Notes under the pieces: model-generated
The model's database searches: none
Told to the model about the DNA's origin: nothing
The model's input: the letters and a program-made list of their open reading frames with translations, nothing else
Part shown: positions 1 to 64,000 of the stretch, in pieces
Position numbering within the stretch: position 1 is the stretch's first letter
Layout of the letters: each line of letters opens with the position of its first letter
Made by a program: the position numbers and the translations under genes
NCBI GenBank assembly: GCA_947568835.1
Contig: OX387609.1
Coordinates: 16,389,208 to 16,453,207, forward strand
Length of the DNA: 64,000 nt
Source of the DNA: Protonemura montana
Taxonomy: Eukaryota > Arthropoda > Insecta > Plecoptera > Nemouridae
Reading direction: 5' to 3'

Positions 1-2817
1 CAGTCATCAGAACCATACAATAACTGACACGGGACTTAACTGCTTTAACATTAGAGAGAAGAACATAAAATACAGCTACTGCAGTCATCATCTGAACCAT
101 ACAATAACTGACACGGGACTTAACTGCTTTAACATTAGAGAGAAGAACATAAAATACAGCTACTGCAGTCATCATCTGAACCATACAATAACTGACACGG
201 GACTTAACTGCTTTAACATTAGAGAGAAGAACATAAAATACAGCTACTGCAGTCATCATCTGCACCATACAATAACTGACACGGGACTTAACTGCTTTAA
301 CATTAGAGAGAAGAACATAAAATACAGCTACTGCAGTCATCATCTGCACCAAACAATAACTGACACGGGACTTAACTGCTTTAACATTAGAGAGAAGAAC
401 ATAAAATACAGCTACTGCAGTCATCTGCACCATACAATAACTGACACGGGACTTAACTGCTTTAACATTAGAGAGAAGAACATAAAATACAGCTACTGCA
501 GTCATCATCTGCACCATACAATAACTGACACGGGACTTAACTGCTTTAACATTAGAGAGAAGAACATAAAATACAGCTACTGCAGTCATCATCTGCACCA
601 TACAATAACTGACACGGGACTTAACTGCTTTAACATTAGAGAGAAGAACATAAAATACAGCTACTGCAGTCATCATCTGCACCATACAATAACTGACACG
701 GGACTTAACTGCTTTAAATTAGAGAGAAGAACATAAAATACAGCTACTGCAGTCATCATCTGAACCATACAATAACTGACACGGGACTTAACTGCTTTAA
801 CATTAGAGAGAAGAACATAAAATACAGCTACTGCAGTCATCATCTGCACCATACAATAACTGACACGGGACTTAACTGCTTTAACATAAGAGAGAAGAAC
901 ATAAAATACAGCTACTGCAGTCATCATCTGCACCATACAATAACTGACACGGGACTTAACTGCTTTAACATAAGAGAGAAGAACATAAAATACAGCTACT
1001 GCAGTCATCATCTGAACCATACAATAACTGACACGGGACTTAACTGCTCTAACATTAGAGAGAAGAACATAAAATACAGCTACTGCAGTCATCATCTGAA
1101 CCATACAATAACTGACACGGGACTTAACTGCTCTAACATTAGAGAGAAGAACATAAAATACAGCTACTGCAGTCATCATCTGCACCATTCAATAACTGAC
1201 ACGGGACTTAACTGCTTTAACATTAGAGAGAAGAACATAAAATACAGCTACTGCAGTCATCTGCACCATACAATAACTGACACGGGACTTAACTGCTTTA
1301 ACATTAGAGAGAAGAACATAAAATACAGCTACTGCAGTCATCATCTGAACCATACAATAACTGACACGGGACTTAACTGCTTTAACATTAGAGAGAAGAA
1401 CATAAAATACAGCTACTGCAGTCATCTGCACCATACAATAACTGACACGGGACTTAACTGCTTTAACATTAGAGAGAAGAACATAAAATACAGCTACTGC
1501 AGTCATCATCTGCACCATACAATAACTGACACGGGACTTAACTGCTTTAACATTAGAGAGAAGAACATAAAATACAGCTACTGCAGTCATCATCTGAACC
1601 ATACAATAACTGACACGGCACTTAACTGCTTCAACATTAGAGAGAAGAACATAAAATACAGCTACTGCAGTCATCATCAGAACCATACAATAACTGACAC
1701 GGGACTTAACTGCTTTAACATTAGAGAGAAGAACATAAAATACAGCTACTGCAGTCATCATCTGAACCATACAATAACTGACACGGGACTTAACTGCTTT
1801 AACATTAGAGAGAAGAACATAAAATACAGCTACTGCAGTCATCATCTGAACCATACAATAACTGACACGGGACTTAACTGCTTTAACATTAGAGAGAAGA
1901 ACATAAAATACAGCTACTGCAGTCATCATCTGCACCATACAATAACTGACACGGGACTTAACTGCTTCAACATTAGAGAGAAGAACATAAAATACAGCTA
2001 CTGCAGTCATCATCTGAACCATACAATAACTGACACGGGACTTAACTGCTTTAACATTAGAGAGAAGAACATAAAATACAGCTACTGCAGTCATCTGCAC
2101 CATACAATAACTGACACGGGACTTAACTGCTTTAACATTAGAGAGAAGAACATAAAATACAGCTACTGCAGTCATCATCTGAACCATACAATAACTGACA
2201 CGGGACTTAACTGCTTTAACATTAGAGAGAAGAACATAAAATACAGCTACTGCAGTCATCATCTGAACCATACAATAACTGACACGGGACTTAACTGCTT
2301 TAACATTAGAGAGAAGAACATAAAATACAGCTACTGCAGTCATCATCTGAACCATACAATAACTGACACGGGACTTAACTGCTTTAACATTAGAGAGAAG
2401 AACATAAAATACAGCTACTGCAGTCATCATCTGAACCATACAATAACTGACACGGGACTTAACTGCTTCAACATTAGAGAGAAGAACATAAAATACAGCT
2501 ACTGCAGTCATCAGAACCATACAATAACTGACACGGGACTTAACTGCTTTAACATTAGAGAGAAGAACATAAAATACAGCTACTGCAGTCATCATCTGAA
2601 CCATACAATAACTGACACGGGACTTAACTGCTTTAACATTAGAGAGAAGAACATAAAATACAGCTACTGCAGTCATCATCTGCACCATACAATAACTGAC
2701 ACGGGACTTAACTGCTTTAACATTAGAGAGAAGAACATAAAATACAGCTACTGCAGTCATCATCTGCACCATACAATAACTGACACGGGACTTAACTGCT
2801 TTAACATTAGAGAGAAG
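1..2817. repeat. 84-bp tandem array (about 33 copies), cut by window start
   Basis: The unit runs from CTGCAGTCATCATCTGCACC to AAATACAGCTA and repeats head to tail from base 1, so the array extends beyond the window. Units differ by substitutions, by a 3-bp ATC deletion in several copies, and by one 1-bp deletion near 717. Because 84 is a multiple of 3, the minus strand stays open over long stretches (1189-2772 and 673-1188) and would encode a 28-residue hydrophobic repeat. There is no unique flanking coding sequence, so I read it as a minisatellite. It lies upstream of the GOSR2 terminal exon, hence probably within the last GOSR2 intron. Confidence 0.97.
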
Positions 2818-2863
2818 GACACAAATCTGGCTATGCTAGTTATACACAGTACATTAATTCTGA

Positions 2864-2985
2864 ATATGTAATTATTATTATTATAATTATTATTATTAAT
2901 ATTATTATTAATATTATTATTATTAATATTATTATTATTAATATTATTATTATTGTTATTAATTATTATTATATGTTATAATTAT
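2864..2985. repeat. ATT-rich microsatellite
   Basis: A run of ATT, TTA and AAT triplets directly follows the 84-bp array. It is simple-sequence DNA with no coding potential. Confidence 0.9.
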
Positions 2986-2994
2986 TATGGTTTG

Positions 2995-3495
2995 ATATAA
3001 TTTTATGTAGTTCTTTTATTATTGGAAAATTGTCAGGACTGCTCTTACCCTTGAAGAAGTAACTAGTATATGTTATGAAATGTTGTGAAATTTTGTAGCC
3101 CTTCACTTAGCATTCAAAACCCATTTGAAATAGTTTTTGTTAAAACTAGTGCTAAGTTTACATCAAGTAGACATGAGTCTAGAAACCATCGTAAAGAATC
3201 TCTCAGGGGAGAAACGTGGGAAGTAGAAGATAGATTGGCGAGACTCTGAGAGAAAAGAACCACCTTAGGCTGTAGATTTAATTTAGATCATTGTTATAAT
3301 TTTTTGTAATTCTGTTGTTATCAGACAATTGTCAGGACTGTTCTTATCCTTGAAGAAGTAACAGATACAAGTTACAAAACGTTGGGAAATTCAGTTGTTC
3401 TTCACTTAGCATTCAAAACCCAGTTGAAATAGTTTTTGTTAAAACTAGTGCTAAGTTTTCATCAAGTAGACATGAGTCTGGAAACTATGATATCA
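2995..3495 (+). repeat. Interspersed repeat R, two direct copies
   Basis: Two copies of a roughly 200-bp sequence lie at about 2998-3190 and 3295-3495. Each carries the landmarks AATTGTCAGGACTG, CTTGAAGAAGTAAC, CACTTAGCATTCAAAACCCA and GTTAAAACTAGTGCTAAG in the same order. Fragments of the same family recur at about 3885-4010 (inverted), 4615-4680, 26025-26125, 32245-32470 and 37815-37995 (inverted). This is a dispersed repeat of unknown class. I see no ORF, and the ends are not defined well enough to call it SINE, MITE or LTR. Confidence 0.75.
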
Positions 3496-3512
3496 TGGAA
3501 ACGGTTGCCAAC

Positions 3513-3752
3513 TTAATGTTTTAACAAACAAGAATGTTTAACTTGAATTAATTCTTTTTCCAGGACAAGTTTATCTTGCTCGGTGGGATGCTGCTGACGT
3601 GTCTGGTTATTGTGGTCGTTATCGTCTACTTTACGTGAAGCTTCGAGCTGAATTAATTTCCTGCGATTTAACTCCGCCCCAACATCGTTTCCATCCGTCA
3701 ATCTTCGAGACGGAAAGAATCCTCGCTGCAGAACCGAAGGAAACGGTTTCAT
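3513..3752 (-). other. Open frame antisense to GOSR2 exon, probably not a gene
   Basis: A 79-codon frame rich in charged residues lies opposite the GOSR2 last exon and its 3' UTR. It has no recognisable domain. The sense strand has a splice acceptor, a SNARE anchor, a stop and a poly(A) signal, so this frame is most likely a shadow. Confidence 0.15.
3564..3638 (+). CDS. GOSR2: GOSR2 (membrin), terminal exon only
   Basis: GOSR2/membrin is a tail-anchored Qb-SNARE of the Golgi that acts in ER-to-Golgi and intra-Golgi vesicle fusion. Only the last exon is here. After a TTTTTCCAG acceptor it reads in phase 0 for 24 residues, DKFILLGGMLLTC followed by a valine/isoleucine-rich segment, ending YFT and TGA at 3636-3638. 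This is the membrane anchor, and the DK-x-x-x-GGMLLTC pattern matches the C terminus of animal membrin (family knowledge). The SNARE helix and N-terminal domain must lie upstream of the window, so the 84-bp array sits in the last intron. A polyadenylation hexamer AATAAA is at 3863-3868. The exon is short, so identity rests on one motif, but that motif is distinctive and its position is right. Confidence 0.8.
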   Translation, partial: DKFILLGGMLLTCLVIVVVIVYFT

Positions 3753-3862
3753 TTAGCGGAATCTTCATTTGAAAGAAAGACAGACTTTGTCTTTAGAATG
3801 CAAAGTGTTATTCCACGTTTGCTTTGTTTTCACTGGCTGCGCATCTGTGAGCTTTTGTGATA

Positions 3863-3868
3863 AATAAA
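3863..3868 (+). promoter_or_regulatory. Poly(A) signal for GOSR2
   Basis: AATAAA lies about 225 bases after the GOSR2 stop codon and is the first clear hexamer in the 3' flank. It implies a short 3' UTR ending near 3890. Confidence 0.55.
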
Positions 3869-4025
3869 AGAAACTGTGCGATTGTTTTTAGACTCATATC
3901 TACTTGATTTAGCCTTAGCGTTAGTTTTAACAAAAACTATTTTAACTTGGTTTTGAATGCGAAGTAAAGGACGACAAAATTTCCCAACGTTTTGTAGATA
4001 AACGAAATTTAGTTATCTTATTATC

Positions 4026-4332
4026 AACACTAACCGTCTCAAAAATTGATGCCCAAACGCCGACTCGAACCCTGATCTCCACCTGTCGCCGGTGTTGCTC
4101 TAACCAATTGAGCTACTTGGACCCCGATCTCCACCTGTCGTGGGTGTTGCTCTAACCAATTGAGCTACTTGGACCCCGATCTCCACCTGTCGTGGGTGTT
4201 GCTCTAACCAATTGAGCTACTTGGACCCCGATCTCCACCTGTCGCGGGTGATGCTCTAACCAATTGAGCTACTTGGACCCCGATCTCCACCTGTCACGGG
4301 TGTTGCTCTGAACCATTGAGCTACTTGGACAC
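4026..4332 (-). mobile_element. tRNA-headed SINE-like element, minus strand, with about 5 tandem heads
   Basis: Read on the minus strand this has several 52-bp units containing GTAGCTCAATTGGTTAGAGC (tRNA D-arm and A box), then a terminal unit running into CCCGTTTGGGCATCAATTTT and GAGACGGTTAGTGTTGATAA. The last part is the common tail of the family. The element faces a plus-strand copy starting about 15 bases away, giving a head-to-head inverted pair. Confidence 0.85.
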
Positions 4333-4344
4333 ATCTCAAAAAGC

Positions 4345-4612
4345 CAGTGTCCTAGTAGCTCAATTGGTTAAAGCAACACCCGCGACAGGTGGAGATCAGG
4401 GTCCAAGTAGCTTAATTGGTTAGAGCAATACCCGCGACAGGTGGAGATCGGGGTCCAAGTAGCTCAATTGGGTAGAGCAACACCCGCGACAGGTGAAGAT
4501 CGGGGTTCTAATCCCCGTTTGGGCATCAATTTTTAAAAAAGACGGTTAAAGTGTTGATAATAATAAAATACCCCGCGCATTGGAAGCGTTTGCAATTTAA
4601 ATAAGATTTCAT
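4345..4612 (+). mobile_element. tRNA-headed SINE-like element, plus strand, 3 tandem heads
   Basis: Three 52-bp head units (A box TAGCTCAATTGG) are followed by the tail GGGCATCAATTTTT, GACGGTTAAAGTGTTGATAA, TACCCCGCGCATTGGAAGCG and TTTAAATAAGATTTCATC. It is the mirror partner of the preceding minus-strand copy. The tail landmarks let other copies in the window be recognised. Confidence 0.87.
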
Positions 4613-4996
4613 CATAATAAATTTAGTTGTCCTTTATTTAGCATTCAAAATCCATTTCAAATAGTTTTTGTTAAAGAAACCTGTGTGTTGCAGTTTCTAT
4701 TACCACAACAAAATGTATTATTATATGTGTTATCTTGCAGTGCTTGGTAGAGTAGCATAACTAGGTATCCCCCCTCCTTTTCCACACACTATAGAAGAGG
4801 TCTGAAAAAGATTACACAAGTCTACTGTTTCTGAATCGCACACATTTCTGTACGTTCACTTGCAAGTGCTGAAAAAGATACAAAAAAAAGTATGATTGCT
4901 AGAAATAAACAGTTCTTTGCGATTAAGTAATTATTCGAGATCGCAGAAGGCGATCCAAGGTGAAAAATGACATGTAGATGTTTTCAGGTACAAATT

Positions 4997-5188
4997 TCAT
5001 TTGCCCCGGGGGCAGCTGCCCTTGATATTAACGGCTACTTGTAGTTTTTCTGTCTGTAAATAGTCAAAACAGTTGACAATACATGACATCAAGTGCAGTT
5101 GATCTAATGGCAAGCCCCGTTTTGGATTTAGTTTCTTAGAAGCTGACAGAAAATCTTTGTTTTCACTCAGTAAGGGAAGGTGGTACAT
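4997..5188 (-). CDS. Unidentified 63-codon frame, possible terminal exon
   Basis: The minus strand is open from an ATG at 5188 to TGA at 4997. The C-terminal 40 residues, including LPLDQLHLMSCIVNCFDYLQ, look protein-like, with balanced composition and no low complexity. They are preceded by TTTTCTGTCAG, a good splice acceptor that would start an exon at 5142. I do not recognise the family. The N-terminal 22 codons, including the acceptor, are exactly one unit of the 73-bp repeat that continues at 5125-5460 and again at 9623-14480. So either the ATG is real and the repeat grew from a coding start, or the exon begins at 5142 and the repeat grew from the intron-exon junction. No upstream exon was identified. 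Confidence 0.35.
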   Translation of the reverse strand: MYHLPLLSENKDFLSASKKLNPKRGLPLDQLHLMSCIVNCFDYLQTEKLQVAVNIKGSCPRGK

Positions 5189-5462
5189 TGTGTGTAGGAT
5201 TTAGTTTCTTAGAAGCTGACAGAAAATCTTTGTTTTCACTCAGTAAGGGAAGGTGGTACATTGTGTGGTGGATTTAGTTTCTTAGAAGCTGACAGAAAAT
5301 CTTTGTTTTCACTCAGTAAGGGAAGGTGGTACATTGTGTGGTGGATTTAGTTTCTTAGAAGCTGACAGAAAATCTTTGTTTTCACTCAGTAAGGGAAGGT
5401 GGTACATTGTGTGGTGGATTTAGTTTCTTAGAAGCTGACAGAAAATCTTTGTTTTCACTCAC
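5123..5462. repeat. 73-bp tandem array, small locus (about 4.6 copies)
   Basis: The unit contains GGATTTAGTTTCTTAGAAGC, TGACAGAAAATCTTTG and TTTTCACTCAGTAAGGGAAG followed by GTGGTACATTGTGTGG. The first copy is continuous with a unique minus-strand ORF, which makes this the likely source locus for the much larger array at 9623-14480. Confidence 0.95.
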
Positions 5463-6838
5463 CCACACAACACAGTGATGTTGTCACGATTGGACAGTGA
5501 TACCATTTAATGTTTTTAATGACATCCTCAGGAACTTGCCCACGTCACATTATTATACCATTGTGATGTTGTCACAAAGATCATTTGTCTCAGAATTCTT
5601 TACACATTCATATGCTTTTTGATACCATTAATGGTATCCTCAGGATGTGTTTTGGGAATCGGAAAGGAACAAAGGAATTGAAAACAAAATACTTTTTCGA
5701 TTTTCCATACCATTGCATATTAATTCGTAGGCAAACATATGATAAAGAAACACAAATTATATATATCCAATATAAATTAGTTAATGTGGCAATAGCGATA
5801 TCCTCAGAAGCTTGCAGACATAGCATTATTACATCATTGTGATGTTGCTTAAATATTCGCTCCACTTTTTGTTACATATTTGTATACATTTTGGTACCAT
5901 TAATGGTATGCTAATGATGTGTTCTAGGGGCTGGAAAGAACCAGGCAAATTAAAAATAAAATTATATGCATAAAAAGCTATTTTAATATCAAGGATAATA
6001 TCAAGAAAATTTACTCGACTAAATTTGTTTCTGGAACTCGATAGTTTTAATATCGAATTTTGAAGTTATTCTAGAAACAAAACCTGAGCTTTATATTTGG
6101 TCTTGTTACAAAAGCTAATTAGATGCAAAGCAAGAAGGTAAATGTTCATTTACACGGGGATGCCACTAATGGAATAAGGCTAATACATTTTGCAACCCTG
6201 TGCGGCTGCTTTGGTTTGGTTTGAAAAACTCATTTCTGTTAGTCGACAGTCCAGTGGACTAGCGACTAATAATTTGTAGTCCTTGTTCCACTCAATTAAA
6301 ATAATAACGTTAGGCCAGTGGAAAAACGTCTTACTATTTGTAGACCCTCTTTCAATTTATAAGACGGGGCTGACTTTTTTTGGTGAATGAAACGTAAATT
6401 GAAATAGGTACACACTGAACCCTGGAAATTAGTGGGCAATTTCATTTTAATTTGCTTGCATTCACCAAAATATTACTGACCATCTTTTATTAATTTCAAA
6501 TGCGTCTAAAAACTGTCGACGTTTGTCCACTGGACTAGCGCGAATTACATTTTAATTTTAACCGAGTGGAACATGGACTAAAAACTGTTAGTAGCTAATC
6601 CACTTGACTAATGACTGACATAAATTAGTTGTCATTCCACTGGAATACTGACTAAAATAGTTAAACTCTCGTCCAGACGAGCACAGCGGTGTACCGAACA
6701 TTTTTCTGATTCTTCAGAAGTGAGATGAAACAACAATGTTTTTAAATATCTTTCAACATTTTTTAAAAGAAAAATTTCGCAATTGTCAGGGAAAGTTGTA
6801 TCAAAAGAGTTTTGAAGATAGATTTTCCTAATTACTGA
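5463..6838. other. Intergenic, degenerate AT-rich sequence
   Basis: No supported gene. At 5490-5945 there are imperfect duplications of a motif set (ACCATTAATGGTAT, CCTCAGGATGTG, GATGTTGTCAC) spaced about 270-300 bp apart, suggesting an old decayed repeat. At 6240-6660 short phrases such as CCACTGGACTAGCG recur in both orientations. Two overlapping 85-codon frames on opposite strands at 5585-5865 are AT-rich and look like chance. Confidence 0.5.
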
Positions 6839-8131
6839 TTACTCTACTGCAGAATCCTCGCTGCTGGACGCGGCTATTTGATTCTTTTTTGCTTTGGCAA
6901 ACTGCTTGATCCTTGTACCAGCGTGCAGGATCCAGTTTTTTGCTTTTGCTTCAATAGCTGCATTGGTTGCATCAGGTAGATTTGGCATCTTTTTAACAGC
7001 AGCTGTAACAAATTCAATTTAAGTAGAGGTTTTGGTCACTGGGGTACCGTGCAAAAATATGTGAAATAAAAAGGGAATTCCACAAAAACCTTGATTAGAG
7101 AATTTCGATTGGAATGTCAAAAGGCATACTCAAGATTGTCAGTAAGCCATAGGGAATAGTGGGGTAAAAATGAGATACACAAAAAGAGACGGGTGAAAAA
7201 TAAAAGGACCGGCTTGTTGCCCTGGCTTAAAAATAAATTAATGGATATGTGAACTTTGATCAACATTCATGCATAAAAATAAGGCACATAGTTGTAACAA
7301 ATTCTTGGTGTGAAAAAATTCTAAAAATTCCAAAACATGTTGGAAATTATTTCCCCTTTTTCCATTGGAAATGGGTGTAGTTTTTAGTGTTTTTGCTCAA
7401 ACCCAGGGTCGCCAGAAAGTTTCCCTGTCGATTTTGAAACTATTGCTGTCCAAAATACAACATCACCACAAAAATGTTTTAAAAGCACTCGTTCTACAAA
7501 CTTACCAATTATTGATGCCGTTAGAAGCAGATTTGAAAATTTCTTCTTCCCTGTCGCCCCATCCCAAGTGAACTTTACGGCGACTTCGTTTGCGCAAACC
7601 ATCACCAGCAATCGGCGCACAGCGGAGCCGATGTCCACCCCACCAACTTCAGCCATGTGTTTGATCTGGTAGGGCATAAGTAAACATTATCAAAGAGGCT
7701 ACATTACTAAATTAATGCTATTTCACTTTTGCACAATTGCACTTACCAAAGCTTTTCTTAAGCCCGACTCATTTCCTAGCTTTGCCTCTAGGCTCTCGAG
7801 TTCCGACAGGGTTCTCAGGGGGAAAACAGCTGAGAAATAGTTGGAGTATTCGTCCTCTACCTCTCCTGTACCGGCACCCGACATGAGTTTTTTCAAAATG
7901 GTAGCAAGTGTGTCGTACATTTCTTTCAAGCCGCATCTTAGCAAGTATAGTTTTCGGTCCACTGAACGTTGCCATTCTGAAAGCAATTATGTTAATATTC
8001 CACAATTACATTTAAAATACAATAGGTAATAGCTTAGTAAAGCATGAACAATTCACCTCTATCAGAAGATGACTGATCTACATGGACACTCTTCCTATGT
8101 TTTGATGCAGGCTGAGCAATACTGGGTGTGT
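6839..8131 (-). CDS. DUF4806-domain protein, 3' portion (4 exons)
   Basis: Exons, with phases that all join: 8131-8057, 7976-7747, 7665-7506 and 7002-6839 (TAA at 6841-6839). All introns are GT-AG. The product reads through a Ser/His-rich linker (SIAQPASKHRKSVHVD), a helical stretch, then FPLRTLSELESLEAKL, IKHMAEVGGVDIGSAVRRL, FTWDGATGKKKF and a C-terminal KNWILHAGTRIKQFAKAKK. The order FPL-x-T-x-x-ELE, the GG-D-x-x-x-AVRR-h-L block, the W-x-G-x-x-GKK-x-F block and a closing W helix is typical of DUF4806, a domain of unknown function common in cnidarian and arthropod genomes, often in multicopy genes linked to transposons (family knowledge). The 5' exon or exons and start codon were not found. 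A domesticated or decaying transposon passenger is possible, but the frames are intact. Confidence 0.72.
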
Positions 8132-9621
8132 CTAGAATGATAACAAATAAATACATCATAATTCTGGCCTAAAATATATACTTGAAACATAACATCATAC
8201 ATAATAAGTCGACACAACAGCATCCACATTTGGAAAGACGTTTTGATTAATAACGGGCATCAGCAAGAATAGCTCTAATGTGTTCAGCGGAAAACTTGTC
8301 TGTATCCAGAGTGCACAATAACAAGCCTTTGCCTAGATAGGTAGATAGGTCCGACCACACTGGTTATCACAGCACTACCATGCTGCCTTATGTTCTGTGC
8401 ACAACTTCAATGTGTTATAAAGGGGGTAAACAGATAAGGACTTACAATCCTAGCAAAATAGTACAGCCCCCAGCCACCATACCTTATAATATTATCTTCT
8501 CAGGAATTGCTCAATGCTAGCCTAAAAGGCAGGATTTCCACTGATTCCACCAGTCTAGGTAGTGATGATTATAGAGGTTAGAATGGCACGTTGTCGCAGT
8601 GTGGACACCTTTATCTAGATAAGGCAAAAAGAAACAACAGTCACTTAAGCATGATAACATAAAAACCAATTTCATGTGATATATAATTTATAACGATTCG
8701 AGTACCTATAAGCTTTGCAGTAAAACCAAATGTTCTAACGCCGGCTAGTAGGCACGGCCAGAGGCACGGCAACTGATGCCGGATGCGCCCTAACCTGTAT
8801 TTCACGGCGCTCTGTGTGGATGGCGTGCCGGGCGCGAGCTGTTGGCGCGAGACATTGAGCATACATTCAAACCATGTTCAAACCACTTCAGCTCATCATA
8901 ATTGTCTCAATTCACTCAAATAAATGAACAAAATAAATATCAGAAGGTAAAATTTTGTTCTAATGCAATGTCAATACTTACTTCTTTCTTTACTTCACAC
9001 TTTCAGACTGATCTTCTAATGATTGCCGGCTGCCGAGTGCCGAGACATGTTGCCAGTCTGTTTCAGTTTGACCAGCTGTGTGTAGGAAGCGTGTCGCAAG
9101 TTTCATGGTGGCGGCTGCCATTCAAACCGCACTTTTTATTATTAAATTGTCACAATTCTGGTAAAAATTTAATCTTTGACATAATCAACAACATGCGGTA
9201 GAATTTGGTTATAATTGAAAGTATATACTTCCATCTTCCTCTTTTGGCAGTTTCAAGCTGGTCGTCTAGCGATTAGTATAAATGTTCGTGTTTGAACACA
9301 GAAGGCGACCCAAGAGGTTATGCTCAGCAGCCGCCTCGATCTCAATCATGACCGCGCAAACAAAGTGTGGACGCGTAACATTTAATGGTATTTTTAAAAT
9401 ACCATCACAATACAAGTAAAATGTATAAAGTTCGTCAATTCAAAAAGCATTAATTCGTATTTTTGTGATATCCTTAAAATTTATATTATAAATAGGGTAA
9501 CAAAATAGCAAACACTTTATTATGGAATGATATTGTAATCGAATTGTGAAGATAACATTTAGTGTTCTAAAACACTAGTGTTTCGTTTGCAACCTCCTCA
9601 CAACATCAGTGTGTTGTCTGG
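8132..9621. other. No recognised gene; upstream flank of the DUF4806 gene
   Basis: This should hold the 5' exons of the DUF4806 gene if that gene is intact, but no start exon could be chosen. Short frames at 8641-8862 (-) and 8902-9201 (+) have no recognisable domain. The sequence is AT-rich and unstructured, apart from GC-richer patches near 8740-8850 and 9015-9120. Confidence 0.4.
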
Positions 9622-9622
9622 G

Positions 9623-12600
9623 CAGTAAGGGAAGGTGGTACATTGTGTGGTGGATTTAGTTTCTTAGAAGCTGACAGAAAATCTTTGTTTTCACTCAGTA
9701 AGGGAAGGTGGTACATTGTGTGGTGGATTTAGTTTCTTAGAAGCTGACAGAAAATCTTTGTTTTCACTCAGTAAGGGAAGGTGGTACATTGTGTGGTGGA
9801 TTTAGTTTCTTAGAAGCTGACAGAAAATCTTTGTTTTCACTCAGTAAGTGAAGGTGGTACATTGTGTGTTGGATTTAGTTTCTTAGAAGCTGACAGAAAA
9901 TCTTTGTTTTCACTCAGTAAGGGAAGGTGGTACATTGTGTGGTGGATTTAGTTTCTGAGAAGCTGACAGAAAATCTTTGTTTTCACTCAGTAAGGGAAGG
10001 TGGTACATTGTGTGGTGGATTTAGTTTCTTAGAAGCTGACAGAAAATCTTTGTTTTCACTCAGTAAGGGAAGGTGGTACATTGTGTGTAGGATTTAGTTT
10101 CTTAGAAGCTGACAGAAAATCTTTGTTTTCACTCAGTAAGGGAAGGTGGTACATTGTGTGGTGGATTTAGTTTCTTAGAAGCTGACAGAAAATCTTTGTT
10201 TTCACTCAGTAAGGGAAGGTGGTACATTGTGTGGTGGATTTAGTTTCTTAGAAGCTGACAGAAAATCTTTGTTTTCACTCAGTAAGGGAAGGTGGTACAT
10301 TGTGTGGTGGATTTAGTTTCTTAGAAGCTGACAGAAAATCTTTGTTTTCACTCAGTAAGGGAAGGTGGTACATTGTGTGGTGGATTTAGTTTCTTAGAAG
10401 CTGACAGAAAATCTTTGTTTTCACTCAGTAAGGGAAGGTGGTACATTGTGTGTTGGATTTAGTTTCTTAGAAGCTGACAGAAAATCTTTGTTTTCACTCA
10501 GTAAGGGAAGGTGGTACATTGTGTGGTGGATTTAGTTTCTTAGAAGCTGACAGAAAATCTTTGTTTTCACTCAGTAAGGGAAGGTGGTACATTGTGTGGT
10601 GGATTTAGTTTCTTAGAAGCTGACAGAAAATCTTTGTTTTCACTCAGTAAGGGAAGGTGGTACATTGTGTGGTGGATTTAGTTTCTTAGAAGCTGACAGA
10701 AAATCTTTGTTTTCACTCAGTAAGGGAAGGTGGTACATTGTGTGGTGGATTTAGTTTCTTAGAAGCTGACAGAAAATCTTTGTTTTCACTCAGTAAGGGA
10801 AGGTGGTACATTGTGTGGTGGATTTAGTTTCTTAGAAGCTGACAGAAAATCTTTGTTTTCACTCAGTAAGGGAAGGTGGTACATTGTGTGTAGGATTTAG
10901 TTTCTTAGAAGCTGACAGAAAATCTTTGTTTTCACTCAGTAAGGGAAGGTGGTACATTGTGTGGTGGATTTAGTTTCTTAGAAGCTGACAGAAAATCTTT
11001 GTTTTCACTCAGTAAGGGAAGGTGGTACATTGTGTGGTGGATTTAGTTTCTTAGAAGCTGACAGAAAATCTTTGTTTTCACTCAGTAAGGGAAGGTGGTA
11101 CATTGTGTGTAGGATTTAGTTTCTTAGAAGCTGACAGAAAATCTTTGTTTTCACTCAGTAAGGGAAGGTGGTACATTGTGTGGTGGATTTAGTTTCTTAG
11201 AAGCTGACAGAAAATCTTTGTTTTCACTCAGTAAGGGAAGGTGGTACATTGTGTGGTGGATTTAGTTTCTTAAAAGCTGACAGAAAATCTTTGTTTTCAC
11301 TCAGTAAGGGAAGGTGGTACATTGTGTGGTGGATTTAGTTTCTGAGAAGCTGACAGAAAATCTTTGTTTTCACTCAGTAAGGGAAGGTGGTACATTGTGT
11401 GGTGGATTTAGTTTCTTAGAAGCTGACAGAAAATCTTTGTTTTCACTCAGTAAGGGAAGGTGGTACATTGTGTGTAGGATTTAGTTTCTTAGAAGCTGAC
11501 AGAAAATCTTTGTTTTCACTCAGTAAGGGAAGGTGGTACATTGTGTGGTGGATTTAGTTTCTTAGAAGCTGACAGAAAATCTTTGTTTTCACTCAGTAAG
11601 GGAAGGTGGTACATTGTGTGGTGGATTTAGTTTCTTAGAAGCTGACAGAAAATCTTTGTTTTCACTCAGTAAGGGAAGGTGGTACATTGTGTGGTGGATT
11701 TAGTTTCTTAGAAGCTGACAGAAAATCTTTGTTTTCACTCAGTAAGGGAAGGTGGTACATTGTGTGGTGGATTTAGTTTCTTAGAAGCTGACAGAAAATC
11801 TTTGTTTTCACTCAGTAAGGGAAGTTGGTACATTGTGTGTTGGATTAAGTTTCTTAGAAGCTGACAGAAAATCTTTGTTTTCACTCAGTAAGGGAAGGTG
11901 GTACATTGTGTGGTGGATTTAGTTTCTTAGAAGCTGACAGAAAATCTTTGTTTTCACTCAGTAAGGGAAGGTGGTACATTGTGTGGTGGATTTAGTTTCT
12001 TAGAAGCTGACAGAAAATCTTTGTTTTCACTCAGTAAGGGAAGGTGGTACATTGTGTGGTGGATTTAGTTTCTTAGAAGCTGACAGAAAATCTTTGTTTT
12101 CACTCAGTAAGGGAAGGTGGTACATTGTGTGGTGGATTTAGTTTCTGAGAAGCTGACAGAAAATCTTTGTTTTCACTCAGTAAGGGAAGGTGGTACATTG
12201 TGTGGTGGATTTAGTTTCTTAGAAGCTGACAGAAAATCTTTGTTTTCACTCAGTAAGGGAAGGTGGTACATTGTGTGGTGGATTTAGTTTCTTAGAAGCT
12301 GACAGAAAATCTTTGTTTTCACTCAGTAAGGGAAGGTGGTACATTGTGTGGTGGATTTAGTTTCTTAGAAGCTGACAGAAAATCTTTGTTTTCACTCAGT
12401 AAGGGAAGGTGGTACATTGTGTGGTGGATTTAGTTTCTTAGAAGCTGACAGAAAATCTTTGTTTTCACTCAGTAAGGGAAGGTGGTACATTGTGTGGTGG
12501 ATTTAGTTTCTTAGAAGCTGACAGAAAATCTTTGTTTTCACTCAGTAAGGGAAGGTGGTACATTGTGTGGTGGATTTAGTTTCTTAGAAGCTGACAGAAA

Positions 12601-14480
12601 ATCTTTGTTTTCACTCAGTAAGGGAAGGTGGTACATTGTGTGGTGGATTTAGTTTCTTAGAAGCTGACAGAAAATCTTTGTTTTCACTCAGTAAGGGAAG
12701 GTGGTACATTGTGTGGTGGATTTAGTTTCTTAGAAGCTGACAGAAAATCTTTGTTTTCACTCAGTCAGGGAAGGTGGTACATTGTGTGGTGGATTTAGTT
12801 TCTTAGAAGCTGACAGAAAATCTTTGTTTTCACTCAGTAAGGGAAGGTGGTACATTGTGTGGTGGATTTAGTTTCTTAGAAGCTGACAGAAAATCTTTGT
12901 TTTCACTCAGTAAGGGAAGGTGGTACATTGTGTGGTGGATTTAGTTTCTTAGAAGCTGACAGAAAATCTTTGTTTTCACTCAGTAAGGGAAGGTGGTACA
13001 TTGTGTGGTGGATTTAGTTTCTTAGAAGCTGACAGAAAATCTTTGTTTTCACTCAGTAAGGGAAGGTGGTACATTGTGTGGTGGATTTAGTTTCTTAGAA
13101 GCTGACAGAAAATCTTTGTTTTCACTCAGTAAGGGAAGGTGGTACATTGTGTGGTGGATTTAGTTTCTTAGAAGCTGACAGAAAATCTTTGTTTTCACTC
13201 AGTAAGGGAAGGTGGTACATTGTGTGGTGGATTTAGTTTCTTAGAAGCTGACAGAAAATCTTTGTTTTCACTCAGTAAGGGAAGGTGGTACATTGTGTGT
13301 TGGATTTAGTTTCTTAGAAGCTGACAGAAAATCTTTGTTTTCACTCAGTAAGGGAAGTTGGTACATTGTGTGGTGGATTTAGTTTCTTAGAAGCTGACAG
13401 AAAATCTTTGTTTTCACTCAGTAAGGGAAGGTGGTGCATTGTGTGGTGGATTTAGTTTCTTAGAAGCTGACAGAAAATCTTTGTTTTCACTCAGTAAGGG
13501 AAGGTGGTACATTGTGTGGTGGATTTAGTTTCTTAGAAGCTGACAGAAAATCTTTGTTTTCACTCAGTAAGGGAAGGTGGTACATTGTGTGGTGGATTTA
13601 GTTTCTTAGAAGCTGACAGAAAATCTTTGTTTTCACTCAGTAAGGGAAGTTGGTACATTGTGTGTTGGATTTAGTTTCTTAGAAGCTGACAGAAAATCTT
13701 TGTTTTCACTCAGTAAGGGAAGGTGGTACATTGTGTGGTGGATTTAGTTTCTTAGAAGCTGACAGAAAATCTTTGTTTTCACTCAGTAAGGGAAGGTGGT
13801 ACATTGTGTGGTGGATTTAGTTTCTTAGAAGCTGACAGAAAATCTTTGTTTTCACTCAGTAAGGGAAGGTGGTACATTGTGTGGTGGATTTAGTTTCTTA
13901 GAAGCTGACAGAAAATCTTTGTTTTCACTCAGTAAGGGAAGGTGGTACATTGTGTGGTGGATTTAGTTTCTTAGAAGCTGACAGAAAATCTTTGTTTTCA
14001 CTCAGTAAGGGAAGGTGGTACATTGTGTGGTGGATTTAGTTTCTTAGAAGCTGACAGAAAATCTTTGTTTTCACTCAGTAAGGGAAGGTGGTACATTGTG
14101 TGGTGGATTTAGTTTCTTAGAAGCTGACAGAAAATCTTTGTTTTCACTCAGTAAGGGAAGGTGGTACATTGTGTGGTGGATTTAGTTTCTTAGAAGCTGA
14201 CAGAAAATCTTTGTTTTCACTCAGTAAGGGAAGGTGGTACATTGTGTGGTGGATTTAGTTTCTTAGAAGCTGACAGAAAATCTTTGTTTTCACTCAGTAA
14301 GGGAAGGTGGTACATTGTGTGGTGGATTTAGTTTCTTAGAAGCTGACAGAAAATCTTTGTTTTCACTCAGTAAGGGAAGGTGGTACATTGTGTGGTGGAT
14401 TTAGTTTCTTAGAAGCTGACAGAAAATCTTTGTTTTCACTCAGTAAGGGAAGTTCGTACATTGTGGGTCGGATTTAGTTT
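9623..14480. repeat. 73-bp tandem array, large locus (about 66 copies)
   Basis: Head-to-tail copies of the same unit as at 5123-5462 show very low divergence. Rare diagnostic variants include GTGTGTAGG or GTGTGTTGG for GTGTGGTGG, TCTGAG for TCTTAG, and GAAGTTGG for GAAGGTGG. The last unit decays at about 14450-14480 into unique sequence. On the minus strand every unit contains a pyrimidine-rich TTTTCTGTCAG that resembles a 3' splice site. 73 is not a multiple of 3, so there is no through-reading ORF. Confidence 0.98.
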
Positions 14481-16440
14481 TTTCGAGTTTCCTCATTCAC
14501 AGTAGCTGTAAATGGAGGAAAATTTTTACTATACCTACATGCATTCCAGTTATTAGAACAACATATGTTTTTTCTAGAATTATGCAAGCATTTGTGGCTG
14601 AAATATCTGAAGTGACCCACCACAATATACCACTTGACTTGTCATATGTACCAACCATATAGCAGGTTATATTTGCCATGGTTGAATATCTCCAAATTCT
14701 TCAATTCATAAACCACTTAAAAACTGTACAAGAATGTAGCTTAGATCAACAAAAAAACATTGTAATTTTTTGAAAATTTTCTTTCCAGTCAGGTGGCAGA
14801 AAATGGTGATAACCCACTTTAGACCGTGAACCATTATGTACAACCTTCCCCTACAAGTAGAAAAATACAGCGAAGTACGGCACAAGCTTTTATCAACAAG
14901 GAAATATTTCCTCCCGGCAACAACGATGTCTGGGTCATGCTTGCGAGCAGTTGGATTAGTATTCATTATTTCTGCGTTCCGGGAAATTTGGGCAGTCCTG
15001 ACATGACGAGAACCCAAATATATCAGTATCTCATTCGCGTTCTGAGACAACTGAAAGATAGCGTTATCAAACTTAATATGCAGTGATATTCACATCAAAG
15101 TGACGACAGATTGAGAAAGTTTGATAGATTTATGAGCCAAGGAACTGCAAACTAAACTTTATATGGGAGGAAATAAAACAAGGCATCTTGCGCCAAATTG
15201 TATTGAAAATAACTGAAACTGGGATTGTTATTAATTAACTCCCGCCATATAAAAGTGTAATCATAATCATAAAGTGTAACATATTCTCGCCGCATTATCT
15301 TGTAGTGAACGTCAGACAGATTTCCAGTGTTATTAGAAGGTCTTTTGTTACGGCCAAACTATCACTGCATACAGGAAAACTTGAACCAGTAGACAAAAAA
15401 AAGCTGCCGGTTTCAGAAAGTTGTTTCACTCCCTTGTTAAATTGTCACATTTAATACGCCTTTTTTGAACTAGCGATGTCCCCGCGGTGACTGCCGTTAG
15501 CCACCGTAGCCCAGTGAACAGTGACTACTTAACTACTTCATTGTGTAAAAGCATTTTTTCCCACAATTGATAAAAATAAGTTACCTACACCCGCAAAAAT
15601 AACGCAAATTCGGTCTTTTGCGCCGACAAAGAGTAATGCAGTAGCGTTCGTGTGTAGCCTACGCACTCAGTGGTAGTAGAAACGTAGTTACTATGTTACC
15701 ATTACCAGGAGTAGGCAAGTCCCACAGCCTCATCGGGGCAGTGAGAGTGCCTGAAATGCAACTAATAACTTTAAGATTATTTTGGCAAACACAATAAATA
15801 CATTTAACGGGGGTCGTGGGCACGGGCTCGTCGGCCGGCCTGAATACGGAACCAGTCAAATTTTTTTCACTTTTGGTGCACGACCCATCGCTCGTGGGCT
15901 CCTATTCCAGGGAAAAACCTCTGGGCCCGGGGGCGGTCGCCCCGCCTGCCCTGCTGGTGTTACGCCACTGGCTTGGTATTGTAAACAAATTGGTCCGGCG
16001 TGTGGAGCTGGGAGACCCGGATCCCTGACAGGTATGCATTTAGTATTGCTTATTTGTATAGCAGAGTGGCCTAACTTACAGGGATCGACTTTTTACGGCA
16101 TTTTGATTCACTCTCGCAGAGACAATAGATAAAATCTTCAAGCAATCCTGTGTGACACTCCGACGAAGAGAGAGGAACTCGTGGAGGCAGTTTCCGTCGC
16201 CTTCAATTATAATAACGCTCGACCTAATATACGGCACGGCCGTGATTAACAGAGGAAAACATGAAAACACCAACAAAATGTGATCTTTTGTCTAGCTTTT
16301 GTCTTTGCTAGGCCTGCAATTAGCACTAAAAGAAGATATTTACAATAAACATAGCTTGAATCTCGTTCAGAACTGCCCGTAAAAAACAACAAAACAACAA
16401 TTTACATCCAGTAATCCAGGGAATTGCTCATCCTAGTATC
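14481..16440. other. No supported gene
   Basis: Frames of 60-116 codons at 14497-15086 and 15659-16276 overlap on both strands and match nothing I recognise. A GC-rich patch at about 15800-16030 (CCCGGGGGCGGTCGCCCCGC) resembles fragments of invertebrate transposons but has no defined ends. The rest is ordinary AT-rich sequence. Confidence 0.4.
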
Positions 16441-16442
16441 AA

Positions 16443-16658
16443 AGTGGCAGCGCTGTTCGGGTCTTCTCACGTGAACCAGCCGTAGACAAAGATTCCCACG
16501 TTGTTCTCGGCGTCGACGCATTCCTGGCGATCTCGCCACTTCGTAAGCGTCCTCTCTGCAGTTTCATCGACGGCGTCCTCCGATATCAGACGTCTTGGTA
16601 TATGGGACCATATATATATGGTATATAGGAGATTCAACCTGGCTAGCCGCACTGTCAA
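16443..16658 (-). CDS. Candidate exon of unknown protein
   Basis: On the minus strand about 60 codons read through RRLISEDAVDETAERTLTKW and ENNVGIFVYGWF with protein-like composition. The frame stops at TGA just after GGCTGGTTCAC, where GTGAGAAG would be a good 5' splice site, so the exon may end there in phase 2. The opposite strand is also open (16501-16704) but less protein-like. I do not recognise a family. The SEDAV-coding bases are nearly the same as the unit of the 18-bp array at 18052-18165. Confidence 0.3.
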
Positions 16659-17040
16659 CTACGAGGTAGGCAAATATATTTCCACTAGGTGCGATGTTGT
16701 GTAGCCCGTTCCAGATTCATTGGCTGTGCGTTCATCAGGGTGTTTGGCAAACATGTGCCCGGCTCGACAATGTCCCATCTTGAACGGATCTTGAATGAGC
16801 CGTACCACCAGACTTATCAGTGCATTTATTCAAAGTCTGTCTGCCACTCAATTCTATCAATTTCCGAACGGTACGCTCTTTCGTTTTATCTGCTGCACAA
16901 CAGCAAACATCTCTCGATCTGATTTTCTCTCCACGTTTTCTTGCCGCGAATGTACCTGTTGCCCGTGCCCCAATTTCGCACGCCAACGAGCGTACAGTTT
17001 GAAGAAGGGACGCGGTCTTGCCGTCACGAACCGCGCCGCG

Positions 17041-17079
17041 CTGTGATTGGCTGACTGTGAGCACGGCGACCAATCACAG
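17041..17079. promoter_or_regulatory. Inverted CCAAT-box pair
   Basis: CTGTGATTGG at 17041-17050 and CCAATCACAG at 17070-17079 are perfect reverse complements, giving two opposed CCAAT boxes (NF-Y-type sites) 19 bases apart inside the CpG-rich island. Such pairs are common in divergent animal promoters. No transcript start can be assigned from sequence. Confidence 0.4.
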
Positions 17080-17851
17080 CCGAGGACGCCGAAGAGACGC
17101 GGTTTGATCGTGCGGCACGGTTCGCAGTTGTCGGTTGTCTCTCGATCGAGGCGGCGAGGGGCGAGGTGGTGTTCTGTGTCGACTCCGGCGGGGTGCGCTC
17201 TCTTCTGGAGGGTAGCGACGACGTCCATCGAAGGACAACTTGTCCTGGGAGAGTCGCTGAGAAGCAGGTCTAGGACGTCGCCATGACCGTACAGCCCATG
17301 ACAACTCGGTGAGCGCGTATACATGGTTTTTTTCGCGTCCAGTTAAAACTGTGCGGAAGGCAATTAACTTATTGGAGCTAAAGACGTTGAATTCGCCACA
17401 TCAGGATGAAAGTAGCTTGGCATCTAAAGTGCATGTTGTCACGAATGACTAGCCAGCACTAGCTGCGAGGCCAACGTATTCTGGGTATTGTCTATTCGTG
17501 GAAGACGTTGGGTTGGGGTCGACGAGATTGCGCTTGGGGTGAGTAGGACGACAAGCCACCTGGCCTGGAGACGCTAAGTAGGCGTTGCTCGTCCCGAGTC
17601 CCCTAGCAGTCTAGAACAGAACCCGGCCATTCATAGCGTAGACACCCTAGCAGGACCAAGAAACAGGATGGGCATAATTAGAAACCGTTCGCCTAGCTCT
17701 GAATCATCGAGGAAGTGAGAAGCAGTTTTAACTCTCTCTGCTCACTTCGCCGACATCTTGGGTCGCGACCTCCGTGCATGCATTGTGCTATTACCACGTT
17801 GCGTAGCTCGGTTCACCTTGTGTTTAGACAAAAGCCCGCGTCTCTAGATTT

Positions 17852-18160
17852 TTACTCAAACGTAGTCCATTGTTCGGACACTCGCAGCTGCGAATCTTCG
17901 ACTCCGAGCTCTGCTGAAGACGACGACCCCGGTCTGTCTGCTTCGGATGGGTGTGCTTCTGGTGCATGTCTATCATCGATATCATGACTAGATCCACACT
18001 CATCCAGGGCGGGTTGACCCATCATCTTAGCCGCCCACAAAACTCGGAAGACGGCGTCCTCAGAGACCACGGCGTCCTCAGAGACCACGGCGTCCTCAGA
18101 GACCACGGCGTCCTCAGAGACCACGGCGTCCTCAGAGACCACGGCGTCCTCAGAGACCAC
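17852..18160 (-). CDS. Candidate acidic frame with VSEDAV repeats, unidentified
   Basis: The minus-strand frame begins with six VSEDAV repeats and continues into a Ser/Glu/Asp-rich tail ending in TAA at 17852. Composition is plausible for a disordered nuclear protein, but the 18-bp repeat keeps several frames open by itself and no splice sites or domain fix it. Low confidence. Confidence 0.2.
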   Translation of the reverse strand: MVSEDAVVSEDAVVSEDAVVSEDAVVSEDAVVSEDAVFRVLWAAKMMGQPALDECGSSHDIDDRHAPEAHPSEADRPGSSSSAELGVEDSQLRVSEQWTTFE

Positions 18161-18165
18161 GGCGT
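18052..18165. repeat. 18-bp tandem repeat (6 copies)
   Basis: The unit GGCGTCCTCAGAGACCAC is repeated six times without mismatch. 18 is a multiple of 3, so it reads LRDHGV on the plus strand and VSEDAV on the minus strand. Confidence 0.97.
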
Positions 18166-21100
18166 GGCTATCGAAGACCCGTCGGTAAAAGTGCTCGGCT
18201 GTTACTCACATCAGCGCAGCCTTTCACCGTCGGGTTCACCAATCTACGCCCGCCGGACACTCGGGACAAAGAGCGTGCTTTCGTCCCGACTCTACCTGAG
18301 ATAATTACTAGAGAGGTTACATCTTGACCGCAAAGTGGAGCGTGGTGCGAGTCACGAGGGGTGCGAGTTTTAGCGTGAGACGAGTGTACCGAGTGGAAAA
18401 CCCAGCGGCCAGCGGTGACGAGTAATTGTTGCGGGACCTTGACTGGCATTCCTCGGCGAGCCGCGTCGAGACTTGGGTTCAGTGCGGCATCATTGCCTCT
18501 GACCACTGACGGCGTCCCTACTTTGTTTCGACGTCAGAATGACTTATTTCTACTGGATGTCTCGACTTGACGGCGCAAGAACGGTATTGGCCGTTAAACC
18601 GTTTTGAGAAAGCGGTATAAAAAAAAGGTTATTGGCAATAAAATTTAACGCAAGTCCTGGAATTCGCAATGTCTTTTGAATAGGAGCGTCACTGGCCGGG
18701 TGTTTTGTGTCCAAATGGTCTCGAGTTCGAGCGAGAGGTCCGAGTCCCTGGCTACTAGTGCGAGGGAGAGGTCCGAGGCTCCAGCTTGCAGTGCGAGTGA
18801 GATGGGCGACGGAGGTTCACGGCCGTTCATATCCTCGTGGACGACGATGGCCTTGGCTGGACCCATTGTCTCTCTTGAGCTCCTACCGCGGCTTGGACGG
18901 CTTCCCGCAAAAACGCTTTCCCGCCCATACCGGCCGACAGCCCCTCGGCGTCGCCCTGGGTTGGCTTGGGTTGCCCGACGTTCTCACTAGTATTCGCCGA
19001 CCCGCCTATTTGTTCGCTCCTTTATTTGCAATGATTTGCGGCTATCATTCTCTAATTGTCACCCTCCTTCGATCCCCACACACAAATGCAGACAGTCATC
19101 AAGCTTTTACCTACAATTTATACTTTCCTGTCGAGTGGCAGCTTCCTTACAAACCGAAGATGAACCCCGGATGCTGCAGGAGATTGTTCAGTCAACAATC
19201 TACAGACATAAGCCAAGCTGTGTGGAGATAAGACGGCCAGGGAGCAAACAAACAACGAAGAAAACTGGACGAAGTCATAGCAGCAGCTGCAGTCGCTCAA
19301 ACCCGTATTTTGTTGTCGACCGAGTACCCTCTCCGATCCTGTCTCGCCAATGTTCCCATGGTTTTTAATTCGGGTTGCCTCTTGGTTGTCATTAGACGGG
19401 CGTCGACGGCGTCGTTGAGGCGTCTGTTTCCCATGCGGGTTGTACCCAATAGGGGCGTCGTCAACCAACCTCTCGTCGTCATACCCATGCACGCGATGAG
19501 CGACATAGGGGGCACGTGCCCTGTATGGGGGTGTTTTCCAGACAATTGAACCCACTCGGTTATTGGGGTTGTTGTCTCATTAAAGCGACTTATGCGGGGT
19601 ACGCCAAGGGAAAAAGGCGATTCCGAGATTAGTGATTTGATGCCCGTATTTTTATTCTCACAAATATTGCCCTCCTGTCAATTGAGCCCCAAGATATTTT
19701 AACTGGAATGATTTTCCTCTCTGAAGCCAAGTTGACAACTTATGTTCGCGAATTGCGAGATTTCTTGTAGCTTTGAACGTGAGCGCACAAACATTTTGGT
19801 GAGTCATGTTTTTATTTCGATCCTACCCAGTTGTGCGAGGGTTTTAAGGAGTCGTCTTACTCGTTAATGATGACGTTTCCATACGCATTCACTGCGACAA
19901 AGAGCATCGAGTTTACTTTAGCGCTTGGTAGCTTAGCGAACACAAGTAATGTATGTACAATAATCATGTACGTTGTTTAACAAACCTGAGAGAGCACCAT
20001 TACAGACTGTCAGAAAAGATACCTACGGCTTCGAGACAGCACTCGCGAAAATCGACAGCAATTTGCAACCGACCGTTCCTCCTAGCATCGTCGAGTAGGG
20101 GGGGGGGGGGGGGGCCTTCGTTTCTGCGAACCCAAGCTATCGAGTCTGCCCCGAAAAGCCGCTGTAGAAGCCGAACCTTACATTTCACTGGGAAACAATC
20201 GCCAGCGATTGTTATTTGTTACAGTTCCCCGTGGCCTTGGATCCATCGGGCTCCAGCCACCTTTACCTTTGCATGGCCAGGTAGATTACCCCCTCCACGG
20301 CCCCCCTAACCGTTCCGCACCGGCGAGTGAACTGGTTGTGCTCACGCGAGAAGACCCACGGTCTAATCTTTCTTCTTTGTCTCGCTGCCCGTGTCGTGCG
20401 TCTTCCCTTCATGCTGGGATCTCACGGCTAATGGGCGACGACTTCGCTGTGTATTATTTCATGAACGCATTACTGCCTGTAATTAAATCTCCCTGTAATA
20501 AACCGATCAGCGGATGCTCGGTGTATGTTCAAACGCGTACCCGAGCGGAGTGCGTGGAAAGGCGTTCGTGTTCAGGGAATTGGCGGGTCTTGAGAAACTG
20601 CACCTGTTTTTGTGGCACCTCTTCACTCTCCAAGCTCAAGGGTACACCAAATGTTGGTTTGTTCGGGTAGCTGGGTTGGCTTCATATATGTTCTTGCACG
20701 AAGAGGAATATGTTATGCGTGCATGTGTCACGGGATGGCTGCACACGGCTAATATGTCAATTTAAATTGCCACATGCGTGTCCGTATGGTCAATTCCCGG
20801 CTTGCTGTAGCAGAAGCATAATGTCAAGTTTCTAGTAACAATTACCAATCTCCGTACCCATTTGCACGATCTTCTAAAATTCAGCGCTAGCTTTTCAAAC
20901 GGTCGTTGTTTTGAATAAAAACCGTTTGTGCCAAACGTCAGTGCCTCCTTGAAACACGCTCTTAGAATTCAAACGCCGCAGTAGAAAAATAGTTTTTCGA
21001 AAATCTCTCTGAATGAACGCTACTGAGGAATGTGGGGTGGCCGTGGCTATTGTTGTCGAGAGGGTCGTGAAGCTACCTGGCCGACACACCTGCCCTTCCT

Positions 21101-21351
21101 GTGCCCGAGCCAGAAGAAGACGCCCTCGTTGGAGATTGGTAAGAGAGCGAGAGAGAAGGGTGTAGCGGCGTCCCGCCTCGGGCGAGCTTCGAGATCTCGC
21201 GGTGAATTTAATCATATCTGTGTTGTCGGCCATTCCTAGTATCTGAATTCACGTACCTACTCGATATGATTGCCAGCCTTGCATTCTTTGTTGTTCTCGG
21301 CCAAGTTCTGTGTTTTCAAGCTCATATTTTATTCATACGATGATTCCTTTT

Positions 21352-22875
21352 CAAAAACATTGGCAATGCATCAAACTAATTTGTGTTCTACTCAAACATT
21401 GGCAATGCATGAAACTAATTTGTGTTTTACTCAAACATTGGCAATGCATCAAACTAATTTGTGTTTTACTCAAACGTTGGCAATGCATCAAACTAATTTG
21501 TGCTTTGCTCAAACGTTGGCAATGCATCAAACTAATTTGTGTTTTACTCAAACGTTGGCAATGCATCAAACTAATTTGTGTTTTACTCAAACATTGGCAA
21601 TGCATCAAACTAATTTGTGTTTTACTCAAACGTTGGCAATGCATCAAACTAATTTGTGTTTTACTCAAACATTGGCAATGCATCAAACTAATTTGTGTTT
21701 TACTCAAACGTTGGCAATGCATCAAACTAATTTGTGTTTTGCTCAAACATTGGCAATGCATCAAACTAATTTGTGTTTTGCTCAAACATTGGCAATGCAT
21801 CAAACTAATTTGTGTTTTGCTCAAACATTGGCAATGCATCAAACTAATTTGTGTTTTACTCAAACATTGGCAATGCATCAAACTAATTTGTGTTTTACTC
21901 AAACATTGGCAATGCATCAAACTAATTTGTGTTTTACTCAAACATTGGCATGCATCAAACTAATTTGTGTTTTACTCAAACGTTGGCAATGCATCAAACT
22001 AATTTGTGTTTTACTCAAACATTGGCAATGCATCAAACTAATTTGTGTTTTACTCAAACATTGGCAATGCATCAAACTAATTTGTGTTTTACTCAAACGT
22101 TGGCAATGCATCAAACTAATTTGTGTTTTGCTCAAACATTGGCAATGCATCAAACTAATTTGTGTTTTACTCAAACATTGGCAATGCATCAAACTAATTT
22201 GTGTTTTGCGCAAACATTGGCAATGCATCAAACTAATTTGTGTTTTACTCAAACATTGGCAATGCATCAAACTAATTTGTGTTTTGCTCAAACGTTGGCA
22301 ATGCATCAAACTAATTTGTGTTTTGCTCAAACATTGGCAATGCATCAAACTAATTTGTGTTTTACTCAAACGTTGGCAATGCATCAAACTAATTTGTGTT
22401 TTACTCAAACATTGGCAATGCATCAAACTAATTTGTGTTTTACTCAAACATTGGCAATGCATCAAACTAATTTGTGTTTTGCTCAAACATTGGCAATGCA
22501 TCAAACTAATTTGTGTTTTACTCAAACATTGGCAATGCATCAAACTAATTTGTGTTTTACTCAAACATTGGCAATGCATCAAACTAATTTGTGTTTTACT
22601 CAAACATTGGCAATGCATCAAACTAATTTGTGTTTTACTCAAACGTTGGCAATGCATCTAACTAATTTGTGTTTTACTCAAACATTGGCAATGCATCAAA
22701 CTAATTTGTGTTTTACTCAAACGTTGGCAATGCATCAAACTAATTTGTGTTTTACTCAAACGTTGGCAATGCATCAAACTAATTTGTGTTTTACTCAAAC
22801 ATTGGCAATGCATCAAACTAATTTGTGTTTTGCTCAAACGTTGGCAATGCATCAAACTAATTTGTGTTTTGCTCA
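21352..22875. repeat. 39-bp tandem array (about 39 copies)
   Basis: The unit is CAAACATTGGCAATGCATCA followed by AACTAATTTGTGTTTTACT, with A/G alternation at two sites (ACATTGG/ACGTTGG and TTTACTC/TTTGCTC) and a single 1-bp deletion near 21948. Since 39 is 13 codons, frames on both strands stay open for hundreds of codons, for example LAMHQTNLCFTQT on plus. The longest frames are 21270-22661 (+) and 21929-22915 (+). The latter ends at a TAA overlapping AATAAA at 22914. I treat it as a minisatellite. Confidence 0.97.
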
Positions 22876-22879
22876 TTTT

Positions 22880-24058
22880 CTTAGATTCCAGATTTGTAAA
22901 ATGTATGAATGTTAAATAAAAATTGTTTGTCTAGTTCATTTATTGCTTATTACTTCCTAAATGATTCCCAAATCACGACACTACCTAGAATCACCAGTAT
23001 TATACCACATCCATGATCCGGTAGTATTATTTTACTTGTTTAAAAATATTATACTTAGCCAATCCATAATTATTACAGCATAATTAAACAGCAGCACAGT
23101 GTTCCCAGAAACAACAGCACAGTGTTCCCAGAAACAACAGCACAGTGTTCCCAGAAACAACAGCACAGTGTTCCCAGAAACAACAGCATAGTGGAGTTAA
23201 GATGCATTTAGATTACGATCACAGAATTGCAGGACAAAATTAACGTTCAGCATTGAATTTGACAGTCACTAATTTGACAGACCTAATTGTTTGTTGCGAC
23301 TGGTTGCTATGGAACATTGCACGATAACACTTATTGGGTTGGTTTACCAGGACAATTATACTCATCAGTAGCATTCTGTGAGGTGAGGGGCAAGAAAATT
23401 ATCTCCGATTATGACTTAGATCAAAATTACTCGTAGTTGAATTCTATTCTCGGGCTTTGTTTTGGAATCACCTTGGTAACCTAGGGTGTGTATGAGCTGC
23501 ATACCCTGAGCCCCTGGTACTCGTAGTTCTGTTTTCGGGAGAGAGTTTGGAAAGATTGACAACAACAACATGTTTAAACCCGCTTTATCGCACTATTCGC
23601 GCTCAAAACTGTACGGTAAATAAGATGAAAGCAATAATGGTTGTTTTATAGACAGAGCAGGCAATTGACAAATTTATAACATTAGGTTCCAAAAGCAAAA
23701 CCTTTTAGAGTATTCAAATGTGATTAGGTTGAGTGAGACTTGACCCAATCACTGATTTATTTCCTCGGGGTTAATTATTAGCAACTCGGGGTTATTTATA
23801 AGCAACTCGGGATTAACATTAAAATTGCAGGGACCAGAATTTTTATGTTTTTCGATTCCGATTCCGAGTTGCACAAAATATAAATTCTATTTACATGTGG
23901 AAAATAATAAAAATTCCAATTCCAGAAAACGCACATTTGGATTTTAATTGTTCCGTTCGGTGTCTATCAAAATACAAATTATAAAAATGTGGACTTATAA
24001 AAGTGGTTAGTCTAACTGAACTAGTTAGAAATGCAAATAGTTAAGAAGCCGCCTACAA
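22880..24058. other. AT-rich intergenic sequence with a small 23-bp array
   Basis: No gene was recognised. A short tandem repeat of CAGCACAGTGTTCCCAGAAA plus CAA occurs four times at about 23092-23190. The remainder is AT-rich with no frame of interest. Confidence 0.5.
23092..23190. repeat. 23-bp tandem repeat (4 copies)
   Basis: Four head-to-tail copies of CAGCACAGTGTTCCCAGAAA plus CAA, the last ending in CAGCATAGTG. Confidence 0.95.
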
Positions 24059-24672
24059 GAATGGAACTCAAGTGTTTTCACTTTGGTAAGCCGCCCTACA
24101 CGACTTCGCACTGGAATCCAAACATCGAAAGTAACCGCTGCAAAGAATGGAACTCAAGTGTTTTCACTTTGGTAAGCCGCCCTACACGACTTCGCACTGG
24201 AATCCAAACATCGAAAGTAACCGCTGCAAAGAATGGAACTCAAGTGTTTTCACTTTGGTAAGCCGCCCTACACGACTTCGCACTGGAATCCAAACATCGA
24301 AAGTAACCGCTGCAAAGAATGGAACTCAAGTGTTTTCACTTTGGTAAGCCGCCCTACACGACTTCGCACTGGAATCCAAACATCGAAAGTAACCGCTGCA
24401 AAGAATGGAACTCAAGTGTTTTCACTTTGGTAAGCCGCCCTACACGACTTCGCACTGGAATCCAAACATCGAAAGTAACCGCTGCAAAGAATGGAACTCA
24501 AGTGTTTTCACTTTGGTAAGCCGCCCTACACGACTTCGCACTGGAATCCAAACATCGAAAGTAACCGCTGCAAAGAATGGAACTCAAGTGTTTTCACTTT
24601 GGTAAGCCGCCCTACACGACTTCGCACTGGAATCCAAACATCGAAAGTAACCGCTGCAAAGAATGGAACTCG
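24059..24672. repeat. 86-bp tandem array, 7 near-identical copies
   Basis: The unit starts GAATGGAACTCAAGTG and ends AAGTAACCGCTGCAAA. I see no difference between internal copies. Each contains ACTTTGGTAAGCC, which resembles a 5' splice site. Repeated 66-codon frames starting MELKCFHFGKPP are a by-product: the unit is not a multiple of 3, so each frame crosses into the next unit and then stops. Confidence 0.97.
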
Positions 24673-24762
24673 CAGTAGAAAAAAAATACTGCTCTTAACC
24701 ATGATAAAACAAAGTTATATTTGTACCCACCAACCTTCACCTGTTTACTTCTCAGCTAGTTC

Positions 24763-24834
24763 AGCTTACAGACCATGTTCAGCTTACAGACCATGTTCAG
24801 CTTACAGACCATGTTCAGCTTACAGACCATGTTC
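24763..24834. repeat. 18-bp tandem repeat (4 copies)
   Basis: TTCAGCTTACAGACCATG is repeated four times, just beyond the 86-bp array. Confidence 0.95.
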
Positions 24835-24839
24835 AATTC

Positions 24840-25148
24840 GATGAGCATTTTTTTGGTAAAATCAAAAATTATGATTCCAATTGTCTAAAAATAAAAATTC
24901 TGATTCTGAAGTCTAAAGAATATCGATTAATTCCGATTCCAATCTCTGGAAAATTGACAAATACATTGTTTTATTTATTTTTTAAATGCCAACTGAAGGC
25001 CTGATTGTACTCATTGACTTAACAAGCATGTCACAAGTCATGTCATCAGCTGGATTCCCCAATCTTGCCAACAGCACCAAGTTCATGCCATTTAAGATAC
25101 AAAACCTTTCAAGTTAACAAAATGAAAAAAAATCGAGTACATATATAA
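24840..25148. other. AT-rich, nothing recognised
   Basis: No frame of note, no RNA gene and no repeat beyond simple AT-rich sequence. Confidence 0.5.
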
Positions 25149-25553
25149 TTGTTGAGTGCAGGTTCTAGGTAGAGTTTCAACGTCAATGTTACAGTCTATG
25201 CGCGAAAAATGACTACCTTACCGACAAAATTGCAGAGTACTGGAACATCACGTTAAGTGGAGCCACCGTCTTATGAAATTTAATTTCGATATTTCTCGTA
25301 GGTTAACTCGCTTTTTAATATCGTTATGTGTGTATCAATTGTTGAGGTAAACATTGATGGAGATTTTTTAAGCATAAAAGTCTCAAAAGCGAGTTAACCT
25401 ACGAGAAATATCGAAATTAAAATTCATACGACAGTGGCTCCACTTAACGTGATGTTCCGGTACTCTGCATTTTTGTCGGTAAGGTAGTCATCTTTCACGC
25501 AGAGACTGTAACATTGACGTTGTTTCTCTACCTACAACCTGCACTGATCGATA
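25149..25553 (+). mobile_element. Foldback MITE, copy 1
   Basis: The left arm starts GTTGAGTGCAGGTTCTAGGT and passes GTCAATGTTACAGTCT, CTACCTTACCGACAAAA, GTTAAGTGGAGCCAC and ATTTCGATATTTCTCGTAGG. The right arm is its reverse complement. A loop of about 90 bases holds GAGGTAAACATTGATGG. No ORF. The structure is that of a nonautonomous DNA transposon with very long terminal inverted repeats. Two more copies are at 29337-29765 and 55932-56354. Confidence 0.85.
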
Positions 25554-26568
25554 TAATGCTCATGCAAACAAGCGGTTCTTTTTGCAAGCAGAATTTCACT
25601 CGCTATCGTCCCAACTTCAGGAAAACAGGATTGGGAACTCAACGAGGCACATTCATTTCTCACAAAATTTGTTCTTAGTTTTGTTATTGACACAAACTTA
25701 ATACGACATTCACGCTCAACGCGTCTATCTACACATTTACAAACGGCAAACAGAACAGACGACTTCTGCTCATCGATGATTCGTAGATTTACAGGCTGAA
25801 CACCGCAAGTCTTGGATCTTGCCGTGTTAGGTTAGGTTATGTTTCAGCTCTGGAATCGACCAGCATTACAAGCCGCAAGTTCCGTCGGTCGAAGAGAGAT
25901 TCTGTCCGAGGTTGAGATGTACGAGTTGATCCCAATAAGGAATGTAACGATGACAAATTAAACCACAAAACGCTGGACTCTCGTTTGCTGTGCAAACTCT
26001 TGCAAAGAATTCAATCAAATTAGTTGTTCTTGGCTTAGCATTCAAAACCCAGTATACATTTTTTTTCTTTTTTTCAAAACTAGTGCTTGGGTTAGATAAC
26101 GTAAGACATTCGTCTAAAAACCATATTTCTATACAAGTTTTTTCTTAAATTTATGATGATATTTCATTTTATGAACCTGCCACAAATCAATTAAACCGAA
26201 GTAATTAAATAATTTCACTGTAAAAATTGTACAAAATAATATCTACTTATATTAAATAGAACAGATCCTCTGTGACTTTTGAAAACTTTTCATTAAATTG
26301 TCAACAACTTTGGCAACAGATATTTTTTTCACGATGGCTTTGGCAAAGTTCCACAAAAGCAATAACAAGTGCATTTCATAACATGGACGTAGCATTGGTC
26401 ATTGACACGGCTGAAAATTATCCTATTCTCCGGTAAAATACCCCAATGCAGTCAACAAAATTTGCCAGGAATTGACTCGTTCTGAACAAAAGCTCTAAGC
26501 AACGCAAGAAAAAAGACGATGCCAAGGCACCGAGAGGATAAAATGAGTCCAGCGTTCTCCATCTTGGT
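25554..26568. other. Intergenic flank of ATP6V1F
   Basis: This holds a fragment of interspersed repeat R at about 26025-26125 (TTGGCTTAGCATTCAAAACC) and otherwise unstructured AT-rich sequence. The 3' UTR of ATP6V1F should lie just below 26569. Confidence 0.5.
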
Positions 26569-27436
26569 CTAGTTCTTTAGGTCATCGGGGTTAAACATGC
26601 CGCGCGCCCTTCGCAAGATGGAATCTTTTGACGGATCGTAAGGATGGTCCTTGGACGGGATCTCCAGAACTGCAGGTAGCGGAGCAGTGTGTCCATCGAT
26701 GCAATGTCTGATCAACTCAGCGATGTTCTGGTTGATCAAGATGATGTCAATATCGTCACGTCGCACATAGCGCTTGAAAGTGTCTTCGATATCAGCTGGG
26801 CTTGTGTCTGAGGAGAGCAAAGATGTATCAATAAGTTAATATTACAAACGCTATCTTATTTGCTCTTATTATCAACTCTCAGCATCAGAAAGTGTGTCAA
26901 GTTTATTCTGTGATCTCAATATTTGTCAAATTGCTGCGACCTCCACCCTGTGATTTTGCAAAGGAATTATTAGAAATTTTGTTTCCCAAACATTCAGCAC
27001 CCAAACATTTTGTATTTTCATGCTTTACTTAGCAATGCATCAATCACTACGTGCGCAAACCATATCCATTTAGGCAATATTGCCCAATTTGAAAACCCTT
27101 GCAGATGGGCGTACCCTTGAGATTATAAGAATAAGAGGTTATAAGAATTTTGAAGAAGTACTCTTACTTTTATCAACGACAAGAAAGTTGGCCTGTCTGT
27201 TTTTATTAATCTCCCCGATGCCACCGAGCAAGAATCCAACGCAGGTATCCTGAAACCACATGAATTAATATAGAAAATGACAAAAAATATTTTTGTATGC
27301 TGGTGACCCAGTTTTAAAATGCATGCCAAGCCTTTAGACAGGTACTCGGATCAGCACTCTAATGGTAAAATTACAAAATATTCACCTCGTCGCCGATTAC
27401 GGCAAGCAATTTACCACGATTCCCTAAAAGAGCCAT
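26569..27436 (-). CDS. ATP6V1F: V-type proton ATPase subunit F, complete, 3 exons
   Basis: Subunit F is part of the central rotor stalk of the V1 sector of the vacuolar H+-ATPase. It couples ATP hydrolysis to proton pumping into lysosomes, endosomes and secretory vesicles. Exons: 27436-27386, 27249-27168 and 26807-26569, phases 0/1, all GT-AG, giving 123 residues (family about 119). The start [17 protein letters not shown] is followed by [15 protein letters not shown], then [48 protein letters not shown] and [15 protein letters not shown] and EIPSK-x-HPYD are hallmark blocks of the family. The ATG at 27436 is the only in-frame start before the conserved LLAVIGDE block. The gene lies alone on the minus strand, downstream of the Ly6-like gene with about 420 bp between coding regions. 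Confidence 0.96.
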
Positions 27437-27857
27437 TCTGTTTAATTGATTTCAACGAGTTCGCAACTGACAGATTGCTCAACGTTGACAATCGATTTTA
27501 GGTGTGAGAATCCGCCGCCTAGACGGCGCTACTACCCACGCGCCAAGCTAAAAGAAATATGGTATTACGTATTAGTATTTAGTAATTAAAATACAAACCA
27601 TCTATAAGTCTTTAACATTTTTTTCATTCAATGTTTCCATTACAATGACTTTAATTAAAAATCGAAAACCCATATTTCTTCCCGCGCAGTATATTCAAGC
27701 CACATGTTCATTTTTTTTGTAAGAAAAGAGATACTGGACAAGTATTTAATTTTATTAACATTATATTTTTGCACATTTACATAATAATTATTTCTATGCC
27801 TGTACATACATCTATGACAAAAATTGGTTTATATGTTTTTAAATAAGAATTGTTAAG

Positions 27858-28556
27858 TTAATTTGTCCAAGATATATTGTAAAGGTAGCTTATGCATGCG
27901 GTAAGGAGCAACAAACGGAACGATATGTAACCTAAACGAGTTGCTCCGCTCATTGTCCACTTAATTGGGGTGAGCTCTAGCGGACTCGGATTTACTTTGC
28001 CAAATTTGTCAGAGAATTTAGCATCCGGCTTAATATTTCTACACCCGGGGTCATAATGTCTGTAATTATTACACTTATTATCGTAGCAATAACACATGTA
28101 ACGCATCTCTGACATTGCAACAATATCTAAAAATGGAACATCCTTTCCCCAATGCTTGAATCTTTGAAACTCCTTCGGTGCCTTATCTTCTTGTCCATCG
28201 CAAGGCGCTTTACCGGTGGCTTCGTTTTCATCATAAAAGCATCCTCGTTCGAGATAAATGCGGTTATAATATGTTGAGTTATCTCCACCGACATGACCCA
28301 TGCGTGTGCTGCAATTCATGCGAGCTTCCAAATAGCATCCCACTGCACGCTTGCCGTTCTTTGCAGGACAAGTCGTTGGAAGTGTTCCGTTTGGTCCTCG
28401 CAGAAAGCAAGGGTTTTTGTTAAGACGCATTGTTTTACACTGATAGCAAATTTTCTCGGGTGGAGCCGATAAAACTACGCTTGCCAAACTGACTAAAACT
28501 ACGACAATGGATACTGAAACAATAAAAGCATGGAAACAAATCATTTCTGTACCCAC
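27858..28556 (-). CDS. Ly6/uPAR-like secreted, probably GPI-anchored protein
   Basis: A 232-codon frame. A hydrophobic N-terminal segment (VSIVVVLVSLASVVLSAPP) looks like a signal peptide with cleavage after LSA. It is followed by a cysteine-rich ectodomain starting CYQCK, with spaced cysteines ending in CYCYDNKCNNY, the C-x-C plus CN pattern that closes Ly6/three-finger folds. Two or three N-x-S/T sites are present. The C terminus is a hydrophobic stretch (LGYISFRLLLLTACISYLYN) suggesting a GPI-anchor signal. There is no catalytic domain; likely role is a cell-surface ligand or receptor modulator. The start is uncertain: CTTTTATTGTTTCAG at the 5' end of the frame resembles a splice acceptor, so the true exon may begin near 28517 with an unseen upstream exon. 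A minus-strand AATAAA is at 27751-27756. Confidence 0.7.
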   Translation of the reverse strand: MGTEMICFHAFIVSVSIVVVLVSLASVVLSAPPEKICYQCKTMRLNKNPCFLRGPNGTLPTTCPAKNGKRAVGCYLEARMNCSTRMGHVGGDNSTYYNRIYLERGCFYDENEATGKAPCDGQEDKAPKEFQRFKHWGKDVPFLDIVAMSEMRYMCYCYDNKCNNYRHYDPGCRNIKPDAKFSDKFGKVNPSPLELTPIKWTMSGATRLGYISFRLLLLTACISYLYNISWTN

Positions 28557-28599
28557 AGCTGTTGTTGACTCTCAAATTGCGATTATATAACGCTTGAAA

Positions 28600-29336
28600 A
28601 ATGTTCTTTCTTTGTACAGAGAACAGAGAACTCGGTGCTACACACAATCGACTTCAAGTTGTATCTGTTTTCAAATTCCCTAGCCTCTTGGAAACAAAAA
28701 TAATTACTGGCAATACTTTGCTTGATTTTGTTTACACACAATCTTTGGCAAAACAGAAGCTTCATTATTTTTGCATATTAGGTTCTGTTATGGGATTGCC
28801 TCCAAAAAAAACCCGATACGAAAATTTGATCAACACGGAATTAAGTATTTATTGACAGCCCGAACAGCAGAAAATACATTGCAAGTCTTGACACGAGAGA
28901 AGCATTAACTGTTAAATATTATAAAACACTGGAATAAGCATAACAATAATCAATATAAACAGACAATTGCATTACATGCACACATAAGCAAAGTTGGAAT
29001 GCATTTGAATGAATTTGGCTGCAAGCTCCGATTGAAACTTTTACATAAGCACCATTTAGTAATGGGACTGCGCTCAGATAATGCTTTACAGCACGGTTCC
29101 AGTAAAATCGTCGTACAATCCAGGTTTAGTAAAACCAAGTACTCTTTTTACTGGAACTGTATGTCGATGAAGAACATGCTTCGGGTCACGGGTAGAATCC
29201 GTTGAGTTTTTTTCAGTGTTATGATCCAATAATTTTTCAATCGAGATCACAGAATGTTTAAAACTCACTTCACAACACAGAAAAGATGTGTTGTTAAATA
29301 TGGGTGGTCAAACTATTTATGGTTTAACTACTATAC
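28600..29336. other. Intergenic, no recognised gene
   Basis: Frames of 60-84 codons overlap on both strands. None is protein-like or conserved to my knowledge. An upstream exon of the Ly6-like gene may be hidden here. Confidence 0.4.
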
Positions 29337-29765
29337 TATCGTTGAGTGTAGGTTCTAGGTAGAGTTTCAACGTCAATGTTACAGTCTCTGCGTGAAAGAT
29401 GGCCGCCAAATGACTACCTTACCGACAAAAATGCAGAGTACCGGAACATAACGTTAAGTGGAGCCACTGTCGTATGAAATTTAATTTCGATATTTCTCGT
29501 AGGTTACTCGCTTTTTAATATTGTTACGTGTATATCAATCGTTGAGGTAAACATTGACGGTGATTTTTTGAGCATGAAAAGTCTCAAAAGCGAGTTAACC
29601 TACGAGAAATATCGAAATTAAATTTCATACGACAGTGGCTCCACTTAACGTGACGTTCCGGTACTCTGCATTTTTGTCGGTAAGGTAGTCATTTGGCGGC
29701 CATCTTTCACGCACAGACTGTAACATTGACGTTGAAACTCTAACTAGAACCTACACTTAACGATA
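29337..29765 (+). mobile_element. Foldback MITE, copy 2
   Basis: This copy reads from TATCGTTGAGTGTAGGTTCT to its imperfect reverse complement AGAACCTACACTTAACGATA. The loop orientation is the same as copy 1. Both ends are flanked by CTATA-containing sequence, which could reflect a target site, but the exact duplication is unclear. The arms contain AAGATGGCCGCCAAATG, which resembles a YY1 motif. Confidence 0.87.
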
Positions 29766-30419
29766 CTATAGTGGTGAACTATTTTACAACAATTTAAAGT
29801 TCAAGGAATTTCCTTTTTTTTTTTTGTACTAAGAAAATGAGGTAATACATGTGAATGGTCCAACCAATCGCGATGGTTACAATATTCCTTCAATGCAACA
29901 TGACTTACAACTGATTAACGCGATCGAAAGGTTAGGAAAGGGCGCGCAAATTTTGCTCCGTGATTGAAGTTGGCCAGACGTCAATAATTGCGTTTGAGAG
30001 CACAAAACATCAGGTCTGCCGATGGAAAGATCTTGGGTTTTCCTCAAGTGTCAAATTATGCAAATTGATGTGAGTTAAGGTAAAGGTAAATATTTTCTAG
30101 CGTGCTCCACAAAACCAGATCATTACAATCAAAGCACCATCGGCAAGCAAACCAATACCAACTTAGCACCAAGAAAAACCCCGACATTTGCATTTACATA
30201 AAATATTTGGTTGTTTTGTCTCCACTGCACTGTGATGATCAACTGAAACCCAGTAAGCCACCTTGATCACCGTCTTGGCTCTGTCGAAATCTTGGTTCTG
30301 AACTCAATGTGACTTCGAACCCGAGGCGACATCGCAGCTGGCCCCGCTACGTTTGCGTTCATAAACAACCGCCAGACGAATTCGATGAAACGGCTTCCAT
30401 TTCCTCCTGAATCTGACGC
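29766..30419. other. 3' flank of MTMR9
   Basis: No gene was recognised. AT-rich sequence with a poly-T tract near 29814. The 3' UTR of MTMR9 should occupy the part next to 30420. Confidence 0.45.
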
Positions 30420-33400
30420 CTAGCCCGACAGCGGATCTCCGACGGGAACGGGAGCCGGTATAACGTTTGCCGCCAGCGCCTCCCGTTCGAGTGAAGCCAG
30501 CTGCGTGCGAAGTCGCGCGACCTTCAGCCGCAGCTCCTTGTCGCGGTCGCGCAACGCGGCGATACGATTGGCCGCCGCTTTCTGCGGTGCGGGATCCACG
30601 ACCCAGCGGAGGTACAGCTCCGACCACAAAGTCTGCAACGTTAAAAAAAAAACCAACTTCACAATCAGCAATCAATTTATGAGACGGTTATAGTGTTGAT
30701 AATAATAAAATACCCCGCGCATTGCAAGCGTTTGCAATTTAAATAAGATTTCATCCTAATACAGCAACGAATCCAACGTCAAATTGGAGTTATTCGAGTT
30801 TGACAGGTTGTGACGTGGTATAGCGTCACTAGAATCAGAGTAACTGTGAGTATTCACAGCCTCTTGGTTCTACTCCTTGGAGATCCATCATTCTCATCAA
30901 ATACACTGAAATCGTCTCAAAAAGTAAGTGTCCAAGTAGCTCAATTAGTTAGAGCAACACCCGCGACAGGTGGAGATCGAGGTTCGAGTCCCCGTTTGGG
31001 CATCTATTTTTGAGACGGTTATAGTGTTGTTAATAATAAAATACCCCGCGCATTGCAAGCTTTTGCAATTTAAATAAAATTTTATCTAAAAGCAATGCGA
31101 ACTATTCATATTCACAATCAGCATTCAATATGAATTCGGAAACGAATGCCACTCGTCTCAATCACATAACCGCACTTTCACCTCCGCCACTCACCAGGCT
31201 GACTGGAGCCACCGAGGGCCAGAGCACGCGACCGTTGGGCTCGTATATTGGGCTGATGAGAGTCTCCAGCAGCTCCGGTCGATTCAAGTACGACCACAAC
31301 GAGACCGTGCGTTGGGGCAACTTCAAGAACACTCGGTCAGCCTCGCTCTGGCCTAGGAATGTGCCTGGAACACAGCATGGCATAGGAGGTTCAATGGTAG
31401 CTCCAACGTTTGGTAGCCATGAAGATGCTGAGATCGCCTGACAGAGCTTCTCAATTCTGCTATCTTATGTTACCACGGGTATATCATGGCCTAGCATAGG
31501 AGGTTCAATGGAAGATTCAACGTTTGATAGCCATGGAGATGCTGAGATCACCTGACAGAGCTTCTCAATTCTGCTATCTTATGTTACCACGGGTATATCA
31601 TGGCCTAGCATAGGAGGTTCAATGGAAGATTCAACGTTTGGTAGCCATGGAGATGCTGAGATCACCTGACAGAGCTTCTCAATTCTGCTATCTTATGTTA
31701 CCACGGGTATATCATGGCCTAGCATAGGAGGTTCAATGGAAGATTCAACGTTTGATAGCCATGGAGATGCTGAGATCACCTGACAGAGCTTCTCAATAGT
31801 TCACAAAGTACTCACCAAACTGCGAAGAGTACGAGTGTTCGAATAGGAGACCGAGCATGTGGGTGTTGAACTCGAAGCTGGCCGGGAACTGGTGATGCAC
31901 CTGGTGCAAACAGTCAAGGAACAGCAAGAACGTGGGGGCGGAGTCTCGAGGGCGGCCTGCGGCGGGGGCGTACGGCCCCCTGGCGTGTCGAGCCGGGAAC
32001 GGGTGTCCAGCCTGCAGCCATTCCCGCTCGACCAACGCCTGGAGCCTGACAGACGAACAAGTTGTTTTATTATTAGTGTTCACAATGACAAAATACCCCA
32101 CGCATCGCAAGCGTTTGCAATTTAATTAAGATTTCATCTAGGAACGAGTTGATTTGCTTTGGCAATCAAAACTGTTCGAAATTACACTACCTCGGCTACG
32201 TTCATAAATAGCTTAACAAATATCTTGCTGATTGTTTTTCGACTCATGTCTACTTGATTTATCCTTAGCTTTAGTTTTAACAAAAACTGAATTTAGGAAG
32301 CTTGAACTTGGTAATTGTTATAATTTTATGTGGTTCTTTTGTTATTGGAAAATTGTCAGGACTGCTCAAACCCTTGATAAAGTAACAGGTACAAGTTACG
32401 AAACGTTGGGAAATTTAGTTGTTCTTCACTTAGCATTGAAAACCCAGTTGAAATAGTTTTTGTTAATATCTTGCCGTATTTAAATTGATGCTCAAAACTG
32501 TTTTATCCCTGCATATCAACTGATTCTTTTGTTCAAGCTATTTTTAAATTACTTAAGATTTGATTAAGCGTTATTAAGGTTAGAAAAGAAGACATGAATC
32601 GAAACATCATAATAAAGGTAAGCAACGTTGCAAGGGGGCTGTGTTTGGGTGGATGACCGCTGGAGTTAAAACCCTTGCAAGAGATCAGTAAGAGATTCTC
32701 ATTAGATGAGAAAGAATGATCAGTTAGAAACAGTTAGAATGAAAGATACTGGAAATCAGCGAAGGGGTCTGAAGAACAGGTCAGAGTTCTAGTTGGAGAG
32801 CTACGTACCCCCTGACAGTTCGACAGTCGGGGTTGAGAATCACCTGCGACAGGGAGGTGACCAAGAGTGTGGCATCGAGACCCTCTGACCCGTGGACCAG
32901 CACAGAAGCACCTTCCTGTAAAACAAGGTCATAATCAGGTACAAGGTTTTTATTATTTGTTGTGTCCAAGATTTAGCACCAAATCGTTTGGCGTGTTGGA
33001 AACACCGGTCCTCGTGACATCACCGAAGTTAAGCAACACTGCGCTGGGTCAGGTATTGGATGGGTGACCATCATACACATGACCAGTTCTGTTTGGGAGA
33101 GAGGTTGGAGGGATGAAAGTTAAGCAACACTGCGCTGGGTCAGTTATTGAATGGATGACCATCATACACATGACCAGTTCTGTTCGGGAGAGAGGTTGGA
33201 GGGATGAAAGTTAAGCAACACTGCACTGGGTCAGGTATTAGATGGGTGACCATCATACACATGACCAGTTCTGTTTGGTAGAGAGGTAGGAGGGATGAAA
33301 GTTAAGCAACACTGCGCTGGGTCAGGTACTGGATGGGTGACCATCATACACATGACCAGTTCTGTTTGGGAGAGAGGTTGGAGGGATGAAAGTTAAGCAA

Positions 33401-36400
33401 CACTGCACTGGGTCAGGTATTGGATGGGTGACCATCATACACATGACCAGTTCTGTTTGGGAGAGAGGTTGGAGGGATGAAAGTTAAGCAACACTGCACT
33501 GGGTCAGGTATTGGATGGGTGACCATCATACACATGACCAGTTCTGTTTGGTAGAGAGGTTGGAGGGATGAAAGTTAAGCAACACTGCGCTGGGTCAGGT
33601 ACTGGATGGGTGACCATCATACACATGACCAGTTCTGTTTGGGAGAGAGGTTGGAGGGATGAAAGTTAAGCAACACTGCGCTGGGTCAGGTATTGGATGG
33701 GTGACCATCATACACATTACCAGTTCTGTTTGGGAGAGAGGTTGGAGGGATGAAAGATAAGCAACACTGCGCTGGGTCAAGTATTGGATGGGTGACCATC
33801 ATACACACAACCAGTTCTGTTTGGGAGAGAGGTTGGAGGGATAAAAGTTAGTACAGCAACTTCACTCGCCTTGCTAATCAACCTCTCGACAGCATGGATT
33901 TGTGGAGGAATCCTGTTGTTCGAGTTGTACCGTCCTTCGGAAGGGACGTTAAGCTGGTGGTCCCCTTGGTGCTCTTCGACAGGAGTAGGCTACGTGCTGG
34001 CACCAGGTTTCCCCTCCTCCCTTCTAGGCTAGGCTAGGTTCATCATCATCCTCATCATTCACCGACGCCATTAGACCAGTGCCGCATGGCCAGATGTGAA
34101 ACACAACAAATCAATGGGATTTGGCTCAGGTTCACTGACCTGATCCAAGCACTGGGCCACCAAACAAGCACAGTTGAGTGTGTCCTTGATGTGAGTCATC
34201 CACCCCGAAGAGTCAAGCCTCGACAGCCACCGATCCGTGGACAGACCAGTGTCGTTGCAAGCTGGAAACAAAACAATCTCTCACGTAACTGTTTCACCTC
34301 GAAACACCTGAGCAAAATAATTGACATAAAACTCATTATAACCTCAGTAAACAACAAACTCTTATGTTGGATCTCAACTATAAGTTGGATCTCTAGCTCA
34401 CAGAAACATCTGAATTTCACTGCATGAGATTGGAAGTCGTCATGGCAACAGTTTCAACAAACATTCAAATAGGAGTCGAGATTTTGCTAAAACCAGATCT
34501 TAGTGAACCTAATGTTAAAAATCTCCTCAACCTAGATCAGTAAATTGGCAGAGTTTTCAATTTAAATGAGGTTTCATTTAATTATCTTTGTTGTTGTTTT
34601 ACCGTCAACGAGTCTCGAGAATGACTCGAGGAGTACGTGATGTCTGTCGATTGGTTTACTAACTCGACGCCACTGCGGATAATGCATCTCCACCTCAAAC
34701 CCACCGCCACGAGACTGAAACAATAAAACACAGTTCACGCATTCGTACGACTTACAAACAACAATAATCTGAATATAAAACGAAGTGCCAGCGAGCTTTG
34801 GTCGGCATCTTCAGGACTCTGCCAACGTTGACGCTGAAGAAATGACGACTACACATAAACCAGCCAATTAGTTATGTAACCATTAGGATGAAATCTTAAT
34901 TAAATTGCAAACGCTTGCAATGCGCGGGGTATTTCATTGTTATCAACACTTAAACCGTCTCAAAAATTGATGCCCAAACGCGGACTTGGACCCCGATCTC
35001 CACCTGTCACGGGTGTTGCTCTAACCAATTGAGCTACTTGGACCCCGATCTCCACCTGTCCCGGGTGTTGCTCTAACCAATTGAGCTACTTGGACCCCGA
35101 TCTCCACCTGTTGCGGGTGATGCTCTAACCAATTGAGCTACTTGGACCCCGATCTCCACCTGTCGCGGGTGTTGCTCTAACCAATTGAGCTACTTGGACC
35201 CCGATCTCCACCTATCGCGGGTGTTGCTCTAACCAATTGAGCAACTTGGACCCCAATCTCCACCTGTCGCGGGTGTTACTCTAACCAATTGAGCTACTTG
35301 GACCCCGATCTCCACCTGTCGCGGGTGTTGCTCTAACCAATTAAGCTACTTGGACCCCGATCTCCACCTGTTGCGGGTGTTGCTCTAACCAATTGAGCTA
35401 CTTGGACCCCGATCTCCACCTGTCGCGGGTGTTACTCTAACCAATTGAGCTACTTGGACCCCGATCTCCACCTGTCGCGGGTGTTGCTCTAACCAATTGA
35501 GCTACTTGGACACTGGTTTTTTGAGACGATTTTAGTTTAGAATCACAGTTCTCCAAGGAGTAGAACTAAGAAGAACCAGTCCTTGGAGATCCATCATTCT
35601 CATCAAATACACTAAAATCGTCTCAAAAAGCCAGTGTCCAAGTAGCTCAATTAGTGTACAGGCACGTACCTTGGCGGCCTGCGCGAGGCCTTGCGCGCGC
35701 GTGTCTACGATGTAGCCTCGTTTACCAGGACCGAGCACAGAGTTCAGCAGTCGTTCGTCCTCCTTACATCGCTTCGATCCTGGGCCCGTCATTGGCTGCC
35801 CACTGCGCAGCAGACAACCCTGAACCAATCACAGCACACCATCAACACAACGTGCATAGCACACAAGGATCTTAAAACTTGGTTATCATATGGGACTGCA
35901 CACAATCAACACAACGTGTATAGCACACAAGGATCTTAAAACTTGGTTATCATATGGGACCGCACACAATCAACACAACGTGCACAGCACACAAGGATCT
36001 TAAAACTTGGTTATCATATGAGACTGCACACAATCAACACAACGTGCACAGCACACAAGGATCTTAAAACTTGGTTAGCATATGAGACTGCACACAATCA
36101 ACACAACGTGCATAGCACACAAGGATCTTAAAACTTGGTTATCATATGAGACTGCACACAATCAACACAACGTGCATAGCACACAAGGATCTTAAAACTT
36201 GGTTATCATATGGGACTGCACACAATCAACACAACGTGCATAGCACACAAGGATCTTAAAACTTGGTTATCATATGGGACTGCACACAATCAACACAATG
36301 TGCACAGCACACAAGGATCTTAAAACTTGGTTATCATATGGGACTGCACACAATCAACACAACGTGCATAGCACACAAGGATCTTAAAACTTGGTTATCA

Positions 36401-39400
36401 TATGGGACTGCACACAATCAACACAATGTGCACAGCACACAAGGATCTTAAAACTTGGTTATCATATGGGACTGCACACAATCAACACAACGTGCATAGC
36501 ACACAAGGATCTTCAAACTTGGTTATCATATGAGACTGCACACAATCAACACAACGTGCATAGCACACAAGGATCTTAAAACTTGGTTATCATATGGGAC
36601 TGCACACAATCAACACAACGTGCATAGCACACAAGGATCTTAAAACTTGGTTATCATATGGGACTGCACACAATCAATACAACGTGCATAGCACACAAGG
36701 ATCTTAAAACTTGGTTATCATATGGGACTACACACAATCAACACAACGTGCAAAGCACACAATCAACACAACGTGCATAGCACACAAGGATCTTAAAACT
36801 TAGTTATCATATGGGACTGCATACAATCAACACAACGTGCAAAGCACACAATCAACACAACGTGCATAGCACACAAGGATCTTAAAACTTGGTTATCATA
36901 TGGGACTGCATACAATCAACACAACGTGCATTGCACACAATCAACACAACGTGCATAGCACACAAGGATCTTAAAACTTGGTTATCATATGGGACTGCAT
37001 ACAATCAACACAACGTGCAAAGCACACAATCAACACAACGTGCATAGCACACAAGGATCTTAAAACTTGGTTATCATATGGGACTGCATACAATCAACAC
37101 AACGTGCATTGCACACAATCAACACAACGTGCATAGCACACAAGGATCTTAAAACTTGGTTATCATATGGGACTGCATACAATCAACACAACGTGCATTG
37201 CACACAAGGATCTTAAAACTTGGTTATCATATGGGACTGCACACAATCAACACAACGTGCATAGCACACAAGGATCTTAAAACTTGGTTATCATATGGAA
37301 CTGCATACAATCAACACAACGTGCACAGCACACAAGGATCTTAAAACTTGGTTATCATATGGAACTGCACACAATCAACACCACATGCATAGCACACAAG
37401 GATCTTAAAACTTGGTTATCATATGGGACAGCACACAATCAACACAACATGCATAGCACACAAGGATCTTAAAACTTGGTTATTATATGGGACTGCACAC
37501 AATCAAACAACATGCATAGCACACAAGGATCTTGGTTATCATAGGGGACTGCACAGTGCTGCTGGACTCACTCCTGTGCCCGGATGCCTGTATGCTGGGA
37601 CCGGGAATCGGCCGCCGTCTCTGAATATTGCCGCTGCGATCACGTCTGTGTCTGTCGCTGTCCTCGGTACTACCAGCGCCGCGGGGTACGACGGACAGAC
37701 GCGGAACTCACGGTTCACTGCAGAGACGCGCCATCCGTCCGCTGGAACGCAGGTCGTTGTTACGTTGCTATAGCAACTCAACAAGTTTGAGTAAAAACCG
37801 AGCGAATAAATGAGCTTTATGATGGTTTTTAGACTCATGTCTGCTTGATTTATCCTTAGCACTAGTTTTAACAAAAACTATTTCAACTGGGTTTTTAATG
37901 CTAAGTAAAGGACTACTAAATTTATTTATTTAGCTGTTTATTAATTTAAAAATTAAGTTGTCCTTTACTTGGCATTCAAAACCGAGCATTCAAATATTTT
38001 TGTTAATAAAATGAGCTAAATCGCCCAAATTAATTATTTTCTTTGATTAAATTACTTCCTCTGGTTTTATATTATCGACTAAGAATAATCAAAACGCAGA
38101 ACATTTTTTTTAAATCATATTTCTTGCACAGATTCACAATATTGCAATCAGTGAAGTTGTTTCATGGTTAGGAGATCTTTAATTCACTCATTAATATTTC
38201 ACTTCTAGCAGCACTTTATAATTTAGTAGGTATAGAAGGGACAAATGACTGAACGGAGTCGTAATAATTATTTAATCTTAAATAATAATAAAACGGTAAT
38301 CATAAATTAAAAGGTAAATTAAAAAAATAATTAAATATAATTAAAACGTTCTGATATAAATGTTCCATCGAGTCCACTTCTATACTTAGATGGTAAAAGC
38401 ATAAAATCACTACAAGCTTCTCAATTTCTTGGACCCCCCTTATCTGCTAAAATGGGAACTGCATATAAATAAAGGTTTGCATATAAAGGTTTGCATATAA
38501 AGGTTTGCATATAAAGGTTTGCATATAAAGGTTTGACCTGAATATCTCTGCAGTGATTGCAAATGCAGGTGAATGCTGTCTAAGATGCATCAATCACAAC
38601 CTGTAAGCCGATTGGTTGACTCGTAATAAAGCCGAGACCAATCAAAGCCAGCCACGCCTGATGCTTTGTATGATGCAGCCACGCCTGCATCTTTTATGAT
38701 CTGTTGTTATTTTCTCCACAAACTTTTCACTGACCATCTTCTGCAACTTCTTCTTGTTTCACAAATTCTTTTCTTCCACTTCCTTCCAGTCAATACTTCT
38801 CTCCCCTCCTACGCCACAGATTGACATACACAGATATATCACCTTACCCAGCTTTGGCTACGGCACGCTACGGCAAAAAAATACTTGTTACGCGAGCACT
38901 GAGGGGCGCTGGCATCGCGATGTATAGTAGCATCAGTTGAATATTGGGCCACCAGAGTGCAGGGTAATCGGTTTGACCGAGTGGTGGGGCGAGAGTACAG
39001 CTTGCTGAACTAAAAAATGGGTACTGGATTTGGCGAAGTACTTGTCATTGGAAAAGGGATCGTGTTAGTGTTAAAAATTGAAGAAAATTGAGGATTTAGG
39101 TGCAGACGTCGGTACACTGCAGCTGAATAAAAAGAAAGGCGAGTCCATTATCATATTTAAACTATATTTTAATCGCAAGCAGGGACATATGTGTGTTTCC
39201 TTCTGAAGGCACTGCGAGCTGACAGTACCTATTTTTTTTCTATTACAAATGCTTAATGGGTGGGGAAATAAAAATACATTAACAACAATATATTGTTATA
39301 TTTCAGGTTTCAATTTGAAGAAACTAGAACAAAAAGTCAGTCTCATCTAAAGAGATCAAATGAAAATACAAAGCAAGTCCCAATACCAGGGGCGCCGACT

Positions 39401-42400
39401 ACGTGTGTGCCCGAGAGCTCGAGCAACCCTCGAAAACTCTTTGGATATTCTTAAATCTTTCGATACGAGATTTTTTTCCGTAACTCATCAATAGCTGTCA
39501 ACATTCCAGGGCAAAAAAGTAAAAGCCATCCGTATGGCATGAGTTGCCGTACAGTAAGATGGTTCAAAGAATCTTACAAAATCATTCTGAAAAATATATG
39601 ACAACAGCTATGCTCGCTCATAATAATATTGACTACGCGATCGCGAAACTATAAGCTTGGCCAAGGTCAGCGCACCGCATACCCTTTGTAAGGCAGCGCC
39701 GACAAAGCAATGCGAATACCCCTATTTTTGTAGTTTCCACTCTCAGTACATGACCGATCCTTTCGTAACAAGAACGACCAGCAATGATGTCATTAAAGGG
39801 GCACAAATCACGTTTTGGTCAGTTTGCAGTTTCAGATTTACTAATGTCTTAAGGATTTGTAACAGCTGTGAATTGTTTGTTGATTTCCTTTAATAGGGCA
39901 GTGTTAAACGCATCCGGGGGAGTAATACGGGACGCGGTGTGCATTTTCCCGTTCCACACATTTTCTACCGTGGCACAAGGGGAGTGTATCACGTGGGTGT
40001 CTAGCTATGCGTCTAGATTTGATTTGGAACAAAACACTACGGAATATCTAAGCCGATTTGCGATAAAAATGTTCCGAGAATCGCTAATACCAGAGCCATT
40101 TAACTCACAAAACCATCTTATGCTAATAATTGAATTTCGAAATTTTTTAAAGCACCATTACATTCGGCTTCGAAACCTGATTTCAAATCAGTTTAAATTT
40201 TTGTTCTAATGTTGAAACTACCCTCTCTAGCATCAATTTACCGTGATCAACCAGCAAGGTTACTGGACCACCTGCTCAGTCTCGCCAAAACATCGTAATC
40301 GCCTGGCGATATTATTATAAAACCCAGCAATGCGGGAATTCCAAGAAAATCAACATTGAGATAAGCACCCGCCAAGTCAAAGTACCTATCATTTAATAGA
40401 TTTTCGAAATTTGAAACAATCCACATTACTTTCCGAAATTTTCTATGCGGAAATCTTTTTTGATCGACATCCTAGCCCCAGATTTAGCGATTTGACATAA
40501 GTTCTCACCCAACAATTTCAATATGACTTGGTCATGATCGTGAATTTATGCAATGAGAGGCTCACAGCGACTTCCAAGCGTGTTTATATAAGCAATATCC
40601 ACCGAGTCTAACGGGCTGCAATATGGTATCACAATTTAGTTCAGTAGCAAGCATTTTACTTGCCGAAATAAGCAGCCGACTAGATTTGACATATCTCGTA
40701 TACGATTTATAGCTAAGAAAACTCGTTCATGACATCGCTCTGAGGTGCATTGTGACAATATTCTTTCTGTACCGAACTGAACTTCTCGGTGCAATAAATT
40801 GAACTAATTAACGGTGTAACTAATAATGAAAATATAGATACAACAAAGCAGGGAACAAGAAATCACCCTTTATGTACTTAATCCTATTTCTTATTGATTT
40901 CTTATTGAACCACGCAAATATTTGATATTTGATATGTTTATTCAACTTGATATTTTATTGAAACGAATTTGAATTTGATCTAAAAAAAACGATCGCGAAC
41001 TTCGATCTTCGATCGCGATTGTTTTTTGACGACGATCTTGATCTTTTTAAAAGATCGCTTTCAAAACGATCTTCCCCAACTATGGCACCAGAGCATCATT
41101 ATAATTATTTTCTGGGATGTTTACATTTTTCTTCAATCTTGGACTTGCTCGAACTCCGCTGCAGTTATCGCCTGGATACAGTAGGATAGCGGCAGCGCTG
41201 AGAGCGAATGTGAGCGAAAGGACTTTAGACCGATGACCGAGCAAGCTTGGAACAGATAGTAAACTTGAGAGGGAGCGAATGTGAGCGAAAGGACTTTAGA
41301 CCGATGACCGAGCAAGCTTGGAACAGATAGTAAACTTGAGAGGGAGCGAACGTAGCGCCATCCCGTGTCCAGAGGGCAAACTATTTTAGCTTGTTGGTGA
41401 GGGGATTGGGGCGAATCTTGCGGGGCAAAAGCTTTCGCGTAGCTCCCAATAGCATAGGAGTGGACAATCTGTGTATGTCTATCTGTGCCTACGCCTTTAA
41501 TCTCACCCCACCCTTCTTAGACTCCCAACCACTGTCTTACAATTCTGTTCAGAATCATCCGTTTCATCCGTCCCAAGCCATAGAAATCTCTCTCTTCCCA
41601 ACATACATCCCAACCTTTCCACTGCGAACATAAATCCCAACCCTCACCTGCACACATTCCAAGGACCAAACTAAATGGTTTACAAGTGATTCAAGGAAAG
41701 CAACTGGCAACTTCTGCCGAAAGACATGCAAGCCCCATTTCACCACCTATAAAATCTTAACCCTCACCTGCACCCTCATTCAAATAGCCAGCACCTCTTC
41801 CCACTCAACTCCTCTATCCACACCCATGAAACCAAAAGTTTCAGGGAAAAGAACCTTGTTATTATTCCTCGATACTAGCATTATAGATAAAGGCTAGCAT
41901 AGAGACAGAAATAGCCAGTTAGAGGCACACGTTCTGTTAGATTTTCTGAACATCCTTCGAAATCGCAAGAATTTGTTGGGTTACTCGATGGTAAGCAATT
42001 GCTGGATTTAGTGGAACAAAGAGTAACTACATGAGATACTGACCCACTGGTCTCAAACCTCATAAAATGATGGAATATTTGTGAGCTGTCAATGAGCTCA
42101 GGTTGGTCAGGTACATAGGATTGCATTTCGAAGACCAAGCAACATTCTCTTTCAAACTGGTTCGACAAAATCACTTCTGCATCCTCATTCAAATAGCCAG
42201 CACCCTTGTCAGAACCCATCCCCACCTCTTCCCTCTCAACTCCTCTATCCACACCCATGAAACCAGAAGTAGAAAATAAATTCGGACCATCCCACATCTT
42301 ACCTTCAGTGGTGTAGTCGAGGGTATACTCGGGTATACGCCGTATACCCAAAAAAACTTTTTGACAACGAGCGTATACCTAAAAACAATATACAGGGTAT

Positions 42401-45400
42401 ACTCCCAGTAAATACTCTTTGCAAAACTTTAAAATGCGTTTAGCAACGACAATTCTTAATCTCCCTACAACCTGCACTATAAAACCTCGAAAAGCAAAGT
42501 TTATTTCGAAAAGTGGGTAGTCCGTGTATAGTAGGGGTTCGTATGATCTGGATGGGTATGCAATGGTTTTTCCAAGCAGTCAACGTACTCATTCAACCCA
42601 CCCGAGGAAAGCGCGATTGCAGCAACCCCAACACCAAGTAGTAGTTTTAATGTTGATATGAATGAACTATCTATGAACTATAACTAGTGAATAGACTAAA
42701 GTTAAAGAATTAAAAACACCCCCCACCCAGTACCTAACCTAGTGATGACCGCAGCATTTGGAACTCACAGCCTGATAACCCAGCGTATACCCAAAACAAA
42801 ATGTAGGTCTACACCACTGGTTATTCCCTCTTCACACATAGTCCCCTCCTTATCTGTGAAAAAATGTATAACCACCTCCCGACCCATATCAAAGAATCCT
42901 CCAAACATAGCTCCTTCAATTCAAACCTTCGAAACTTCTTCCTCCAAAACCCTTTCTACAGCCTCGAAGAATACATCACCACAACATCTCACCAACCATC
43001 TCTCCTCTAACTTCAAAATCCAAACTTTCCCCATAATCATGACCTGTTGGCCTGCATGACCTGCATGACCTGCATGCCCTGCATGACTTGCATGACCAGC
43101 ATGACCAGCATGACCTGCATGTCCTGCATGACCAGCATGACCTGCATGACCTGCATGTCCTGCATGACCAGCATGACCTGCATGACCTGCATGACCAGCA
43201 TGACCTGCATGACCTGCATGACCAGCATGACCTGCATGACCAGCATGACCTCCATGACCAGCATGACCTGCATGACCTGCATGACCAGCATGACCTCCAT
43301 GGCCTGCATGACCAGCATGACCTGCATGACCTGCATGACCTGCATGACCAGCATGACCAGCATGACCAGCATGACCAGCATGACCAGCATGACCTGCATG
43401 ACCTGCATGACCTGCATGACCTGCATGACCAGCATGACCTGTATGACCTGCATGACCTGCATGACCTGCATGACCAGCATGACCTACATGACCAGCATGA
43501 CCTGCATGACCTGCATGACCTGCATGACCAGCATGACCAGCATGACCTGCATGACCTGCATGTCCTGCATGACCTGCATGACCAGCATGACCTGCATGAC
43601 ATGCATGACCTGTTGGCCTGCATGACCTCTATGACCTGCATGACCTGAATGACCTGCATGACCAGCATAACCTGCATGACCAGCATGAACTGCATGACCA
43701 GCATGACCTGCATGTCCTGCATGACCTGCATGACCTGCATGACCAGCATGACCTGCATGTCCTGCATGACCTGCATGACCTGCATGTCCTGCATGACCTG
43801 CATGACCAGCAAGACCAGCATGACCTGCATGACCTGCATGACCAGCATGACCTGCATGTCCTGCATGACCTGCATGACCAGCATGACCTGCATGACCTGC
43901 ATGACCAGCATGACCAGCATGACCTCCATGACCAGCATGACCTGCATGACCTGCATGACCAGCATGACCTCCATGGCCTGCATGACCAGCATGACCTGCA
44001 TGACCTGCATGACCTGCATGACCAGCATGACCAGCATGACCAGCATGACCAGCATGACCAGCATGACCTGCATGACCTGCATGACCTGCATGACCTGCAT
44101 GACCAGCATGACCTGTATGACCTGCATGACCTGCATGACCTGCATGACCAGCATGACCTACATGACCAGCATGACCTGCATGACCTGCATGACCTGCATG
44201 ACCAGCATGACCAGCATGACCTGCATGACCTGCATGTCCTGCATGACCTGCATGACCAGCATGACCTGCATGACATGCATGACCTGTTGGCCTGCATGAC
44301 CTCTATGACCTGCATGACCTGAATGACCTGCATGACCAGCATAACCTGCATGACCAGCATGAACTGCATGACCAGCATGACCTGCATGTCCTGCATGACC
44401 TGCATGACCTGCATGACCAGCATGACCTGCATGTCCTGCATGACCTGCATGACCTGCATGACCTGCATGACCTGCTTGACCAGCATGACCTGCATGACCA
44501 GCATGACCTGCATGACCTGCTAATTACTATTGTCACTTTATTGTTAACAAGTTATTGTAAAAAGCAAATACAAATACTATGTACTTGACCGTCGCTTCAA
44601 ATTAAATAACATAACCTTTCCACTCCCAACTCACCGAGTCAAGTTTTGTTACCCCGTTCTCACTTCTTTCCGCCGACGGCCCTCGTCGCTGCCGAGTACG
44701 TAAGTAATGGCAAACAGTACATTTTGTACACAATTAGCTTGCATTTGATGCGGAAATATTACTATAAAAAAATATTTAGGATCGCATCGATGTGAAAATA
44801 CCGCACTTTTTTCACAAACTTTATTATGATTTCTGTGCCAATGTATTTTTGACAATAAACAAAGATCAGTAAATTCCTCCCTCTTCGCTATCAAAGAGAT
44901 ACGTAGTTTCATAGCTCATACAAATAACCTTGCAGCGGGGAAGAATGTTTGCACTAACCAATAAGAGCAGAGAACTCTGTTTCGGGACGGAACGCAGTCC
45001 AGCCGTCTTCCAGAACAGGGTACATCGGGCTGTAGAAGAACGGGTAGAGCAGCATTGGTTCGTCTAAACAAACACACATTTATAATTAACAAACACATTT
45101 CATGCTTCTGTAATAATAATAATCATATTATTGTCTCAATTGGTTAGAAGAACACCCACGACAGGTGGAGATCAGGGTTCAAGTAGCTCAATTGGCTAGA
45201 GCAACACCCGTGACAGATCGGGGTTCAAGTAGCTCAATTGGTAAGAGCAACACCTGTGACAGGTGGAGATCGGGGTCCAAGTAGCTCAATTGGTTAAGAG
45301 CAACACCCGCGACTGGTGGAGATCGGGGTTCAAGTAGCTCAATTGGTTAGAGCAATACCCGCGACAGGTGGAGATCAGGGTCCAAGTAGCTTAATTGGCT

Positions 45401-47119
45401 AGAGCAACACCCGTGACAGATCGGGGTTCAAGTAGCTCAATTGGTAAGAGCAACACCTGTGACAGGTGGAGATCGGGGTCCAAGTAGCTCAATTGGTTAA
45501 GAGCAACACCCGCGACTGGTGGAGATCGGGGTCCAAGTAGCTCAATTGGTTAGAGCAACACCCGCGACTGGTGGAGATCGGGGTCCAAGTAGCTCAATTG
45601 GTTAGAGCAACACCCGCGACTGGTGGAGATCGGGGTCCAAGTAGCTCAATTGGTTAGAGCAACACCCGCGACTGGTGGAGATCGGGGTCCAAGTAGCTCA
45701 ATTGGTTAGAGCAACACCCGCGACAGGTGGAGATCGGGGTCCAAGTAGCTCAATTGGTTAGAGCAACACCCGCGACAGGTGGAGATCGGGGTCCAAGTAG
45801 CTCAATTGGTTAGAGCAACACCCGCGACAGGTGGAGATCGGGGTCCAAGTAGCTCAATTGGTTAGAGCAACAACCGCGACTGGTGGAGATCGGGGTCCAA
45901 GTAGCTCAATTGGTTAGAGCAACACCCGCGACAGGTGGAGATCGGGGTCCAAGTAGCTCAATTGGTTAAGAGCAACACCCGTGACAGGTGGAGATCGGGG
46001 TCCAAGTAGCTCAATTGGTTAAGAGCAACACCCGTGACAGGTGGAGATCGGGGTCCAAGTAGCTCAATTGGTTAGAGCAACACCCGCGACAGGTGGAGAT
46101 CGGGGTCCAAGTAGCTCAATTGGTTAGAGCAACACCCGCGACAGGTGGAGATCGGGGTCCAAGTAGCTCAATTGGTTAGAGCAACACCCGCGACAGGTGG
46201 AGATCGGGGTTAGATTCCTCGTTTGGGCATCAATTTTTGAGACGGTTATTAGTGTTCATAATAATATAATACATCTTAGTAATAAAACTTGGAACCAGTC
46301 TTCTGGTAATAAAACAACATATATTATAACAACATAATAGAGGGTAGAAATAATACACACTCAACAATAGATTAATGCGTAATTAGCAATTAAACCATTT
46401 GTTAGGTAATGACACAGAAGAAAGACTTAGGTAATGGTTTCTTGCCAGCTGCTTTCCCCTGGGAATCCTGATCTCTGGAAACTTAGTCCCTGGAATCCTG
46501 ATCCCTGCAAATACGTCACAAAGGTAGTCTTGGTAGGTACCGATGGAGGAAAGACGCTCTATGGACGTCGCCACCTTGACGAACTCATCAGCTGAGTTGA
46601 TGTCCAGCTGGATCACGCGGAGGTCTTTGCATTTGATGACGAGACTGCCACCGTTTATCCCATTTGGCTTCCTCTCAATCAGGTCTACGTTGCGATGCAG
46701 GAGCTAAGACACACCACAAGAAATATCTGGTTATTTTGAGCCAAGGGGCAATGGGAAGTTACCATTCCTTGCCTGATTCAATCAAGTATGGCCTGTGTAT
46801 TGTTTGCTTATAACTGAAATATAAATACAGTTAGCACCTACTTTTGATAACTTCTATCTGAATCATTAATCTTTTTTGGATAATGTAAGAAAACAGACCT
46901 ATCAAAGGAGTTTAAAACTATTTCTATGGCTACTTTTTTTAGTAGCTCATCGTAAAGCAGTTGTGGGTTTACCCAGAGCTCTTCAACTCCGTGTTTCCGC
47001 GAGGAGAGTATAAGGTGGTGGCCCGTGATGCACAGAGTTCCGTCGACGGGTTTTTGAAACGGACAGTGCAGCACTACATTGTCGAGCTTTGGTGTGAGAA
47101 TATACTCAGCAAACTCCAT
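30420..47119 (-). CDS. MTMR9: Myotubularin-related protein 9 (pseudo-phosphatase), complete, 11 exons
   Basis: MTMR9 is a catalytically inactive myotubularin that binds and activates active partners (MTMR6/7/8 in vertebrates) acting on PI3P and PI(3,5)P2 at endosomes. Exons: 47119-46973, 46703-46541, 45063-44959, 37741-37572, 35819-35670, 34714-34603, 34261-34140, 32915-32809, 32045-31816, 31364-31195 and 30632-30420. All are GT-AG and all phases join, giving 562 residues (human about 549). The PH-GRAM region (about 1-110) opens MEFAEYILTPKLDNVVLH. The phosphatase-like domain includes PFFYSPMYPVLEDGW, NREFRVCPSYP, RRCKED-type KRCKEDERLLNSVLG, HYPQWRRV, EREWLQAGHPF and LWPSVAPVSL. The signature loop reads VHGSEGLDAT (331-339): the catalytic Cys is Gly332 and the Arg is Ala338, so it is dead as in the family. 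A C-terminal coiled coil (about 510-545) fits heterodimerisation. Introns hold many tandem arrays, but all exons are intact. Confidence 0.96.
30664..30762 (+). mobile_element. tRNA-headed SINE-like element, tail fragment (MTMR9 intron 10)
   Basis: Tail landmarks GAGACGGTTATAGTGTTGAT, TACCCCGCGCATTGCAAGCG and TTTAAATAAGATTTCATC are present without the tRNA head. It lies about 30 bases from the exon 11 acceptor. Confidence 0.85.
30890..31088 (+). mobile_element. tRNA-headed SINE-like element, single-head full copy (MTMR9 intron 10)
   Basis: This is the clearest unit copy. A leader (TCTCATCAAATACACTGAAA, TCGTCTCAAAAAG) precedes a 73-nt tRNA-like segment at 30930-31002, followed by the shared tail. 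The tRNA-like part has a 7-bp acceptor stem (GTCCAAG with TTTGGGC, including G-T pairs), a D-arm (GCTC/GAGC), an anticodon-like arm (CACC/GGTG) lacking U33, and a T-arm with TTCGAGT. The A box is TAGCTCAATTAG and the B box GGTTCGAGTCC. The missing U33 argues against a functional tRNA gene. Confidence 0.88.
31383..31800. repeat. 114-bp tandem array (about 3.7 copies), MTMR9 intron 9
   Basis: The unit starts CATAGGAGGTTCAATGG and ends GGGTATATCATGGCCTAG. It fills intron 9 almost edge to edge: the array starts about 20 bases from the exon 10 acceptor and ends about 16 bases from the exon 9 boundary. Confidence 0.93.
32062..32139 (+). mobile_element. tRNA-headed element tail fragment (MTMR9 intron 8)
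   Basis: A diverged tail with TACCCCACGCATCGCAAGCG and TTTAATTAAGATTTCATC, starting about 17 bases from the exon 9 acceptor. It is followed by a copy of interspersed repeat R at about 32245-32470. Confidence 0.75.
32985..34030 (+). mobile_element. 5S rRNA-derived SINE with tandemly amplified promoter (MTMR9 intron 7)
   Basis: The head contains GAAGTTAAGCAACACTGCGC, GGGTCAGGTA and TTGGATGGGTGACCA, matching in order the A box, intermediate element and C box of the 5S rRNA internal control region (TFIIIA-type promoter). A 91-bp unit holding all three is repeated nine times (33026-33844). A single body follows with CGTCCTTCGGAAGGGACGTT and GGTGCTCTTCGACAGGAGTA, then a TCATCATCATCC-like tail near 34040. 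SINEs with 5S-derived heads are the SINE3 class (established). The body resembles conserved SINE core modules, but I cannot assign which. No ORF. Confidence 0.82.
33026..33844. repeat. 91-bp array of 5S internal control regions (9 copies)
   Basis: Nine exact-period copies (start points 33026, 33117 and so on to 33754) each span the 5S-like A box, intermediate element and C box plus an unrelated 40-base spacer (CATCATACACATGACCAG, GGAGAGAGGTTGGAGGGATG). Differences are scattered single bases. Confidence 0.95.
34885..35530 (-). mobile_element. tRNA-headed SINE-like element with about 10 tandem heads (MTMR9 intron 5)
   Basis: On the minus strand a short leader (TCGTCTCAAAAAACCAGTG) is followed by about ten 52-bp units (GTCCAAGTAGCTCAATTGGT, AGAGCAACACCCGCGACAGG), then CGTTTGGGCATCAATTTTTG, GAGACGGTTTAAGTGTTGAT and the tail ending AATTAAGATTTCATCC. 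Confidence 0.92.
35580..35660 (+). mobile_element. Truncated head of tRNA-headed element abutting an exon (MTMR9 intron 5)
   Basis: Leader TCTCATCAAATACACTAAAA, TCGTCTCAAAAAGCCAGTG and the first half of a tRNA head stop at CAATTAGTGTACAGG, about 10 bases from the exon 5 donor site (exon ends at 35670). It points opposite to the neighbouring 34885-35530 copy. Confidence 0.8.
35846..37535. repeat. 64-bp tandem array (about 26 units), MTMR9 intron 4
   Basis: The unit is AATCAACACAACGTGCATAG, CACACAAGGATCTTAAAACT, TGGTTATCATATGGGACTGC and ACAC. Between about 36735 and 37190 several units carry an extra 25 bases (AATCAACACAACGTGCAAAG plus CACAC), a duplication of the unit start, giving an 89-bp composite unit. 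The array runs from about 25 bases outside the exon 5 acceptor to about 37 bases from the exon 4 donor, so it is essentially the whole intron. Confidence 0.97.
38459..38534. repeat. 14-bp tandem repeat (5 copies)
   Basis: GCATATAAAGGTTT is repeated five times; the first copy has a small insertion. Confidence 0.93.
41202..41350. repeat. 71-bp tandem duplication (2.1 copies)
   Basis: GAGCGAATGTGAGCGAAAGG through ACAGATAGTAAACTTGAGA is repeated at a 71-base interval, with a third copy started at 41344. It is an example of the earliest stage of array formation in this window. Confidence 0.93.
43040..44522. repeat. 9-bp tandem array (about 165 units) with higher-order structure, MTMR9 intron 3
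   Basis: The basic unit is CATGACCTG with a common variant CATGACCAG and rarer CATGTCCTG, CATGACCTC and CATGGCCTG. All six frames are open for long runs (MTCMTS, HDLHDQ, MQVMLV and others) purely because the unit is 9 bp. An interruption, TGTTGGCCTG, marks larger blocks at 43045, 43611 and 44285, and the order of variants after it is repeated between blocks. Confidence 0.97.
45125..46262 (+). mobile_element. tRNA-headed SINE-like element with about 21 tandem heads (MTMR9 intron 2)
   Basis: This is the largest head array in the window: about twenty-one units of about 52 bp, each with TAGCTCAATTGGTTAGAGCA and GGTGGAGATCGGGG, ending in TAGATTCCTCGTTTGGGCAT and a tail stub GAGACGGTTATTAGTG. A few units are shortened (lacking the GGTGGA portion) or lengthened by one base (GGTTAAGAGC). 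The order of such variants is repeated at 45200-45330 and 45400-45530, indicating block duplication. Confidence 0.93.
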
Positions 47120-48530
47120 CGCAAAGTATGAATCGTTATAGTAGCATCGATGACAGTACTGAAACGCTTAACCTCACTGGATTGGCAAAGTCTGAACTCC
47201 ACTTGTATTTGTCTGAGTTTAGAGGTTAACGAAATGCAAAACAAGAAAACAATTCGAACAACAAATTTCTATAAAAGAAAACAGTGGACTGCAGTATGCA
47301 GTATGTACTGGAATATCTTTTGCTATCAGGTCGCTCTGGTAAATGACAGCTGATCAGGGAATGGACACAGCTGATGTCAACATTAATATCGTTTGGGTGG
47401 GAATTTTAGAATTCTGTTAGTTCCATTTATATCAATCAATAGGATACGAGATATTTGGCTTTTACCTAGTTTTATAAACCCTATCAATGGTTAAAATTGA
47501 TTTCTACAGTCTATAACCATGATTGGCACATGGGATAGGTACAAGATATACCATCTTTTATCAACATGATTAACTGACTTTGCCGTGATTGGTTTTGTTC
47601 ACAGGATTAGTATTTTGATTTGATATCGAGAAGAAAGCATTGATAGCACAGTACAATGCAACTAAGTATTGTATTATTAGTATAGAGGGCGATGTGCTTG
47701 AGAGCTTTGCAAACAAAGGTAGGGGACATACTCTTGGCACTTCAATGTTCTAAAAGAGGAAAGGAGTTTTTCTTCTTCTGAATATCAGTTCTGATTCTGG
47801 ATATGTTTGCAATTATTAATTTGTCTAGAAGTGCATCAACTGCGCTCCTAAACTTATCCTGAAACTTACTACGATACGACTTAAGATATAACTTAAAATA
47901 CTAAAACTTATCCTCAGTCCAGCCTCAGTCGTTACTCACTAGCATTGCTATTCAAACAGACAGAAACGCTGAATCAATGAAAAGATGTACATGTACATAT
48001 AATTTACAAGATTTTTTTTTTTTCTTTATATTTGTATTACATTTTATATTTATACCCATTCAAAATAATCAACATAATACAGAATTCTTTCTACCTTATT
48101 CTATAAATTGTAAACACGGCAGCAGCAGAAACACTGTACCTTTCTTTACATTTCGCAAGCAAACTTCTTTGCATTAGTAATCAAAACGTTCTCTTTTCGT
48201 TTTCCCAAGTTAAAGTTTCAAGCTTTTTTGGCACTTTCACCAATGCTTTCACCAACGCTTTCACCGTTTTGTTCTGCAATAATTTGCGCTATTTTGCACT
48301 TCTGACAAATTTATTAAAATATATTAAATGATAAATTCCTGAAAGTAAAATAAATAAATAAATACTAGGGGTTACGCGGTTTGAAAGAGGTCAACATAAA
48401 GTAATAAAAATGTATGCATGTTGAGCAAGAAAATTTGGAGATGAACAAAGCACTGATTATTATTTATTTTATTTATTTTGAAAAATCGCGGTAAAAAATT
48501 CAACGCCCCGCTTTTCAACTGTCAAGAAAA
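47120..48530. promoter_or_regulatory. Divergent intergenic region between MTMR9 and MEAF6
   Basis: The two start codons face away from each other across 1.4 kb with no recognised gene between. The sequence is AT-rich with a poly-T tract at 48012-48022. No TATA box or CpG island is obvious. Promoters of both genes must lie here or at its edges. Confidence 0.55.
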
Positions 48531-49179
48531 ATGGCGACAAAAACCAATTCTGCGGTTGACACAAGGGCTGAATTGGCCGAATTGGTCAAAAGAAAAGCCG
48601 AGATTGCGGTAATTACTAGTAACAGCTCATGATTAGCCATTTTAAATGTAATTTTTAGTGCTAACTCTTGTCCATACAACTGCCTACTATGAATTTAAGT
48701 ATTATGAACAGCGGTTATTGAAGGTTAGGCTAAGGTTGATGTGTCAAGTAAAACTTAATATGGTGATATTTCTCTTTCAGGAGACGTTGGCAAACTTAGA
48801 GAGACAAATCTACGCATTCGAGGGCAGCTACTTGGAGGACACCCAGTGCTACGGTAACATAATTCGTGGCTGGGATCGATACATCTCGTCCAACAAAAGC
48901 AGCAACAGTAAAGCAGACAAACGCAACCGCAAGTTCAAAGAAGCGGAGCGATTGTTCAGCAAGTCTAGCATCACTTCGATGGCGGCTGTCAGTGGATTGG
49001 CTGACGCAAAGGAAAGCGAGAGTGAATCTCAAAGTAGCGAAGAAGAAGGCGGTATAGGCCAAGAAACTGGGAAAAGCCACGTAACTACGAGCCATGAACC
49101 ACGGCCAGAGACTCCAAGCAAAGAGAAAGCCCGGGGAAGTGCGAAAAAGAGTTCCAGTAAAAAGCCGAGGCACCGTTGA
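48531..49179 (+). CDS. MEAF6: MEAF6/Eaf6, HAT-complex subunit, complete, 2 exons
   Basis: MEAF6 (Eaf6) is a small scaffold subunit of the NuA4/TIP60 and the MOZ/MORF and HBO1 histone acetyltransferase complexes in the nucleus. Exon 1 is 48531-48608 (ATGGCGAC start) and exon 2 is 48781-49179; the GT-AG intron is in phase 0. The joined product has 158 residues (human about 190-200). The hallmark block runs through [46 protein letters not shown] and [15 protein letters not shown]: a coiled coil followed by the conserved FEGSYLEDT motif. The C terminus is Ser/Glu-rich then Lys/Arg-rich ([11 protein letters not shown]), as in relatives. It is transcribed away from MTMR9. AATAAA lies at 49275-49280. 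A frame starting inside the intron at 48658 is an artefact of retained intron. Confidence 0.96.
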
Positions 49180-49274
49180 ACACACTTTTAACTGGAGATC
49201 ACAGTGAATCCTTAGAGATATCCGTGCCAGTAAAACTATGGTTTGAAGTTCAGTGATTTTCTGTGTTATCATAG

Positions 49275-49280
49275 AATAAA
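49275..49280 (+). promoter_or_regulatory. Proximal poly(A) signal for MEAF6
   Basis: AATAAA lies about 95 bases after the MEAF6 stop, within an inverted repeat (ATAGAATAAAG and CTTTATTCTAT). It would give a very short 3' UTR. Confidence 0.55.
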
Positions 49281-49674
49281 GATAGGTTCTTTATTCTATG
49301 GTGTTATTGTTTTGACTAAAACAAAACTGTCAACTTTGATATGATATTAAACGAATGCAAAAACAAAACAAACCTTGCAATACATGCAAACATTCAAAGT
49401 GAAACGAATTATCTCTTTAAATAGCAAGATTAAGAACCGTCAAACAGTGAAATAAAATTCCAAGCCGAGAAATGCAAGGTTTTTCAAACAGTGAAAGTTT
49501 CTTAAAGAAATCACTGGACAATCGCAGATTCAGAATCAGTTTGCTCGGGAAAAAAAACTATCGTTCTACCTTGGCTATAAATGAACAATCAATTGATTAT
49601 AAACCTTATCATCTGTCTAACCACCTAGACCTAGCATTTGACAAAACCTGAAGCAGTTGTAGTGTTTCTCCAAA
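49281..49674. other. 3' flank of MEAF6
   Basis: AT-rich unique sequence between the MEAF6 poly(A) signal and the 63-bp array. Nothing else recognised. Confidence 0.5.
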
Positions 49675-52600
49675 TAAACTGTTATCACAAATTGTACCGA
49701 AACGATGAATTCTCTAAAACATTATGCCACATGAAATAAACTGTTAATCACAAATTGTACCGAAACGATGAATTCTCTAAAACATTATGCCACATGAAAT
49801 AAACTGTTAATCACAAATTGTACCGAAACGATGAATTCTCTAAAACATTATGCCACATGAAATAAACTGTTAATCACAAATTGTACCGAAACGATGAATT
49901 CTCTAAAACATTATGCCACATGAAATAAACTGTTAATCACAAATTGTACCGAAACGATGAATTCTCTAAAACATTATGCCACATGAAATAAACTGTTAAT
50001 CACAAATTGTACCGAAACGATGAATTCTCTAAAACATTATGCCACATGAAATAAACTGTTAATCACAAATTGTACCGAAACGATGAATTCTCTAAAACAT
50101 TATGCCACATGAAATAAACTGTTAATCACAAATTGTACCGAAACGATGAATTCTCTAAAACATTATGCCACATGAAATAAACTGTTAATCACAAATTGTA
50201 CCGAAACGATGAATTCTCTAAAACATTATGCCACATGAAATAAACTGTTAATCACAAATTGTACCGAAACGATGAATTCTCTAAAACATTATGCCACATG
50301 AAATAAACTGTTAATCACAAATTGTACCGAAACGATGAATTCTCTAAAACATTATGCCACATGAAATAAACTGTTAATCACAAATTGTACCGAAACGATG
50401 AATTCTCTAAAACATTATGCCACATGAAATAAACTGTTAATCACAAATTGTACCGAAACGATGAATTCTCTAAAACATTATGCCACATGAAATAAACTGT
50501 TAATCACAAATTGTACCGAAACGATGAATTCTCTAAAACATTATGCCACATGAAATAAACTGTTAATCACAAATTGTACCGAAACGATGAATTCTCTAAA
50601 ACATTATGCCACATGAAATAAACTGTTAATCACAAATTGTACCGAAACGATGAATTCTCTAAAACATTATGCCACATGAAATAAACTGTTAATCACAAAT
50701 TGTACCGAAACGATGAATTCTCTAAAACATTATGCCACATGAAATAAACTGTTAATCACAAATTGTACCGAAACGATGAATTCTCTAAAACATTATGCCA
50801 CATGAAATAAACTGTTAATCACAAATTGTACCGAAACGATGAATTCTCTAAAACATTATGCCACATGAAATAAACTGTTAATCACAAATTGTACCGAAAC
50901 GATGAATTCTCTAAAACATTATGCCACATGAAATAAACTGTTAATCACAAATTGTACCGAAACGATGAATTCTCTAAAACATTATGCCACATGAAATAAA
51001 CTGTTAATCACAAATTGTACCGAAACGATGAATTCTCTAAAACATTATGCCACATGAAATAAACTGTTAATCACAAATTGTACCGAAACGATGAATTCTC
51101 TAAAACATTATGCCACATGAAATAAACTGTTAATCACAAATTGTACCGAAACGATGAATTCTCTAAAACATTATGCCACATGAAATAAACTGTTAATCAC
51201 AAATTGTACCGAAACGATGAATTCTCTAAAACATTATGCCACATGAAATAAACTGTTAATCACAAATTGTACCGAAACGATGAATTCTCTAAAACATTAT
51301 GCCACATGAAATAAACTGTTAATCACAAATTGTACCGAAACGATGAATTCTCTAAAACATTATGCCACATGAAATAAACTGTTAATCACAAATTGTACCG
51401 AAACGATGAATTCTCTAAAACATTATGCCACATGAAATAAACTGTTAATCACAAATTGTACCGAAACGATGAATTCTCTAAAACATTATGCCACATGAAA
51501 TAAACTGTTATCACAAAACGTACCGAAACGATGAATTCTCTAAAACATTATGCCACATGAAATAAACTGTTAATCACAAATTGTACCGAAACGATGAATT
51601 CTCTAAAACATTATGCCACATGAAATAAACTGTTAATCACAAATTGTACCGAAACGATGAATTCTCTAAAACATTATGCCACATGAAATAAACTGTTAAT
51701 CACAAATTGTACCGAAACGATGAATTCTCTAAAACATTATGCCACATGAAATAAACTGTTAATCACAAATTGTACCGAAACGATGAATTCTCTAAAACAT
51801 TATGCCACATGAAATAAACTGTTAATCACAAATTGTACCGAAACGATGAATTCTCTAAAACATTATGCCACATGAAATAAACTGTTAATCACAAATTGTA
51901 CCGAAACGATGAATTCTCTAAAACATTATGCCACATGAAATAAACTGTTAATCACAAATTGTACCGAAACGATGAATTCTCTAAAACATTATGCCACATG
52001 AAATAAACTGTTAATCACAAATTGTACCGAAACGATGAATTCTCTAAAACATTATGCCACATGAAATAAACTGTTAATCACAAATTGTACCGAAACGATG
52101 AATTCTCTAAAACATTATGCCACATGAAATAAACTGTTAATCACAAATTGTACCGAAACGATGAATTCTCTAAAACATTATGCCACATGAAATAAACTGT
52201 TAATCACAAATTGTACCGAAACGATGAATTCTCTAAAACATTATGCCACATGAAATAAACTGTTAATCACAAATTGTACCGAAACGATGAATTCTCTAAA
52301 ACATTATGCCACATGAAATAAACTGTTAATCACAAATTGTACCGAAACGATGAATTCTCTAAAACATTATGCCACATGAAATAAACTGTTAATCACAAAT
52401 TGTACCGAAACGATGAATTCTCTAAAACATTATGCCACATGAAATAAACTGTTAATCACAAATTGTACCGAAACGATGAATTCTCTAAAACATTATGCCA
52501 CATGAAATAAACTGTTAATCACAAATTGTACCGAAACGATGAATTCTCTAAAACATTATGCCACATGAAATAAACTGTTAATCACAAATTGTACCGAAAC

Positions 52601-55600
52601 GATGAATTCTCTAAAACATTATGCCACATGAAATAAACTGTTAATCACAAATTGTACCGAAACGATGAATTCTCTAAAACATTATGCCACATGAAATAAA
52701 CTGTTAATCACAAATTGTACCGAAACGATGAATTCTCTAAAACATTATGCCACATGAAATAAACTGTTAATCACAAATTGTACCGAAACGATGAATTCTC
52801 TAAAACATTATGCCACATGAAATAAACTGTTAATCACAAATTGTACCGAAACGATGAATTCTCTAAAACATTATGCCACATGAAATAAACTGTTAATCAC
52901 AAATTGTACCGAAACGATGAATTCTCTAAAACATTATGCCACATGAAATAAACTGTTAATCACAAATTGTACCGAAACGATGAATTCTCTAAAACATTAT
53001 GCCACATGAAATAAACTGTTAATCACAAATTGTACCGAAACGATGAATTCTCTAAAACATTATGCCACATGAAATAAACTGTTAATCACAAATTGTACCG
53101 AAACGATGAATTCTCTAAAACATTATGCCACATGAAATAAACTGTTAATCACAAATTGTACCGAAACGATGAATTCTCTAAAACATTATGCCACATGAAA
53201 TAAACTGTTAATCACAAATTGTACCGAAACGATGAATTCTCTAAAACATTATGCCACATGAAATAAACTGTTAATCACAAATTGTACCGAAACGATGAAT
53301 TCTCTAAAACATTATGCCACATGAAATAAACTGTTAATCACAAATTGTACCGAAACGATGAATTCTCTAAAACATTATGCCACATGAAATAAACTGTTAA
53401 TCACAAATTGTACCGAAACGATGAATTCTCTAAAACATTATGCCACATGAAATAAACTGTTAATCACAAATTGTACCGAAACGATGAATTCTCTAAAACA
53501 TTATGCCACATGAAATAAACTGTTAATCACAAATTGTACCGAAACGATGAATTCTCTAAAACATTATGCCACATGAAATAAACTGTTATCACAAAACGTA
53601 CCGAAACGATGAATTCTCTAAAACATTATGCCACATGAAATAAACTGTTAATCACAAATTGTACCGAAACGATGAATTCTCTAAAACATTATGCCACATG
53701 AAATAAACTGTTAATCACAAATTGTACCGAAACGATGAATTCTCTAAAACATTATGCCACATGAAATAAACTGTTAATCACAAATTGTACCGAAACGATG
53801 AATTCTCTAAAACATTATGCCACATGAAATAAACTGTTAATCACAAATTGTACCGAAACGATGAATTCTCTAAAACATTATGCCACATGAAATAAACTGT
53901 TAATCACAAATTGTACCGAAACGATGAATTCTCTAAAACATTATGCCACATGAAATAAACTGTTAATCACAAATTGTACCGAAACGATGAATTCTCTAAA
54001 ACATTATGCCACATGAAATAAACTGTTAATCACAAATTGTACCGAAACGATGAATTCTCTAAAACATTATGCCACATGAAATAAACTGTTAATCACAAAT
54101 TGTACCGAAACGATGAATTCTCTAAAACATTATGCCACATGAAATAAACTGTTAATCACAAATTGTACCGAAACGATGAATTCTCTAAAACATTATGCCA
54201 CATGAAATAAACTGTTAATCACAAATTGTACCGAAACGATGAATTCTCTAAAACATTATGCCACATGAAATAAACTGTTAATCACAAATTGTACCGAAAC
54301 GATGAATTCTCTAAAACATTATGCCACATGAAATAAACTGTTAATCACAAATTGTACCGAAACGATGAATTCTCTAAAACATTATGCCACATGAAATAAA
54401 CTGTTAATCACAAATTGTACCGAAACGATGAATTCTCTAAAACATTATGCCACATGAAATAAACTGTTAATCACAAATTGTACCGAAACGATGAATTCTC
54501 TAAAACATTATGCCACATGAAATAAACTGTTAATCACAAATTGTACCGAAACGATGAATTCTCTAAAACATTATGCCACATGAAATAAACTGTTAATCAC
54601 AAATTGTACCGAAACGATGAATTCTCTAAAACATTATGCCACATGAAATAAACTGTTAATCACAAATTGTACCGAAACGATGAATTCTCTAAAACATTAT
54701 GCCACATGAAATAAACTGTTAATCACAAATTGTACCGAAACGATGAATTCTCTAAAACATTATGCCACATGAAATAAACTGTTAATCACAAATTGTACCG
54801 AAACGATGAATTCTCTAAAACATTATGCCACATGAAATAAACTGTTAATCACAAATTGTACCGAAACGATGAATTCTCTAAAACATTATGCCACATGAAA
54901 TAAACTGTTAATCACAAATTGTACCGAAACGATGAATTCTCTAAAACATTATGCCACATGAAATAAACTGTTAATCACAAATTGTACCGAAACGATGAAT
55001 TCTCTAAAACATTATGCCACATGAAATAAACTGTTAATCACAAATTGTACCGAAACGATGAATTCTCTAAAACATTATGCCACATGAAATAAACTGTTAA
55101 TCACAAATTGTACCGAAACGATGAATTCTCTAAAACATTATGCCACATGAAATAAACTGTTAATCACAAATTGTACCGAAACGATGAATTCTCTAAAACA
55201 TTATGCCACATGAAATAAACTGTTAATCACAAATTGTACCGAAACGATGAATTCTCTAAAACATTATGCCACATGAAATAAACTGTTAATCACAAATTGT
55301 ACCGAAACGATGAATTCTCTAAAACATTATGCCACATGAAATAAACTGTTAATCACAAATTGTACCGAAACGATGAATTCTCTAAAACATTATGCCACAT
55401 GAAATAAACTGTTAATCACAAATTGTACCGAAACGATGAATTCTCTAAAACATTATGCCACATGAAATAAACTGTTAATCACAAATTGTACCGAAACGAT
55501 GAATTCTCTAAAACATTATGCCACATGAAATAAACTGTTAATCACAAATTGTACCGAAACGATGAATTCTCTAAAACATTATGCCACATGAAATAAACTG

Positions 55601-55850
55601 TTAATCACAAATTGTACCGAAACGATGAATTCTCTAAAACATTATGCCACATGAAATAAACTGTTAATCACAAATTGTACCGAAACGATGAATTCTCTTA
55701 AACATTATGCCACATGAAATAAACTGTTAATCACAAATTGTACCGAAACGATGAATTCTCTAAAACATTATGCCACATGAAATAAACTGTTAATCACAAA
55801 TTGTACCGAAACGATGAATTCTCTAAAACATTATGCCACATGAAATAAAA
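49675..55850. repeat. 63-bp tandem array (98 units), almost perfectly homogeneous
   Basis: The unit is TAAACTGTTAATCACAAATT, GTACCGAAACGATGAATTCT, CTAAAACATTATGCCACATG and AAA. Only the first unit and two internal units (starting 51501 and 53579) are 62 bp (GTTATCAC), and one base differs near 55698. From unit starts the blocks are 29, 33 and 36 units long: 1826, 2078 and 2267 bp fit exactly 62+63n. The internal 62-bp units also carry CACAAAACGTACC, which matches the sequence just beyond the array end (TTTTCACAAAACGTATTA). Each unit carries AATAAA across its junction and stops in all plus-strand frames, so it is noncoding. Confidence 0.98.
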
Positions 55851-55931
55851 TGTTTTCACAAAACGTATTATCTTTTTGGAGGAGCTTTACGTTTTAGTCA
55901 AGTTCAGACTCGATTGGGGTGAACTAATACC

Positions 55932-56354
55932 CTTGAGTGTAGGTTATAGGTAGAGAAACAACGTCAATGTTACAGTCTCTGCGTGAAAGATGGCCGCCAA
56001 ATGACTACCTTACCGACAAAAATGCAGAGTACCGGAACATCACGTTAAGTGGAGCCACTGTCGTATGAAACTTAATTTCGATATTTCTCGAAGGTTAACT
56101 CGCTTTTGAGACTTTTCAAGCTTAAAAAATCTCCATCAATGTTTACCTCAACGATTGATATTCACGTAACGATATTAAAAAGTGAGTAACCTACGAGAAA
56201 TATCGAAATTAAATTTCACACGACAGTGGCTCCACTTAACGTGATGTTCCGGTACTCTGCATTTTTGTCGGTAAGGTAGTCATTTGGCGGCCATCTTTCA
56301 CGCAGAGACTGTAACATTGACGTTGTTTCTCTACCTAGAACCTGCACTCAACGA
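55932..56354 (-). mobile_element. Foldback MITE, copy 3 (opposite orientation)
   Basis: It has the same arms as copies 1 and 2, but the loop is inverted: GAGACTTTTCAAGCTT comes first and CACGTAACGATATTAAAAAG last. It lies about 80 bases beyond the 63-bp array. No ORF. Confidence 0.87.
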
Positions 56355-56427
56355 TTATACCACACCTGCAGGCTGGGCTTGCATTCCTTCCCTCTGCAAT
56401 TAGAAGCATTTCTCTACATTTTATTAT

Positions 56428-56572
56428 TAACAACACTATAACCGTCTCAAAAATTGATGGTTCGAGTCCGCGTTTGGGCATCAATTTTTGAGACGGTTAT
56501 AGTGTTGATAATAATAAAATACCCCGCTCATAGCAAGCGTTTGCAATTTAAATCAGATTTCAACCTAATTTC
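56428..56572 (+). mobile_element. tRNA-headed element fragment with terminal hairpin
   Basis: AACACTATAACCGTCTCAAA at 56428 and its reverse complement ending at 56502 form a 28-bp perfect inverted repeat around GTTCGAGTCCGCGTTTGGG (the T-arm part of the tRNA head), followed by the usual tail. The A-box half is missing. Confidence 0.85.
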
Positions 56573-56990
56573 TCAACATTGTTTACGCTACAGAAAGTCA
56601 CATCTCCTGCCACAGTCAGTAAACCGTCTCTTACCTTTTTCACTCCACAGGCAAAAGTTGAAAACATGAAACCTGACCTGCAGATCAGGGACCAAAAGCA
56701 AAAAGAATCAAAGCTTTTATTCCTGAAATGACGGAATCAAATCACAAGCACTAAGTAATATTAACGTCAACTTTTATCGATAGCTCTAAATTGGGAAATC
56801 TCCTAAACATTATTATTTAATTATTATCATTGTGATCAAATATGCGTAAAAAAAATCTGACATATTTTTTCTTTTTATAATCCGATCATAACTTTTCTAT
56901 TTCTATTTGTTTTAAGAATGGCTAAAATATGAATTCTCGTGGCGGGATGAAAACGGGCTGTGATTAACTACACGTAGTTCTGACGTCATT

Positions 56991-57030
56991 TTGTTGCATC
57001 CTTTGCGTTCGCTTCTGTTTCTTGACGTCA
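56991..57030 (+). promoter_or_regulatory. Two CRE palindromes (candidate promoter)
   Basis: TGACGTCA occurs at 56991-56998 and again at 57023-57030, 32 bases apart. These are full CREB/ATF sites. An ATG in good context (AAAAATGGCG) follows at 57054 with 42 open codons, so this may be a promoter and first exon, but no downstream exon was found. Confidence 0.35.
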
Positions 57031-58120
57031 GATTTCACTTCATGTCATAAAAAATGGCGACCCTCGTTTTCGTACGAGATTCAAACGCAAACATTTTAAA
57101 CAGAGATATTTTATTCAAAATTGGATTTAGAAGAAAATTAAAAAATACTTGTTCATTATTTTCTCACAAAAAAAAAAAATAAAAAATTATTTCAAATTTA
57201 AAGAGATTTCCCTATGGTTTACCTTTCAAAACAATTATTTTTGTGGTCAGTTTTGATTGTTGAAATAAGGACAAGTGACAGGAAATCTGAATCTTGCTGA
57301 GACAGGAGCAAGGAAAGCAAGCAGCGCCGTCTTCTACGCAAACAAACGACTCGTTTCCTTGTCGTGTATTAAATTTTATTTGCTAAATATAACATCCATC
57401 GCAACTGTCACAGATAATAGCGTCCAACTCTCGCCCAACGAGCCGATAACGTGTCCCACGTAACCTCGTAACCACGTTTGAAACAAATTGATTCTTCGAC
57501 GATTTCCGTGGCGACGTCACCCGCTGAAGTACGTGAAATGCACGGCGCTCGAGTCGCAAAATATAATCACGTTTACGCCCCGATCACGTTCTTGGGTTTT
57601 AAAAGCCAGCAAAACCAACCTGTCGCTGTCGCTGTCGCTGTCGCGGTCGCTGTCGCGGTCGCTGTCGCGGTCGCTGTCGCGGTCGCTGTCGCGGTCGCGG
57701 GATTGGCTTGGTAGAGTTAACTCGTTCCTGATTTGTGCAAACGTTCCCTCGTGTAAACATAAAGACGAAAGATAACTCAACGTTATCGACGAGTACAACG
57801 GAAATATCTCGACGGTTGGAGCGGAAACATGGGACGTGGCTCGTACAAGAAACCACGGCAACGGGAGCCTGGGATCGATCGGTTACAAGAACTGGAGCGT
57901 TTCGATTGGATCGCGGTACAGTCGTTACCAACCACACCTTGGTTGGTGTCCCCCGGTTTCCAGCCCTAATTTCCCCCTGGATTCCAGCCTTGGCTTCCCC
58001 CCCGGTTTTCCAGCCTTGGTTCCCCTGGGTTTCCAGCCCTGGTTTTCAGCCTTGGCTACCCCCCCAGTTTCCCCCCTGGTTTCCGGCCCGGTGCGGTGCC
58101 GGATCTCTCCCGGTAGCCGG
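57031..58120. other. FAM76 3' flank with simple repeats
   Basis: This contains a 6/12-bp GTCGCTGTCGCG repeat (57619-57700) and a C-rich stretch at 57948-58085 with TTTCCAGCC phrases. Small plus-strand frames at 57054 (42 codons) and 57830 (46 codons, MGRGSYKKPRQREPG) have no supporting exons. The part next to 58121 is the FAM76 3' UTR. Confidence 0.45.
57619..57700. repeat. GTCGCT/GTCGCG hexamer repeat
   Basis: Alternating GTCGCT and GTCGCG hexamers occur for about 80 bases. Frames read AVAVAV or SLSRSLSR on plus and DRDSDRDS on minus. It is low-complexity sequence. Confidence 0.95.
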
Positions 58121-62093
<3,973 letters not shown>

Positions 62094-62099
62094 GATGAG

Positions 62100-62748
62100 G
62101 GTAAATACGACGATCAAATAGGTTTTAGAAATATGAAAACTCGTTAACAGGCCACCAGTCACTTTCGGATGGCGTCCATTTTGAAATAAACGTCACACAC
62201 GTCGCTAGTGAAAAATGATGGCCCGATTCCGAGAAGTGCCGACTTTGATTTTCTCAATTCAAATGTCGCCTACTGCAACCAGACGTAGGTTATAAATAAC
62301 AGTATAATTTGTTGGTAATGGGGACGCAATGGAACATGGTCCTCCCATAACATATTTCACGACGCAAATGTCATCGCATTTGACGTGCCAGTATATGGAC
62401 GCCTCGAACATAGACACCCCGCCCAGCATGCAACAAGGATTACCGTAGCAGATCACATTCAAACATTCATCCCAAAAACCACGCTTCCTGCAAAGTCAAG
62501 TCACAAAATGATGGGCAACAAGATGCATGTCATTACCGTTGACTAAATAGTCAAATATTTGCTTTGCCTTAAGAGGCCAAGACACCTGAAATCCTCAACA
62601 AAGAAAACCCCTGTTCAGAAAAACATCTAGCCAGTGATCCAGTCAAGTAATGTCAGTTAGCTTCAAAGAAAGAAAAGCAAAAACTTAGTGAAAAAGGAGT
62701 CGTTTATTTAGGGTTAGTAATAATAACAAAATTCAGACAGTTTAGAGA
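62100..62748. other. Region between FAM76 5' end and the next gene
   Basis: FAM76 (-) starts at 62093, and the 3' end of the next minus-strand gene is at 62749, so this 650-bp gap must hold the FAM76 promoter. A phrase AAAATGGACGCCATCCG (minus, near 62162-62180) resembles animal initiator/YY1 contexts. No gene was recognised. Confidence 0.4.
62703..62708 (-). promoter_or_regulatory. Poly(A) signal of the downstream-most minus-strand gene
   Basis: AATAAA on the minus strand lies about 40 bases after the stop codon at 62749. Confidence 0.55.
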
Positions 62749-63795
62749 TCACTTGACATCCTTCTTCGGTGAGATCTTGCTGGCCTTCCCATTTTTTATT
62801 TCGCCACTATCTTCAACGAGTTTGCGCTTCTTCCCCATTCCCTGCAACATCAAAATTGTTAACGATCACTTACTAGTTACTAGTGAGATAATTAGACTGA
62901 TTCCAGCCGTTCATTTACTTTAACATTTTTTCCAAGATAAAACTGCAATTTGCAAGTGAATTACAGGTCGCAGAAAAAAATACTAAAATTATTTCTGTGA
63001 TACACTTCCCAATTGCAGCTAATGCTGATTGGCTATAAAGGAGAAGGATCAAATACTATTTTTATTTTAATAACTAGTATTTGTATCCAATAGTATTGAG
63101 AGTCTGTTTGAAAACTGCACCTAAAACCCAGTGAAATGGGAGTCTTTTAAGCAGATACATAACTAAATATATGCTTTTTCTTATTTTAGTCTTCGGTGTT
63201 ACCGCTTGGTGCAAAGCCAGCAATAAACAACTTGTGACCTGAGGGTTCAAGGCCAACAAATCGGTCCAATGTACCTGTTCAAGACAAGTGTAAATAGCGT
63301 GGGTTAAACATTTCTGGCGGTTGTTTGATACCAGAGATTTGTTGTGGCGAAGGAGGAAAGAGAACGGGAGCAAAACTTAATGGAGAAGAAAATTGGCAAT
63401 GCATGGTGCATTTGTAAAGAACTTTCTACAACTTCCAAAAATGTAAACATTTCCACAAGTTGCCTTTGTGATTGTAAGAGAAGTTATGAGCGTTTGTTAG
63501 GCTGGTGTCAGGTGTCAGGGTTGTGAGGAGGTAAGTTTGTATCTAACTCGTTGAGCCACAGAATTGAGACGCTGAGTCTATCAATGCTTTTTACTGCAAT
63601 TTATCCCGACGAGCACAAGCAATCATTTTGGAAACCAATGATCTTCGAGCGCCCGATAAACCAACAAGCCTCATTTACTAATTGTAATCTCACTCACCTT
63701 GACCGTCTCTTGCATCTTACGGATCATCTCCTGCTCGCCTTCAGAGATGTCTTCCTCCTCCTCATCTCCAGCTTCCACTTCATCCTCGTCAACTT
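62749..63795 (-). CDS. Unidentified protein, last two exons: acidic segment then basic nuclear-type tail
   Basis: Exons 63795-63698 and 62841-62749 join in phase 0 with GT-AG borders (acceptors GTTTCAG and TTGCAG, donor AAGGTGAGT). The product ends VDEDEVEAGDEEEEDISEGE, then QEMIRKMQETVK, then GMGKKRKLVEDSGEIKNG, KASKISPKKDVK and stop. An acidic run followed by KKRK and SPKK is typical of nuclear or nucleolar proteins (histone chaperones, ribosome biogenesis factors), but I do not recognise the family. The rest of the gene lies beyond the right edge, or in exons not identified between 63800 and 64000. The unexplained plus-strand frames here (63344-63526, 63551-63799) are shadows. Confidence 0.65.
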
Positions 63796-64000
63796 CTGAA
63801 ACAAACGTTCAAGATTGAGGATGCACGATAATTCCGTCGCCATCCTGTAAAAGGCTGCTATAGCTACTCCACAGTGGAGATAAAACCAATGAGAGAAGGA
63901 AAACCTGAACATGACTCTCCCTAGATACAATACTAACAAGTGGAAGAACAGCACAACCTTCCGGGGTAATCGAAATATGCAACCATCCGCAGAGGGGGCT

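What the first reader, a model, noticed from the sequence alone, without database searches (positions are those of the whole stretch)
45125..46262. Tandem amplification of a tRNA-type Pol III promoter inside a SINE-like family
At least four copies of one dispersed family (4026-4612, 34885-35530, 45125-46262, 58410-59240) carry not one tRNA head but 3 to about 21 head-to-tail copies of its first 52 bases, while the tail occurs once. The cut is always in the same place: the T-arm 5' strand (ATCGGGG) is joined to the acceptor 5' strand (TCCAAGTAG). Many junctions read GGGGTTCAAGTAGC, which approximates a B box, so each unit keeps an A box plus a B-box-like sequence. The single-head copy at 30890-31088 shows the ancestral form. 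A SINE with a variable number of tandem promoter units would be a new architecture, or a repeat-array birth mechanism.
Basis: partly seen in the sequence, partly recalled or inferred. Interest (0 to 1): 0.85.

Follow-up and report, generated by a model that had tools for sequence, protein, structure and literature searches.

The report
Mobile repeats sprouting tRNA-fragment arrays
A common mobile repeat in this probably arthropod genome carries a tRNA-like piece whose first 52 bases have been multiplied into tandem arrays, which looks like a new example of satellite DNA being born inside a mobile repeat rather than a new promoter architecture.

Summary
The arrays are real. Copies of a dispersed repeat in the window hold 3 to 21 copies of the first 52 bases of a tRNA-like head. 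The genome (258 Mb, 34 contigs) has 7,021 exact junctions. The cut is constant: of 177 head starts examined, 108 follow the same junction, 68 the normal 5' flank, 1 neither.

The host repeat is SINE-like but odd. It has inverted arms, two fixed ends and target-site duplications of about 9-13 bp. A run of five or more T follows the tRNA in 110 of 123 copies and the element's 5' end lies upstream of the head, so the head is a doubtful promoter for the whole element.

The arrays behave like young satellites: paralogous loci differ in head number (6/4 against 17/8), arrays crowd the ends of contig C1, A boxes show no extra conservation, and 40% of the window is tandem. A 5S-like family forms arrays too. 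SINE-derived satellites are described in reptiles (PMC10702118). I file this as a new variant of a known kind. Transcription and read support are untested.

The parts
45125..46208 (+). Array of 21 tRNA-like heads (52-bp units, two of 46 and four of 53), with internal duplication of multi-unit blocks
46157..46229 (+). Last head of the array, complete enough to be called a tRNA (ARAGORN; Rfam 43.5 bits)
46230..46272 (+). Inverted-arm end (A end) of this copy; no tail (B end) found at the other side
4018..4618 (+). Element with both ends: 5 heads on - (from 4061), 5' flank at 4332, 3 heads on + (4349-4504), tail to 4618
4005..4017 (+). Left target-site duplication, 12 of 13 bases equal to 4619-4631
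4619..4631 (+). Right target-site duplication of the 4018-4618 element
30671..31086 (+). Single-head copy (tRNA 30929-31004) with an extra tail upstream at 30671-30760
34882..35651 (-). Copy with 10 heads on - (34982-35507), tail at the left end, 5' flank repeated inverted at 35580-35651
56418..56569 (+). Headless 152-bp copy: two inverted arms (42 nt, 98% complementary) plus tail
58410..59250 (-). Element with tail inverted at the left (58410-58470), 13 heads on + (58515-59190), arm end at the right
32074..32138 (+). Tail-only fragment of the family
33026..33850 (+). 91-bp array of a second Pol III-type (5S rRNA-like) repeat; 5S match 32978-33098, 49 bits

Best explanation
This is a dispersed retroposon-like family (SINE-like, with inverted arms) in whose tRNA-like core a 52-base segment has become a short satellite. 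Shown: copies have two recurrent ends in inverted orientation and target-site duplications; the segment runs from tRNA base 1 to base 52; unit number varies between loci and between paralogous copies of one locus. Inferred: a first duplication arose by slippage or unequal exchange between the imperfect repeat GTCCAAGT (tRNA start) and GTTCGAGT (the T loop, i.e. the B box) exactly 52 bases apart; unequal exchange and conversion then lengthened, shortened and mixed the arrays, mainly near chromosome ends, where segments are also copied between chromosomes. The promoter boxes are carried along because they lie in the segment, not because more promoters are selected.
For: Constant junction and 52-bp period. 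The two 8-base stretches are 52 bases apart in the single-head unit. Three junction spellings across that stretch, GTCCAAG 7,021, GTTCAAG 720, GTTCGAG 106, and arrays in both head variants fit more than one event or exchange. L053 and L054 have flanks 96-99% identical but 6/4 and 17/8 heads. Chromosome-end loci L099, L100, L101 (C2, C5, C13; 22-165 kb from contig ends) are 99.2-99.6% identical; L100 has 6 heads and then the 5' flank, the other two at least 7. Nearest 52-mer lies in the same array 32% of the time against 9% expected. On C1, 6 array clusters lie in 0-1.5 Mb and 6 in 1.5-28.2 Mb against 10 and 90 exact arm matches (Fisher P = 0.002, from capped lists). Target-site duplications: 24 of 39 elements score 9 or more against 0.9% of shuffled flank pairs. 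Tandem arrays cover 40% of the window. A box not more conserved, P = 0.21.
Against: The 8-base similarity (6 of 8) is not among the 25 best direct repeats of the unit listed, so it does not by itself explain why only this segment expands. Units of different arrays are nearly as alike (3.8 differences per 52) as units of one array (3.2), so spread of ready-made arrays is also possible. In 4018-4618 the first - head is of variant 1 and the other four of variant 2, and L053/L054 are mixed, so arrays are not simply grown from their own first head. Multi-head copies with target-site duplications (window 4018-4618, L068, L075) could have inserted as multi-head RNAs. Both end-enrichment lists were cut at 100 places.
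Confidence: 0.68

Rival explanations
1. Multi-head RNAs are the mobile form: a source copy with several heads is transcribed and inserted, so head number is inherited through transposition and extra promoters raise transcription.
For: Multi-head copies with target-site duplications exist (window 4018-4618, L068, L075). Units are almost as similar between as within arrays. Among exact first heads the junction-followed form (41 listed) outnumbers the B-box-followed form (21 listed).
Against: A T5 run follows the tRNA in 110 of 123 copies and should stop Pol III before the tail. The element's 5' end is upstream of the head. Headless copies moved too (L091, L032). Of 63 head runs in loci fetched by arm, flank or tail, 56 are single. 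Paralogous loci changed head number after duplication.
Confidence: 0.14
2. The heads multiply during reverse transcription: the enzyme slips or jumps back from the tRNA start to the B box on its template, and each insertion gets its own number.
For: Copies show many other jumps: inverted arms, doubled tails, joins at shared CGTCTCAAAAA. Identical 52-base step in all arrays.
Against: Head number differs between copies of one insertion. Two- and three-unit blocks inside the 45125 array are themselves duplicated, as expected of DNA-level exchange.
Confidence: 0.12
3. The arrays are assembly artefacts.
For: No reads could be examined.
Against: 10,225 heads followed by a junction at up to 3 mismatches on many contigs, units that differ from each other within arrays, only 34 contigs for 258 Mb, arrays of about 0.2 to 3 kb.
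Confidence: 0.02

Closest known systems
SINE-derived satellites (sSats) of scaled reptiles, PMC10702118 (abstract, passages, Background and Discussion read)
   Same: Part of a tRNA-related SINE in tandem, with longer terminal units reaching the SINE end; junction shared by many loci; some arrays with mixed units; preference for subtelomeric regions; up to many units per locus.
   Different: There the snake unit is 67 nt from the 3' part of the head with box B plus body; here the unit is tRNA bases 1-52 with the A box and only a B-like join. Host element here has inverted arms and is from a probably arthropod genome. The authors say it is uncertain whether such satellites are restricted to squamates.
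tRNA-related tandem repeats of amphibians (Xenopus OAX/satellite I, Cynops PolIII/TAN, Rana/polIII, Hydromantes Hy/polIII), as described in PMC10702118 Background
   Same: Tandem DNA containing a tRNA-like, Pol III-type sequence.
   Different: Units of about 200 nt or more, whose link to a SINE that paper calls unconfirmed; here the single-head element and the array are both seen.
Helitron-like elements with central tandem repeats (Drosophila DINEs; listed in the table of PMC9659126, passages seen)
   Same: Inverted arms near both ends, a hairpin-forming tail at one end, tandem repeats in the middle (comparison of form recalled).
   Different: Target-site duplications of about 9-13 bp here; Helitron-like elements make none (recalled).
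SVA (SINE-VNTR-Alu) elements of apes (recalled, no call)
   Same: A non-autonomous retroposon with an internal variable-number tandem repeat.
   Different: The SVA repeat is not its promoter-like head; no sequence relation.

Membership tests
SINE-derived satellite (sSat) | Tandem repeat made of part of a SINE | tested here: met
   52-bp units equal tRNA bases 1-52 of the single-head copies
SINE-derived satellite (sSat) | Single-copy SINE sequence at one or both ends of the array | tested here: met
   5' flank before the first head and tRNA 3' half plus arm after the last
SINE-derived satellite (sSat) | Preference for subtelomeric regions | tested here: met
   C1 only, from lists cut at 100 places: 6 and 18 clusters in 0-1.5 and 28.2-31.76 Mb, 6 in 1.5-28.2 Mb; C1 is 33.1 Mb
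SINE-derived satellite (sSat) | Homogeneity rising with array length | not tested
   Too few long arrays could be fetched
tRNA-derived SINE | tRNA-like head with A and B boxes | tested here: met
   ARAGORN 5 tRNA calls, Rfam 36.8-48.8 bits; box consensus recalled
tRNA-derived SINE | Target-site duplications of variable length | tested here: met
   24 of 39 elements score 9 or more against 0.9% of shuffled pairs
tRNA-derived SINE | Pol III transcript from the head can run through the element | tested here: inconclusive
   Sequence argues against it: T5 or longer after the tRNA in 110 of 123 copies and element 5' end upstream of the head; no expression data
tRNA-derived SINE | LINE-derived 3' region | tested here: inconclusive
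   Longest reading frames upstream of six tail-only copies printed and looked at by eye; no family search run on them
tRNA-derived SINE | A-rich or simple-repeat tail | tested here: not met
   Copies end in CATCCTAAT or close to it, no simple repeat; not universal in SINEs (recalled)
Helitron/Helentron-like element | No target-site duplication | tested here: not met
TIR DNA transposon with about 9-bp duplications (Mutator-like) | Symmetric inverted termini and fixed duplication length | tested here: not met
   One end carries about 49 extra bases and duplications vary between 9 and 13 bp by eye

The most novel reading that the evidence does not exclude
Two unrelated Pol III-type sequences of this genome, a tRNA head and a 5S rRNA-like head, have both been multiplied as short units that keep internal promoter boxes, with thousands of units concentrated towards chromosome ends. 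The arrays may serve as docking sites for TFIIIC/TFIIIA-type factors, acting as insulators or chromosome-end organisers, or as promoter arrays making short dsRNA-prone transcripts.
Probability: 0.06. Interest if true: 0.8.

Novelty: new variant of a known kind. Interest (0 to 1): 0.42.

Why it matters
It extends SINE-derived satellites, described in print for reptiles, to what is probably an arthropod, with a unit lying wholly inside the tRNA head. All stages are present in one genome: single-head copies, two- and three-head copies, long arrays, and paralogous loci that differ in head number. That makes the question of how a mobile repeat turns into satellite DNA directly testable by comparing orthologous insertions. 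The parallel 5S-like arrays show that the process is not particular to one family.

Tried and rejected
Helitron/Helentron reading: attractive because of inverted arms, a hairpin near one end and a tandem core, but rejected because the ends are flanked by duplications of about 9-13 bp.

Snap-back copying at each insertion as origin of the inverted arms: arms of one element are more alike than shuffled pairs (0 of 5,000 shuffles reach the observed sum), but the own right arm is the nearest in only 2 of 30 elements (5 of 35 dropped for poor arms). This fits subfamilies with palindromic source copies better.

Selection on the A box: 1.5% non-consensus at six fixed positions against 3.1% at other non-CpG positions, permutation P = 0.21: no support.

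Uniqueness of the 8-base similarity: one search lists 25 better direct repeats in the unit, so similarity alone does not predict the cut.

Partner LINE: only the longest reading frames upstream of six tail-only copies were printed and judged by eye; no reverse transcriptase was recognised, and no family search was run on them. The species was not identified.

A first motif scan missed hits because of a best-match flag; one search replaced it and no count rests.

Dropped before counts: 26 of 98 loci as overlapping. One overlapping pair (L032/L033) was left in; it holds no head start but inflated the T-run count, 112 of 125, recounted without L033 as 110 of 123. The 39 elements were chosen by hand as having both ends.

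Full report
What was checked. The window is bases 16,389,208-16,453,207 of contig C12 (18.23 Mb) of an unnamed eukaryotic genome of 258.5 Mb in 34 contigs. A mir-279 match suggests an arthropod; this was not tested further. Heads per copy are 5 plus 3, 10, 21 and 13. Five complete tRNA-like sequences are called in the window: the single head and the last heads of the arrays (ARAGORN; Rfam 36.8-48.8 bits).

The unit. It is tRNA bases 1-52, from the first acceptor base to the T-arm 5' strand. In 13 arrays 99 of 106 internal units are exactly 52 bases. In the window plus 72 loci (26 of 98 dropped as overlapping), 177 head starts were examined: 108 follow the junction, 68 the normal 5' flank, 1 neither. 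Of the 72 loci, 2 were fetched by the junction itself; the other 70 were fetched by arm, flank or tail, and in these 56 of 63 head runs are single and 7 multiple. The window, with 5 multiple and 2 single runs, is therefore unusually rich.

Genome-wide counts. Exact junction 29-mer GTCCAAG type 7,021, GTTCAAG type 720, GTTCGAG type 106. Heads followed by a junction 10,225, heads followed by the tRNA 3' half 1,121, both at up to 3 mismatches over 64 bases; these patterns are of head variant 2, so variant 1 is under-counted. Arm 4,823, 5' flank with head start 1,607, tail 4,737, each at up to 1 mismatch. Every reversed control gave 0. The tool warns that counts of repeats can be lower bounds, although it calls the pattern counts whole.

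The host element. Comparing loci with a 331-base unit shows two recurrent ends in inverted orientation: one stops near unit position 281-284 (A end), the other at 326-331 (B end...GATTTCATCCTAAT). Cores vary: none, one or two tRNA-like heads in either orientation, doubled tails, or arrays. Flanks of 39 hand-picked two-ended elements carry direct repeats far more often than shuffled pairs: 24 of 39 score 9 or more, against 0.9%. Clean cases read by eye are 9-13 bases long. Together with the variable length this fits target-primed retroposition; that reading is from general knowledge. Two features sit badly with a classical SINE: five or more T follow the tRNA in 110 of 123 copies, and the A end lies upstream of the head, with headless copies (L091, L032) showing the same ends and duplications. 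So the head is probably not the promoter of the mobile RNA, though it could still make short tRNA-like transcripts. No expression data were available.

How the arrays arise. The tRNA start GTCCAAGT and the T loop GTTCGAGT are 6 of 8 alike and 52 bases apart, so slippage or unequal exchange between them gives the observed unit whichever side of the stretch is used. Different spellings at the join and arrays in both head variants suggest that this happened more than once or that arrays exchange units. Against this, many better direct repeats in the unit did not expand. Later change is clearer: L053 and L054, with 96-99% identical surroundings, carry 6/4 and 17/8 heads. Three chromosome-end loci, 99.2-99.6% identical, carry 6 heads in one and at least 7 in the two others. 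In the 45125 array, blocks of units are duplicated. Units are only moderately more alike within arrays than between them (3.2 against 3.8 differences; nearest neighbour in the same array 32% against 9% expected), so spread of ready-made arrays by duplication of chromosome ends also contributes.

Where they are. On C1 (33.1 Mb) array clusters number 6 in 0-1.5 Mb, 6 in 1.5-28.2 Mb and 18 in 28.2-31.76 Mb; exact arm matches number 10 in 0-1.5 Mb and 90 in 1.5-28.2 Mb (Fisher P = 0.002 for the first two zones). Both lists stop at 100 places, so only C1 was judged. The window lies 1.8 Mb from the end of C12, and 40% of it is tandem repeat of many unrelated kinds, so array growth here is general.

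A second family. The 91-bp array at 33026-33850 starts inside a 5S rRNA-like sequence (49 bits). Its junction occurs 25,920 times and the sequence before the first unit 6,073 times, each at up to 2 mismatches. Some of the latter lie 92 bases apart, so not all are first units. Its unit keeps the region of the 5S internal promoter (recalled).

Against a functional reading. A-box positions are not significantly more conserved than others (P = 0.21), and the B-like join is as variable as the rest (4.1% against 4.2%). Most joins carry the spelling that fits a B box worse.

Literature. PMC10702118 (abstract, passages, Background and Discussion read) describes SINE-derived satellites in squamates with shared junctions, SINE ends and subtelomeric preference, and lists older tRNA-related tandem repeats of amphibians. 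PMC9659126 was seen in passages only. Searches of the open PubMed Central library listed no paper, by title and abstract start, on SINE tRNA-head arrays in an arthropod; subscription papers are not covered, so this is weak evidence of absence.

Verdict. A real and well-shared structure, best read as satellite birth inside a SINE-like retroposon: a new variant of a known kind.

Noticed in passing
window 32978-33850: 5S rRNA-like repeat with its own 91-bp tandem array; junction pattern 25,920 times in the genome at up to 2 mismatches.
   Followed up: partly
G000:C1 near 20.98 and 22.42 Mb: A tRNA-head array and a 5S-like array lie 5.3 kb apart at both places, suggesting that they ride in one larger duplicated or mobile block.
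   Followed up: no
window 1-64000: 25,700 of 64,000 bases (40%) are in tandem arrays found by TRF, with periods such as 9, 39, 52, 63, 64, 68, 73, 84, 86, 91 and 114.
   Followed up: partly
window 5123-5461 and 9623-14480: Two separate arrays of what looks like the same 73-bp unit, about 4 kb apart.
   Followed up: no
window 55918-56097 / 56187-56366 and 29400-29506 / 29596-29702: Two long inverted repeats (180 nt at 93% and 107 nt at 98%), each with 89 bases between the arms, possibly copies of another foldback-type repeat.
   Followed up: no
window 17932-18018: mir-279 microRNA precursor match, 66.9 bits, above its gathering score.
   Followed up: no
window 48658-49179: Reading frame with a NuA4 histone acetyltransferase subunit domain, Pfam PF09340, E 3e-24.
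   Followed up: no
window 27858-28556: 232-residue cysteine-rich reading frame with a possible signal peptide by eye; no Pfam match at 0.001.
   Followed up: partly
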